IMG/VR virus record: IMGVR_UViG_3300047175_000036 | Span: 1 to 36,561 of that record | Source: a virus | Reading direction: 5' to 3' (one strand) | Length of the DNA: 36,561 nucleotides | Shown: in pieces, positions 1 through 36,561 of the stretch | Layout of the letters: the number at the start of each line of letters is the position of its first letter | Position numbering within the stretch: position 1 is the first letter of the stretch | Notes under the pieces: generated by a model | Database searches by the model: none | What the model was told of the DNA's origin: nothing | What the model saw: only the letters and a program-made list of their open reading frames with translations | Translations under genes and position numbers: made by a program

Positions 1-60
1 ATGGCAAGCCCAAGGCCGGAGACTGCCCCAAGGCCGGAGCCTGCGGAGCCTGCGCTGTGA
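1..60 (+). CDS. Possible 3' end of a gene cut by the left edge
   Basis: The first frame runs from an ATG at base 1 to a TGA at 58-60. It gives at most 19 residues, rich in Pro, Glu and Arg with repeated PRPE units. The stop overlaps the next start in a GTGA arrangement, the tight coupling seen throughout this arm, so it may be the tail of a larger gene beyond the edge. The DNA repeats the string CCAAGGCCGGAG twice. No function can be assigned. Confidence 0.3.
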   Translation: MASPRPETAPRPEPAEPAL

Positions 61-194
61 AATACCTTCCCGCCTTACTCGCTGCCGGCATAACCTTTGC
101 CCTAGAAGCCCTCGACCTGTTCGTCACTGTCCTACTCGTCGTCGTCTTCCTCCGCATCATTCACGCCCTATTCGGACTGGAAATCCTGCCATGA
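57..194 (+). CDS. Small membrane protein, 45 aa
   Basis: A GTG start overlaps the upstream TGA, and the stop TGA overlaps the next ATG (ATGA), so it fits a translationally coupled operon. The product is very hydrophobic from about residue 4 to 39, with Leu/Ala-rich and then Val/Leu-rich stretches (LLVVVFL). This suggests one or two membrane helices and short polar ends. There is no signal peptidase site and no recognisable family. Function is unknown; small membrane proteins are common in phage early operons. Confidence 0.5.
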   Translation: MKYLPALLAAGITFALEALDLFVTVLLVVVFLRIIHALFGLEILP

Positions 195-349
195 CCCGCG
201 CTCAAGCCCGACTTCTCATTCTGCTCCTCGCCCACCGGCGGATCAAGTTCACCCTCGGCCGCAACCCCAACGGTGGTTGGACGGTCAATTACGACCCAAT
301 CCACGTCGAAACACTCCGTATGGCTTATGGCACAGGGCCATCGGCCTAA
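191..349 (+). CDS. Hypothetical protein, 52 aa
   Basis: The ATG at 191 overlaps the preceding stop. The short basic product has an Ala/Leu-rich N-terminal helix (residues 4-15) and then a segment reading like two beta strands (IKFTLGRNPNGGWTVNY). No family was recognised. The coupled start and the following RBS-led gene support it as real, but it is short enough that conservation would be needed to confirm it. Confidence 0.45.
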   Translation: MTRAQARLLILLLAHRRIKFTLGRNPNGGWTVNYDPIHVETLRMAYGTGPSA

Positions 350-383
350 CCTATACGACAACCTTCAACCTAAGGAAACACCC

Positions 384-1667
384 ATGTCCATCACATTTGC
401 CAACCCTGGCATTCTCGACCCCCGCGCCATCACAACCTTCGGCGTAAACGCCAAAGCTGCTGGCGGACACCCGATCGGTGAGTTCGGCACTGGCCTGAAG
501 ATCGCCATTGCCGTGATCCTCCGCCTCGGGGGCAAGATCACCATCTACACCCACGACGGCGACAAGCTGATGACCTATGGCTTCGCCACAACCACGGCCA
601 CCATTAGGGACAAAACGTTCAACTTCGTCCACATGGAAAGCCGCAAGGATCGCGACACACACCTGCATGACAGCCAGGCTCTCGGCTTCACCACGGACCT
701 CGGCAAGCACTGGCAGCCCTGGATGGCCTACCGCGAACTGCGCAGCAACATGGTGGACGAAGGCGGCGACATCGGCGACATATATCCCCCGCCCTATACC
801 GCCATCGTGGTCGATTGCCCCGAGATCGAAGACGCCCACGCCAAGGCCCCGGCGTTCTTCCTCGAAACCAAGCCGTTGTGGTCCAATGACGAATTGGAAA
901 TCCACCCGCCCCACCACGACAATGCCGTGTTCTACCGCGGCATCAAAGTGGCCGAGGCGAAGGAAAAGACCCTATTCACCTATAATATCTTGGCCAAGCA
1001 AAACCTGACCGAAGACCGCACGCTCGACCTGTGGAACTGCTCATGGGCCATCATCAAGGCCCTTGTCACGCTCGACGACACCAAGCTGGCCGAGGAAATC
1101 CTCCTGGCCCCGCCCCGGTCCTGGGAAGCCAGTTTCAACTTTACCTATGTCGAGAACTTCAGCGATGTCATGCGGAACGCAATCCGTCTTAAGCAATACA
1201 ACGAAAGGCTGAACAACACGGCCAAACACCGCGCCCGCACCCTGTTCGCTACCGACTACTTGCCCAAAGCCTTGGCCATGAGTGATGAGCAACGGACCAT
1301 CATTGCCGAGGTCAACGAGGCCCTGATGGCCTTCGGCATCACCCCCGCCTGGACCTCAATCCGCGTGGGGGACCAAGGCCCCGAGGAAGACGACCACATC
1401 CTGTCGGACGGTATATTGTTCGTCACACCTTCGGTTCTGGAAGACGAAAGCGTATTCCACCGCATTCTCAGCGCCCACTTCCAACACACGCCGTGGGACC
1501 AGTGGAAAAAGGAAAACCTGATCGTTCGGCTGATGCAACGCCTCGAGCCCAGCCTGGCGCTCTGGCACCGCATCGAGCCAGCGCAGGAACCCCCTGAGCC
1601 GACCTGGGAAACCACATCCATCAGCGGTCCGGTGGACGCAATTTCAGGTTCGGAAGACGTATTCTAA
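384..1667 (+). CDS. Phage protein with GHKL/HSP90-like ATPase N-terminus
   Basis: The product has 427 residues. I chose the ATG at 384 because AAGGAA lies just upstream; an earlier in-frame start at 273 would overlap the 52-aa gene and lacks support. The N-terminus reads NPGILDPRAITTFGV, then a glycine box GEFGTGLK at residues 32-39 followed by a hydrophobic helix. This resembles the G-box of GHKL ATPases (HSP90, MutL, MORC) and a widespread phage family often annotated as ATP-binding. The C-terminal two thirds are unfamiliar. In other phages, rIIA-type proteins also carry an HSP90-like ATPase fold, but I see no firm link to rIIA. It is followed by a gap holding the first dyad element. Fold call is moderate; role is unknown. 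Confidence 0.6.
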   Translation: MSITFANPGILDPRAITTFGVNAKAAGGHPIGEFGTGLKIAIAVILRLGGKITIYTHDGDKLMTYGFATTTATIRDKTFNFVHMESRKDRDTHLHDSQALGFTTDLGKHWQPWMAYRELRSNMVDEGGDIGDIYPPPYTAIVVDCPEIEDAHAKAPAFFLETKPLWSNDELEIHPPHHDNAVFYRGIKVAEAKEKTLFTYNILAKQNLTEDRTLDLWNCSWAIIKALVTLDDTKLAEEILLAPPRSWEASFNFTYVENFSDVMRNAIRLKQYNERLNNTAKHRARTLFATDYLPKALAMSDEQRTIIAEVNEALMAFGITPAWTSIRVGDQGPEEDDHILSDGILFVTPSVLEDESVFHRILSAHFQHTPWDQWKKENLIVRLMQRLEPSLALWHRIEPAQEPPEPTWETTSISGPVDAISGSEDVF

Positions 1668-1680
1668 CGTCAAGGCGGGA

Positions 1681-1717
1681 AGGCATATACACTCCAGTCA
1701 CTAGATTATATACACCT
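1681..1717. promoter_or_regulatory. 37-bp dyad element 1 (core CAGTCACT)
   Basis: Centred on C1699. The two 18-base halves match at 13 of 18 positions. The outer half begins AGGCATATA and the core is CCAGTCACTAG. It lies in the 115-base gap after the GHKL-like gene and upstream of the GTG at 1783. A wider arm pair (GGCGGGAAGG at 1674-1683 and CCTTCCTGCC at 1714-1723) could form a hairpin. A 26-base stretch starting at 1680 is identical to one starting at 7678 in element 2. Confidence 0.8.
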
Positions 1718-1782
1718 TCCTGCCCCTTGCCACCACCGCTGGACCATTGTAGTATTGGCCTTCCGCAATCGGAGTTCGTGCC

Positions 1783-2163
1783 GTGCGCTTTTTTGACCCT
1801 GATCGACCCAAACAGCCTTCGGGCGTCCCGGCCCTCCGTCTCGACGGCGCAGCGCTGCCAACCATCAGCGTTCTGCCAGTGGCCGAAGGCCAAGTTCGTC
1901 TGAGCGTCTGGCTACGCGAACTTGACTCGGGCCATCCCAACAGCTTTAGCGGCAAGCACATAATTTTACCCACGAACCAGCTTCGTGACTTCTTCGACTG
2001 CTACACCATGGACCCCGAGGAAACGCTGGCGGCATACTTCGGCTGGGAAGACCGCAAGCCTTGGCAAGACCGCAAGCCTACGGTCAAACCTTCGCCAAGG
2101 CCGGCCCCAGCACTGTCGGCCGAATTGACTGCTGCCGCCCAAGCCTTTGCCGATTTATTTTAA
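1783..2163 (+). CDS. Hypothetical protein, 126 aa
   Basis: GTG start at 1783 with GGAG about 10 bases upstream. It is the first gene after dyad element 1 and so could head a transcription unit. The N-terminal ~90 residues look like a compact alpha/beta domain (SVWLRELDSGHPNSFSGKHI). A Pro/Lys linker with a repeated DRKP motif follows, then a short helix ending in AFADLF. The small protein at 4110 also ends in a hydrophobic tip (ALGDMF) and the one at 11641 ends in GNVF. Such tails can be docking peptides, as on SSBs, but here that is speculation. No family recognised. Confidence 0.6.
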   Translation: MRFFDPDRPKQPSGVPALRLDGAALPTISVLPVAEGQVRLSVWLRELDSGHPNSFSGKHIILPTNQLRDFFDCYTMDPEETLAAYFGWEDRKPWQDRKPTVKPSPRPAPALSAELTAAAQAFADLF

Positions 2164-2196
2164 CCCCCACCCATCCAACCGCAGGAACCCACCACC

Positions 2197-2583
2197 ATGT
2201 CACACTATACGCTTCCCATCGTCGGCGGATTTTATCGTCCGCCCGCCTTGGCCATTGTCAACGCCCTGCCCGTTGGCACCCCGCTGTTCCTCAGCGCCGA
2301 ACCCGATAACCCGGCCGACGCCAATGCCGTGGCAGTCTGGATCGTGTCGGAATGTATCCCCGCCTCTGCCCATCCGCAGTTGGAGGAAGAATTGCCGAAG
2401 TGCGGCCTGACCCTCGACCACGTCTTGCAGGAGGAACAGTGGCATCTCGGCTACATTCCTAAGGAATTTGCCAAGCAACTGCGCGAAACCAATACCATCC
2501 CGGTCGATCGCACGGTTGCGGTCCAATTCTCCGTTTCGAACGAGGGCAAACCTCGGGTCCGGTTCGAGAACCCCGTCCTTTAG
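2197..2583 (+). CDS. HIRAN-domain protein
   Basis: The product has 128 residues. The start fits HIRAN domains: VGGFYRPPAL, then GTPLFLSAEPDNPADANAVAV at about residues 29-49, and later WHLGYIPKEFAKQL. The order of strand, PDNPxDxNAVAV and LGYIPxxxAxxL is the family hallmark. HIRAN domains bind 3' ends of single-stranded DNA in the HLTF helicase and occur as stand-alone proteins in bacteria and phages. An insert of about 20 residues (SECIPASAHPQLEEELPKCG) separates the halves. A role at damaged or replicating DNA is inferred from the family and from the nearby replication genes. Confidence 0.75.
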   Translation: MSHYTLPIVGGFYRPPALAIVNALPVGTPLFLSAEPDNPADANAVAVWIVSECIPASAHPQLEEELPKCGLTLDHVLQEEQWHLGYIPKEFAKQLRETNTIPVDRTVAVQFSVSNEGKPRVRFENPVL

Positions 2584-2589
2584 CCTAAC

Positions 2590-2613
2590 CTATCCGCAGG
2601 ACTATCCGCAGGA
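2590..2613 (+). repeat. Direct repeat of TATCCGCAGG in leader
   Basis: The 10-mer TATCCGCAGG occurs at 2591-2600 and again at 2603-2612, with CATCCGCAGG at 2855-2864 before the gene at 2874. Related ACTATCCGNAGNG units form a triplet at 7605-7643. At 2612 and 2864 the end of the unit supplies the Shine-Dalgarno AGGAG of the next gene, so it may be a duplicated ribosome-binding cassette. Confidence 0.55.
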
Positions 2614-2622
2614 GTTCGTCCC

Positions 2623-2871
2623 TTGTCTCACGTCTGGCCAATGGCTACTATTCGCGAACTCATCGCGCTCGCCGAACGCACGGGTTTCGCCAAAGCTGCC
2701 CTTGGCTCGGCAGAAGAAGCTCGGCTCTTCCGCTTTGCAATATACAGTTTCCGCCGGGCCAACGAGGTCGGCCTAGAACTGTCCATCACGCTTGACGACA
2801 ACGAGGTCGTGCTGCGCAAGCGCCAGTGTCCGTCAATCGAAATCCTACCCACACCATCCGCAGGAGAATAA
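2623..2871 (+). CDS. Hypothetical protein, 82 aa
   Basis: A TTG at 2623 sits 8 bases after GGAG; an ATG at 2641 is possible but badly spaced. The product is a small mixed alpha/beta protein: a helix (MATIRELIALAERTGFAKAA), a second amphipathic helix, then strands (ELSITLDDNEVVLRKRQ). No family recognised. It is followed within a few bases by the next gene, again using the ATCCGCAGGAG leader. Confidence 0.5.
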   Translation: MSHVWPMATIRELIALAERTGFAKAALGSAEEARLFRFAIYSFRRANEVGLELSITLDDNEVVLRKRQCPSIEILPTPSAGE

Positions 2872-2873
2872 CG

Positions 2874-3314
2874 GTGCCAACGGTGTTTATCGACAATCGC
2901 CCCATGGACCTGCCGATCCGTTGGCGCGCAGGCGATATAATTGAGCCAGAGTTTACCGAAGTCCTCCATCGCATCTGGCTCAAGCGTATCGCCGCCCGGC
3001 TCCGCTACCTCAAGGAAAAAGGCGAGGACGACGATACCATCCAAGCCAAAGCCCTAGAGTTTGCGGCCCAGCCTCTCGGTCCATACTCCACGGCCCAAGA
3101 TGACGATGACGACGATCCAGTCCTGGTCGAAGCGCTCGACATCGCCCGGGCCATGATCGTGAGCCGCATGGAAGCCGAAGGCTTGCCGCAGCCCAAGGGC
3201 CTGGACATGCACGCCCGCGCCCTTGTCGATGCCATGCCCCAACTCGTCGAACGCGCTCGTGCCCGCGTCGAAGCCCGCTATCGGGCGGCCAACCTCGCCA
3301 TAGGAGCATCCTAG
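2874..3314 (+). CDS. Hypothetical acidic protein, 146 aa
   Basis: The GTG at 2874 follows CAGGAG by a normal distance; an in-frame start at 2826 lies inside the previous gene. The product is mostly helical, with a run of six aspartates near residue 77 that divides it into two helical halves. The C-terminus (RARARVEARYRAANL) is a basic helix. The TAG stop overlaps the GTG of the next gene (TAGTG), indicating coupling. No family recognised. Confidence 0.55.
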   Translation: MPTVFIDNRPMDLPIRWRAGDIIEPEFTEVLHRIWLKRIAARLRYLKEKGEDDDTIQAKALEFAAQPLGPYSTAQDDDDDDPVLVEALDIARAMIVSRMEAEGLPQPKGLDMHARALVDAMPQLVERARARVEARYRAANLAIGAS

Positions 3315-3568
3315 TGTTTACGCCAACAACGGAACAATGCCTGACCATTTTACAAATGGCAGCGGCTCGGCCCACCGGCATCGTTGTCGCAACCAACAAT
3401 CCGACGAAGATGCGCCAGACCCTTTATCGTTTCCGCAAGGAATGGGGAGACCCGGAATTTGCCAACCTCCAAGTCCGGGCCTCGCCAGACGACACGGAAA
3501 ACGAAGTTTGGATACTTCGGTCCAACGTTTCTGCTGATCCAACCGTCAACTTCTCGGACCTAATGTGA
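3314..3568 (+). CDS. Hypothetical protein, 84 aa
   Basis: The GTG start shares a base with the upstream stop and the TGA shares a base with the next ATG (TGATG), so it lies in a coupled string. The sequence suggests a small alpha/beta protein: helix TTEQCLTILQMAA, strand TGIVVATNN, helix TKMRQTLYRFRKEWG, strands LQVRASP and EVWILRSN. It has no recognisable catalytic motif. Function unknown. Confidence 0.55.
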   Translation: MFTPTTEQCLTILQMAAARPTGIVVATNNPTKMRQTLYRFRKEWGDPEFANLQVRASPDDTENEVWILRSNVSADPTVNFSDLM

Positions 3569-3825
3569 TGCCCAAGATCACGGACGAGCCACTCGTCGCC
3601 ATCCAGCTTCGGATATACAAAACCGATCTGGAGAAACTGCGGCGCCAGTATGGTTCCGAGTTCGGCGTCAACAAAACCATCCGGTCCATCATTCGCACTT
3701 TCATCAAACAGGTCGAAGCGAAAGCGAACGAGGAAATCGACCGGAAGGAAACGGCATTGCCACCGCTGAGTGAAGACTTCATGCGGGTGCTGAAGGCCGA
3801 ACCTATCGCGGACAACATCCAATGA
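3568..3825 (+). CDS. Likely ribbon-helix-helix DNA-binding protein
   Basis: The ATG at 3568 overlaps the previous TGA; a GTG one codon earlier is also in frame. The 85-residue product has a beta strand (VAIQLRIYK, residues 11-19), then helix TDLEKLRRQYG, then a turn and longer helix (GVNKTIRSIIRTFIKQVEAK). Strand-helix-helix with basic strand residues is typical of Arc/MetJ-like ribbon-helix-helix dimers, and similar small proteins are common in phages. If correct, it is the best small transcription-factor candidate in the window and a possible binder of the dyad elements. The C-terminal 30 residues are acidic and probably flexible. Confidence 0.5.
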   Translation: MPKITDEPLVAIQLRIYKTDLEKLRRQYGSEFGVNKTIRSIIRTFIKQVEAKANEEIDRKETALPPLSEDFMRVLKAEPIADNIQ

Positions 3826-4049
3826 CCTATATTACCCATGCCAGGACGGCGGAAGAGCTTCGGCTCGAAATCCTAAGCGACCTTAATCGCCGGATTGACG
3901 CCCTGGCGAAGCAGCGTGAAGCCTTTGGTCGTGGCGCCGCCGGCAAGGCCCGCTTCGACGGCCGAATTAACGAGCTTGAGGACATGCTTCGGTTCTATTC
4001 TGATCTTCAAATCGTTCCGCCATCAAAATCACGAAGCCGTGAAGTCTAG
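3822..4049 (+). CDS. Hypothetical coiled-coil protein, 75 aa
   Basis: Overlaps the previous stop (ATGA). The protein is nearly all helix: TAEELRLEILSDLNRRIDAL, then FDGRINELEDMLRFYSDL, both with heptad-like hydrophobic spacing. It ends in a basic tail (KSRSREV). It may dimerise, but no family or catalytic residue is evident. Confidence 0.5.
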   Translation: MTYITHARTAEELRLEILSDLNRRIDALAKQREAFGRGAAGKARFDGRINELEDMLRFYSDLQIVPPSKSRSREV

Positions 4050-4109
4050 CCGCTCGCAAACCCGTTACCGCCACACACCCACACACCATAGTATTTCGGG
4101 AAAACCTCT

Positions 4110-4430
4110 ATGTCCGACACCGAACCCAATCCTCTCGCCCCACAAGACGGCATAAGCCCCCTGGCGGAAGCCGATACCGACTCGGTCAATCTCCTGATTT
4201 CCGAGCGGATCAACAAGATTATGAACACCCCGCCGCTCGACCTATCGGACGAAGACTTGGCCATCACCGTGGCCTATTACCGGAAGGAACGCGCCAGGTT
4301 TATAATCGAAAGCCAGAACAAAACCACTCGGCCCAAGGCACCGCCGGGCCAAGGCAAGCCGAAGGGACCGCCGCCAACTTCTGTTGCCGACGCAATCAAG
4401 GCCGCACAAGCCCTGGGAGATATGTTCTGA
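4110..4430 (+). CDS. Hypothetical protein, 106 aa
   Basis: Preceded by a 60-base gap with only a weak purine-rich RBS (GGGAAAA). The N-terminal region is acidic and disordered. A helical segment (LLISERINKIM) precedes PPLDLSDEDLAITVAYYRKERARFI, and a Pro/Lys/Gly-rich linker (PKAPPGQGKPKGPP) precedes a terminal helix VADAIKAAQALGDMF. The layout, a helix pair plus flexible linker and short hydrophobic tail, resembles adaptor proteins, but no family was recognised. Its TGA overlaps the next ATG. Confidence 0.5.
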   Translation: MSDTEPNPLAPQDGISPLAEADTDSVNLLISERINKIMNTPPLDLSDEDLAITVAYYRKERARFIIESQNKTTRPKAPPGQGKPKGPPPTSVADAIKAAQALGDMF

Positions 4431-4723
4431 TGGCTGATGAAACCCTTGTGCCAAAGCACGAAGAACCCAAGGTCGATTTCAAACCCGATGCCGAGGCTCG
4501 CCGGCCCCTGCGCCAAGTGGCCATCCTAGCGCCCGGCGTCATGGCCTATGTCAACTACACGAATTGGCAGGGCCGCAAAGCCATTCGGCACATTCTGTTC
4601 GACGGCGCCCCGTTCTGGGGCCTGACCGACTGGCACCCCGTGCCGTGCTGGCTGATCTCTGGCACGGACCTAGAAAAAGGCGAACACCGCCTTTGGTCCA
4701 TTGCCCACATGAGTCCCGTGTGA
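4430..4723 (+). CDS. Hypothetical protein, 97 aa
   Basis: Coupled start (TGATG) and coupled end (TGATGA). Acidic/basic N-terminal 30 residues precede a beta-rich domain with several tryptophans (YTNWQGRKAIRHI, GAPFWGLTDWHPVPCWL, HRLWSI). Short phage proteins with NWxG(R)xxxR and TxWHPxPQWL patterns are common near replication genes. Function unknown. Confidence 0.55.
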   Translation: MADETLVPKHEEPKVDFKPDAEARRPLRQVAILAPGVMAYVNYTNWQGRKAIRHILFDGAPFWGLTDWHPVPCWLISGTDLEKGEHRLWSIAHMSPV

Positions 4724-5070
4724 TGACAAATGCGCAATATGACGACTTCATCATAGCCGCCACGTACAAGTTCTACCTACGGGAAGTGGCGATAGTTCGC
4801 CGTATGCTCCAACAGTGGGACCCAACTTGGGGCGAACCCGAGTTGATCCGCCAAGACCGCTACGTTCCGCCGAAGCAGCTCGACAACGGCATGATCGAAA
4901 TGACCAGCAACCTTGTGGGTCTAGCCAGGGCAACACCCGAAGGCGACAAGCCTGTCATTCTCGTCCAGGCCGCCGCACAGCTTGATGCCGAAGGCAACAT
5001 CTTGCCCGATGTTGAGGACAAGGGTATGCTCGCCCAATACGAAGGTGCACTCAAAGGCAAAAGGCAATGA
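4723..5070 (+). CDS. Hypothetical protein, 115 aa
   Basis: Start chosen at the ATG overlapping the previous stop; a longer version from 4564 would overlap the upstream gene entirely. It has an N-terminal helical segment (YDDFIIAATYKFYLREVAIVRRML) and then a less regular half with PEGDKPVILVQAAAQL. It ends ATGA into the nuclease gene, so it probably belongs to the same transcript. No family recognised. Confidence 0.5.
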   Translation: MTNAQYDDFIIAATYKFYLREVAIVRRMLQQWDPTWGEPELIRQDRYVPPKQLDNGMIEMTSNLVGLARATPEGDKPVILVQAAAQLDAEGNILPDVEDKGMLAQYEGALKGKRQ

Positions 5071-6032
5071 CCATTACATCAGTGGCCGAAGAGGCCCCAC
5101 ATCGTCTGAGCTTTTCAACCATCGAGCCCCGGCTCCAGCTTGCGTGGGACTCGACCTCGCTTGGTGCCCTTAAGCGCTGCCCTCGGTATTACCAATATAA
5201 TATCCTTATGGGCTATACCGGCTCGGGTGAAAGCCCACACTTACGCTTTGGCACGGAATACAACAATGCCCTTGTCACCTACCATCAACTCAAAGCCAGT
5301 GGTCAAGATCACGAAACGGCAACACTCGGCGCTGTTCGTTACCTGCTTCACAACACCTGGCAATACGATCTTGGTCGTCCGTGGACCAACGACGAGCCGA
5401 CAAAGAACCGAGAAACACTCTTGCGCAGCGTTATTTGGTATCTTGACAAGTTCTCGGAAGACAACCTCGAAACCCATGTCAACTCAGACGGCAAGCCGGC
5501 GGTGGAGCTTTCATTCCGCATCAATCTCGGCATAAGCAGCCACCTAACCGACGAAAACTATTTGCTCTGCGGCTACCTCGACCGCAAGGTGAATTTCGCC
5601 AGCAGCGCCTGGATCACGGATTTCAAAACCACAAAGTCGGCCCTGGACGAGAAATACTTCGCCCAATACTCGCCCAACAACCAAGTCTCGCAATATGCTT
5701 TCGCCGGCCGCATAATATCGCCCGAACCTATTGCCGGCATCATCATCGACGCGGCGCAAGTTGGCGTGACGTTTACCCGTTTCCAAAGGTCGCAAATCCC
5801 ACGGACCGAGCCCCAACTCGAAGAGTGGGCCAAAGACGCCATGATCTACATCCGCCAGAACGAAACCTATGTCGAGGCGGACTATTGGCCGATGAACGAC
5901 ACATCCTGCCAACAATACGGCGGCTGTCCATACCGTGTCGTGTGCGCCTGTTCGCCAAGTATAAGGCAAAAGCAACTCGACGGCCTGTTCCACAAGCGGA
6001 CCTGGGACCCACTCCGTATCCGTGAGATTTAA
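5067..6032 (+). CDS. PD-(D/E)XK nuclease, Cas4/RecB-like, Fe-S type
   Basis: The product has 321 residues. The catalytic core is GYLDRK with Asp172, then TDFKTTK with Asp185 and Lys187: the D...DxK signature of the RecB/Cas4/AddB nuclease family. Cys38 (LKRCPRYY) and C-terminal Cys281, Cys287 and Cys293 (CQQYGGCPYRVVC) match the one-plus-three cysteine layout that holds a 4Fe-4S cluster in Cas4 and AddB nucleases, though spacing is CX5CX5C rather than the common CX2CX5C. These enzymes resect DNA ends. Its position directly before a Sak4-like ATPase and a likely ssDNA-binding protein supports a recombination role. No cas1, cas2 or CRISPR array is present, so this is not a CRISPR locus. Confidence 0.85.
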   Translation: MTITSVAEEAPHRLSFSTIEPRLQLAWDSTSLGALKRCPRYYQYNILMGYTGSGESPHLRFGTEYNNALVTYHQLKASGQDHETATLGAVRYLLHNTWQYDLGRPWTNDEPTKNRETLLRSVIWYLDKFSEDNLETHVNSDGKPAVELSFRINLGISSHLTDENYLLCGYLDRKVNFASSAWITDFKTTKSALDEKYFAQYSPNNQVSQYAFAGRIISPEPIAGIIIDAAQVGVTFTRFQRSQIPRTEPQLEEWAKDAMIYIRQNETYVEADYWPMNDTSCQQYGGCPYRVVCACSPSIRQKQLDGLFHKRTWDPLRIREI

Positions 6033-6073
6033 CCTCGCATTAAAACCCACCCACCCAACCGAAAGCTAAACTC

Positions 6074-7117
6074 ATGGGCTCAATTCTCGACGACGTTTCC
6101 GGCCCCGCCAAGGTCTTACTCATCGGCAAAACTGGCAGCGGCAAAACCGGCTCCCTAGCTTCGCTCGTGGCTGCGGGCTGGAACCTGCGCATCATCGACA
6201 CTGACAAGGGCATAAGGCCCCTGCGGAGCCTGCTGACGGACCCACGCTATCCGTATGCCCGCTATATCGCCCAACAAGGCATCGACCTCAACCATGCCGT
6301 GCGCTACGTCTCCATCGACACGGCAATGAAGCTCCGCACCATCACGATCAAACTTCCAGGCGACGGCAACAGGACGAAGAGCGAAACCCTCCTTGCGCCA
6401 ACCGATGCCAAAGCCTGGCCCGCCGTTGTGACCATGCTCGACGGCTGGAAGGAAGGCGGAATTGACCTCGGTTCGATCTACACCTGGGGTTCCAAGGACG
6501 TTCTGGTGCTGGACAGCTTCTCGACCTTGGCCAAATGCGCTTACTATTTCAGCCAGAGCATGAACAACCGGCTCGGCGCACGCGACAGCGGCTACGATTA
6601 CCAGCGCGATATCGGCGAAGCCCAGAGCCAGCTCACCCGTTTGCTTGAAATGCTGACCGCAGGCATTGTGCCGTGCAACATCATCGTAATCTCGCACATA
6701 ACCTGGGTCGAGGAAAACGCAGGCGTGGCGAGACGGCCCAACGTCGAAGGTGCTGGCGAACTCGCCGCCATGGCATCTGACGGCTATCCGTCAGCGATTG
6801 GCCGCGCCCTCTCGCCCCAAATGGGCAAATACTTCAACGACAGCTTCACGGTCAAGGCCGACGGGACCGGCGAAAGCGTTCGCCGCGTCATCACCACCGT
6901 CCCCACCGGCGGCGTGATTGCAAAGAACAGCGTTTTCCTCAACCGTGAATACAACGTGGCCAGTGGTTTGGCCGAAATCTTCTCGGCCATCACATCCACG
7001 CCCCTGCCGCCAGCGTTTATGGAAACCATCGCCCCTGCGGCTCGTCGTGCGGCGCCTACCGCGCCCGGCGTGGCCAAACCTTCGGACCAGCGTTCACCGG
7101 CCGCTGCATCCGCCTAG
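6074..7117 (+). CDS. Sak4-like RecA-family ATPase
   Basis: The product has 347 residues. Walker A is GKTGSGKT at residues 18-25, and Walker B is the hydrophobic strand VLVLDSF with Asp147. The compact RecA core, the D-T-D-K after the first strand and a disordered Pro/Ala-rich C-terminus (from about residue 318) fit the Sak4 group. This group comprises phage single-strand annealing or recombination ATPases, often encoded beside an SSB. Here a Cas4-like nuclease precedes it and a small OB-like protein follows, which is that neighbourhood. It may instead be annotated simply as an AAA or NTP-binding protein. Confidence 0.8.
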   Translation: MGSILDDVSGPAKVLLIGKTGSGKTGSLASLVAAGWNLRIIDTDKGIRPLRSLLTDPRYPYARYIAQQGIDLNHAVRYVSIDTAMKLRTITIKLPGDGNRTKSETLLAPTDAKAWPAVVTMLDGWKEGGIDLGSIYTWGSKDVLVLDSFSTLAKCAYYFSQSMNNRLGARDSGYDYQRDIGEAQSQLTRLLEMLTAGIVPCNIIVISHITWVEENAGVARRPNVEGAGELAAMASDGYPSAIGRALSPQMGKYFNDSFTVKADGTGESVRRVITTVPTGGVIAKNSVFLNREYNVASGLAEIFSAITSTPLPPAFMETIAPAARRAAPTAPGVAKPSDQRSPAAASA

Positions 7118-7168
7118 CCTACCTAGTCGGTCACTTACCACACACTACAACTGAAAGCACAAAGCATC

Positions 7169-7603
7169 ATGAGCGCCTCAACATTCCGTTCACTTCTCCA
7201 ACAGACCTCGGAAACCGTCGAACGTCCCCGCGCCCTGGCCGGAGGCCACTACATCGGCGACATCAAAAGCACTGAGTTTGGCACCAGTCGGCAAAAACAA
7301 ACCCCATATCTTCGCGTGCTGATTACACCCACCGAGGAAACCGACGACGTTCCTGTCGGCGCCAACGACGGTATCGACCTGACACGGAAGGAGCTTCGCA
7401 AGGACTTCTACATCACCCCGGGCTCGCTCTATCGCCTGGGTGACATGCTCGACTCCGTCTTGGGCAAAGACGGTCGGCCGTTCGAAGAGCGTATCCCTGA
7501 TCTTCGCGGCCAGCGTGTCCTGTTCGCCGTGACGACGCGGGATAATGACGAAGGGACCGAGACCTACAACGACATCGGCTCCATCGTCGCCGCCAAAGAC
7601 TAG
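7169..7603 (+). CDS. Likely ssDNA-binding / OB-fold protein
   Basis: The product has 144 residues and is beta-rich: GGHYIGDIKSTEFG, TPYLRVLITPTEE, then after a helix, RGQRVLFAVTTRDND and TYNDIGSIVAAKD. The pattern of a strand pair around YLRVLITPT and a late strand GQRVLFAVTT is like short OB-fold proteins that follow Sak4 in phage genomes. No aromatic-rich acidic SSB tail is present, so the assignment rests on size, strand pattern and neighbours. Confidence 0.5.
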   Translation: MSASTFRSLLQQTSETVERPRALAGGHYIGDIKSTEFGTSRQKQTPYLRVLITPTEETDDVPVGANDGIDLTRKELRKDFYITPGSLYRLGDMLDSVLGKDGRPFEERIPDLRGQRVLFAVTTRDNDEGTETYNDIGSIVAAKD

Positions 7604-7604
7604 C

Positions 7605-7643
7605 ACTATCCGTAGGGACTATCCGCAGAGACTATCCGCAGGG
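7605..7643 (+). repeat. Three tandem 13-bp units
   Basis: Consecutive units at 7605-7617, 7618-7630 and 7631-7643 follow ACTATCCGNAGNG with one or two differences. They start just after the preceding stop and end inside the following hairpin, whose first bases are the GGG of the third unit. Confidence 0.8.
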
Positions 7644-7667
7644 AGTCGGACCAATGGTTCGGCTCCC
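7641..7667 (+). terminator. Hairpin before the ParB-methyltransferase gene
   Basis: GGGAGTCGGACC, loop AAT, GGTTCGGCTCCC. As RNA all 12 pairs can form (10 Watson-Crick and 2 G-U). There is no U-run after it (CAAGGACAAAAAGG), so it could be a weak terminator, an attenuator or an RNA processing stem rather than a classic intrinsic terminator. It lies between the tandem repeats and dyad element 2. Confidence 0.6.
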
Positions 7668-7678
7668 CAAGGACAAAA

Positions 7679-7715
7679 AGGCATATACACTCCAGTCACT
7701 AGACCCTATATGCCT
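7679..7715. promoter_or_regulatory. 37-bp dyad element 2 (core CAGTCACT)
   Basis: Centred on C7697, with 15 of 18 half-site positions matching. The outer arms AAGGCATATA (7678-7687) and TATATGCCTT (7707-7716) are perfect inverted repeats of 10 bases. It lies upstream of the start at 7750, so the ParB-methyltransferase gene may be controlled by it. Confidence 0.85.
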
Positions 7716-7749
7716 TCCGCTACCCTCTACCCACAGGAAACGGACAACC

Positions 7750-9276
7750 ATGCACCAGGACACTCTTGTTGATCCGAAGTCGATCATAGTCCGCCGCGAT
7801 AGCCGGCAGCGCCAAGTCAACATAAGCGATATTGAAGACCTCAAAGCGTCAATCCGAGCCACGGGCGTCATTCAACCCATCGTTGTGCGCCAAGTCCCCA
7901 CCGAAGGTCTCGTCCTTATCGCCGGCGAACGGAGGCTTACGGCTGCGATGGAGGTCGGCCTAGCATCCGTTCCCGTTCGCGTGATGTATAACATATCGGA
8001 CGAAGAGGCCGAGGTTATCGAACTCGAAGAAAATATCAAGCGCAAGGAACTCCATTGGCGAGACCATGTGCGCAGCGTCGGCCGCATACACGCTCTCTAC
8101 AAGGCCAAACACGAGGGGTGGACCATCGGCCAAACATGCAGCGCCATTGCTCTGTCGCAGGCGCAGTTTCACAAAATCCTTCGGGTATTCGAGGCAATCG
8201 ACTCCCCTCGCATAGCGCACGTCGAAGGCATCGAACAGGCATATAATACACTTTCGCGGTTCGCCGAGCGTAAGGCCGAAAGCATCGTCTCGGACATTAT
8301 CGCAAATGGTGCCGCCATCTTTGGCGCCGCAGGCCAGGCCACCACGGCCACGTCATCGTCTCAAGACGATTTTACCGTCCTGTCCGCCATATCCATCCTA
8401 GACGATACGCCGCCGCCCCCACCATCGGCTGAAATTTCCCCCTCGGAAACCCCTGGTGACACGGCCACGAATGTCGTGACTTTGCAAACCGGCACCACGG
8501 TATTTCCGGTGGTTGCTGCTGCGCCGCCGCCGAAGCCCCAAGACCCAGTAATCTGTGCCAATTTCCTCGAATGGGCCGCGGCATACAACGGCCCGAAGTT
8601 CACCCTAATCCACTGTGACTTTCCCTACGGAAACTATCGCGGCGACGATAGCCGAAATGCCATGGCAGGAAACGCCTCGGACGCGGAAGACTTCTACGAC
8701 AATCACGAGGAAATCTACTGGAACCTGCTGGACGGCTTAACAGCCAATCTCGATCGGATCATGAGCTATAGTGCCCATTTGATGTTTTGGTTCAATATGA
8801 ACTTTTACACCGAAACCGTTCGTCGGCTCCGCATAGCGGGCCTGTTCGTCCACGATCACCCGCTGATCTGGCACAAGACCGAAGGCGGCAGCGGCGGCCG
8901 CGGTGTCGTGCCTGGCAATGCCGTAACCTATCCTCGGAGGACGTATGACACAGCCCTGCTCGCCGTGCGCGGCAAACGTCCCCTTGCCCGTCCGGGCCAA
9001 AACTCTTACGGCGCTCCTACTGTCGGGAACAAAATTCACCCGAGCCAAAAGCCCGAGCCTATGCTTCGAGTTTTTCTTTCAATGCTCGTTGATGAAACTA
9101 CAACGGTCCTTGATCCAACTTGCGGCTCAGGCGCGGCACTACGCGCGGCCGAAGACCTCGGGGCCAAATCTGTCCTCGGCCTCGAACTAGACCCAAGCTA
9201 CGCCAACCTGGCGAACAGCAAAACCCTCCAAGCCCGCATACTGCGCCAAGCCGGCCAACTGTCTCGGAGTGAATAG
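7750..9276 (+). CDS. ParB-like domain plus HTH fused to DNA methyltransferase
   Basis: The product has 508 residues. Start is the ATG at 7750 after an AGGAAA RBS; a start at 7654 would run through the hairpin and the dyad element. The ParB domain has GERR (59-62) and ENxxR (ENIKR, 94-98), the two motifs that bind CTP in ParB partition proteins. Residues about 124-150 (WTIGQTCSAIALSQAQFHKI) read as the ParB helix-turn-helix. A Pro/Thr/Ser-rich linker (about 195-275) leads to a methyltransferase with DFPYG (290-294, the DPPY motif IV with Phe in place of the first Pro) and later DPTCGSG (455-461, the SAM-binding motif I). Motif IV before I makes it beta-class, N6-adenine or N4-cytosine. ParB-methyltransferase fusions are known in phages and usually act as orphan modification enzymes. 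No restriction partner is seen nearby. Confidence 0.88.
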   Translation: MHQDTLVDPKSIIVRRDSRQRQVNISDIEDLKASIRATGVIQPIVVRQVPTEGLVLIAGERRLTAAMEVGLASVPVRVMYNISDEEAEVIELEENIKRKELHWRDHVRSVGRIHALYKAKHEGWTIGQTCSAIALSQAQFHKILRVFEAIDSPRIAHVEGIEQAYNTLSRFAERKAESIVSDIIANGAAIFGAAGQATTATSSSQDDFTVLSAISILDDTPPPPPSAEISPSETPGDTATNVVTLQTGTTVFPVVAAAPPPKPQDPVICANFLEWAAAYNGPKFTLIHCDFPYGNYRGDDSRNAMAGNASDAEDFYDNHEEIYWNLLDGLTANLDRIMSYSAHLMFWFNMNFYTETVRRLRIAGLFVHDHPLIWHKTEGGSGGRGVVPGNAVTYPRRTYDTALLAVRGKRPLARPGQNSYGAPTVGNKIHPSQKPEPMLRVFLSMLVDETTTVLDPTCGSGAALRAAEDLGAKSVLGLELDPSYANLANSKTLQARILRQAGQLSRSE

Positions 9277-9278
9277 TC

Positions 9279-9830
9279 ATGCCGCAAACCATGAATGAAG
9301 CCCTCGCCGCTGGTATGGTCCTTTGGGCTGGTGGAACGCCGAATGGTGGAGACCTCAGTTCTATCGGCATGAAGTATGGCCCCAATCCTGATCGGGCTGA
9401 TGTTGAAGCCTGCCTTGAAGAAGGGGACGTTCTCGTTTGTGTGGTAAAAGACGACAGCTTCGTCACGGCTCAAATGACTGACGGCAAGCTAGTGCCCTTG
9501 CCGGGCGCCTTGCCAAGCCCTGAGCCCGCCGTTCCGTCGAAGTATAAACCCGCCATGACCCCGAAGGAACTTGAGCGGGAAATGACATCGAAGACTTCGG
9601 CCGAAGAATACGAAGGCGTCGATTGGCGGCTGACTAGGCCAGAATTTCGCCACGAACCCATCTTTCAACTCCTGGCTCGTGATCGCTTTGCTGCCGTCGT
9701 CGCCGAGCTTTGGATTTCCATAGCCGTCCAGCACCTTGGCTACGACCATCCGAAGATCGTCTCGGCCCGCAAACGTGTGCAAGAAATCAAGCGGTGGCAG
9801 GAAATCCACGGCACCAAACATCCAGACTAG
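9279..9830 (+). CDS. Hypothetical protein, 183 aa
   Basis: Begins three bases after the methyltransferase stop, so probably co-transcribed and co-translated. The N-terminal ~75 residues look like a small beta-rich domain (MVLWAGGTPNG, GDVLVCVVKDDSFV). A Pro-rich linker follows, then a helical C-terminal half (PIFQLLARDRFAAVVAELWISIAVQHLG). It could be a partner of the methyltransferase purely by position. No family recognised. Confidence 0.6.
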   Translation: MPQTMNEALAAGMVLWAGGTPNGGDLSSIGMKYGPNPDRADVEACLEEGDVLVCVVKDDSFVTAQMTDGKLVPLPGALPSPEPAVPSKYKPAMTPKELEREMTSKTSAEEYEGVDWRLTRPEFRHEPIFQLLARDRFAAVVAELWISIAVQHLGYDHPKIVSARKRVQEIKRWQEIHGTKHPD

Positions 9831-9840
9831 GAGCCTTGCC

Positions 9841-10023
9841 GTGGTCGCCACCCAAGTCATCATGGATGCAATAGCGTTGTTAAATCGGGTGGAAAAGGTC
9901 CACCAAGACCTCGTCGTTGCCGTCGAAGACTTCTGCGCCATGCCGCTATCGCCCGGCGCACAAAAGCGCCTAATCGAAGCCCTGGCCGCCAGCAACGCCC
10001 TTTTGAAAGAATTGGAACCATAA
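9841..10023 (+). CDS. Hypothetical helical protein, 60 aa
   Basis: GTG start 7 bases after AGGAG; a longer in-frame version from 9736 would overlap the previous gene. Almost entirely helical with hydrophobic faces (VIMDAIALLNRVEKVHQDLVV, RLIEALAASNALLKELE). No membrane segment or catalytic motif is evident. Confidence 0.5.
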   Translation: MVATQVIMDAIALLNRVEKVHQDLVVAVEDFCAMPLSPGAQKRLIEALAASNALLKELEP

Positions 10024-10051
10024 CCGCGAAGACGACTCGGAGGACTAGCTC

Positions 10052-10276
10052 GTGATCACAGAGCTTCGCTCACCCATACCCATGCTGACGCCGAAAGGTC
10101 CCGGCATGTGTCTGCTTGTCATCGACTACGGGCCAGAACACGATCTAATCTGGGTCGTAGCCTTACGTGACCCGCCACATGCCGGCGAAATCTGGGCCTA
10201 TCCGAACGCCATGGTCAGGGTGACGGAAAACGTAACTCTCGGCCGCGCTAATGTCAATCCTCAACCACAGGACTAA
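10052..10276 (+). CDS. Hypothetical protein, 74 aa
   Basis: GTG start after GGAGGA. A small beta-rich protein (GMCLLVIDYGPEHDLIWVVAL) with a PxxAGEIWAYPN segment. Similar short proteins of phage replication regions read 'dyGpehdliWvv', but none has a known role. Function unknown. Confidence 0.5.
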   Translation: MITELRSPIPMLTPKGPGMCLLVIDYGPEHDLIWVVALRDPPHAGEIWAYPNAMVRVTENVTLGRANVNPQPQD

Positions 10277-10280
10277 GCTC

Positions 10281-10502
10281 ATGGACCAAACAGAGGTTAA
10301 GTGGGAAGCCCCCGAACCCGGTGTCCTCATCCTCGTCAACACAAAGGTCTTCATCATCCACTGCCCCGGTGGCCATCCGTTCCACGTCCACCGGCGAGTG
10401 GAAACGCCTCGGTGCTATGGCTCGTTCGAAACTCTCGACGAGGCCAAAGGCCGGGCCGCGGAAACCGTTGCCGCCTTGCTGGAAATGGGCCTCGACCCAT
10501 GA
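10281..10502 (+). CDS. Hypothetical protein, 73 aa
   Basis: ATG at 10281, five bases after the previous stop; an earlier in-frame ATG at 10251 lies inside the upstream gene. Contains a short strand region (GVLILVNTKVFIIHCPGGHPFHVHR) with Cys and three His residues, then a helix (LDEAKGRAAETVAALLEMG). The His/Cys cluster could bind metal, but the pattern matches no zinc motif I know. Its TGA overlaps the ATG of the polymerase N-terminal gene. Confidence 0.5.
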   Translation: MDQTEVKWEAPEPGVLILVNTKVFIIHCPGGHPFHVHRRVETPRCYGSFETLDEAKGRAAETVAALLEMGLDP

Positions 10503-11638
10503 TCGAAGCTGAACTCGACCTAAGGCCGAAGGAAATGGCTAAGGTTAAGGTCTTAATTGTCGGCGAAGCCTACGGCGCCCGTGAAGCCCTGTTCGAGCAC
10601 CCCTTCGTTGGCGCCTCGGGCCAAGAACTAGGCAAAATGCTATTCGAAGCCGGGCTCTTGCCGCAGGCGCCAGTGACCTATGCCTCGGAACTCGAAATGA
10701 TCGCGTTCTGGCGCAAGGCACAGGCGCAGCACGGTATTGCCATTGCCAATGTGTTCAACGCCCGGCCGCCGGACAACGACATAACCCTGTTCTTCGGCGG
10801 CGCTAAAGACGACGTGGCCAAACATCTGCCGGCCTATGGCCGGGGCAAATGGGTGCGAACCGAACTCGCCCACCACGTTGAAAACCTGTGGCAGACCGTT
10901 CGTGACACCGAACCCAATCTTGTCATTGCCTTCGGCAACACGGCATGTTGGGCCTTGTTGCAGGAAATCAAGATCAGCGCCCTGCGGGGCACGATTAAGC
11001 CAAGCCCCCACCTTGGCGTCAAGGTCCTGCCGACCTATCACCCGGCCGCCGTGTTGCGCCAGTGGAACCTCCGGCCCATCGTCGTCACAGACCTCGAAAA
11101 AGCCGCCACAGAGGCCCAATTCAAAGAAGTCCGTCGGATTGAGCGCTGGCTCACTATCAACCCAACACTTGACGAAATAGCCGAATGGTCCCAGCGCCCG
11201 GCAGACTATTACGCAGTCGATATTGAAAACCCGAAGGTTATGATCGGCGCCAGCCCGAGCTATTTGCATGGCCAAATCGCCATGATTGGCTTCGCCCGTT
11301 CGCCCCACGACGCCCTCGTTATTCCGTTCTTCGACGCTGATCGGCCCGGTGGCAGCTATTGGTCTACGCCGAGGGAAGAAGTCCAAGCTGTTAAATTGGC
11401 CGATGCGCTGCTCAAGCGCCCTGTGCCGAAAATCTTCCAAAACGGTATATATGACCTCACGCACTTGCTTCGCCGGGGTTATCGGCCAACCATGTGCCGC
11501 GAAGACACCATGCTCCTGCACCACGCCCTGTATCCTGAAATGCTCAAAGGTCTCGGCTTCCTTGGCAGCATATATTCCTCGGAAATTGCCTGGAAAACCA
11601 TGAGCGGAAAAGGCAATAACCTCAAGCGGGACGAATAA
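10499..11638 (+). CDS. Split DNA polymerase I, N-part: UDG-like + 3'-5' exonuclease (incomplete)
   Basis: The product has 379 residues. Start is the ATG overlapping the previous stop. Residues 20-190 resemble family 4-type uracil-DNA glycosylases: GEAYG from 22, HPFVGASG, NVFNARPP and a late HPAAVLR with His181. The iron-sulfur cysteines of classic family 4 enzymes are absent. Residues from about 235 start a family A exonuclease domain: Exo I DIE (Asp241, Glu243) and Exo II NGIYD (Asn315, Asp319). The protein stops at WKTMSGKGNNLKRDE before Exo III. The missing motif YNALD begins the gene at 13538, which carries the polymerase domain. UDG-like N-termini on phage PolA enzymes are known, for example in SPO1. 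The two products probably assemble to form one enzyme. Confidence 0.85.
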   Translation: MIEAELDLRPKEMAKVKVLIVGEAYGAREALFEHPFVGASGQELGKMLFEAGLLPQAPVTYASELEMIAFWRKAQAQHGIAIANVFNARPPDNDITLFFGGAKDDVAKHLPAYGRGKWVRTELAHHVENLWQTVRDTEPNLVIAFGNTACWALLQEIKISALRGTIKPSPHLGVKVLPTYHPAAVLRQWNLRPIVVTDLEKAATEAQFKEVRRIERWLTINPTLDEIAEWSQRPADYYAVDIENPKVMIGASPSYLHGQIAMIGFARSPHDALVIPFFDADRPGGSYWSTPREEVQAVKLADALLKRPVPKIFQNGIYDLTHLLRRGYRPTMCREDTMLLHHALYPEMLKGLGFLGSIYSSEIAWKTMSGKGNNLKRDE

Positions 11639-11640
11639 CC

Positions 11641-12015
11641 ATGAGCAACAATCCGCCAGTAATTAAAGCCTACGTCATTGCTTGCGAACCCCTTGGCGTA
11701 TATCTCGGCAACGCCATGGGTATGTCCTTTTGGACCCGGCTTGACACCTGTGGAAACCCCTATGCCGTGGCCTTTGCTACCAAAGACGCCGCTCGCGCTC
11801 ATGTCGCCTCGTGGCTGACCAACAACCATCCCGCCAGCTACCGCTATGTCGAGTGCGAAGCCGACATTATGGGCGACACACTCTTCGCCTCGATCGACCA
11901 GCTCAAAGCCGCCGGCCTCGGCCCCCAACTTTACGACATGGAGGCCCAGGCGGCGAAATACGCCGAGCTTGAGCGGCAGGCTCAAACGGAAAAACAGCAA
12001 GGGAATGTGTTCTGA
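11641..12015 (+). CDS. Hypothetical protein inside the polymerase split, 124 aa
   Basis: Starts two bases after the stop of the exonuclease half and ends in a shared base with the next ATG. Residues 8-75 are beta/alpha with aromatic patches (KAYVIACEPLGVYLGNAMGM, FWTRLDTCG). The C-terminal 40 residues are helical (YDMEAQAAKYAELERQAQTE), ending in GNVF. It has no HNH, GIY-YIG or LAGLIDADG motif, so it does not look like a homing endonuclease that caused the split. Function unknown. Confidence 0.6.
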   Translation: MSNNPPVIKAYVIACEPLGVYLGNAMGMSFWTRLDTCGNPYAVAFATKDAARAHVASWLTNNHPASYRYVECEADIMGDTLFASIDQLKAAGLGPQLYDMEAQAAKYAELERQAQTEKQQGNVF

Positions 12016-12356
12016 TGGAAACCGACGATATACCCACCCACAAATATAGCCTGTGGGTTCCCATGGCCGACTTTGCCGATGTGGCTTGCCTCGGCAAACT
12101 AATAGAGGAAGCCAACGAACTAGCAGGTATTGCTGCTCGGTGCATCATCCAGGGCGGGCTGGATAAAATCGAGCCAGTAACACACAAGCCTAACCGCAGG
12201 GCATTGGAAGACGAAATTGCCGATGTTCTCGCCCTAATTGCCCTCACCACTTCTCGCTTCGGCCTTGATCTTGAAGCTATCGAAAAACGCCGAATTGCAA
12301 AGTTCGACTACAAACTACCTTGGCTTCGGGACCTTGACGAAAGCCTTCGGCCATGA
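12015..12356 (+). CDS. MazG-like nucleotide pyrophosphohydrolase
   Basis: The product has 113 residues, all-alpha. It has the EExxE...ExxD pattern of the MazG/dUTPase-like superfamily: EEANE at residues 31-35 and EDEIADV at 65-71, which coordinate magnesium in the family. Such enzymes cleave NTPs or dNTPs to NMP and pyrophosphate and are frequent in phages. The N-terminal HKYSLWVPMADFADVACLGKL fits the first helix of the fold. It lies inside the 1.9 kb between the polymerase halves, beside a second MazG-like gene. Substrate cannot be told from sequence. Confidence 0.7.
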   Translation: METDDIPTHKYSLWVPMADFADVACLGKLIEEANELAGIAARCIIQGGLDKIEPVTHKPNRRALEDEIADVLALIALTTSRFGLDLEAIEKRRIAKFDYKLPWLRDLDESLRP

Positions 12357-12571
12357 GCGATATACCACCGCCCGCCCCGGTCCAGATGCCCGAGACCAAA
12401 GCCACTGGCCTGCCCGATTGCGGCCAAGCCACGCCATGCCAGATGTCGGAATGCCCTTGGCCCAATTTTGAAATGGGCTATGGCCTTGCCGGCGGCGGCC
12501 TGGGCGTCTATGAGTTCTGCGTCGCTTGCGGCCAGATAGTAAGCAAAACCCTCGATCAAGCCGAAGGATAG
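12353..12571 (+). CDS. Small zinc-ribbon-like protein, 72 aa
   Basis: ATGA overlap with the previous gene. Residues 23-34 contain Cys23, Cys29 and Cys34 (LPDCGQATPCQMSEC), and later CVACGQIV gives a CxxC knuckle. Several cysteines ending in a CxxCG strand suggest a zinc ribbon. The N-terminus is Pro-rich. It could bind nucleic acid or a polymerase subunit, but that is only inferred from the fold. Confidence 0.5.
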   Translation: MSDIPPPAPVQMPETKATGLPDCGQATPCQMSECPWPNFEMGYGLAGGGLGVYEFCVACGQIVSKTLDQAEG

Positions 12572-12628
12572 CGCCATAGTTTAGGTCGGCGGAAAAAGCA
12601 CAAACCCTGAACAAAAAGGAAACGGAAC

Positions 12629-13039
12629 ATGAACGTCTGCATAGCCGACGTATATGCCTTTAACCAAGCCTGCAATGTGCCGATGCGAGACACGCCCGGC
12701 CTCGTCCCTCAGGCTGAGCTTGAACTCGCCATTCGGCTCATTGACGAAGAAGTCAACAAGGAACTGCTACCAACCCTGCGGAACGCGCCGCAGGACCTCG
12801 TCACCGTGGCCGACGCCGCCATCGACTCCATCTACGTCATCACCGGCCTCCTTCTCCGCCTCGGCATACCGGGCCACCTTGTCTGGCAGATAGTCCAGCG
12901 CACTAACATGGCCAAGGTTGACCCCGACACTGGCGAAGTCGTTCGGCGTGCCGATGGCAAAATCCTCAAGCCAGAAGGCTGGCAACCGCCCGAGCCGGCA
13001 ATCAAGCTCTTACTCGAACAAAAGGGATGGAAACCATGA
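12629..13039 (+). CDS. MazG/HisE-like all-alpha NTP pyrophosphohydrolase
   Basis: The product has 136 residues, with AAGGAAAC as RBS. The order VYAFNQACNVPMRDTPG, then RLIDEEVNKEL (Glu40, Glu41, Glu45), then VADAAIDSIYVITG (Asp62, Asp66), then NMAKVDPDTGEV matches phage phosphoribosyl-ATP-pyrophosphohydrolase-like (HisE/MazG fold) proteins. These act on nucleoside triphosphates; a house-cleaning or dNTP-pool role is typical. It is more family-like than its neighbour at 12015, so the polymerase split carries two different members of the fold. Confidence 0.78.
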   Translation: MNVCIADVYAFNQACNVPMRDTPGLVPQAELELAIRLIDEEVNKELLPTLRNAPQDLVTVADAAIDSIYVITGLLLRLGIPGHLVWQIVQRTNMAKVDPDTGEVVRRADGKILKPEGWQPPEPAIKLLLEQKGWKP

Positions 13040-13281
13040 CCGCTTTGAGCGACATTCAGCATGAACTCAACGCCATAATCGCGGACATGGATAGGCTCGC
13101 AAAGCTTTATGCCGACGACAGCAAGCTACTTGTTGCTTCGGCGGAAGCTGAAAATAACCGCCCTTGGTATCGCAAATTTCGCATCACGATGGCCGAGCAT
13201 TTGCGTATTCGGGCGCAAAAGCAATATAACACCAAGTCCGAACTTGACAGCTTCATCAAAAGACTCAGGGAACTAATGTAA
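13036..13281 (+). CDS. Hypothetical helical protein, 81 aa
   Basis: The ATG at 13036 overlaps the previous TGA; an ATG three codons earlier is an alternative. Long helices are predicted (LSDIQHELNAIIADMDRLAKLYA and a C-terminal SELDSFIKRLRELM), with a basic middle (WYRKFRITMAEHLRIRAQKQ). Ends TAATG into the next gene. Function unknown. Confidence 0.5.
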   Translation: MTALSDIQHELNAIIADMDRLAKLYADDSKLLVASAEAENNRPWYRKFRITMAEHLRIRAQKQYNTKSELDSFIKRLRELM

Positions 13282-13532
13282 TGCCAGATGCTCCGATTGA
13301 GGCCGAGTTTCGGGCCAAGATGAACGAACTCGCCATCTATATCGACAAGCTGTTCAACGGCGAAAAGGTTGGCGCTGCCCGTGAAGTCGGCTTCGTCCTG
13401 CTCGTAAGCAAGTTTGGCAACAACAAACGGTGTAATTACCTGTCGAACTGTGAACGGGCCGATACCATTGCCATGATGAAAGAGACAGCGGCTAGGCTCT
13501 CGGGCCAATCACATAAACCAGGAAGGGCCTAA
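13281..13532 (+). CDS. Hypothetical protein, 83 aa
   Basis: Shares a base with the upstream stop. Helical (EFRAKMNELAIYIDKLFNG, then GAAREVGFVLLVSKFG), followed by NNKRCNYLSNCERADTIAMMKETAARL. The second half resembles a small phage protein family with 'G..fallvf.fg....ryvSNa.R..mi..lke'. That family has no known function. It is the last gene before the polymerase domain. Confidence 0.55.
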   Translation: MPDAPIEAEFRAKMNELAIYIDKLFNGEKVGAAREVGFVLLVSKFGNNKRCNYLSNCERADTIAMMKETAARLSGQSHKPGRA

Positions 13533-13537
13533 GCACT

Positions 13538-14995
13538 ATGCTCGTCGGCAGTCATCTACTCGACACAGACACGGGTTCGGAGCAAGCCTACAACGCGCTC
13601 GATTGTTGTTTGACGCATGAAATCTTTCACGAGATTAGTAAACAGCGCCCACAGGCCGAGCCGGCGTATAGCTTCGAACTCGCGCTTCAAGGTCCCGTGC
13701 TCGAAATGATGCTGCGGGGCTGGCGCGTCAACCCCTTTGCTCGCCAGGACGGCATAAACGCCACCAAAGCCCAACTCGCCCGCATGGACCATGTTATCGA
13801 CACCCTTGCTCATGCCGTGTGGGACAAGGGCCTAAACCCAAACTCGGGCCAACAGCTCAAGGAACTATTCTACGGCAGGCTCGGCATACCAGAGATCAAA
13901 GCCTGGGTCAAGGGCGAGTTGAAGTTTCCTATGGACCGGAGCATAATTGAACAGATCGAGGACTATTTTCAAGCCCGGCTGATCGCCGGCTCGGTCCTCC
14001 AGCACCGAGACCTGCAAAAGACCCTCCAGGTTCTCGAAACCGAAGTCGATCCCGATTGGCGGATGCGGACGAGTTATAACATTGGGGGCACAAAGAGTGC
14101 TCGGTTCTCAAGCTCCAAGTCCCCCACGGGCACTGGGACAAATTTACAAAATATCACCGAAAGTCTTCGCCACATCCTAATTCCCGATCCTGGGTTTTAC
14201 CTCTGCGGCATCGACGCCTCGCAAAGCGACAGCCGTATGGTCGGCTTCATGCTCGGCCTATTATTCAACGACTGGACCTATCTTGACGCCTGTGAGTCCG
14301 GCGATTTGCATACCGTCGTGGCCCGAATGACGTGGCCGGAACTGCCCTGGAACGGCGATTTAAAAAAGGACAAAGCTATTGCCGAACAGCCCTTCTACCG
14401 CCACTTCACCTACAGGGATAGTTGTAAAAAGCTCGGCCATGGAACGAACTTCATGGGCAAGGCTCCGACACTGAGCAAGCTCATCCACATCCCGATGGGA
14501 CTCGTGGAGGCGTTTCAGGACAAGTATTTCGAAGGCTTCCCCGCCCTACCAATGTGGCACGCCTGGACCGCTGCCGAGCTTCAGCGCAAGCGCCAACTCG
14601 TCAGTATTCATGGCCGCAAGCGTGACTTTTTCGACCGGACTAATGTGGACGAAACGCTGCGCAAAGGCTTGGCTTTCCTTGCGGCTGCGGCAACGGCCGA
14701 TAATCTCAACCTTGGGATGTGGCGGGTCTGGCGTTACGAACCTGACGTCCAGCTTCTCGGCCAAGTCCACGACGCCATCTACTTCCAAGTGCCACTTGAC
14801 ATTAAACCTCGGGACATAATCCCCCGGATACAGAGCCGGCTGCGCGTCGAGCTTCGCGCTCCCAATGGGCGTGTCTTTGCCGTGCCGACCGAGGCCAAGC
14901 ACGGCATGAATTGGGGCAATTATATTCCTGCGGACGAGGAGAAAGGCACACCAGAACGGAACGTAAATGGTTTGCGTAAATTCAAACCGGAATAG
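13538..14995 (+). CDS. Split DNA polymerase I, C-part: Exo III + polymerase domain
   Basis: The product has 485 residues. It opens with Exo III (YNALD, Tyr18 to Asp22), the piece missing from the gene at 10499. The polymerase domain has motif A GIDASQSDSR (Asp226), motif B RDSCKKLGHGTNF (Arg293, Lys297) and motif C QVHDA (Asp412). Relative to E. coli Pol I, the Glu of motif A is Asp, the Phe762 position is His301, the Tyr766 position is Phe305, and the Glu after the motif C Asp is Ala. The two metal-binding aspartates are kept, so it should be active. No 5' nuclease domain is present, as is usual in phage enzymes. A GGAAGGGCC RBS precedes it. The split leaves each half with incomplete exonuclease sites. 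Confidence 0.88.
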   Translation: MLVGSHLLDTDTGSEQAYNALDCCLTHEIFHEISKQRPQAEPAYSFELALQGPVLEMMLRGWRVNPFARQDGINATKAQLARMDHVIDTLAHAVWDKGLNPNSGQQLKELFYGRLGIPEIKAWVKGELKFPMDRSIIEQIEDYFQARLIAGSVLQHRDLQKTLQVLETEVDPDWRMRTSYNIGGTKSARFSSSKSPTGTGTNLQNITESLRHILIPDPGFYLCGIDASQSDSRMVGFMLGLLFNDWTYLDACESGDLHTVVARMTWPELPWNGDLKKDKAIAEQPFYRHFTYRDSCKKLGHGTNFMGKAPTLSKLIHIPMGLVEAFQDKYFEGFPALPMWHAWTAAELQRKRQLVSIHGRKRDFFDRTNVDETLRKGLAFLAAAATADNLNLGMWRVWRYEPDVQLLGQVHDAIYFQVPLDIKPRDIIPRIQSRLRVELRAPNGRVFAVPTEAKHGMNWGNYIPADEEKGTPERNVNGLRKFKPE

Positions 14996-15004
14996 GACCG
15001 TATT

Positions 15005-16234
15005 TTGGACCAAGGCTATAAACCAGGGACGGGAACATTGGCGTTTGACTTTATCGACAGCTATGTGACGGAGACAAAAGATGTCCCAAGCCCCGAAATC
15101 TACCGCCTTTGGTCCGCCATCACGGCCGTTAGCGGCGCGCTCGAACGAAAGGTCTTCACCACCGGCTCAGCCGGCCCCATTTACCCAAACCTCTTTACAA
15201 TCCTTGTCGGTCCTCCGGCCAGTGGTAAGACTAATGCCATCAAACCGATACGCGATCTGTGGTCTCGTATTAAAGGGTTAAACCTTGCCCCGGACAATGT
15301 GACGAAAGCGGCGTTGATCGACAGCCTAAGCCGAGCCTTGCGCACTATCATCACCAGCACGAGCACGGCCCTAACCTTCAGCGCCATGGCTGTGCCGTGT
15401 TCTGAGTTCGGCATATTCTTCACCCACCATGATCTTGAGTTCCTTTCGGTTCTCAACCACATATACGACAATCCGCCGAGTTATAAGGAAGAACGCCGAA
15501 CCGCCGGCATAATCGAAATCAACAAACCGTATCTCGTCATCCTTGCTGGCACACAACCGGATTTTCTCAGCACATTTTTGCCGGAAGAAGCCTGGGGCAT
15601 GGGCTTCACGTCCCGGCTCATTATGATCTATGCCGACAAGGCCCCGCCCTCAGACCTATTTTCGCGGCGGGAAGTTAAAGCCTCGGCACTTGCCGCCCGG
15701 CTCCTCGAAGTCTTCGAATACAAGGGCGAGTTCCAGTGGACCAAAAACGCCGTCGATGAAATCAACGCTTGGAACACGGCAGGTTGCCCGCCCGCCCCGA
15801 CGCACAGCAAATTGTTCCACTACAACGGCCGCCGAGCGGTCCACGTCATCAAGCTCGCCATGATTAGTGCCGTTAGCCGTTGCACAGGCGAACTCATCGT
15901 CACGGTTGACGATTTCGAACGGGCCAAAGACTGGCTGCTTGATGCCGAGAAAACCATGCCGGACATATTCCGCGCAATGGGCCTAAAATCCGACGCTCAA
16001 CTTATTGCCGACCTACACTATCATCTGTATCGCAAATATAGCAGCGTCGCCATGGACAAACGCAGACCTTTGCCCACGTCGGAAATTTATGAGTTCTTAC
16101 ACACCCGCGTTCCGAGCGACAAGATCGCCCGGCTAATTGACGTGGCAGAAAAGACGGGGTATATACGCCGCGGCACTTATCCCGACGAGTGGGTGCCGCA
16201 GCTCGTGGTTAAAGGAACCTTGGGTAGTGTGTAA
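15005..16234 (+). CDS. P-loop replication ATPase, DUF3987-like
   Basis: The product has 409 residues. TTG start with AGGA about 8 bases upstream, just after the polymerase stop. Walker A is GPPASGKT at residues 69-76, preceded by IYPNLFTILV. The upstream segment SPEIYRLWSAITAVSGALERKVF is typical of DUF3987-like proteins that replace DnaB-type helicases in some phages. A later LVILAGTQPDFL strand could be the sensor. The C-terminal 100 residues read like a winged helix (PTSEIYEFLHTRVPSDKIARLI). It probably acts as the replicative helicase or loader, inferred from its place beside the polymerase. It is the last large gene of the plus-strand arm. Confidence 0.65.
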   Translation: MDQGYKPGTGTLAFDFIDSYVTETKDVPSPEIYRLWSAITAVSGALERKVFTTGSAGPIYPNLFTILVGPPASGKTNAIKPIRDLWSRIKGLNLAPDNVTKAALIDSLSRALRTIITSTSTALTFSAMAVPCSEFGIFFTHHDLEFLSVLNHIYDNPPSYKEERRTAGIIEINKPYLVILAGTQPDFLSTFLPEEAWGMGFTSRLIMIYADKAPPSDLFSRREVKASALAARLLEVFEYKGEFQWTKNAVDEINAWNTAGCPPAPTHSKLFHYNGRRAVHVIKLAMISAVSRCTGELIVTVDDFERAKDWLLDAEKTMPDIFRAMGLKSDAQLIADLHYHLYRKYSSVAMDKRRPLPTSEIYEFLHTRVPSDKIARLIDVAEKTGYIRRGTYPDEWVPQLVVKGTLGSV

Positions 16235-16236
16235 AA

Positions 16237-16273
16237 AGGCATCTACAATACAGTCACTGTATAGCATATCTCT
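16237..16273. promoter_or_regulatory. 37-bp dyad element 3 (core CAGTCACT)
   Basis: Centred on C16255 with inner arms ATACAGT and ACTGTAT perfectly paired; 13 of 18 half-site positions match. It lies two bases after the stop of the replication ATPase and about 20 bases before the start of a 43-residue membrane protein, the only gene between it and the terminator. Confidence 0.8.
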
Positions 16274-16293
16274 AACCGAAAGGAACCCTCGTC

Positions 16294-16425
16294 ATGCGGA
16301 ACGTATACAGCCACAATTTGGCCGAACATCACCGTTTCCTGCGCCGAGTCCAATTACTCTCTTGGCTCATTCGGGCCACCGCGGTCGTAACCTGCATCAT
16401 CATGTTTCTTTGGATATTTCGCTAA
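16294..16425 (+). CDS. Small membrane protein, 43 aa
   Basis: ATG after GAAAGGAACCC. N-terminal half is polar and basic (MRNVYSHNLAEHHRFLRRVQ), followed by one hydrophobic helix (LLSWLI...ATAVVTCIIMFLWIF) ending in a single Arg. The positive-inside rule suggests the N-terminus is cytoplasmic. It has its own dyad element upstream and a terminator 15 bases downstream, so it may form a separate small transcript. It could be a host-takeover, superinfection or lysis-timing protein, but sequence alone cannot tell. Confidence 0.6.
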   Translation: MRNVYSHNLAEHHRFLRRVQLLSWLIRATAVVTCIIMFLWIFR

Positions 16426-16440
16426 ACGACGGCAGCGCAG

Positions 16441-16466
16441 CTAGGAGGGCGGCTTCGCCCTCCTAG
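16441..16466. terminator. Terminator between convergent arms
   Basis: CTAGGAGGGCG (16441-16451), loop GCTT, CGCCCTCCTAG (16456-16466): an 11-bp perfect stem. It lies between the end of the plus-strand arm (16425) and the end of the minus-strand arm (16507). No long U-run follows on either strand, but the stem strength and position make a bidirectional terminator likely. Confidence 0.85.
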
Positions 16467-16506
16467 TGCCATGTCCCACAAAATGGCCCGGCCATTAGGG
16501 TCAGCC

Positions 16507-16767
16507 TTAGCTGTTCCCTCCGGCCTTGGAAAACACGCTCGCCAGGCCCGTCAATATGGCCACGGCAAAGGTGATCCAGCCGGCGCTCGTTGTCGGCAAA
16601 CCGCCCGCCATCGCGGTGCTTAACACCGTCAGGATGCTTGCCACACCGCTCCATGTCGAGCCGGGGCTCTTCACGGCATTTGCCAAGCTGAACAGCGGCG
16701 GCTCGCTGACATTGCTTGACGTAACGGTTCCGGCAGCAGTATTTGCCGGGCTTGTCGTCTGGCTCAT
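16507..16767 (-). CDS. Putative holin, 86 aa
   Basis: ATG at 16767 with AAGGAAAGGAC upstream. The polar Ser/Thr-rich N-terminus (about 35 residues) is followed by two hydrophobic segments (GVASILTVLSTAMAGGL and ITFAVAILTGLASVFS) joined by a short polar turn, and a short charged tail. Small size, two membrane helices and a position directly after the endolysin fit a class II-like holin. Holins have no sequence signature, so this rests on layout and hydrophobicity. Confidence 0.6.
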   Translation of the reverse strand: MSQTTSPANTAAGTVTSSNVSEPPLFSLANAVKSPGSTWSGVASILTVLSTAMAGGLPTTSAGWITFAVAILTGLASVFSKAGGNS

Positions 16768-16810
16768 GGTATGTCCTTTCCTTTCCTTTGACTTGACTTC
16801 AGGCTTGACT

Positions 16811-17368
16811 TCAGCCCGTCTTGACCGGGGCCGGTGTTCCCGCCACGGCAAGTGCTGCATCCACGGCCGCAATAAGCCGTGTGGTCCAACCGTTCTTGAA
16901 CTCGGCCCAAGAACTTAGGCCCGCGAGATACCGATAATGGTTGCCGTGCAGGGCATGGATCAGGGTCACAGGATCGGCCTTGAGCGCTACGGCCAAGGTC
17001 TCCGGCCCAATGTCGTTGTCTACGGCCAAGCCCACGAGCCCGAGGCACTGCTGCAAGATCGTGCCATAGGCCCCGGTCATCATTCGGCCGTTGGCCACGA
17101 GAAGGTCCACGCCGGCCGGCAGGGCGTCACATACAGGCCCCCAAGCCACGTTGCGCAGAACCGTTTCAAGCTGCGCGTTGGAGGCATTGGTCAGGGTGCC
17201 CGTAACCTCCCCTTGGCGCACCTGAGCGGCCCAGGTAGCCTCAATAACCCCTCCTTTGGTGCCACCGCCGCTGTCCCCCGGCGTCACATGATACCCTTGC
17301 TTTGGGCTGTCAAACCCACCGTTCTCGGGCCACACGAACGCAATGAAAGCATCAAAGTTCTGTTCCAC
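16811..17368 (-). CDS. Endolysin, GH108-type muramidase
   Basis: The product has 185 residues. The N-terminal part (FDAFIAFVWPENGGF, then GDSGGGTKGGVIEATW) matches GH108 phage lysozymes, in which the Glu of E-G-G-Y is catalytic and D-P-G-G-x-T-x-x-G-I follows. Here the motif is ENGGF, keeping the Glu with an altered following residue. The C-terminal half, with HGNHYRYLAGL and WAEFKNGWTTRL, matches the peptidoglycan-binding domain that follows GH108 in the family. No signal peptide is seen, so holin-dependent export is expected. It sits between two small membrane proteins, a normal lysis cassette. Confidence 0.82.
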   Translation of the reverse strand: MEQNFDAFIAFVWPENGGFDSPKQGYHVTPGDSGGGTKGGVIEATWAAQVRQGEVTGTLTNASNAQLETVLRNVAWGPVCDALPAGVDLLVANGRMMTGAYGTILQQCLGLVGLAVDNDIGPETLAVALKADPVTLIHALHGNHYRYLAGLSSWAEFKNGWTTRLIAAVDAALAVAGTPAPVKTG

Positions 17369-17378
17369 ATCATTTCTC

Positions 17379-17783
17379 CTATTTGTGCAGATTATCCATC
17401 AGCCGAGTATACAGCTTGTCGAGTTGGCGCTCTAGCTCGTGCTTCGTCGCCATCATAACCGCAATGTTCGCCCGGTCTTGGGCGGCCTGTTTGCGGTCCT
17501 CGTCAATGGCGTATTGCAGCCGTATAAGCTCGTCACGAGCAACAACCTGTTCTAACTTTATCCGTATTGCAGCTATGTCTTGCCGAAGGCTATTGTCGCC
17601 CTCGATCGCGCCCTCTGCTGCGTCTCGGGCTATAACATCCTGCCGCCTTTTCACATCCTTCATCTCGTCGCTTATGTTTTTCATAAACAAGCCGTAGAAG
17701 AAGGTAAACAGGCCGATGATTGTAGTTGCCACCCATTGCGCCGCGTTCCACACCGCGCTTTCACTACCTGGAGGTCCATCCAT
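17379..17783 (-). CDS. Membrane-anchored coiled-coil protein, lysis region
   Basis: The product has 134 residues. One N-terminal membrane helix (WVATTIIGLFTFFYGLFM, about 17-35) is followed by about 100 residues of charged helix with heptad character (EMKDVKRRQDVIARD ... RLQYAIDEDRKQAAQDRANI). This N-in/C-out-like layout with a long periplasmic coiled coil resembles i-spanins, and also DUF-type holin accessory proteins. No lipoprotein o-spanin partner was found in an overlapping frame. Its location directly before the endolysin supports a lysis role. Confidence 0.5.
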   Translation of the reverse strand: MDGPPGSESAVWNAAQWVATTIIGLFTFFYGLFMKNISDEMKDVKRRQDVIARDAAEGAIEGDNSLRQDIAAIRIKLEQVVARDELIRLQYAIDEDRKQAAQDRANIAVMMATKHELERQLDKLYTRLMDNLHK

Positions 17784-17786
17784 GAT

Positions 17787-20042
17787 CTAACGCTTTCGTC
17801 TAGCATTGCGTGAAGGTGCATTTTCACGCTGGTTTTGCCTTCGGCGCCCTGCACTCGGCGGAGTAGTGGCTGGCGGCGGCACAGGTGGAAGCGGTGTGCC
17901 GTTCGTCAACGTAAACGTTGTCGCGGCAACGGAACTTAGATCTTCCGGCGCCGAGTTGAATATATTAAACGACACGGCCTTGACGTAAAAGGTCTGGCCG
18001 ATGTAATTCGCCAGGGCCGTGGTTTCGAAATAGTTCGCTCCTTCGCCCACGGCCATAACGGCCGAGCCTATGCCCCAGAACCTCGGCAGCGTGCCATACA
18101 ACCCTCGATATAGGCCCGTGAGGGCATAGGTGTTTGGCCCGGTCAATGTTGCCGTCGTATAGGACAAAAGTTCTATGCCACTTACGTCCTGAAGACACAG
18201 CAACGTGTTGCCTGCGGCGGCCGCGGTTTCACTTACCGAACTTAGGCTTCCGCCACTCGCGCCCAGATTGACGATCAGGCTATCGCTCGTGTCAGGATTA
18301 ACCCCGTTGAAACCCGGCAGGTTCGCCACCAAGCTGCCGACGGTAGATGGCTGGGTCTGTGTCCCGATCTGCTGATAGCTCACATTGTCTAGCGAAACCC
18401 AAATCGTAGCGCCGCCCCAGTTCGTGTCGAGTTGGTTGTCGTATGTCGCCGTGCAGCCGAATATCCACTGCGGGCTGCTAAACCCGGTTGCTGTGAGCAT
18501 TGCCGGCGGCGGGCAGAACATAAACACGTTCGACACGGGACTGGGCGGCGAGTTCGTCGGCCCCTGGTTTGGCGGTGTCGTCGGCGACATGGGGATCGTC
18601 GTCGGGCTTTGAGAACCGATGGGAAACTCCTCGGCCACAAACGTTACGTTCTCGTCTTCATCGTCCGATGCGCTAATAATCCGCGCAAGTATCTGGTTGT
18701 TGTAATTGCACGGATCAGGAATAGTGACAATATCCATTGGGTCGAGCCAAGCCCATAGCGGACCCATTTTCCACGTAAAGTTACGCCGAATACTAGCATT
18801 GCGCCGAAGCTGCATAGTCACGGCCACGTTGGCATAGGTCTGTAGCGTAAACTCGTCTGCTTGGCCCATGTTATCAACCCTGGGGCCATAAAGCTCCACT
18901 AGGCTCTCGTCCTTGGCCTCCACCGGGTTGGCGTTGAAGAAGTTTGTCCGATCCATAAACTCCAGCCGCACCGTGTTGTAGACCTCCCAGGGGTCTTTTC
19001 GGCTGAAGGTTATTGGGTCCTCGTCCTTGCTTTCGCTCTGCATTATTTGGTCAATGGTTATGGTAACAACCGAGGTCGTATACGGGCAGAAATACTTCAT
19101 CCCTGTGGTCGAGCCTGCAACATAGCCCGGATTGCTGCCCGAGAAACTGTCCCAATACGGTATAAACCGCAGCAGTGCCCCGTTCCACACAATCGCAACG
19201 TTTAGGTTCTTACACCAACGGTCTAGGCGGCTGCCAGCGCCTTCGGTATTGTTTATAACCACACTCCAAGCCAGGCCGACGGCCTGGCAGAATGTGCTCA
19301 GTGCTGTGTCGCCTGTGTCGGGATCATAACCATTGGCCGAGGTAAACAACGTGCTCGTGTCGATAAATTCCTCTGGAAACCCTGCGCCGTAGCGCCAATT
19401 CGTCAAATAATCGTAGATGCAAAGTGCCGGGTCGGCATCACAGGCGCCAAGTATAATCGTGCCGATGAACGACAGGGGATCACCTTTGCTGTCGTATTGG
19501 CCCGAAGTTATGGTAATTTCTGAAAAGTTCAACGGACTCGTGCCGTAAAATATCCCTTTCGGCACCAGGTTTATTTGCGGCACCGTGGCGCTGCTGTCAA
19601 GCTCGGCATTCAAAAAGCCATAATACGCCAAATACGGATAATTTCTCCCGTCGCCTGGCCACGTATCGTTAATATACGACCACTGAACCTGTTCCGGTTC
19701 GCCCTCGAAGAACACTACGCCGTTGTTCGGAAATGTCAGCGGGGTCCAAACCTCCTGATCCTGGTATATAATCAATATGTCCGTGATTTCGCCCTCGCCA
19801 ATGGCAAGGATAATGGTGGCAAAATACTCGGTCTGTTTACTCCCCTTGCCGCCCGAAAGTATGCCCTTGCCGCTTTGCGAACTCACCTGGGCGCTATAAA
19901 ACCCATTATAGTAGATTAAATTGATCTGGACCCGAGGGCTGCCGTAGATGATCGGAATTGGCATGACCTGGACGGCCGTATTGACCTGAAGGCCGGTAAA
20001 TTCCGGTATGATCTTCGGCGTAGAGCCGAACAGCGTTGACAT
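17787..20042 (-). CDS. Tail tip / hub protein (GTA gp15-like)
   Basis: The product has 751 residues. The N-terminus IIPEFTGLQVNTAVQVMPIPIIYG and the IILAIGEGEITDILIIYQD segment are features of the phage tail-hub family related to the GTA 'megatron' and lambda J. A central beta-rich part (KDPWEVYNTVRLEFMDR ... MGPLWAWLDPMDIVTIPD) matches the tail hub (Phage-tail_3) domain. The C-terminal 200 residues have repeats typical of fibronectin-like or receptor-contacting modules, and a basic Pro-rich end (GRRRQNQREN). It is the last tail gene, after the NlpC/P60 peptidase, as in GTA-type tails. It is shorter than GTA gp15 (about 1,300 residues). Confidence 0.75.
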   Translation of the reverse strand: MSTLFGSTPKIIPEFTGLQVNTAVQVMPIPIIYGSPRVQINLIYYNGFYSAQVSSQSGKGILSGGKGSKQTEYFATIILAIGEGEITDILIIYQDQEVWTPLTFPNNGVVFFEGEPEQVQWSYINDTWPGDGRNYPYLAYYGFLNAELDSSATVPQINLVPKGIFYGTSPLNFSEITITSGQYDSKGDPLSFIGTIILGACDADPALCIYDYLTNWRYGAGFPEEFIDTSTLFTSANGYDPDTGDTALSTFCQAVGLAWSVVINNTEGAGSRLDRWCKNLNVAIVWNGALLRFIPYWDSFSGSNPGYVAGSTTGMKYFCPYTTSVVTITIDQIMQSESKDEDPITFSRKDPWEVYNTVRLEFMDRTNFFNANPVEAKDESLVELYGPRVDNMGQADEFTLQTYANVAVTMQLRRNASIRRNFTWKMGPLWAWLDPMDIVTIPDPCNYNNQILARIISASDDEDENVTFVAEEFPIGSQSPTTIPMSPTTPPNQGPTNSPPSPVSNVFMFCPPPAMLTATGFSSPQWIFGCTATYDNQLDTNWGGATIWVSLDNVSYQQIGTQTQPSTVGSLVANLPGFNGVNPDTSDSLIVNLGASGGSLSSVSETAAAAGNTLLCLQDVSGIELLSYTTATLTGPNTYALTGLYRGLYGTLPRFWGIGSAVMAVGEGANYFETTALANYIGQTFYVKAVSFNIFNSAPEDLSSVAATTFTLTNGTPLPPVPPPATTPPSAGRRRQNQRENAPSRNARRKR

Positions 20043-20527
20043 TAGGCCGTGACCTTAATCAAAGATTTCACGCAAAAGAAGCGCTTTTCGGCAAACCAAA
20101 AAGCCCTCTTTCCAGTTCGGCACTTCGACACATCTTCCCGCATAACCTTGGCATCGCCCACGGCATGGATAATGTTGGGCCAAGACGTAATTATGCCGCC
20201 ATGGCTAAATACCCGGCCGAGTTTAAACATCACCATGTCGCCAGGAAGCGGCGCTCTGTCTGGCGGCCCAGGGACTTCGTCGGCAAAATTCAACACATGG
20301 GCCATATACTGTTCGACATTCCGATGCAAATGCCACTGCGCTGGATAAGGCCGAGGGTCGAATTCCTTCGGAATGAGGCCACAGTTGCCATATACCCCGA
20401 TCAACAACATGGCACAATCGGTCCCAGCGCCTTTGACCAAGCCATTGCTGACGTATGGCGTGTTAAGCCACGACACGGCCTCGGCCACAATGGCGGCCCG
20501 GACCTCTGCGCTTGGGTCGGCGCTCAT
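20042..20527 (-). CDS. NlpC/P60-family peptidase of the tail tip
   Basis: The product has 161 residues. AEAVSWLNTPYVSNGLVKGAGTDCAML carries the catalytic Cys (GTDC), and FSHGGIITSWPNIIHA carries the His, in the order and spacing of NlpC/P60 cysteine peptidases. In GTA and related tails this protein (gp14) cuts cell-wall peptide during DNA entry. Its stop and start overlap both neighbours by a few bases, so it is coupled to the DUF2163 gene upstream. Confidence 0.85.
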   Translation of the reverse strand: MSADPSAEVRAAIVAEAVSWLNTPYVSNGLVKGAGTDCAMLLIGVYGNCGLIPKEFDPRPYPAQWHLHRNVEQYMAHVLNFADEVPGPPDRAPLPGDMVMFKLGRVFSHGGIITSWPNIIHAVGDAKVMREDVSKCRTGKRAFWFAEKRFFCVKSLIKVTA

Positions 20528-21453
20528 GTGCTCACCATGATCGGCGGGACTTTGTCAAAGCCCCTAAAATTCGTCGTATTGTTGAACTTGACCTGGCACG
20601 TGTTGAAAGATTTCGAACACCCGGGCCAATAACTTACCGTATCCCCCGGGCTCGGCGCTTGTGTCAGGGGATAGGCCAAATGAAGCATTTCGCTATCATT
20701 CGAGTCCATGATTGTGAGCAAGCCCTCGTTCACGCCAGATGTGAAGAGCAACCGGCCTTGGCAATACGTGGGCAGGCCATCGCCGCTCGTAGGGTTTGGT
20801 ATTCCGCCCCCAAGATAAAGTGACGTGGAGGTATAGGACGTTATTGTGCCCGTGATTGTGTAATCGCTTTGGTTCAGGGTGCAGCCCGGCTGGCTAAACA
20901 GGGTCCACAAACACCCAGGTTGGTAGAAGTTCCTCGGCATATCGACATTCAGCCGCATCAGGGCCGACTTGACCTTCATCTCCACATGGCTGGCGCCGCC
21001 CTTGTCGATGCTCGACACATAGCCGGTAAACAGCGGCCACACGGCAAGGGGCTGATTGTTCGTCACATCGACCGCGGCGTTGCCCGTAACGAACGGCCAA
21101 ATGGCCCTATACCTTACCACCAATGCGCCGTCCAACAAGCCTTCTTGGGCGCCTTCGAGAAAGTTGGCGCCGAACATCGTATCCCCTGGCGCGGCCCAAA
21201 TCTTCAGGGTCTGCTCGTCCACAGCGGTCCCAATGCTAATCTTGCGCTGAAGGCCCTCGAACCGCAAACTTGCCGACTTCCACGTTTGATTATCATAGTT
21301 GATGTCAAGGTCGAGGTCGGTAAAATAATCCATACTACCGTTAACATTTGTCCACGCGTATAGGTGGCCCATGATCGCTCGGTTAGTGGCCAATATCCAC
21401 TGGATATACTGCCGACTAACTTTCAAATTCTGCTGTGCTGATATTTGGGCCAT
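20524..21453 (-). CDS. DUF2163 tail protein (GTA gp13-like hub)
   Basis: The product has 309 residues. The C-terminus GCSKSFNTCQVKFNNTTNFRGF is the signature end of the DUF2163/phage_BR0599 family. The N-terminal beta-rich part contains the strand-rich tube-like fold (DYFTDLDLDINYDNQTWKSAS). In gene transfer agents gp13 forms the tail hub between distal tail protein and megatron. Cysteines at GCLWTLFSQPGCTL are typical of the family. A GTTCC/GTTAC short repeat (21470-21486) forms the leader and RBS. Confidence 0.85.
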   Translation of the reverse strand: MAQISAQQNLKVSRQYIQWILATNRAIMGHLYAWTNVNGSMDYFTDLDLDINYDNQTWKSASLRFEGLQRKISIGTAVDEQTLKIWAAPGDTMFGANFLEGAQEGLLDGALVVRYRAIWPFVTGNAAVDVTNNQPLAVWPLFTGYVSSIDKGGASHVEMKVKSALMRLNVDMPRNFYQPGCLWTLFSQPGCTLNQSDYTITGTITSYTSTSLYLGGGIPNPTSGDGLPTYCQGRLLFTSGVNEGLLTIMDSNDSEMLHLAYPLTQAPSPGDTVSYWPGCSKSFNTCQVKFNNTTNFRGFDKVPPIMVST

Positions 21454-21482
21454 AGCCTGCGGTTCCGTTCCGTTACGTTCCG

Positions 21483-22172
21483 TTAGGGTTTTACGCTCTC
21501 AAACCGGACTTCTTTCACATCCCATAGATTTTCCAAAAATTGCGCATAGTTCATCGTGTCATCGCTGAAGCGACAACGGTAGTAGAAGTGGAAATCGGCC
21601 GTGATAGCGGCGCCCGCTGGTGCATCAGCCGTGATGTTGACAAAACACCCATTGGGCAAAAGCTGCAAGTTGTATTGACTCGGACTGTAAGTGCTTCCCC
21701 CATAATACACGGCATCAAGACTGGCTATGCCGCCGGCGGGAAAACTAAACGGCGTGGCAAACGGCCCGGTCCCCCACGGCACCATGAGTTGAAAGGTTTC
21801 GCCGCTCGTGCCGCCACCAGTGCCTAGCGGAACTGCGCTGCGCGAACAATCATCTGGGTCGGTGTAGTAAAACTCGCCATAAGAGCCCTGGCACTGCAAG
21901 AATAGGCCGAGCAACTGTTGTAGCTCCGTGAAGCCCTCGACGCCTGGCGCCGGGACAATGTTCTGTGTCTGGTCCCTCAGCCAACTATTGCCGCCGCCAT
22001 ACGACAGCACGAACTCCCACCTGGGATACACACAACATGCTAGTTTGGTCTCCCGCCCGCTTATTGCCGTCGTGGTCCTTGACGCCAAGATCGGCTTCTT
22101 ATGCACGCTCCACGTCAACGGAGGCAGGACCGGGAACACTGGCGTCGTGGTAGGGAATTGTATATAGCTCAC
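21483..22172 (-). CDS. DUF2460 distal tail protein (copy A)
   Basis: The product has 229 residues; GTG start with GGAG 8 bases upstream. YPRWEFVLSYGGGNSWL, then LLGLFLQCQGSYGEFYYTDPDDCS, and the C-terminal VRFESVKP are DUF2460/TIGR02217 features (GTA gp12, distal tail protein). The gene lies directly before DUF2163, as in GTA. It is the most divergent of three DUF2460 proteins here and is probably the true distal tail subunit. Dyad element 4 sits in the gap upstream. Confidence 0.8.
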   Translation of the reverse strand: MSYIQFPTTTPVFPVLPPLTWSVHKKPILASRTTTAISGRETKLACCVYPRWEFVLSYGGGNSWLRDQTQNIVPAPGVEGFTELQQLLGLFLQCQGSYGEFYYTDPDDCSRSAVPLGTGGGTSGETFQLMVPWGTGPFATPFSFPAGGIASLDAVYYGGSTYSPSQYNLQLLPNGCFVNITADAPAGAAITADFHFYYRCRFSDDTMNYAQFLENLWDVKEVRFESVKP

Positions 22173-22191
22173 GGTAAAGGCTCCAAGCGGA

Positions 22192-22228
22192 AGGCATACA
22201 CACTACAGTCACTAGAGAGCATATACCT
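22192..22228. promoter_or_regulatory. 37-bp dyad element 4 (core CAGTCACT)
   Basis: Centred on C22210. The outer AGG arms are symmetric in distance and the core is TACAGTCACTAGA. Symmetry is weaker in the spacer (about 6 of 12). It fills the 58-base gap between two minus-strand genes and is upstream of the DUF2460 copy A start at 22172. Confidence 0.75.
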
Positions 22229-22230
22229 AA

Positions 22231-23949
22231 TCACAACCACGGACTCGCCCGAAACCGCAGGCTTGGCACGGTCCAACGGTTTTTACTATATTCCTCAAAG
22301 TCCTGTTCGTCTTCGGTCCAACGGCAAAGATACGAAAACGTAAACGTTAAGGCGATCGTAGCGCCTGCGGCCGGCGCCAGGGCCACTCCATTCGCGTTGA
22401 TGAACAAAAGTCTATTTCGGCTAAACGTATAGGTCCCAGCAGCTTGTAATGTGCCGTTGACATAAACGGCTTGAATACTGGTAATTAACCCCACGGGCAC
22501 AAGGGTTGCTTGGGCGCCCAGGCCGTAGGTGGCAAAGACGGGAAACTGATACGTTGTGCCATCACCTACGCCGATGCTTTGCTCACTCCTACTATTGTCC
22601 CATGGGCAGTTGAAGGCAAAAACCCCGGTCTGGCCATACATGCTGAGCCAAAGGCCGACGAGGGCTTGAAACTGCGTATAGCCCGCGAACGCCGCAAACG
22701 GTGTTTGGTTCTGCGTCTGGTCCTTCAACTGTTCGAATTTGATTTCAATGTCCCATATCGCATACGTCTGTTGCGGCACCCGCATCTCGCGCAAATTCTT
22801 TGTCGTGCCAATTATCGTGTCGAGCACCGGGCTGACCTTGATTGGAAAACCCTCGGGCAGAGACGGAAACGTCGGTATAACCCCGCCGGTGTTAACCCCC
22901 GGAACGTAGAGGGCCAAGGTCTTACGCACGAGCCCGGCGGCTTTCAACCTAACGGTAGAACTGCTTTCAACACTCCAAACCTCAGATATTGCCGTGTTGT
23001 CGCTTAGGGCGGCGTAAAAGTTGCCGAGAATTGTATAGCTGTCCGAACTGCCGATATTGTCGCCCAAGGTAACAATTTGACCTTTGTTCACGGTCAAAGC
23101 ATCGGACGTTGTCGCAATATCGGCTAGAACCCCAACTGGCGGCGGAACCAAAATGGGCGTTAGCCTAGCCCGAGTGCTGCGCAAAACTACCGGATCGGCT
23201 ACTAACTGTCTCTGGTCCCATGCGGCAATGGGAGACTTGCCGCTCACTACTATCGGCGGCGCGCCAGACGTCAGGACGTCAAATAGCGCTGCGCCCGACT
23301 GGGCATTGCCTTGGGTGCTACCCCAGGTTATCGTCGCATTGTTTAGAGTCGAACTCAGGCCCTCGTATGCTGCACCAAGCTGGGCGAAATTCGTCCCGCC
23401 ACTATTGCTGACATAGCCCAGGGCCGTGTAGCCTGTCGGCACAGTGCCGAGCGAGGTCCAAGCACTAGCATTGCCACAGGCGAAGATGGCGAAATCATTC
23501 GCATTTGTCGTGCTAATACCCGTAAAGCTAGGGGTCCAAGCTGCGCTCGGCGCATGGAGCTTCTTCGAAGGCAGACTCGCATTGCTGTCCCAAGGCGAAG
23601 CCGTATAGCAGCCATTGACGCCAAAGGCCAAAATCGCTGCGTCATCATAGGTCGAGGCCCAGCTAACGGTAATCACTTCGGCCGTCAAGGCACTCGGAGC
23701 CACGGCCCACCAGAGTTCCATCTGGTTCAACGGTGCCGTGCTACCGCTGCCGCCGTTGCTCGTGCGTTTTGTAAAGGTCAGCCCTGACGCGGTGATTGAT
23801 GACACGGCCGGAGCATTGCCACTAACTATCTCCACATAGGTCAGAACGCAAATGACATCATTTCCGCCCGAGGTCGTGAGCGTAGCAGTCGCACTGCCGC
23901 TTGCGCTCTTTATCCCCGTAGCCGTGCCATCAAGCGTCGGTGTAGCCAA
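22231..23949 (-). CDS. Adhesin-like domain fused to DUF2460 (copy B)
   Basis: The product has 572 residues. Start is a TTG preceded by AAGG. The N-terminal ~240 residues are Ser/Thr/Gly-rich beta structure (TASGLTFTKRTS ... MELWWAVAPSALTAEVITVSW), like stand-alone phage receptor-binding or tail-decoration domains. A Pro/Arg linker follows. The C-terminal ~210 residues are DUF2460: GTTKNLREMRVPQQTY, DQTQNQTPF, YGQTGVFAFNCPWDNSR, and the end FRASPWL. They are close to copy C at 26114. A tail-tip component that adds a receptor-contact domain is the likely role. Confidence 0.75.
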   Translation of the reverse strand: MATPTLDGTATGIKSASGSATATLTTSGGNDVICVLTYVEIVSGNAPAVSSITASGLTFTKRTSNGGSGSTAPLNQMELWWAVAPSALTAEVITVSWASTYDDAAILAFGVNGCYTASPWDSNASLPSKKLHAPSAAWTPSFTGISTTNANDFAIFACGNASAWTSLGTVPTGYTALGYVSNSGGTNFAQLGAAYEGLSSTLNNATITWGSTQGNAQSGAALFDVLTSGAPPIVVSGKSPIAAWDQRQLVADPVVLRSTRARLTPILVPPPVGVLADIATTSDALTVNKGQIVTLGDNIGSSDSYTILGNFYAALSDNTAISEVWSVESSSTVRLKAAGLVRKTLALYVPGVNTGGVIPTFPSLPEGFPIKVSPVLDTIIGTTKNLREMRVPQQTYAIWDIEIKFEQLKDQTQNQTPFAAFAGYTQFQALVGLWLSMYGQTGVFAFNCPWDNSRSEQSIGVGDGTTYQFPVFATYGLGAQATLVPVGLITSIQAVYVNGTLQAAGTYTFSRNRLLFINANGVALAPAAGATIALTFTFSYLCRWTEDEQDFEEYSKNRWTVPSLRFRASPWL

Positions 23950-23950
23950 A

Positions 23951-23996
23951 ACCTGAGCCTTACGTTAGCGTGAACCTGAGCCTTACGTCAGCGTGG
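23951..23996. repeat. Tandem 23-bp duplication at a gene end
   Basis: Copies at 23951-23973 and 23974-23996 share ACCTGAGCCTTACGT, then T or C, then AGCGTG. On the minus strand each copy encodes the end of the upstream gene (TLT, stop) and the leader of the next gene. The duplication widens the gap between the two genes without breaking either. Confidence 0.75.
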
Positions 23997-24519
23997 TCGA
24001 GTAGAAAACCGTCAGAGTATTCGTTGCCACAACGGGTTGAGAGCTGCCGAACGTTCCAGCGGAATACAGGGTGCCACCCGTATTGCCGACTGTGGCACTG
24101 GCTCCGCTTCCACCCACAATGAACGCTCCTTGCACGGTGCCAGAGCCGGTGAACGTAAACGTCAAACCACCGCTTAGGCTTTTCGTGGCGCTGTAATTCG
24201 GACTGCCACTAAGCGTTGACGCTGTCCATGCCGTGGTTTGGCGGTTGCCCGAATACGTCGGAACGTTGGCGCTTCCAGCTTCGGCCCAACCCCCATGGCT
24301 GGCCATGGTATCGCCACCGCTGACGGCAGTAAAGCCTGTGCTGGAAATCAACCCGAGGTATTCCCCGGCCGTATAGCCCGAGCCGGCCAGGCCCTGATCC
24401 AACAAAAGGGCTTTGCCCACCTGTGTCAGCAGGTTGTCAAACTCCTCGCGCCAAAGCTCATGCCCCTCGGCATCTCGACATATGGCCGTATACTTACCCA
24501 TCACGGTTACTTTGTCCAT
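23983..24519 (-). CDS. Tail structural protein with GxY...GDTMASH motif
   Basis: The product has 178 residues. The N-terminal NLLTQVGKALLLDQGLAG, then YLGLISSTGFTAVSGGDTMASHGGWAE, and later TGSGTVQGAFIVGG and GTLYSAGTFGSSQPV match a widespread phage tail or tail-fibre accessory family of unknown function. Beta-rich with low charge. It lies between an adhesin-like protein and the DUF2460 fusion, inside the expanded tail-tip cassette. Confidence 0.65.
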   Translation of the reverse strand: MDKVTVMGKYTAICRDAEGHELWREEFDNLLTQVGKALLLDQGLAGSGYTAGEYLGLISSTGFTAVSGGDTMASHGGWAEAGSANVPTYSGNRQTTAWTASTLSGSPNYSATKSLSGGLTFTFTGSGTVQGAFIVGGSGASATVGNTGGTLYSAGTFGSSQPVVATNTLTVFYSTTLT

Positions 24520-24528
24520 CGCTTTTAC

Positions 24529-26097
24529 CTACGAATTGGTTAACATACCAACGATTGCTCGATCTACGTCATTGACATTCCAAACACCGTCGGTTCCTGG
24601 CTCGGCATCAAGGAAAGTCTCATACCACTCATACGATGTTGTGGGCTCAAAATCGTATGCCGAACCAAAGCCTGATGTGCCATTCGGCGGAATGATGGCC
24701 AAACTAAATATCAAACTTGACGAGCTTTGCAGCGCTGCGTTGCAGGCTAGACCTACGGTGTAAACGTTCGTGACCCCAAGGGGCAGAGGCGGGAAGAAAA
24801 ACACATCGGCCGGGCCGGTCAAGCCCGTGGACGTATATGACAAATCGCCCTGTGGTGGGTTTAGATTAAGGCTTTGAAAGTCCGTGCTGGCGTAAGCACA
24901 ATAGCCGAAAATGACAAGGCTGGCTTGGCCTGCCGTGCCAGAGGGACAGGTGCTCGGTGCCCCACTGGCATAGGTATAGGTGCAAATAATGCCTTGGTTT
25001 ACGCCCGAGGCAAACTGTTGTATATTTACAGCCGTATCGGTCATAAACCCGATCCAATACTGCGTGCCGGCCACAAGGCTGACGTCGGTAGTCAAATCTA
25101 AGGTTGTCGTCCCATTAACAATGCCCGTTACCGCCGGCCCCGAGCTTAGCAGCGCGTTTGGCACGCCGCTAAGATCGCTGAACAACAGCGGCATGACGTG
25201 GGCGCCACTGGCAGCGCTTATGGCCGTGACGCCAACAGCCGTAATTGTCTGACTAGCCACGGGCGTAAAGGAACAGACATAAAGTCGGTTTGCTTGAATT
25301 ACAGATGCCGAATTAGGCGTTAGCTGCGGATAGTAATTGCCGACAATACTCGCCTGATTGTTCCACTGGGTCTGGTAATCCTCGGCCGGCCCCTGGGTAA
25401 CAACCACGGGGCTGGAAAGCAAAGCCTGGTTGTTATAATCCGTCGTATCGTCAAACAAATACAAGTCGTCGAAGAAGCAATACCCGGCGCCCAAATGGCC
25501 GAGATCATTGCTAAAGCTCGCGAGAATAATTGTGTTCATACTCGAATTAGAACTTTGCTGAGTCGTTCCTGTTCCATTAAGTATCGGCGCTCCATCAACC
25601 CAAACAGTCCAGCCTCCATAGCCATTGTTGTTGAACGTAATGTCCCATTCAATGTAATGCACACTGCCGTTGCCGATGGTAAACGTCGAGCTTTCCAACA
25701 CCGTGCCATCACTGCCTTCGCATATCACCACAAGCCCGGTGGTATTCTGGATTATGATCGAGCATTGGGCCGTGGTGCCGTCGTAAAACAATATGCCGTT
25801 GTCGCGGCCAATGTTCGGACAAACCCTTACGCCGCCAATAATTCTCCCATAACTGGACGACAAAGTCTTACCCACGCCGCTGACGACATAGGTTGTTGCG
25901 CCGACACATAGCGAATAGCCCGGAGCCCCGCTGAGACCTGGTTGTATGTTGGCGTAGCTGGCAAAATTGCCGAAACTCTCAATCACCCATCCAGCTTCGC
26001 CGAGCAGGGCCTCTAGGCCCGGCTGAGTGGCACTGACGCCCGTATAGCCCTGCGCTGGACCAAACTCGTCAAATCCTTCGAGTAGGATCGTTGCCAC
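24529..26097 (-). CDS. Adhesin-like tail protein, paralogue 2
   Basis: The product has 522 residues; GTG start. The N-terminal 220 residues contain GGWTVWVDGAPILNG and FFDDLYLFDD, typical of concanavalin/laminin-G-like jelly rolls in phage tail proteins. Residues about 260-390 form a second beta domain (QYWIGFMTDTAVNIQQ). The C-terminus is YEWYETFLDAEPGTDGVWN. It is clearly paralogous to the protein at 27024: same start (MATI...EGFD), same DDxYxFDDTTxYNN and same ending. Receptor or surface contact is inferred. Confidence 0.65.
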   Translation of the reverse strand: MATILLEGFDEFGPAQGYTGVSATQPGLEALLGEAGWVIESFGNFASYANIQPGLSGAPGYSLCVGATTYVVSGVGKTLSSSYGRIIGGVRVCPNIGRDNGILFYDGTTAQCSIIIQNTTGLVVICEGSDGTVLESSTFTIGNGSVHYIEWDITFNNNGYGGWTVWVDGAPILNGTGTTQQSSNSSMNTIILASFSNDLGHLGAGYCFFDDLYLFDDTTDYNNQALLSSPVVVTQGPAEDYQTQWNNQASIVGNYYPQLTPNSASVIQANRLYVCSFTPVASQTITAVGVTAISAASGAHVMPLLFSDLSGVPNALLSSGPAVTGIVNGTTTLDLTTDVSLVAGTQYWIGFMTDTAVNIQQFASGVNQGIICTYTYASGAPSTCPSGTAGQASLVIFGYCAYASTDFQSLNLNPPQGDLSYTSTGLTGPADVFFFPPLPLGVTNVYTVGLACNAALQSSSSLIFSLAIIPPNGTSGFGSAYDFEPTTSYEWYETFLDAEPGTDGVWNVNDVDRAIVGMLTNS

Positions 26098-26113
26098 GGC
26101 TAAAGTTCCTGCG

Positions 26114-27019
26114 TTACAACGTCAGCCATGGACTTGCTCTCATCTTCAAGCTGCCGATGGTCCAGCGGTTTTTGGCAAACTCCTCGGTGTCTTGCTCGTC
26201 GGCCACAAAACGGCAAAGGTAATAGAAGGTGAAGGTTGCTGTAAGGCTTGCGCCGTTGGCCGGTGGCAGCGGCTCTGCATCCGTGGGCTGAAACACGATC
26301 TGATTTCGCGTAACGTAGTATCGACTCGGATCGACAAGCACGTTGTTGATATAAACCTCGGCCACTTGGTTCAGCATACCCACGGGCAAAAGCAGCGCTT
26401 GGGCATTTAACCCAAAGGTATAATAGACCGTAAAGGCCCAGGTGACACCGTCACCCGAGCCAAAGTATTGGTTCGCCCGGCTGTTGTCCCACGGACAATC
26501 AAACCCAAATACGCCCGTTTGGCCATACATGAACAGCCAATCTTGCACGACTTGCTGATACTGTGTATAACCCGAAAAGGGCGCATACGGCGTTTCATTT
26601 TGCGTTTGGTCTTTTAGCTCTTCGTATAGGATTTCGATGTCAAATATCGGATAAATTTGCTGTGGCGCCCTCATCTCGCGTAAAGATTTCGTCGTTCCCA
26701 CCACGGTATCCATCACTAGGCTGACCTTGACCGCAAAGCCGGGCGGTGGGGCTGGCAAGATCGGCGTGACACTTGGCGGCACGTTAAGCACGGGAATAGG
26801 TCCCGAGGCGTCCACGGTAACGGCATAATCGTCCGCCCCTGGCTCCGTGCTCGGCGGCAGATACAAGCCCAAAACTTCTCGCACAAGGCCGCCGACAATA
26901 ACCCCATAAACCACGGTCTGGGAACATAGGGTTTCGCGCACAAGGCCGCCGACTTGCAGCCCGGCCCCTCCGACCAGCCCTTGGCGAACTAGAGCGCCGA
27001 TCTCCACACTTGCACTCAT
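26114..27019 (-). CDS. DUF2460 tail protein (copy C)
   Basis: The product has 301 residues. The N-terminal 50 residues contain three GxLVRxxL repeats (GALVRQGL, GGLVRETL, GGLVREVL), a motif that may assemble on a partner. The rest is DUF2460: GTTKSLREMRAPQQ, DQTQNETPY, MYGQTGVFGFDCPWDNSR, C-terminus MRASPWLTL. The domain is strikingly close to copy B at 22231, so one arose by recent duplication. It lacks the N-terminal adhesin domain of copy B and instead sits next to a separate adhesin-like protein. Confidence 0.75.
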   Translation of the reverse strand: MSASVEIGALVRQGLVGGAGLQVGGLVRETLCSQTVVYGVIVGGLVREVLGLYLPPSTEPGADDYAVTVDASGPIPVLNVPPSVTPILPAPPPGFAVKVSLVMDTVVGTTKSLREMRAPQQIYPIFDIEILYEELKDQTQNETPYAPFSGYTQYQQVVQDWLFMYGQTGVFGFDCPWDNSRANQYFGSGDGVTWAFTVYYTFGLNAQALLLPVGMLNQVAEVYINNVLVDPSRYYVTRNQIVFQPTDAEPLPPANGASLTATFTFYYLCRFVADEQDTEEFAKNRWTIGSLKMRASPWLTL

Positions 27020-27023
27020 GGCC

Positions 27024-28562
27024 TTAGTTGATCTTCATGCCATAATAGCCGATATTAACATGCCCAGGGGTCCAAGCTGCGCCAGTGTTCGGATCAGTGT
27101 CAAAATTGCTATCATACCAGGCGAAGGTTGCCGTCGGCGCAATAGCAGTATTCGACCCTTCTCCCGTGGTTGAACTCGACTTGGCCAATAGGTCGAATTT
27201 TGTCGAACCTGAACCTTCAAGTTGAGCAAACGCACTGACCGTAACGGTATAGACGTTCTGGATACTTGTCGGCAAATTTGGTAGCTGATACAAATCCTCG
27301 GTCCCAGAAGACGAGGCTTGCACACTGCTTGCAGTGCCCGGTGGGGGTATGTTCACTAAACTGGCCGAATTGCCGGCTGCACCGCTACAAACGCCATACA
27401 TATACAGCCCATAACCCGTAGGGGACATGGTGGGCGCAGTGCTCGGCGGGCCGCTGCTATACGTATTGCTCGCTACGTATAGCTCGCTTGAGCCAGTCGG
27501 CGCATACTGCGGATTAAAGTAGCTTGCGTCAATAATGAGCCCGATCCAATACTGCGTATTGGCCGTCAGGGCCGTGGCAGTCAGGCCGAGGGTGCCAGTG
27601 CCAGGAGTCGGAAAAGTGCTGATTGGGGTCCCACTAGCCAACAATGTGCCCGGTGCTCCGCCACTGTCGGCATACAACACGCCTTGGGCCGGATTGCTGC
27701 TTCCACCCGTGGTCTGGAACACGATCGAGTTGATAGTGCAGTTTTCAATCGGCGTAACAGGCATGAGCAACAAATAATTGCCCAAGATGTTCGGCGCCCC
27801 ACTAGCGCCGGCCGTATTGCCAACAATGTTTCCGTTGTTGGTGAATTGTGTTTGTTCGTCCGAGCTTGGAACCTGGGTATAAACCAAGGGATTGGACAAC
27901 AAGACCGAGTTGTTATACGACGTTGTGTCGTCAAAAACGTAAACGTCATCAAACGTGACCGAGGTAGAGACATTGCCCCCAACAGTGCCGATGCTAAGCT
28001 GCAAAACGTTGGCATAATTATTACCGCTGGTCTCAGTCGCACCATTGCCGCTTAGGCACTGCACCCCGTCGAGCCACACAGTCCAGCTTCCGGCACCGAT
28101 GCCGCTGGCGGGGCCGAACGTTATATCATACTCCAAATAGTGCTCCACGCCGGCAGCGATACTAGCCGTGCCGAGTTGAAGCTGTGTGGTCCCTCGGCCG
28201 GAATATATGGCTATGCGACCGCTCGTTGGCATAACCAGCACCATACACTGAACCGTGGTCCCGTCGCTGAAAGCTATGCCATTCGACCCCACAAGGTCCG
28301 TGGATATACGCACTCCGCCAATGAGCCGACTGTAGTTTTGCGGCAATGTCTTGGTAACATAGGTTGCCGTATTGCCACCTTGGGCTATGCCGCTGACCGT
28401 AAGGGCCGAGCCACCTTGGCCATTTAAACTAGCCGCCAGGGCTGCCCCGCCAGTGTTCGTAAACACACTCCACCCGCCTTGGCCAATGGCCGTGGCGACC
28501 GAGGGCGTGGTCATACCCACTAGGCCGTATTTATCAAAGCCCTCGATGAAGATTGTCGCCAC
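27024..28562 (-). CDS. Adhesin-like tail protein, paralogue 1
   Basis: The product has 512 residues; GTG start, with a weak RBS. The N-terminus MATIFIEGFDKYG, then GSWTVWLDG and TFDDVYVFDDTTSYNN, mirrors paralogue 2. Residues about 255-390 form a beta-sandwich with QYWIGLIIDASYF. The C-terminus TFAWYDSNFDTDPNTGAAW is also shared. It is the first gene downstream of dyad element 5, so it may be under separate control. Probable receptor-binding or tip decoration role. Confidence 0.65.
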   Translation of the reverse strand: MATIFIEGFDKYGLVGMTTPSVATAIGQGGWSVFTNTGGAALAASLNGQGGSALTVSGIAQGGNTATYVTKTLPQNYSRLIGGVRISTDLVGSNGIAFSDGTTVQCMVLVMPTSGRIAIYSGRGTTQLQLGTASIAAGVEHYLEYDITFGPASGIGAGSWTVWLDGVQCLSGNGATETSGNNYANVLQLSIGTVGGNVSTSVTFDDVYVFDDTTSYNNSVLLSNPLVYTQVPSSDEQTQFTNNGNIVGNTAGASGAPNILGNYLLLMPVTPIENCTINSIVFQTTGGSSNPAQGVLYADSGGAPGTLLASGTPISTFPTPGTGTLGLTATALTANTQYWIGLIIDASYFNPQYAPTGSSELYVASNTYSSGPPSTAPTMSPTGYGLYMYGVCSGAAGNSASLVNIPPPGTASSVQASSSGTEDLYQLPNLPTSIQNVYTVTVSAFAQLEGSGSTKFDLLAKSSSTTGEGSNTAIAPTATFAWYDSNFDTDPNTGAAWTPGHVNIGYYGMKIN

Positions 28563-28583
28563 GGCCTATGGCCCCGCAAGAAT

Positions 28584-28620
28584 AGAGATATGCAATACAG
28601 TCACTGTATATCATATCCCT
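28584..28620. promoter_or_regulatory. 37-bp dyad element 5 (core CAGTCACT)
   Basis: Centred on C28602, with 15 of 18 half-site positions matching. It lies between the tail gene at 28624 and the adhesin start at 28562. On the plus strand it is followed by CCCTTTTTT, so it also resembles an intrinsic terminator for plus-strand (antisense) transcripts. Confidence 0.85.
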
Positions 28621-28623
28621 TTT

Positions 28624-29088
28624 TTAGATTTCCCGCAACCACATTGTTGCCGAGATATTCAGCGTCCCGGTAACACTGTCGAGCGACAATACGAGGGCGC
28701 CGCTGAGGTCGGCCTTTGGCTCGTCGCCCACGGGCGTCGGGGGCTGCCAGTAGTAGCCATTGATCGGGTTGAATTGCGTAGCAACATAGTCCACGGCCGT
28801 GCTGCCCGTAACGGCCTGGGTGGTATCGTTCCGCCGAGCCGTGAAGCTCGGACTGGCCCCGTCCGGGTTGACGTTATGCGGCGTGGCACTGGCGCCACCG
28901 CTGCCGCTCGTGACCGTGGCGGGCAAATAGCGCAAACGGATGGGATAGTTGCCCACCGTCGTCTGGCCGTTGGCACTGAGTTCCACGGCCAAAAGCTGGA
29001 GCTTTTTCGTCGCAGCAGCATAGGCGCAAATTACATCCTGCGCTGCCGTGACCGCAACGTTCTCGCACACAACAGTAAATAGTTCCAT
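28624..29088 (-). CDS. Tail protein of unknown role, 154 aa
   Basis: Start ATG at 29088. Beta-rich with NPDGASPSFTARRNDTTQAVTGS and NGYYWQPPTP. The set of strand pairs, Asn-Thr repeats and a W-L-R-E-I end matches a phage family found between tape measure and tail-tip genes, often called 'tail protein' or 'capsid and scaffold'. Its place directly after the tape measure supports a tail role. The last gene of the block before dyad element 5. Confidence 0.6.
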   Translation of the reverse strand: MELFTVVCENVAVTAAQDVICAYAAATKKLQLLAVELSANGQTTVGNYPIRLRYLPATVTSGSGGASATPHNVNPDGASPSFTARRNDTTQAVTGSTAVDYVATQFNPINGYYWQPPTPVGDEPKADLSGALVLSLDSVTGTLNISATMWLREI

Positions 29089-29111
29089 AACCCGTTCCTT
29101 ACTTTTAGGTT

Positions 29112-32100
29112 TTAGCCGGCCCGGAAACCATTCCGAACCATATTCCGTGCTTCGCCCATCATGGCCCCGCCGTGCGTGGACATCATTTGCCCAAACTCCG
29201 ATCTGGTCATACCACTACCACTTCGGCTTGTGCGGCCACCAGTATTTATCGTGGGAGAATAGTTCAGGCTCGCATTGCTTTTTGCCCCGCCATTGTTTAT
29301 CATGGTTTGGATACCATTCGACAAGTGTGCCGGGAGGACCATTTCCTGAAAGTGAAGCCGGGCAAGAGTTGCGCCATTCCCTGCCACCATGCCGCCTGCG
29401 GCCGACGGCACAATACCACCGCCAGCGTAGCTGAAGCCGAGAGCTTCGGGCTTAACTGCCGTGGCAGCCATAAGGCTTTCCTCCACGGCCGCCGTGCTGA
29501 AAATGGCACCAGTAATGGTTGTGCCGAGGGTGGTGAGGGCGGCAACCTGCGTGGCGCTGGCAGCCGCTATGGCGCCGCTGATGGTTGCTGCGTTGGCGCC
29601 TATGGCAGCGCTCTCCGCTGTAGCGCCCACGGCTTGGCCCGCAGCGCCGCCTACGGCTTGGCCCGCAGCATTGCCAGCAGCGCTGCCCACGGCCCCGCCC
29701 ACGGCATTGCCTGCGGTCTGCCCCACCGTGTTGCCGACAACGCTACTTATTGCCGATTGAAAGAGCTTGCTCATTGTCTTGCCGAGCAAGTCTCCTATCC
29801 CGCCTTGGATGGACGAGTCAATGCTCGAAGCAACCGTATGGCTCACGGCACTTTCAATGGACTTGACACCCTGATCTACGAGATCAAGGGCAAACTTACG
29901 GAACGCCTGATGGATTTGGGTGCTGCCCTCGTTCACCTTGATCGACGACAAGCCCTGTTTAATTATGTCAACTTGGGGCGAGATCACATCATTCAACAGC
30001 GTGCTCGTTAGGCTTTCGAATTGCGAGCCCATGCTGTCGAACATTTTCGTAAACGGCGCAGCCATCTTCTCGGCAGCTTTCTCTGCCGCCTCGGCCGCCT
30101 TCTGATATAGGGCAATTTCTTGCGTCTTGGCGCTAATGGTTTCCGATATGATGGCCTCTTGCGCCGACTTCTGAACCTCGCCGCCCTGCTGCGCTGCATC
30201 GGCCACCTGTTGGAGTTGGGCCTTGTATTGCTGGAACGAGGACTCAATGGCCTGGGCCTCGGCAATATATTGCGCCGGTGTCGTGGCCTGCTGGCCGGTC
30301 TGGCCTTTGCCCATGCGGCCTTCAGACATAACTTCGGCTTCAGCCGAGAGCTTCGCAACCTGCTGGCTCTGCTGTTCCTGTGTGTGGCTGTCTTTAATCG
30401 CCTTAAGCTGGGCCTCTTGCTGTTTCTTCGCCTCTTCCTGAAGGGCTTTGGTTTTCTCGCGCTCAATCGTCAGGATCACATTGGCTTGTTGCTTGTATGT
30501 CGTCGCGGCCTTGTCGGCCCAATCATTATATATCGCCGTTATGGCGCCGATGTCGCCCTGGGCCTCCGTGATCTTGAGCTTTTCGTTCGCCGCAAAATCC
30601 TCATAGCTTTGCTTCGCGGCACGGTTCGCGGCACCGGCTCCTTTGCGCGCTGCGGCATCTTGCGCCGAGGCCATCTCGTTCACAAGCGTAAGCTGCTTGG
30701 CTTGAAGGTCCTTTGTCGCCTCGGCCTTTTCTGCCTCGGTCATCTTAACCGTGGCAAGAGTTTGCTGCATCGAGGCGATTTCAGCCCTAGCTTCAGCCAT
30801 TCGGACTTCCGCCGCCGGCTTTTTACTCTCCTGTGCCGACGTGCCTGCTGCCAGAGCCGCAGCTTCGGCGTTGTCGCGCATCGTCTGCACGGCCGAACGG
30901 GGTGTGGTCAGCGGCGGAACGGCAACTTTTGGCCCCGTTGGCGCTACAGCCGTTGCACTGTCTGGATTTTGACCTTCTTGAGTCTTGGCTCTGTATTCGG
31001 GCGGCAGAGAGCGGCCCAACATATTTGAGATTGAAACACCGAAATCATTCGCCGCCTGAATAACCTTGCCGGGGAAACTAGCAACCTGGCCCATTATGCT
31101 CAGTGCGCTTCCGGCAATTCGAATAAGCGCCTCTAGGTCGTGGACTGTTTCAATAATGACCGGAGACCAGGCTTCCATAGACGCAATGCCCTGGCCGCGA
31201 ATGACTTCGCCCAGTTCCCTTACGGCATCACCGGCTTTGATTAGCTTGGCTGCGCCTTGTTCGTCCAAAGTCACGCCAAGGCTGCGGGCCTTTTCGACCA
31301 TTTCGTCCAGGGCGCCGCTGCCGCCCTGAATTAACGGCACGAGCTTTTCGAAGCCTCGGCCGGCAATCTCATTCATATTGGCCGTCTTGTTCGCCCCGTC
31401 AGCCGTCCGAGCGTATGCGTCGGAAATCAGATGCAGAGCTTGGGCCGTATCGCCACCTGTGGCGTTAAGCTGTTCCTGGCTTATGCCCATGTTATGAAAG
31501 GCTTCGGCAGCTTTGCTCGCCGGGTCGGCAATGGCTGCGCCGAGGGTTTCCGAAATCTTCCTCAGACTTGCATCGGCTTCGCTGCCACTCAAGCCCAAGC
31601 CACGCAAGGCGCCCTCAAGACCCGAATATGCCTGTAGGCTCATCCCCGTGGCGCTGGCCGCCGCTTTCATCTGCGTGGCCCATTTGCCTAGCTCTTCGGC
31701 CTTTTCTGCAATATGCACGGCCGCCAAGGCTACGCCGAAGACGCCCACAGCACTGCCGAGCGCCAGCATACTAACGCCGGCATTGCGGGCAATGGTGCCG
31801 AGGGTGCTTATCATAGCGCCTCGGCTGCCGCGGGCTAGTTCGTCACCGAGAACCGTGGCTTCTCGTAGGGCAAACACGGCTCCGCTGCTGCCGCCACCGC
31901 TGCCGCTTCGGCCCCGGCTGGCGCCAGAGCTTTCATTTTCGCCCTGGTTCCTCTGCCCGGCCAAAAACCCCGGTATGCCCATCCCTGGGCCATTGCGCCC
32001 AAAAGCCCCTCCCGGCGCGAGCGGTATGGCTAGTTCCTCGCGCAGCCTTTGAGTCGCTAGTGCCTCTTGTTCAAGAGCGGCTAAAGCTCTTTGTGTGGCC

Positions 32101-32759
32101 GCTACTATTCTTTCTTGGCTTTGGGCAAATTCCACACTTGCCGCCGTCATACCCATCAAGGCTTCGGTCGCCGTCAGCCCTTCTCGCTGGAAGACCTCGC
32201 CACTGTCGCGGGCGGACAGGGGCTTTTGCCCGAGTCCCATCTTTCGCTCTTGCAAGGCAAAGAATTGCTGGCCGCTTAGGGTCCGAACCGCTCGGCCCTG
32301 ATCCTCCATCCTGGCCGTTGCAAGGGCCACAGCCTCAGCCGTGGCCCGTTGGCTGTCCCGCAAGGCCGCATCGGCCTCTGCCAGAGCGCCCAAACTCGTG
32401 TATAGGACCCTCGACGCATCACTCGCGCTTTTGATGCTGCGCTCAAATTCTGGCCCGAGGCTATAGTCCAACCTGGCTTGCCGTTCCAGGTCCTTCAACG
32501 ACTGTTCTTGTTCTTTAATCGCCTCGGTCGATTGCTTAACCGCCGCCATCTGCGCGCGTATAGACGCAAGCTGGGCCACCATGGCGTCTTTTTCGGCGAT
32601 CAGAACCCGGGTATAACCCGAGTCACCTTGTTTTATGGAATTTAGACGGCTGATTTCGGTAATCAGGCCCTGGATAGACTTTTCCAGGCTCTCGACCATA
32701 TCGGCCGCGGCGTTGGCGCCGCTGACCTGAAGGCTTATGCCAAGGCGTGTGTCAGACAT
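29112..32759 (-). CDS. Tape measure protein
   Basis: The product has 1,215 residues. The start overlaps the chaperone T frame by eight bases. N-terminal coiled coils (SLEKSIQGLITEISRLNSI ... AIKEQEQSLKDLERQAR), central hydrophobic segments (STLGTIARNAGVSMLALGSAVGVFGVALAAVHIA), then long charged helices with many EQQ/AKL repeats. Near residues 1006-1048 a Gly/Ala-rich run repeats AVGG/AAGQ units. This is standard tape measure layout, downstream of tail tube and chaperones. By the usual length rule (about 0.15 nm per residue) it implies a tail near 180 nm. Confidence 0.9.
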   Translation of the reverse strand: MSDTRLGISLQVSGANAAADMVESLEKSIQGLITEISRLNSIKQGDSGYTRVLIAEKDAMVAQLASIRAQMAAVKQSTEAIKEQEQSLKDLERQARLDYSLGPEFERSIKSASDASRVLYTSLGALAEADAALRDSQRATAEAVALATARMEDQGRAVRTLSGQQFFALQERKMGLGQKPLSARDSGEVFQREGLTATEALMGMTAASVEFAQSQERIVAATQRALAALEQEALATQRLREELAIPLAPGGAFGRNGPGMGIPGFLAGQRNQGENESSGASRGRSGSGGGSSGAVFALREATVLGDELARGSRGAMISTLGTIARNAGVSMLALGSAVGVFGVALAAVHIAEKAEELGKWATQMKAAASATGMSLQAYSGLEGALRGLGLSGSEADASLRKISETLGAAIADPASKAAEAFHNMGISQEQLNATGGDTAQALHLISDAYARTADGANKTANMNEIAGRGFEKLVPLIQGGSGALDEMVEKARSLGVTLDEQGAAKLIKAGDAVRELGEVIRGQGIASMEAWSPVIIETVHDLEALIRIAGSALSIMGQVASFPGKVIQAANDFGVSISNMLGRSLPPEYRAKTQEGQNPDSATAVAPTGPKVAVPPLTTPRSAVQTMRDNAEAAALAAGTSAQESKKPAAEVRMAEARAEIASMQQTLATVKMTEAEKAEATKDLQAKQLTLVNEMASAQDAAARKGAGAANRAAKQSYEDFAANEKLKITEAQGDIGAITAIYNDWADKAATTYKQQANVILTIEREKTKALQEEAKKQQEAQLKAIKDSHTQEQQSQQVAKLSAEAEVMSEGRMGKGQTGQQATTPAQYIAEAQAIESSFQQYKAQLQQVADAAQQGGEVQKSAQEAIISETISAKTQEIALYQKAAEAAEKAAEKMAAPFTKMFDSMGSQFESLTSTLLNDVISPQVDIIKQGLSSIKVNEGSTQIHQAFRKFALDLVDQGVKSIESAVSHTVASSIDSSIQGGIGDLLGKTMSKLFQSAISSVVGNTVGQTAGNAVGGAVGSAAGNAAGQAVGGAAGQAVGATAESAAIGANAATISGAIAAASATQVAALTTLGTTITGAIFSTAAVEESLMAATAVKPEALGFSYAGGGIVPSAAGGMVAGNGATLARLHFQEMVLPAHLSNGIQTMINNGGAKSNASLNYSPTINTGGRTSRSGSGMTRSEFGQMMSTHGGAMMGEARNMVRNGFRAG

Positions 32760-33246
32760 CTTGGCGAACTCCCTTCATGCGCCGTGCTTCGATCCGCGCC
32801 CTGGCTTCTTCATTCCGCTGGCGCATGGTTTCTTCGTCAAAGATTGGGGGAGCCTTCGGCAAACCCCTGTCCCGGCCCTTTTGAATGGGCAAGGTAGGCC
32901 CGGCTTTGACGGCAATCTGTTGCAGAGCCGAGTTCTGCATGGCCCGGTTAGCTTCGGCTAGGGCCTCGGGCGGCACATTTTCCCAGCCGCCGGCAGGTGC
33001 CGAAGGCTTACCGCCGCCAAACCCCTCAACAATGGCCTTCACCAAGAGGTTGGTCGGGGGATGGTCGGCCCACCCCTCGAACAACTCTTGGGCCTCAAGC
33101 ATAGTGTGGGAGTCGATTTCGGCATAAGTCCAACCGTAGGCGGCAGCTAGGCTGCGATAGATGGGCTTGAGGTCCCATTCGCTGCCGTTGCCGCCGCCTC
33201 CGTTTCCCCCGACGAGAAGCCCGACAGGCCGAGGATAGCGTTCCAC
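32752..33246 (-). CDS. Tail chaperone T part, made by frameshift
   Basis: This frame overlaps the end of the G-like gene by 100 bases and has only a poor GTG at 33246. WDLKPIYRSLAAAYGWTYAEID and EAQELFEGWADHPP are typical of the T domain of tail assembly chaperones. It lies in the -1 frame relative to the G-like gene, so the product is most likely a G-T fusion made by ribosomal slippage at 33202-33210. Such proteins bind the tape measure before tube polymerisation. Confidence 0.7.
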   Translation of the reverse strand: MERYPRPVGLLVGGNGGGGNGSEWDLKPIYRSLAAAYGWTYAEIDSHTMLEAQELFEGWADHPPTNLLVKAIVEGFGGGKPSAPAGGWENVPPEALAEANRAMQNSALQQIAVKAGPTLPIQKGRDRGLPKAPPIFDEETMRQRNEEARARIEARRMKGVRQDV

Positions 33247-33494
33247 ATAGGTAGAACCGTGCGTAGGTCCAAATAGTCCATCAGGCGCTGTTCGTCGAAG
33301 TCGGGATAATTCCTGCGCAGGGCCGCAAGAATAACCTCGCCCCGCACCAACATGGCGTCGAACAGAGTGCCTTCGGCGAGGATTTTGTCGTGTTCCTTGA
33401 GCCGGTCCATGAGGCCGTTACGAAGCTGGCCAAGGCTCAAGGCTGGGACAACAAAGTCTTCGCCACCTATGTTGAATTTGGTTCCCGCGAACAC
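33147..33494 (-). CDS. Tail assembly chaperone, G-like
   Basis: The product has 115 residues; GTG start with GGAG about 8 bases upstream. The N-terminal IGGEDFVVPALSLGQLRNGL and RNYPDFDEQRLMDYLDLRT match phage tail chaperones of the G type (TAC family). It sits between tail tube and tape measure, as usual. The last 30 residues are a Thr/Ala-rich tail encoded in the overlap with the T frame. Confidence 0.75.
   Translation of the reverse strand: MFAGTKFNIGGEDFVVPALSLGQLRNGLMDRLKEHDKILAEGTLFDAMLVRGEVILAALRRNYPDFDEQRLMDYLDLRTVLPMWNAILGLSGFSSGETEAAATAANGTSSPSIAA
33202..33210 (-). other. Candidate -1 frameshift site
   Basis: Minus-strand GGGGGAAAC. The zero frame reads TCG GGG GAA ACG; the T frame reads GTC GGG GGA AAC. 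A -1 slip on the G-run keeps GGG in the P site and places the ribosome in the T frame. The overlapping geometry is that of lambda G/GT. Confidence 0.6.
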
Positions 33495-33499
33495 AGCAC

Positions 33500-34243
33500 T
33501 TACTCCGTGGTTGAAATGACGCCGATGACGTTGGTGCCGGGCGAGAACGCCTGAAAATCAAAGTCTTGCAGGGCGTAGTCGTCGATCCGGTTCGGAATGG
33601 TCAGATGGCTGCTGACACATTCGTTCAGGCGCAGCGTGATCTGCCCGGTGCTGCCCTGGGTGTTGCGGCTCTGGTAAAACGTCCCGACGAACGTGGGCGT
33701 ATAGCCCATGTAATTGTTCGTAATGCTGATGGTCTTGCCTCCAGCATCGGTGTAAACGTATGAGACCTGCACCGCGGCGCCGATATCGCCGGTGTAGAAC
33801 GTATAAACGCCGTTCGAGCCCGTGGTGTATTGGCCCGTGGCCGACGGGGCGCCGGTGACATAGGTGAACCGCAGATTGCCCGCCGCGTTGTAGTAGACCC
33901 CGAGGTCGGCCACATAGCCCGTCGAGTTCGCCACGGTCATGGTCGAGGCCGCGAGCGTGTGCAACTCGCTCTCACTCACGTTGTCCTCACCCGTCGTCAC
34001 CGTGGCGCCGAAGAACAGGTCGGCATACAACGAGGCGAACACCCGGGCCAGTTTTGCCTTGCCGGTGATCTTGCCCTTGCCACGGGCAATGTCGATGGGG
34101 AACCCAAGCTGGCTGTAGAGTTCCTTGACCTCGTATGTGAAGTCGATCGTATTGTCCTGGAGGACGGCGAACTGGTCGGGGCCGACGCCCGTTATGTCGT
34201 TTCGCTGACCCCACAGTGCGCCGATGCCGAAAATGAGCTGCAT
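33500..34243 (-). CDS. Major tail tube protein (putative)
   Basis: The product has 247 residues. ATG at 34243 after AGGAGAC; a longer frame to 34306 would run into dyad element 6. Beta-rich, with FTYEVKELYSQLGFPIDIARGKGKITGKAKL, a strand pattern common in phage tail tube proteins. A central insert (about 115-190) with repeated Gly/Thr-Tyr strands could be a surface domain. Placement just upstream of the chaperones and tape measure supports the call. Its own dyad element upstream may allow high expression. Confidence 0.75.
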   Translation of the reverse strand: MQLIFGIGALWGQRNDITGVGPDQFAVLQDNTIDFTYEVKELYSQLGFPIDIARGKGKITGKAKLARVFASLYADLFFGATVTTGEDNVSESELHTLAASTMTVANSTGYVADLGVYYNAAGNLRFTYVTGAPSATGQYTTGSNGVYTFYTGDIGAAVQVSYVYTDAGGKTISITNNYMGYTPTFVGTFYQSRNTQGSTGQITLRLNECVSSHLTIPNRIDDYALQDFDFQAFSPGTNVIGVISTTE

Positions 34244-34275
34244 AGTTCCGTCTCCTAAGTTGTAGTGAACAGAAT

Positions 34276-34312
34276 AGGTGTATGCAATACAGTCACTGTA
34301 TAGCATATCTCT
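34276..34312. promoter_or_regulatory. 37-bp dyad element 6 (core CAGTCACT)
   Basis: Centred on C34294, 14 of 18 positions matching. The near-perfect inner dyad runs TATGCAATACAGT / ACTGTATAGCATA with one mismatch. It fills the gap between the tail terminator-like gene (ends 34329) and the tail tube start (34243). A 22-base stretch is identical to element 5. Confidence 0.85.
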
Positions 34313-34328
34313 ATTTTACTTTTCCCCG

Positions 34329-34793
34329 TCATGGCATTTCCACGACGATAGGCACCACGAGCATGGTTTGCTTGTCCAAATCACCCGGGTCCTTGAAAAC
34401 CTTGCCCTCGATCCGGCACCAATACACCAGGCCGCCTAGCGTGTTGGCGTTGCGGCTCGGATCGTCCACGGTGTTAAACGCCGCCTCGAATGCTTGCATC
34501 ATCGTGTCGAGATCGGGAGCGCCAGGAGCACTATCACTACGGCTATAGCAATAGACCATAAGATCAAGCCGACGGCGATAAAGGCCCAGGCCACGATATT
34601 CGTCTGTTTCCTTATGCGTGACAAGTGCGGCGTAAGGTTGTTGGTCGGCCGATACATCACCCCACAACCTCAAAACATTGGACACGGTTGCCCAGGTGGT
34701 TTTGCCATTGATCGGCGTAGTAAAGGTCATGCCCTGTATCAAGGCCAATATGGCGCTCATAACCTGGGCGCGAGACGTGAGCGCGGCGGTCAA
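34329..34793 (-). CDS. Tail terminator-like protein (putative)
   Basis: The product has 154 residues. A TTG start overlaps the upstream TGA (TTGA); an ATG eleven codons on is an alternative. PYAALVTHKETDEYRGLGLYRRRLDLMVYCYSR and MMQAFEAAFNT fit the fold of tail terminator or tail completion proteins, which cap the tube end. Position between the gp10-like gene and the tube protein matches the usual order. Confidence 0.65.
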   Translation of the reverse strand: MTAALTSRAQVMSAILALIQGMTFTTPINGKTTWATVSNVLRLWGDVSADQQPYAALVTHKETDEYRGLGLYRRRLDLMVYCYSRSDSAPGAPDLDTMMQAFEAAFNTVDDPSRNANTLGGLVYWCRIEGKVFKDPGDLDKQTMLVVPIVVEMP

Positions 34794-35275
34794 TTACCGT
34801 CCCCACCGTTCACCACGTCCATTATCACGTTTTGGTAGCCCTGGGGGATTTCTTCCCGAGCTTCATCCATTGCCGCCCTGAGATACATGAACTCTTTGCT
34901 CGGCGGGTGGTTGACGTGCCGGGCCAGAACGACCGAGCCCATTTTTTCCCAATAAAACTTCAGAAATTCGCCCTTCGACGGGTCAATGGGATAATAACCC
35001 TCGCCGCCATATTCCAAGGCCAAGGCTTTGTCGGTCACGGGCTCGATGAAAACCCGGCCTTCGTAAACGTCTCCGTTCTGGTCAAGAGTTTTACGGACCG
35101 AGTCGTATAGTTGGCCCGTTTTCAACTGAAGTATCTTGCCCGTGAGATTTTCGAGCACTTTGTATTCGAGCAACTGCGTGGCCCGGAACGTTTGGCGCTC
35201 TGTTGCCACACGGAGCCGACGGCCAATAGCGTCCAGCCTCGGTAGGGCATCAAAGCCTACACTAAGTTCGATCAT
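34790..35275 (-). CDS. HK97 gp10-like neck / tail completion protein
   Basis: The product has 161 residues. LKTGQLYDSVRKTLDQNGDVYEGRVF, ALALEYGGEGYYPIDPSKGEF and HPPSKEFMYLRAAMDEAREEI match the HK97 gp10-like neck family, with the E-Y-G-G turn and R-x-x-x-D-E helix. These proteins join head and tail. Both ends overlap neighbours by four bases, showing a coupled operon. Confidence 0.75.
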   Translation of the reverse strand: MIELSVGFDALPRLDAIGRRLRVATERQTFRATQLLEYKVLENLTGKILQLKTGQLYDSVRKTLDQNGDVYEGRVFIEPVTDKALALEYGGEGYYPIDPSKGEFLKFYWEKMGSVVLARHVNHPPSKEFMYLRAAMDEAREEIPQGYQNVIMDVVNGGDGN

Positions 35276-36150
35276 ACCGGGGCGCCAATAGTCGGCGGCA
35301 CGACGCTGACATAAGGCTGTATCATGTCCAGGACCTCGCGGGGCAGGCCGAGCCGGAAGCGCATGGTTTCCTGACCGCCGAGGCTTTTGCTGGCATCACC
35401 CACTCGGTTCCGATAACTGTATCGTTCCGCCACCATTTGGATGCAGGCTTCTTCTAAATCGGCCGGGATAAAACTATAGCTGATATAGAGCGCTGCGCCC
35501 TCGTCGGCAGAACTAAAGGTGTAAAGTCCTGGAGACGAGTCCGGTGGCGGTATATACTGCCCCTGGCCTGGGTTTGACGCCACGGGCGTTAGCGACGCCC
35601 CATTTACGGCATAGACCACACCGTTATCGTGCGACCAAATGCCCTGCTGTTGCGCCACGGTGACGGTATAGGGGCTGGAACTTGGTATAATCGCCGACTC
35701 ATTATTTACCAAATACCCGGCCGCGTAAATTACCCGGATGTTTTGCACCCCGGTCCAAAAATACCCATTGACCAATTCCAGCACGGCGTTTTCGCCAGGC
35801 AAATTGCCGAGCCACAGAGGACAGCGATAGCCGTAGCCTTGGCTCGTGCCGGCCAAATAGGTTCCGTTTGCGGCCGGCAGAGCACTGGCCGGAATAACCT
35901 GTGAGCCTTGCTGAACGGATATTATGCCCGTGACGGGATAGTCGGGCAAAACTAGCTGCATAGTGCCAGTGCCGTCGAACGTGCGCGTAAACGTTTGATT
36001 GTATATCCGCGCTCGGTTTAGCCGGCTGTAGATCAAGTTTGTCATCGAGCCGATGAGTTGGCTGATGATCGGGCTCGGCAACGTGGGGGCGTTAGCCATC
36101 CATGTCGCTACCCGCTGTGGCGTGGTCAGATCGCCGCCAGCAAGGCTCAC
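35272..36150 (-). CDS. Head-tail connector protein, gp6-like with insert
   Basis: The product has 292 residues; GTG start. The N-terminal TPQRVATWMANAPTLPSPIISQLIGSMTNLIYSRLNR and C-terminal FIPADLEEACIQMVAERYSYRNRVGDASKSLGG match phage head-tail connector/adaptor proteins. A beta-rich middle (about 60-220) with FDGTGTMQLVLPDYPVTGI and Gly/Tyr-rich strands is larger than in the small gp6-type family, suggesting an inserted decoration domain. Position next to gp10-like gene supports the call. Confidence 0.7.
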   Translation of the reverse strand: MSLAGGDLTTPQRVATWMANAPTLPSPIISQLIGSMTNLIYSRLNRARIYNQTFTRTFDGTGTMQLVLPDYPVTGIISVQQGSQVIPASALPAANGTYLAGTSQGYGYRCPLWLGNLPGENAVLELVNGYFWTGVQNIRVIYAAGYLVNNESAIIPSSSPYTVTVAQQQGIWSHDNGVVYAVNGASLTPVASNPGQGQYIPPPDSSPGLYTFSSADEGAALYISYSFIPADLEEACIQMVAERYSYRNRVGDASKSLGGQETMRFRLGLPREVLDMIQPYVSVVPPTIGAPV

Positions 36151-36561
36151 GAAGCAGCCTTCGTCTTGAGGAACTCAGGCACTTCGACACCTTTGTCGTC
36201 AAGATACTGCTCGACACTGTCCATCAAGTCTTGAAGTTTGTCATTCTCGGCCAAAAGCTGCACGTTCTTGTCCCTCAACGCAGCCGTTTCGGCCATGGCA
36301 GCGTTGAGATCGGCCCGCAAGCCTTGGATTTCCATATCCTTGGCTTCGAGACTGGCCGCAAGGCTGCTCACGGCCTTTTCCTGCGTGCCGGTGCCAGTGT
36401 TGTCCGCCGGGGCGTCCGCCGGCAGGTCCCTTGCCAAGCCGAAACCCGGAATGGCCAATATCACGGGGGCGAAATGGCTCGGCGCCCGAAAGTAGCCAAT
36501 GCCCTTATCGTCGGTGATTTCCACGCCAAAGTTCTGGCGCTGAACCGTGATGCTTTCGGCA
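36147..36561 (-). CDS. Partial gene at right edge, coiled-coil C-terminus
   Basis: The open frame continues to the window edge: residues AESITVQRQNFG precede the GTG at 36524, so the true start is probably outside. The visible C-terminus has a Pro/Gly-rich turn, then a 70-residue coiled coil (SLAASLEAKDMEIQGLRADL ... NDKLQDLMDSVEQYLDD) and the tail VPEFLKTKAAS. It lies upstream of the connector gene in a head-gene position. It could be a head-associated or decoration protein, but this is not established. Confidence 0.5.
   Translation of the reverse strand, partial: AESITVQRQNFGVEITDDKGIGYFRAPSHFAPVILAIPGFGLARDLPADAPADNTGTGTQEKAVSSLAASLEAKDMEIQGLRADLNAAMAETAALRDKNVQLLAENDKLQDLMDSVEQYLDDKGVEVPEFLKTKAAS

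Follow-up and report, generated by a model that had tools for sequence, protein, structure and literature searches.

The window, by which we mean the whole stretch of DNA analysed here, is an entire IMG/VR virus record of 36,561 nucleotides and possibly a genome fragment. An open frame spans 7654-9276 on its plus strand; the ATG at 7750, behind AGGAAA, is the start used by the homologues, and the gene read from it (7750-9276) encodes a protein of 508 amino acids. When this ORF was compared with Pfam, PHROGs and NCBIfam, Pfam returned ParB_N (PF02195; 2e-17, 63.5 bits against a cut-off of 26.3) and N6_N4_Mtase (2.2e-12, above the cut-off), and the NCBIfam model TIGR00180 covered residues 9-145, helix-turn-helix (HTH) included, with 72 bits (cut-off 58.45). 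A profile of 37 relatives run against the PDB gave Noc (7ng0) as its best match (E 4.6e-22), spanning the NTPase fold and the HTH, and its methyltransferase part matched DpnA and CcrM.

An AlphaFold model of the protein (mean pLDDT 81.7), together with the structure alignments and the invariant residues, divides it into a ParB NTPase fold (residues 1-100; 7750-8049), a ParB-type HTH (residues 103-148; 8056-8193), a proline-rich, low-confidence linker (residues 199-262; 8344-8535; pLDDT below 50 over 196-256) and a DNA methyltransferase (residues 263-508; 8536-9273). The modelled helices lie at 103-120, 126-133 and 137-148, the last being the recognition helix. With VIA-align, the N-terminal part superposes on M. 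xanthus ParB 7bnr (Z 15.4, 1.7 Å, 95 residues) and the methyltransferase domain aligns at Z 18-23 overall, with 22.9 for M1.HpyAVI and 21.3 for CcrM. Its motif IV (DFPY, at 290) precedes motif I (DPTCGSG, at 455), the order of the beta class. The N-terminal NTPase fold and HTH place the protein in the ParB/RepB/Spo0J family; the ParB C-terminal dimerisation domain is absent, and the linker and methyltransferase occupy the C-terminal part. Family models, PDB profile and fold alignments thus agree with the original prediction of a ParB-type HTH followed by a beta-class methyltransferase, and it is confirmed that 7750-9276 encodes a fusion of ParB NTPase fold, ParB-type HTH and beta-class methyltransferase. 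The usual motif IV of such methyltransferases is D/N/S-PP-Y; here D290, F291 and P292 (DFPY being residues 290-293, window 8617-8628) are invariant in the 37 relatives.

The putative nucleotide-binding boxes that had been read from the sequence are indeed kept, box II (GERR) at residues 59-62 and box III (ENIKR, of the form ENxxR) at residues 94-98, and they are mostly invariant: G59, R61, R62, E94, N95 and R98 do not change among the 37 relatives, and E60 varies, giving GGRR in L024, L025, L026 and L029. Box I is RQR, unlike canonical ParB. Bacterial SAM-dependent methyltransferase fusions of the ParB fold bound ATP and, as stated in the same source, the bound nucleotide cannot be predicted from sequence in ParB-CTPase folds (PMC12704722, available text), so that CTP is no more than a candidate ligand of the fusion.

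The six dyads claimed earlier for this DNA are real. They are copies of a single 37-bp element with conserved 10-bp arms and a core of fixed length (17 bp) holding an inner palindrome; one arm resembles AGGCATATRC and the mirrored arm stands on the far side of the core. The core pattern matched nine times against 0.87 expected, a number reached in none of 100 shuffles, and the arm model, at a score cut of 14, matches once per 770,778 shuffled bases. No strand is assigned to the dyads, all of which are intergenic. Dyad 1 (1681-1717) lies 13 nt past a stop codon and 65 nt ahead of the GTG at 1783; dyad 2 (7679-7715) ends 34 nt ahead of the ATG of the fusion gene; dyad 3 (16237-16273) lies 2 nt past the stop of a DUF3987 helicase-like gene, a place reused in distant relatives; dyad 4 (22192-22228) lies between the minus-strand genes 22231-23949 and 21483-22172; dyads 5 (28584-28620) and 6 (34276-34312) are upstream of the minus-strand genes 27024-28562 and 33500-34243 (phrog_8234), respectively. 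Genes were called by a simple script and PHROGs served as a check on the called ORFs in some cases only, so that distances, evenness and counts of convergent ends depend on these calls. With the genes so called, five of the six dyads are 2-16 nt past a stop codon (dyad 2 at 75 nt) and five are 19-34 nt ahead of a start codon, dyad 1 being the exception. Palindromes are dispersed here in the manner of KorB operators, with six in the 36.6-kb window and at least 12 in the 61.7 kb of the relative G003, and in both phages they are spaced more regularly than gene boundaries drawn at random from the calls (equally even in 22 of 20,000 draws for the window and in 58 of 20,000 for G003).

Such positions invite the explanation that the dyads serve a phage regulator, either the fusion or some other protein, as its operators or promoter elements, in the way of the dispersed stoperators of mycobacteriophages, and are unrelated to the spreading of methylation. 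Every window dyad stands upstream of a called gene, as an operator would, which counts against a loading site for the fusion; many sites in the close relatives G001-G005 are placed similarly near start codons, and KorB offers an example of a ParB-family repressor with dispersed operators (PMC11790492, available text). We nevertheless consider this explanation unlikely, though it deserves serious weight. Window 1-17500 holds about as many promoter-like matches as chance predicts (9 against 7.1), no integrase was found in 12 contigs, and in distant phages dyads lie at convergent gene ends, for example G008 12198 and G022 28799. Operator function alone accounts poorly for the dyads, because they recur after the helicase gene and at times between convergent ends. 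A profile of T7-type RNA polymerase (PF00940) gave no match, its control being silent as well. Autoregulation of the fusion gene, which the original prediction had raised from the place of dyad 2, may hold for the close group, in which the gene has a dyad in front of it; in the distant phages the dyads lie kilobases away or downstream.

The scans for relatives yielded nine loci whose fusions are close (57-91% identity), and with an alignment 80 of 219 loci were kept. In the close relatives G001-G005 the arms of the dyads are kept while the core is replaced as a set, with one core type per phage: type A, CAGTCACTG, in the window and G001; type B, AGGGTSACCCT-like, in G002, G003 and L100; and type C, GTAG..CCTAC, in G004 and G005. 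Dyad places are conserved among these phages, namely before the fusion gene, after the helicase gene and before the tail genes; in G004 the first of these dyads precedes a small ORF in front of the fusion gene. Among some 500 alignment columns of the six fusions, only residues 139 (Q/H/Y by core type) and 190 (I/V/L) segregate three ways with the three core types, and residue 139 (codon 8164-8166) occupies the third position of the recognition helix. In the stretch of that helix G002 resembles G003, with which it shares its core type, more than it resembles the window (57% against 43%), whereas this is not so for its CTPase domain (55 against 60) and methyltransferase domain (77 against 78). 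Kinship may account for both core type and protein, the comparison comprising six phages in three classes.

Between lineages the methyltransferase is 68-82% identical and the HTH 43-77%, and this greater conservation of the methyltransferase suits dyads whose arms are kept and whose cores vary. The parallel is weakened by L004, L005 and L006 (fusions 60-66% identical), which have the same methyltransferase but no dyads at the places examined: no dyad was found upstream of the fusion gene in these three loci, nor after the helicase gene in L006 and L103. Phages of this kind give some room to the idea that another phage protein, as yet unrecognised, binds the dyads, the fusion being simply a conserved neighbour in the replication module. 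A further shared protein with a weak HTH match (G003 1099-1683, E 0.025) could be proposed for this part; it also occurs, however, in four phages without a fusion or accepted dyads, and the segregation of residue 139 with core type points to the fusion itself. We therefore hold a different binder to be improbable.

To distant phages we applied a de novo search for repeated palindromes, which gave dyads in L031, L069, L080, L089 and L091 and later in L114 and L154; its shuffled control returned 0 pairs in 405 loci. The search omits terminator-like hairpins, whereby the true dyads of L008/L104 were lost. In a survey covering larger pieces of 30 contigs, accepted dyad families were present in 12 of 20 contigs with a fusion (the window, G001, G002, G003, G007, G008, G009, G010, G011, G012, G022 and G023) and in one of ten without (Fisher p 0.011), and three or more copies in 10 of 20 against none of ten (p 0.006); both p values overstate the case, because the contigs share ancestry and acceptance involved some judgement by eye. 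The one case counted among the contigs without a fusion is a doubtful two-copy one, G037 (L231 9958, L232 3992), with a dyad-like 31-mer and no fusion detected. Eight of the 20 fusion contigs are without an accepted family, among them G020, whose three ambiguous copies were left out. Two-copy matches under some 79% identity, like copies within terminal repeats, were put down to chance by eye; a two-copy 30-mer of G018 (77%) and one of the named phage Strzyga (87%) were left out. G004 and G005 stand outside this survey, and 13 of its contigs were partly scanned (G009, G012, G013, G014, G016, G018, G021, G027, G028, G032, G034, G036 and G037).

The dyad sequences are lineage-specific. G007 and G008 carry TTAGRCCCAT arms around an ACTSAGT centre, and weaker variants of this motif recur in further loci; the distant dyads are mostly 35-37 bp long with an odd centre, that of G009 being even. 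When contigs with a shared dyad were retrieved by DNA pattern, 7 of 21, most of them fragments, held a whole or partial fusion. At least four sequence groups have a dyad after their helicase gene: the window family, the TTAG group, G022 and L154. The G008 dyad lies between convergent primase/helicase and tail-fibre genes, that of G022 likewise between convergent ends, and with called genes 13 of 20 sites, several sharing a contig, are so placed. Among ten shared genes the fusion alone has a ParB-type HTH; it is present in 16 of 16 fusion-bearing contigs and in none of four lacking it, a count that reflects how the contigs were picked. The DNA polymerase and a structural protein led to the named phages Kuura and Strzyga, in which no dyads were accepted; named phages gave no DNA match to window 6000-12000, and in protein matches (30 of 53 listed) they covered at most 42% of the fusion.

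Each dyad could also fold as a hairpin, and the short distances to the preceding stop codons would suit terminators or processing hairpins acting at the RNA level. The halves of the type A dyads covary more than in shuffled sets, of which 6 in 500 score as high, while those of type B vary independently, covariation being reached in 145 and pair types in 481 of 500 shuffles; independent halves fit a DNA site bound by a dimer and not an RNA hairpin. The centre base is independent of the direction of transcription, within a phage the sequence itself is conserved beyond mere pairing, and no terminator-like match falls at dyads 1-3. We consider a role in RNA very improbable.

The phage-plasmid N15 has a ParB-like protein with dispersed parS-like sites, and on this likeness the original prediction had thought of segregation. 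A ParB-like protein with dispersed parS-like sites is also what the window offers, and the dyads could then be centromere-like sites of a phage-plasmid. This reading is not supported and is scarcely credible to us: partition is unlikely since neither ParA nor a tyrosine integrase was found in 12 contigs, although the contigs are perhaps incomplete. The ParA ATPase profile (PF13614) matched in 0 of these 12 contigs, possibly fragments, and in 14 of 14 control genomes. A single scan of genomes of bacteria and archaea yielded one weak, partial match to the fusion, at 37%.

Several further features of these phages were noted. A conserved 14-mer, GACCTGGGCATGTC, precedes the fusion gene in L004 (1876), L005 (1198) and L006 (4114), where the dyad at this place is missing, and also in L007 (2719 and 2846), alongside a dyad. 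Behind dyad 3, window 16294-16425 holds a 43-aa ORF with a hydrophobic tail, for which a Pfam search gave no match; G001 has a similar ORF. A uracil-DNA glycosylase-like domain (window 10301-11638; L014 2546-3610) lies next to the polymerase A gene, and in G003 the part after this domain resembles a phage DNA polymerase family, with a further, weak match to a 3'-5' exonuclease. A 185-nt repeat (22667-22851 and 26556-26740, 72% identical) lies inside two minus-strand genes. GANTC is strongly depleted in the window (32 observed, 104.5 expected) and likewise in G001-G005, perhaps reflecting a CcrM-bearing host. Avoidance of CATATG was dropped as a candidate, its rank among 64 palindromes not tracking dyad type.

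ParB-methyltransferase fusions are already known; in the open-licence PMC literature we found no paper on dispersed dyads accompanying such a fusion. Phage-encoded fusions with the same two domains, ParB-CTPase fold and N6_N4 methyltransferase, have been described, with a function merely suggested (anti-defence or phage-host interaction) and, in the text available, no mention of DNA sites (PMC12704722). BCE_0392 of a B. cereus prophage likewise joins a ParB domain to an adenine methylase; it differs in being prophage-borne and in its reported nicking activity and unknown specificity, and the available parts of these reports do not mention dyads (PMC3459991, PMC5512222). KorB of plasmid RK2 shares the ParB fold and HTH (8qa8, E 9.7e-6 with the fusion profile) and acts at long range from a palindromic operator as a CTP sliding clamp; it has no methyltransferase, is plasmid-borne with a KorA partner, and outer arms go unmentioned in the text available (PMC11790492). 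Noc and Spo0J ParB, the closest PDB match with the HTH included, differ in their C-terminal domain, which the methyltransferase replaces in the fusion, and in ParA, which was not found here. CcrM, M1.HpyAVI and M.BceJIV fold like the methyltransferase of the fusion (Z 21-23) but are not fused to ParB, and the motif IV of the fusion is DFPY. Mycobacteriophage stoperators are dispersed too, but they are asymmetric, in one orientation to transcription and bound by the lysogeny repressor, unlike the dyads here, which are symmetric and of mixed centre orientation.

Taking these comparisons into consideration, we give about an even chance to the dyads being DNA loading sites, parS- or KorB-operator-like, for the phage's own ParB-methyltransferase. 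The original prediction that they load the fusion thereby gains comparative support from the phage-specific cores, residue 139 and the dyads of distant phages; binding itself we infer from these sequence comparisons. The HTHs of two fusion subunits would recognise the inner core; contacts to the outer arms would come from elsewhere in the protein, possibly from the methyltransferase domains, which may also stand in for the second dimer contact that the fusion lacks. On binding a nucleotide through its ParB fold, the dimer would shut to form a clamp, move off the dyad and slide, bringing methyltransferase activity along the phage DNA in cis, and sites every 6-8 kb would give coverage of that DNA. 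Binding, nucleotide use, sliding and methylation are attributed to the fusion by analogy with ParB and KorB (PMC11790492, PMC12704722, available text); KorB already shows that a ParB-family clamp can slide and have dispersed operators (PMC11790492). More tentatively, and with odds we place clearly below even, the fusion may be a clamp-loaded methyltransferase that loads at fast-evolving, phage-specific dyads and modifies viral and not host DNA in cis, the core serving as an address code.

The survey suggests that a large group of little-known phages combines a ParB-type clamp and a methylase in one protein, and that many of them carry matching dispersed palindromes. Phage ParB-methyltransferase fusions have been without a known role, and loading at the dyads, if true, would give them a testable one: the phage DNA might mark itself against restriction, or methylation might be tied to replication. 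The variable core and the pair formed with it by the recognition-helix residue would provide a natural specificity series for the ParB HTH.

What the first reader, a model, noticed from the sequence alone, without database searches (positions are those of the whole stretch)
10499..14995. DNA polymerase I split between Exo II and Exo III with six genes in the gap
The gene at 10499 carries UDG-like domain, Exo I (DIE) and Exo II (NGIYD) and ends at KRDE. The gene at 13538 starts almost at once with Exo III (YNALD) and then the polymerase. The pieces join without missing or duplicated sequence, but 1.9 kb with six small genes lies between. No intein motifs, no homing endonuclease and no room for an intron are seen. 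Split family B polymerases are known in T4-like Aeromonas phages; a clean cut inside the exonuclease active site of a family A enzyme is unusual.
Basis: partly seen in the sequence, partly recalled or inferred. Interest (0 to 1): 0.75.

Follow-up and report, generated by a model that had tools for sequence, protein, structure and literature searches.

The report
Phage DNA polymerase in two genes
In a large, mostly uncultured group of bacterial viruses the DNA-copying enzyme is made as two separate proteins, cut in the middle of its proofreading site, so the two must come together to proofread; the cut is old, stable and has apparently happened at least twice at the same spot.

Summary
A family A DNA polymerase is encoded as two proteins. 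The N half (10499-11638) has a UDG-like domain plus Exo I and Exo II. The C half (13538-14995) has Exo III plus the polymerase. Six genes (1,899 nt) lie between them. It is not an assembly artefact or a decaying gene. Of 340 loci, 237 (178 distinct pairs) carry the same split, including the isolated Caulobacter phage Kuura. The 75 representatives of this split used in the tree form one clade, apart from 37 intact relatives. Gaps between the halves run from short stop/start overlaps to 4.6 kb, and the cargo genes vary. All catalytic residues of exonuclease and polymerase survive in 93 non-redundant pairs (one D-to-E change). Both halves are under purifying selection, and no other DNA polymerase was found in the 31 records searched. 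One intact-clade member (L202) appears cut independently at the same loop. Most likely the two chains assemble into one polymerase with a composite proofreading site. That assembly is inferred, not shown: chains were modelled singly and co-variation support is weak. It is a new variant of the known theme of split phage replication enzymes (T4-like gene 43A/43B, MEP401-type PolA); I found no paper describing this split.

The parts
10499..11638 (+). N half: UDG-like domain + Exo I (D241, E243) + Exo II (N315, D319); new C-terminus NLKRDE (ATG at 10535 is a possible alternative start)
   Evidence: Pfam UDG 1.1e-17; PHROG 17 DNA polymerase 7.7e-21; Foldseek to family 4 UDG, ExnV1 and Klenow; D/E/N invariant in 93/93 and the Exo II D in 92/93 split clusters
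11641..12015 (+). gap ORF 1, unknown function, 124 aa
   Evidence: no family hit; 79% identical in L011, dN/dS 0.16
12015..12356 (+). gap ORF 2, MazG-like nucleotide pyrophosphohydrolase, 113 aa
   Evidence: PHROG 4856 1.7e-14; homologues in the gaps of L017, L018, L011
12353..12571 (+). gap ORF 3, unknown function, 72 aa
   Evidence: 71% identical in L011, dN/dS 0.19
12629..13039 (+). gap ORF 4, PRA-PH/MazG-like pyrophosphohydrolase, 136 aa
   Evidence: PHROG 671 2.5e-27; Pfam PRA-PH
13027..13281 (+). gap ORF 5, unknown function, 84 aa
   Evidence: 62% identical in L011
13281..13532 (+). gap ORF 6, unknown function, 83 aa
   Evidence: PHROG 35296 1.4e-19; dN/dS 0.10 against L011
13538..14995 (+). 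C half: Exo III (Y18, D22) + thumb/palm/fingers polymerase; motif A D226, motif B R293/K297, motif C D412
   Evidence: Pfam DNA_pol_A 9.3e-21; AlphaFold2 pLDDT 93 with the Exo III helix at 15-34; Foldseek to Bst/Taq/Klenow Pol I
15005..16234 (+). downstream DUF3987/primase-helicase-like gene, conserved neighbour of the C half in most relatives
   Evidence: PHROG 14296 DNA primase 4.7e-49; synteny

Best explanation
A replicative family A phage DNA polymerase (UDG-like domain, 3'-5' exonuclease, polymerase) underwent gene fission in the loop between Exo II and Exo III. The two cistrons stayed co-directional, at first or repeatedly as abutting stop/start-coupled genes, and other genes (MazG-like, DUF1937, HNH endonucleases and others) moved in and out of the junction. 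The two proteins assemble non-covalently: the Exo III helix at the start of the polymerase chain docks onto the exonuclease sheet of the N chain and completes the metal-binding site, giving a heterodimer with polymerase and proofreading activity. Shown here: the split, its single deep origin in the main clade, retention of the catalytic residues, purifying selection, and absence of another polymerase in the records searched. Inferred: physical assembly, proofreading activity, and translation as two stable chains.
For: Same split in 237 loci, 178 distinct pairs. 75 split representatives form one clade (SH-aLRT 100) against 37 intact ones (97). Exo I D,E 93/93; Exo II N 93/93, D 92/93; Exo III Y,D 93/93; pol motif A D, motif B R/K and motif C D 93/93. 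dN/dS 0.12 (N) and 0.05 (C) against L011. TGATG/ATGA-type overlaps in L013, L014, L086, L082 and others. No PolB or PolC in 31 records, and no second PolA gene seen. AlphaFold2: the C half forms the Exo III helix at 15-34 but its first ~20 residues are less confident (63-68); the N half exonuclease core is well folded, its last 8 residues below 50. DCA: pairs such as N341-C33, N335-C34, N340-C30, N264-C23, N239-C27; 8 of the top 20 inter-chain pairs involve C residues up to 50 (3.3 expected, p about 0.012), and mispaired controls lose the strong scores. Conserved new C-terminus: K at -4 in 164/178.
Against: No complex was modelled and no assay exists. The DCA signal is modest (Neff about 123), its mispaired control removes shared ancestry as well as pairing, and several top pairs lie outside the expected interface. 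Invariant exo residues could also mark a structural or DNA-binding role. The window record is linear and probably incomplete. The survey is seeded mostly from split sequences and limited to the best 80 loci per scan.
Confidence: 0.85

Rival explanations
1. Two independent proteins: the N half is a stand-alone UDG/exonuclease-like accessory (or DNA-binding) factor and the C half an exonuclease-deficient polymerase; they do not form one active site.
For: The N half models well alone (pLDDT 92) and the C half polymerase models well alone. ExnV1 shows that a stand-alone Pol I exonuclease protein can be stable, although it keeps Exo III.
Against: The N half lacks the Exo III Y/D that complete the metal site, yet its Exo I/II residues are nearly invariant; the C half keeps the orphan Exo III Y and D in 93/93 clusters, for which an exo-less polymerase has no evident use. 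N always lies upstream of C on the same strand within 4.7 kb.
Confidence: 0.1
2. The full-length protein is still made, by trans-splicing of RNA, a split intein, or ribosome hopping/frameshifting.
For: Intein-like inserts do occur inside some relatives' C halves (L015), and split inteins joining fractured phage genes are known (general knowledge).
Against: No Rfam intron in the gap. N ends at K[RK][DE][DE] and C often starts M-[KR]-I-I-x-T with no intein sequence on either side. In abutting relatives there is no sequence to host an intron, and six intervening genes rule out hopping here.
Confidence: 0.03
3. Assembly rearrangement, sequencing error or pseudogene decay in this contig.
For: A single metagenomic record, linear and unfinished.
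Against: Same split in independent contigs and in the isolated phage Kuura; both halves under purifying selection.
Confidence: 0.02

Closest known systems
T4-like Aeromonas phage 25/44RR split family B DNA polymerase gp43A/43B (PMC2988022)
   Same: Replicative phage DNA polymerase encoded as two proteins, in phage 25 with a homing endonuclease gene associated; 43A and 43B of phage 25 co-purify and have polymerase activity.
   Different: Family B, a few phages; here family A, cut between Exo II and Exo III, and fixed over a large clade.
MEP401-type OM43 phages, split family A polymerase (PMC10580990)
   Same: Family A phage polymerase in two ORFs with a small ORF between, in most members of a group.
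   Different: Cut inside the polymerase domain (exonuclease domain whole on the first protein); the authors suspected an intron. L006 (Vibrio phage vB_VspS_VS-ABTNL-3) looks like that type.
ExnV1, a metagenomic stand-alone Pol I 3'-5' exonuclease (PDB 7r0t, PMC9629493)
   Same: Pol I-type exonuclease domain as its own protein; the N half resembles it by fold search.
   Different: ExnV1 retains the residue matching Klenow Asp501 (Exo III) and so a complete active site; its authors consider it a truncated gene. The N half here lacks Exo III.
Intact UDG-exo-pol family A polymerases of phages (Microcystis phage Mel-JY34, MW202489; PHROG 17)
   Same: Same domain order and similar neighbouring genes (DNA methyltransferase upstream, DUF3987 downstream); His at the 762-like position in Mel-JY34.
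   Different: Single chain; on the other side of the deepest supported branch.

Membership tests
DNA polymerase family A (as the sum of both halves) | Palm motifs A, B, C with catalytic aspartates | tested here: met
   D226, R293, K297, D412 columns conserved (93/93 clusters for the motif residues); Pfam 9.3e-21; Foldseek to Bst/Taq/Klenow
DNA polymerase family A (as the sum of both halves) | 3'-5' exonuclease motifs Exo I, II, III | tested here: met
   All present but on two chains; one Exo II D-to-E among 93
DNA polymerase family A (as the sum of both halves) | Single polypeptide | tested here: not met
   Separate ORFs 1.9 kb apart
Split phage replication enzymes (43A/43B-like) | One enzyme encoded as two neighbouring cistrons with complementary parts | tested here: met
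Split phage replication enzymes (43A/43B-like) | Halves co-purify and are active together | not testable with these tools
   Needs expression
Split phage replication enzymes (43A/43B-like) | Homing endonuclease associated with the split | tested here: inconclusive
   Absent in the window, HNH families in 10 of 93 relatives' gaps, none in abutting forms
Fractured gene with split intein | Intein halves at the junction ends | tested here: not met
   No intein-like ends in the window or in the relatives inspected
Family 4 uracil-DNA glycosylase (N domain) | Family 4 fold and motifs | tested here: inconclusive
   Fold and HP motif kept; scores below NCBIfam cut-offs; activity unknown
Z-genome polymerase DpoZ system | PurZ-type adenylosuccinate synthetase in the genome | tested here: not met
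   PF00709 not found in the window (incomplete record) and in 20 related records

The most novel reading that the evidence does not exclude
The split is kept because it is useful: the polymerase chain can work without proofreading, and the UDG/exonuclease chain acts as a detachable proofreading subunit whose amount or timing (set by the genes and signals inserted between them) tunes replication fidelity.
Probability: 0.12. Interest if true: 0.85.

Novelty: new variant of a known kind. Interest (0 to 1): 0.62.

Why it matters
If the halves assemble, this is a natural, anciently fixed trans-complementing exonuclease active site in a replicative family A polymerase. It gives a ready-made two-part polymerase with separable proofreading. 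With the abutting, inserted, apparently independently re-split (L202) and three-piece (L030) forms it makes gene fission of an essential enzyme directly testable. It also warns that domain-based annotation calls the N half 'hypothetical protein' (as in Kuura) and the C half a complete DNA polymerase.

Tried and rejected
Assembly artefact or decay: rejected by clade-wide conservation and dN/dS. Group I/II intron: no Rfam match. Split intein: no intein ends. Recoding: excluded by six intervening genes. Second polymerase (PolA, PolB, PolC): none found. Z-genome link suggested by MazG-like genes and weak DpoZ hits: no PurZ. DNA-level search found nothing useful. Ten literature searches found no description of this split; the library lacks most subscription journals.

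Full report
Observation. The window carries two co-directional genes that together make one UDG-exonuclease-polymerase of family A. The N half (10499-11638, 379 aa) matches Pfam UDG and the N-terminal part of PHROG 17 DNA polymerase; the C half (13538-14995, 485 aa) matches DNA_pol_A and the remainder of PHROG 17. Exo I (D241, E243) and Exo II (N315, D319) are on the first protein; Exo III (Y18, D22) opens the second. The 1,899-nt gap holds six ORFs on the same strand, two of them MazG/PRA-PH-like. All six recur in order in relative L011 with dN/dS 0.10-0.32, so they are real genes.

Survey. Relatives were gathered with both halves as queries, with alignments of both, with an alignment of intact forms (A7) and with a Kuura-centred alignment (A8). 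Profile searches over 340 loci classed 239 as split, 84 as one ORF and 17 as partial. Leaving out L005 and L202, which are other cases, 237 split loci give 178 distinct pairs. In all of them the N half lies upstream on the same strand (only the strand of the match was scanned). Gaps, measured to the start of the profile match, run from -3 to 4,644 nt: 28 of 178 have at most 20 nt, 147 have 100 nt or more. The only isolated phage of this clade found is Caulobacter phage Kuura (L002), whose N half is annotated as a hypothetical protein; no mention of a split turned up in its paper.

Phylogeny. In a tree of 114 representatives, 75 split forms lie together (SH-aLRT 100) and 37 intact forms plus L202 lie on the other side (97); L007 is a long outgroup branch. 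In the earlier tree of 93 split clusters the abutting and inserted arrangements interchange at least 12 times. Polarity rests on the general single-chain form of family A enzymes (established knowledge). L202 sits next to intact L208 and has an in-frame stop at the same loop, with GGAGG before the stop and an ATG just after it (GGAGGATAACCCATG): apparently a second, independent cut at the same place, although one contig cannot exclude a sequencing error. Other cuts in the wider family: after Exo III in MW202554 (L005) and in the polymerase domain in Vibrio phage vB_VspS_VS-ABTNL-3 (L006). L030 is in three pieces (UDG / Exo I-II / Exo III-pol).

Is the enzyme still working? In 93 clusters below 90% identity, Exo I D and E, Exo II N and Exo III Y and D are 93/93 and Exo II D is 92/93 (one E). 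Polymerase motif A D, motif B R and K, and motif C D are 93/93. dN/dS against L011 is 0.12 (N) and 0.05 (C). No PolB or PolC was found in 31 records. PF00476 rang at one place, or at two pieces of the same gene, in each. Invariance of half an active site on each of two proteins is hard to explain unless the halves meet.

How it may assemble. Single-chain AlphaFold2 models are confident (C 93.3, N 92.0). Residues 15-34 of C form the Exo III helix, with weaker confidence over the first 20 residues; the last 8 residues of N are below 50 alone. Foldseek matches the N half to family 4 UDGs and then to ExnV1 and Klenow, and the C half to Bst, Taq and Klenow. The new ends are conserved: K[RK][DE][DE] at the end of N (K at -4 in 164/178) and often M-[KR]-I-I-x-T at the start of C. 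Co-variation between chains gives N264-C23, N239-C27, N340-C30, N341-C33 and N335-C34, about one face of the Exo III helix against strands and a helix of the exonuclease core. Enrichment is modest (8 of top 20, 3.3 expected, p about 0.012). Mispaired controls drop the scores but also remove shared ancestry. I treat this as suggestive only.

Origin and cargo. The commonest gap gene family is DUF1937 (19 of 93), then MazG-like (6) and two HNH_3 endonuclease families (10 loci in all), plus dCTP deaminase-like genes. HNH genes in some gaps fit fission or later invasion by homing endonucleases, as discussed for T4-like phages (PMC2988022), but abutting forms without any insert show that no endonuclease is needed to keep the split. 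PMC10580990 reports a split family A polymerase in MEP401-type phages, cut in the polymerase domain.

Verdict. Real, clade-wide, most likely a functional two-chain polymerase with a composite proofreading site. New variant of a known kind; assembly itself remains to be shown.

Noticed in passing
L015:5947-8400 (same record as L107); also L108, L154, L169/L170: In L015 the C half carries two intein-like inserts (CLSGDTEILT...ITGN|S after RW, and CLTEDHEVLT...VTGN|S in motif B); the other loci have large in-frame inserts in the C half not examined further.
   Followed up: partly
L202:3200-3300: Member of the intact clade with an in-frame stop followed by ATG at the same Exo II/Exo III loop, with a GGAGG just upstream of the stop: apparent independent split, single contig.
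   Followed up: partly
L030:2875-6476: Polymerase in three ORFs: UDG-like / Exo I-II / Exo III-pol, with an extra ORF inserted between the first two.
   Followed up: partly
window 13538-14995, residue H301: The position aligned by eye with E. coli Pol I Phe762 is His in 92 of 93 split clusters, and motif C reads HD[AS] instead of HDE.
   Followed up: partly
L005 (MW202554.1) 1850-4361: A different split: the first protein ends after Exo III, the second begins with the polymerase part.
   Followed up: partly
L021/L103 and L167: C half interrupted by a frame change (L021/L103) or broken into overlapping ORFs (L167); sequencing error or further breakage not resolved.
   Followed up: partly
window 22231-23949 and 26114-27019 (- strand): Two structural-module genes match PHROG 2913 glycoside hydrolase; the window also encodes a tape measure protein, so the phage is tailed.
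   Followed up: no
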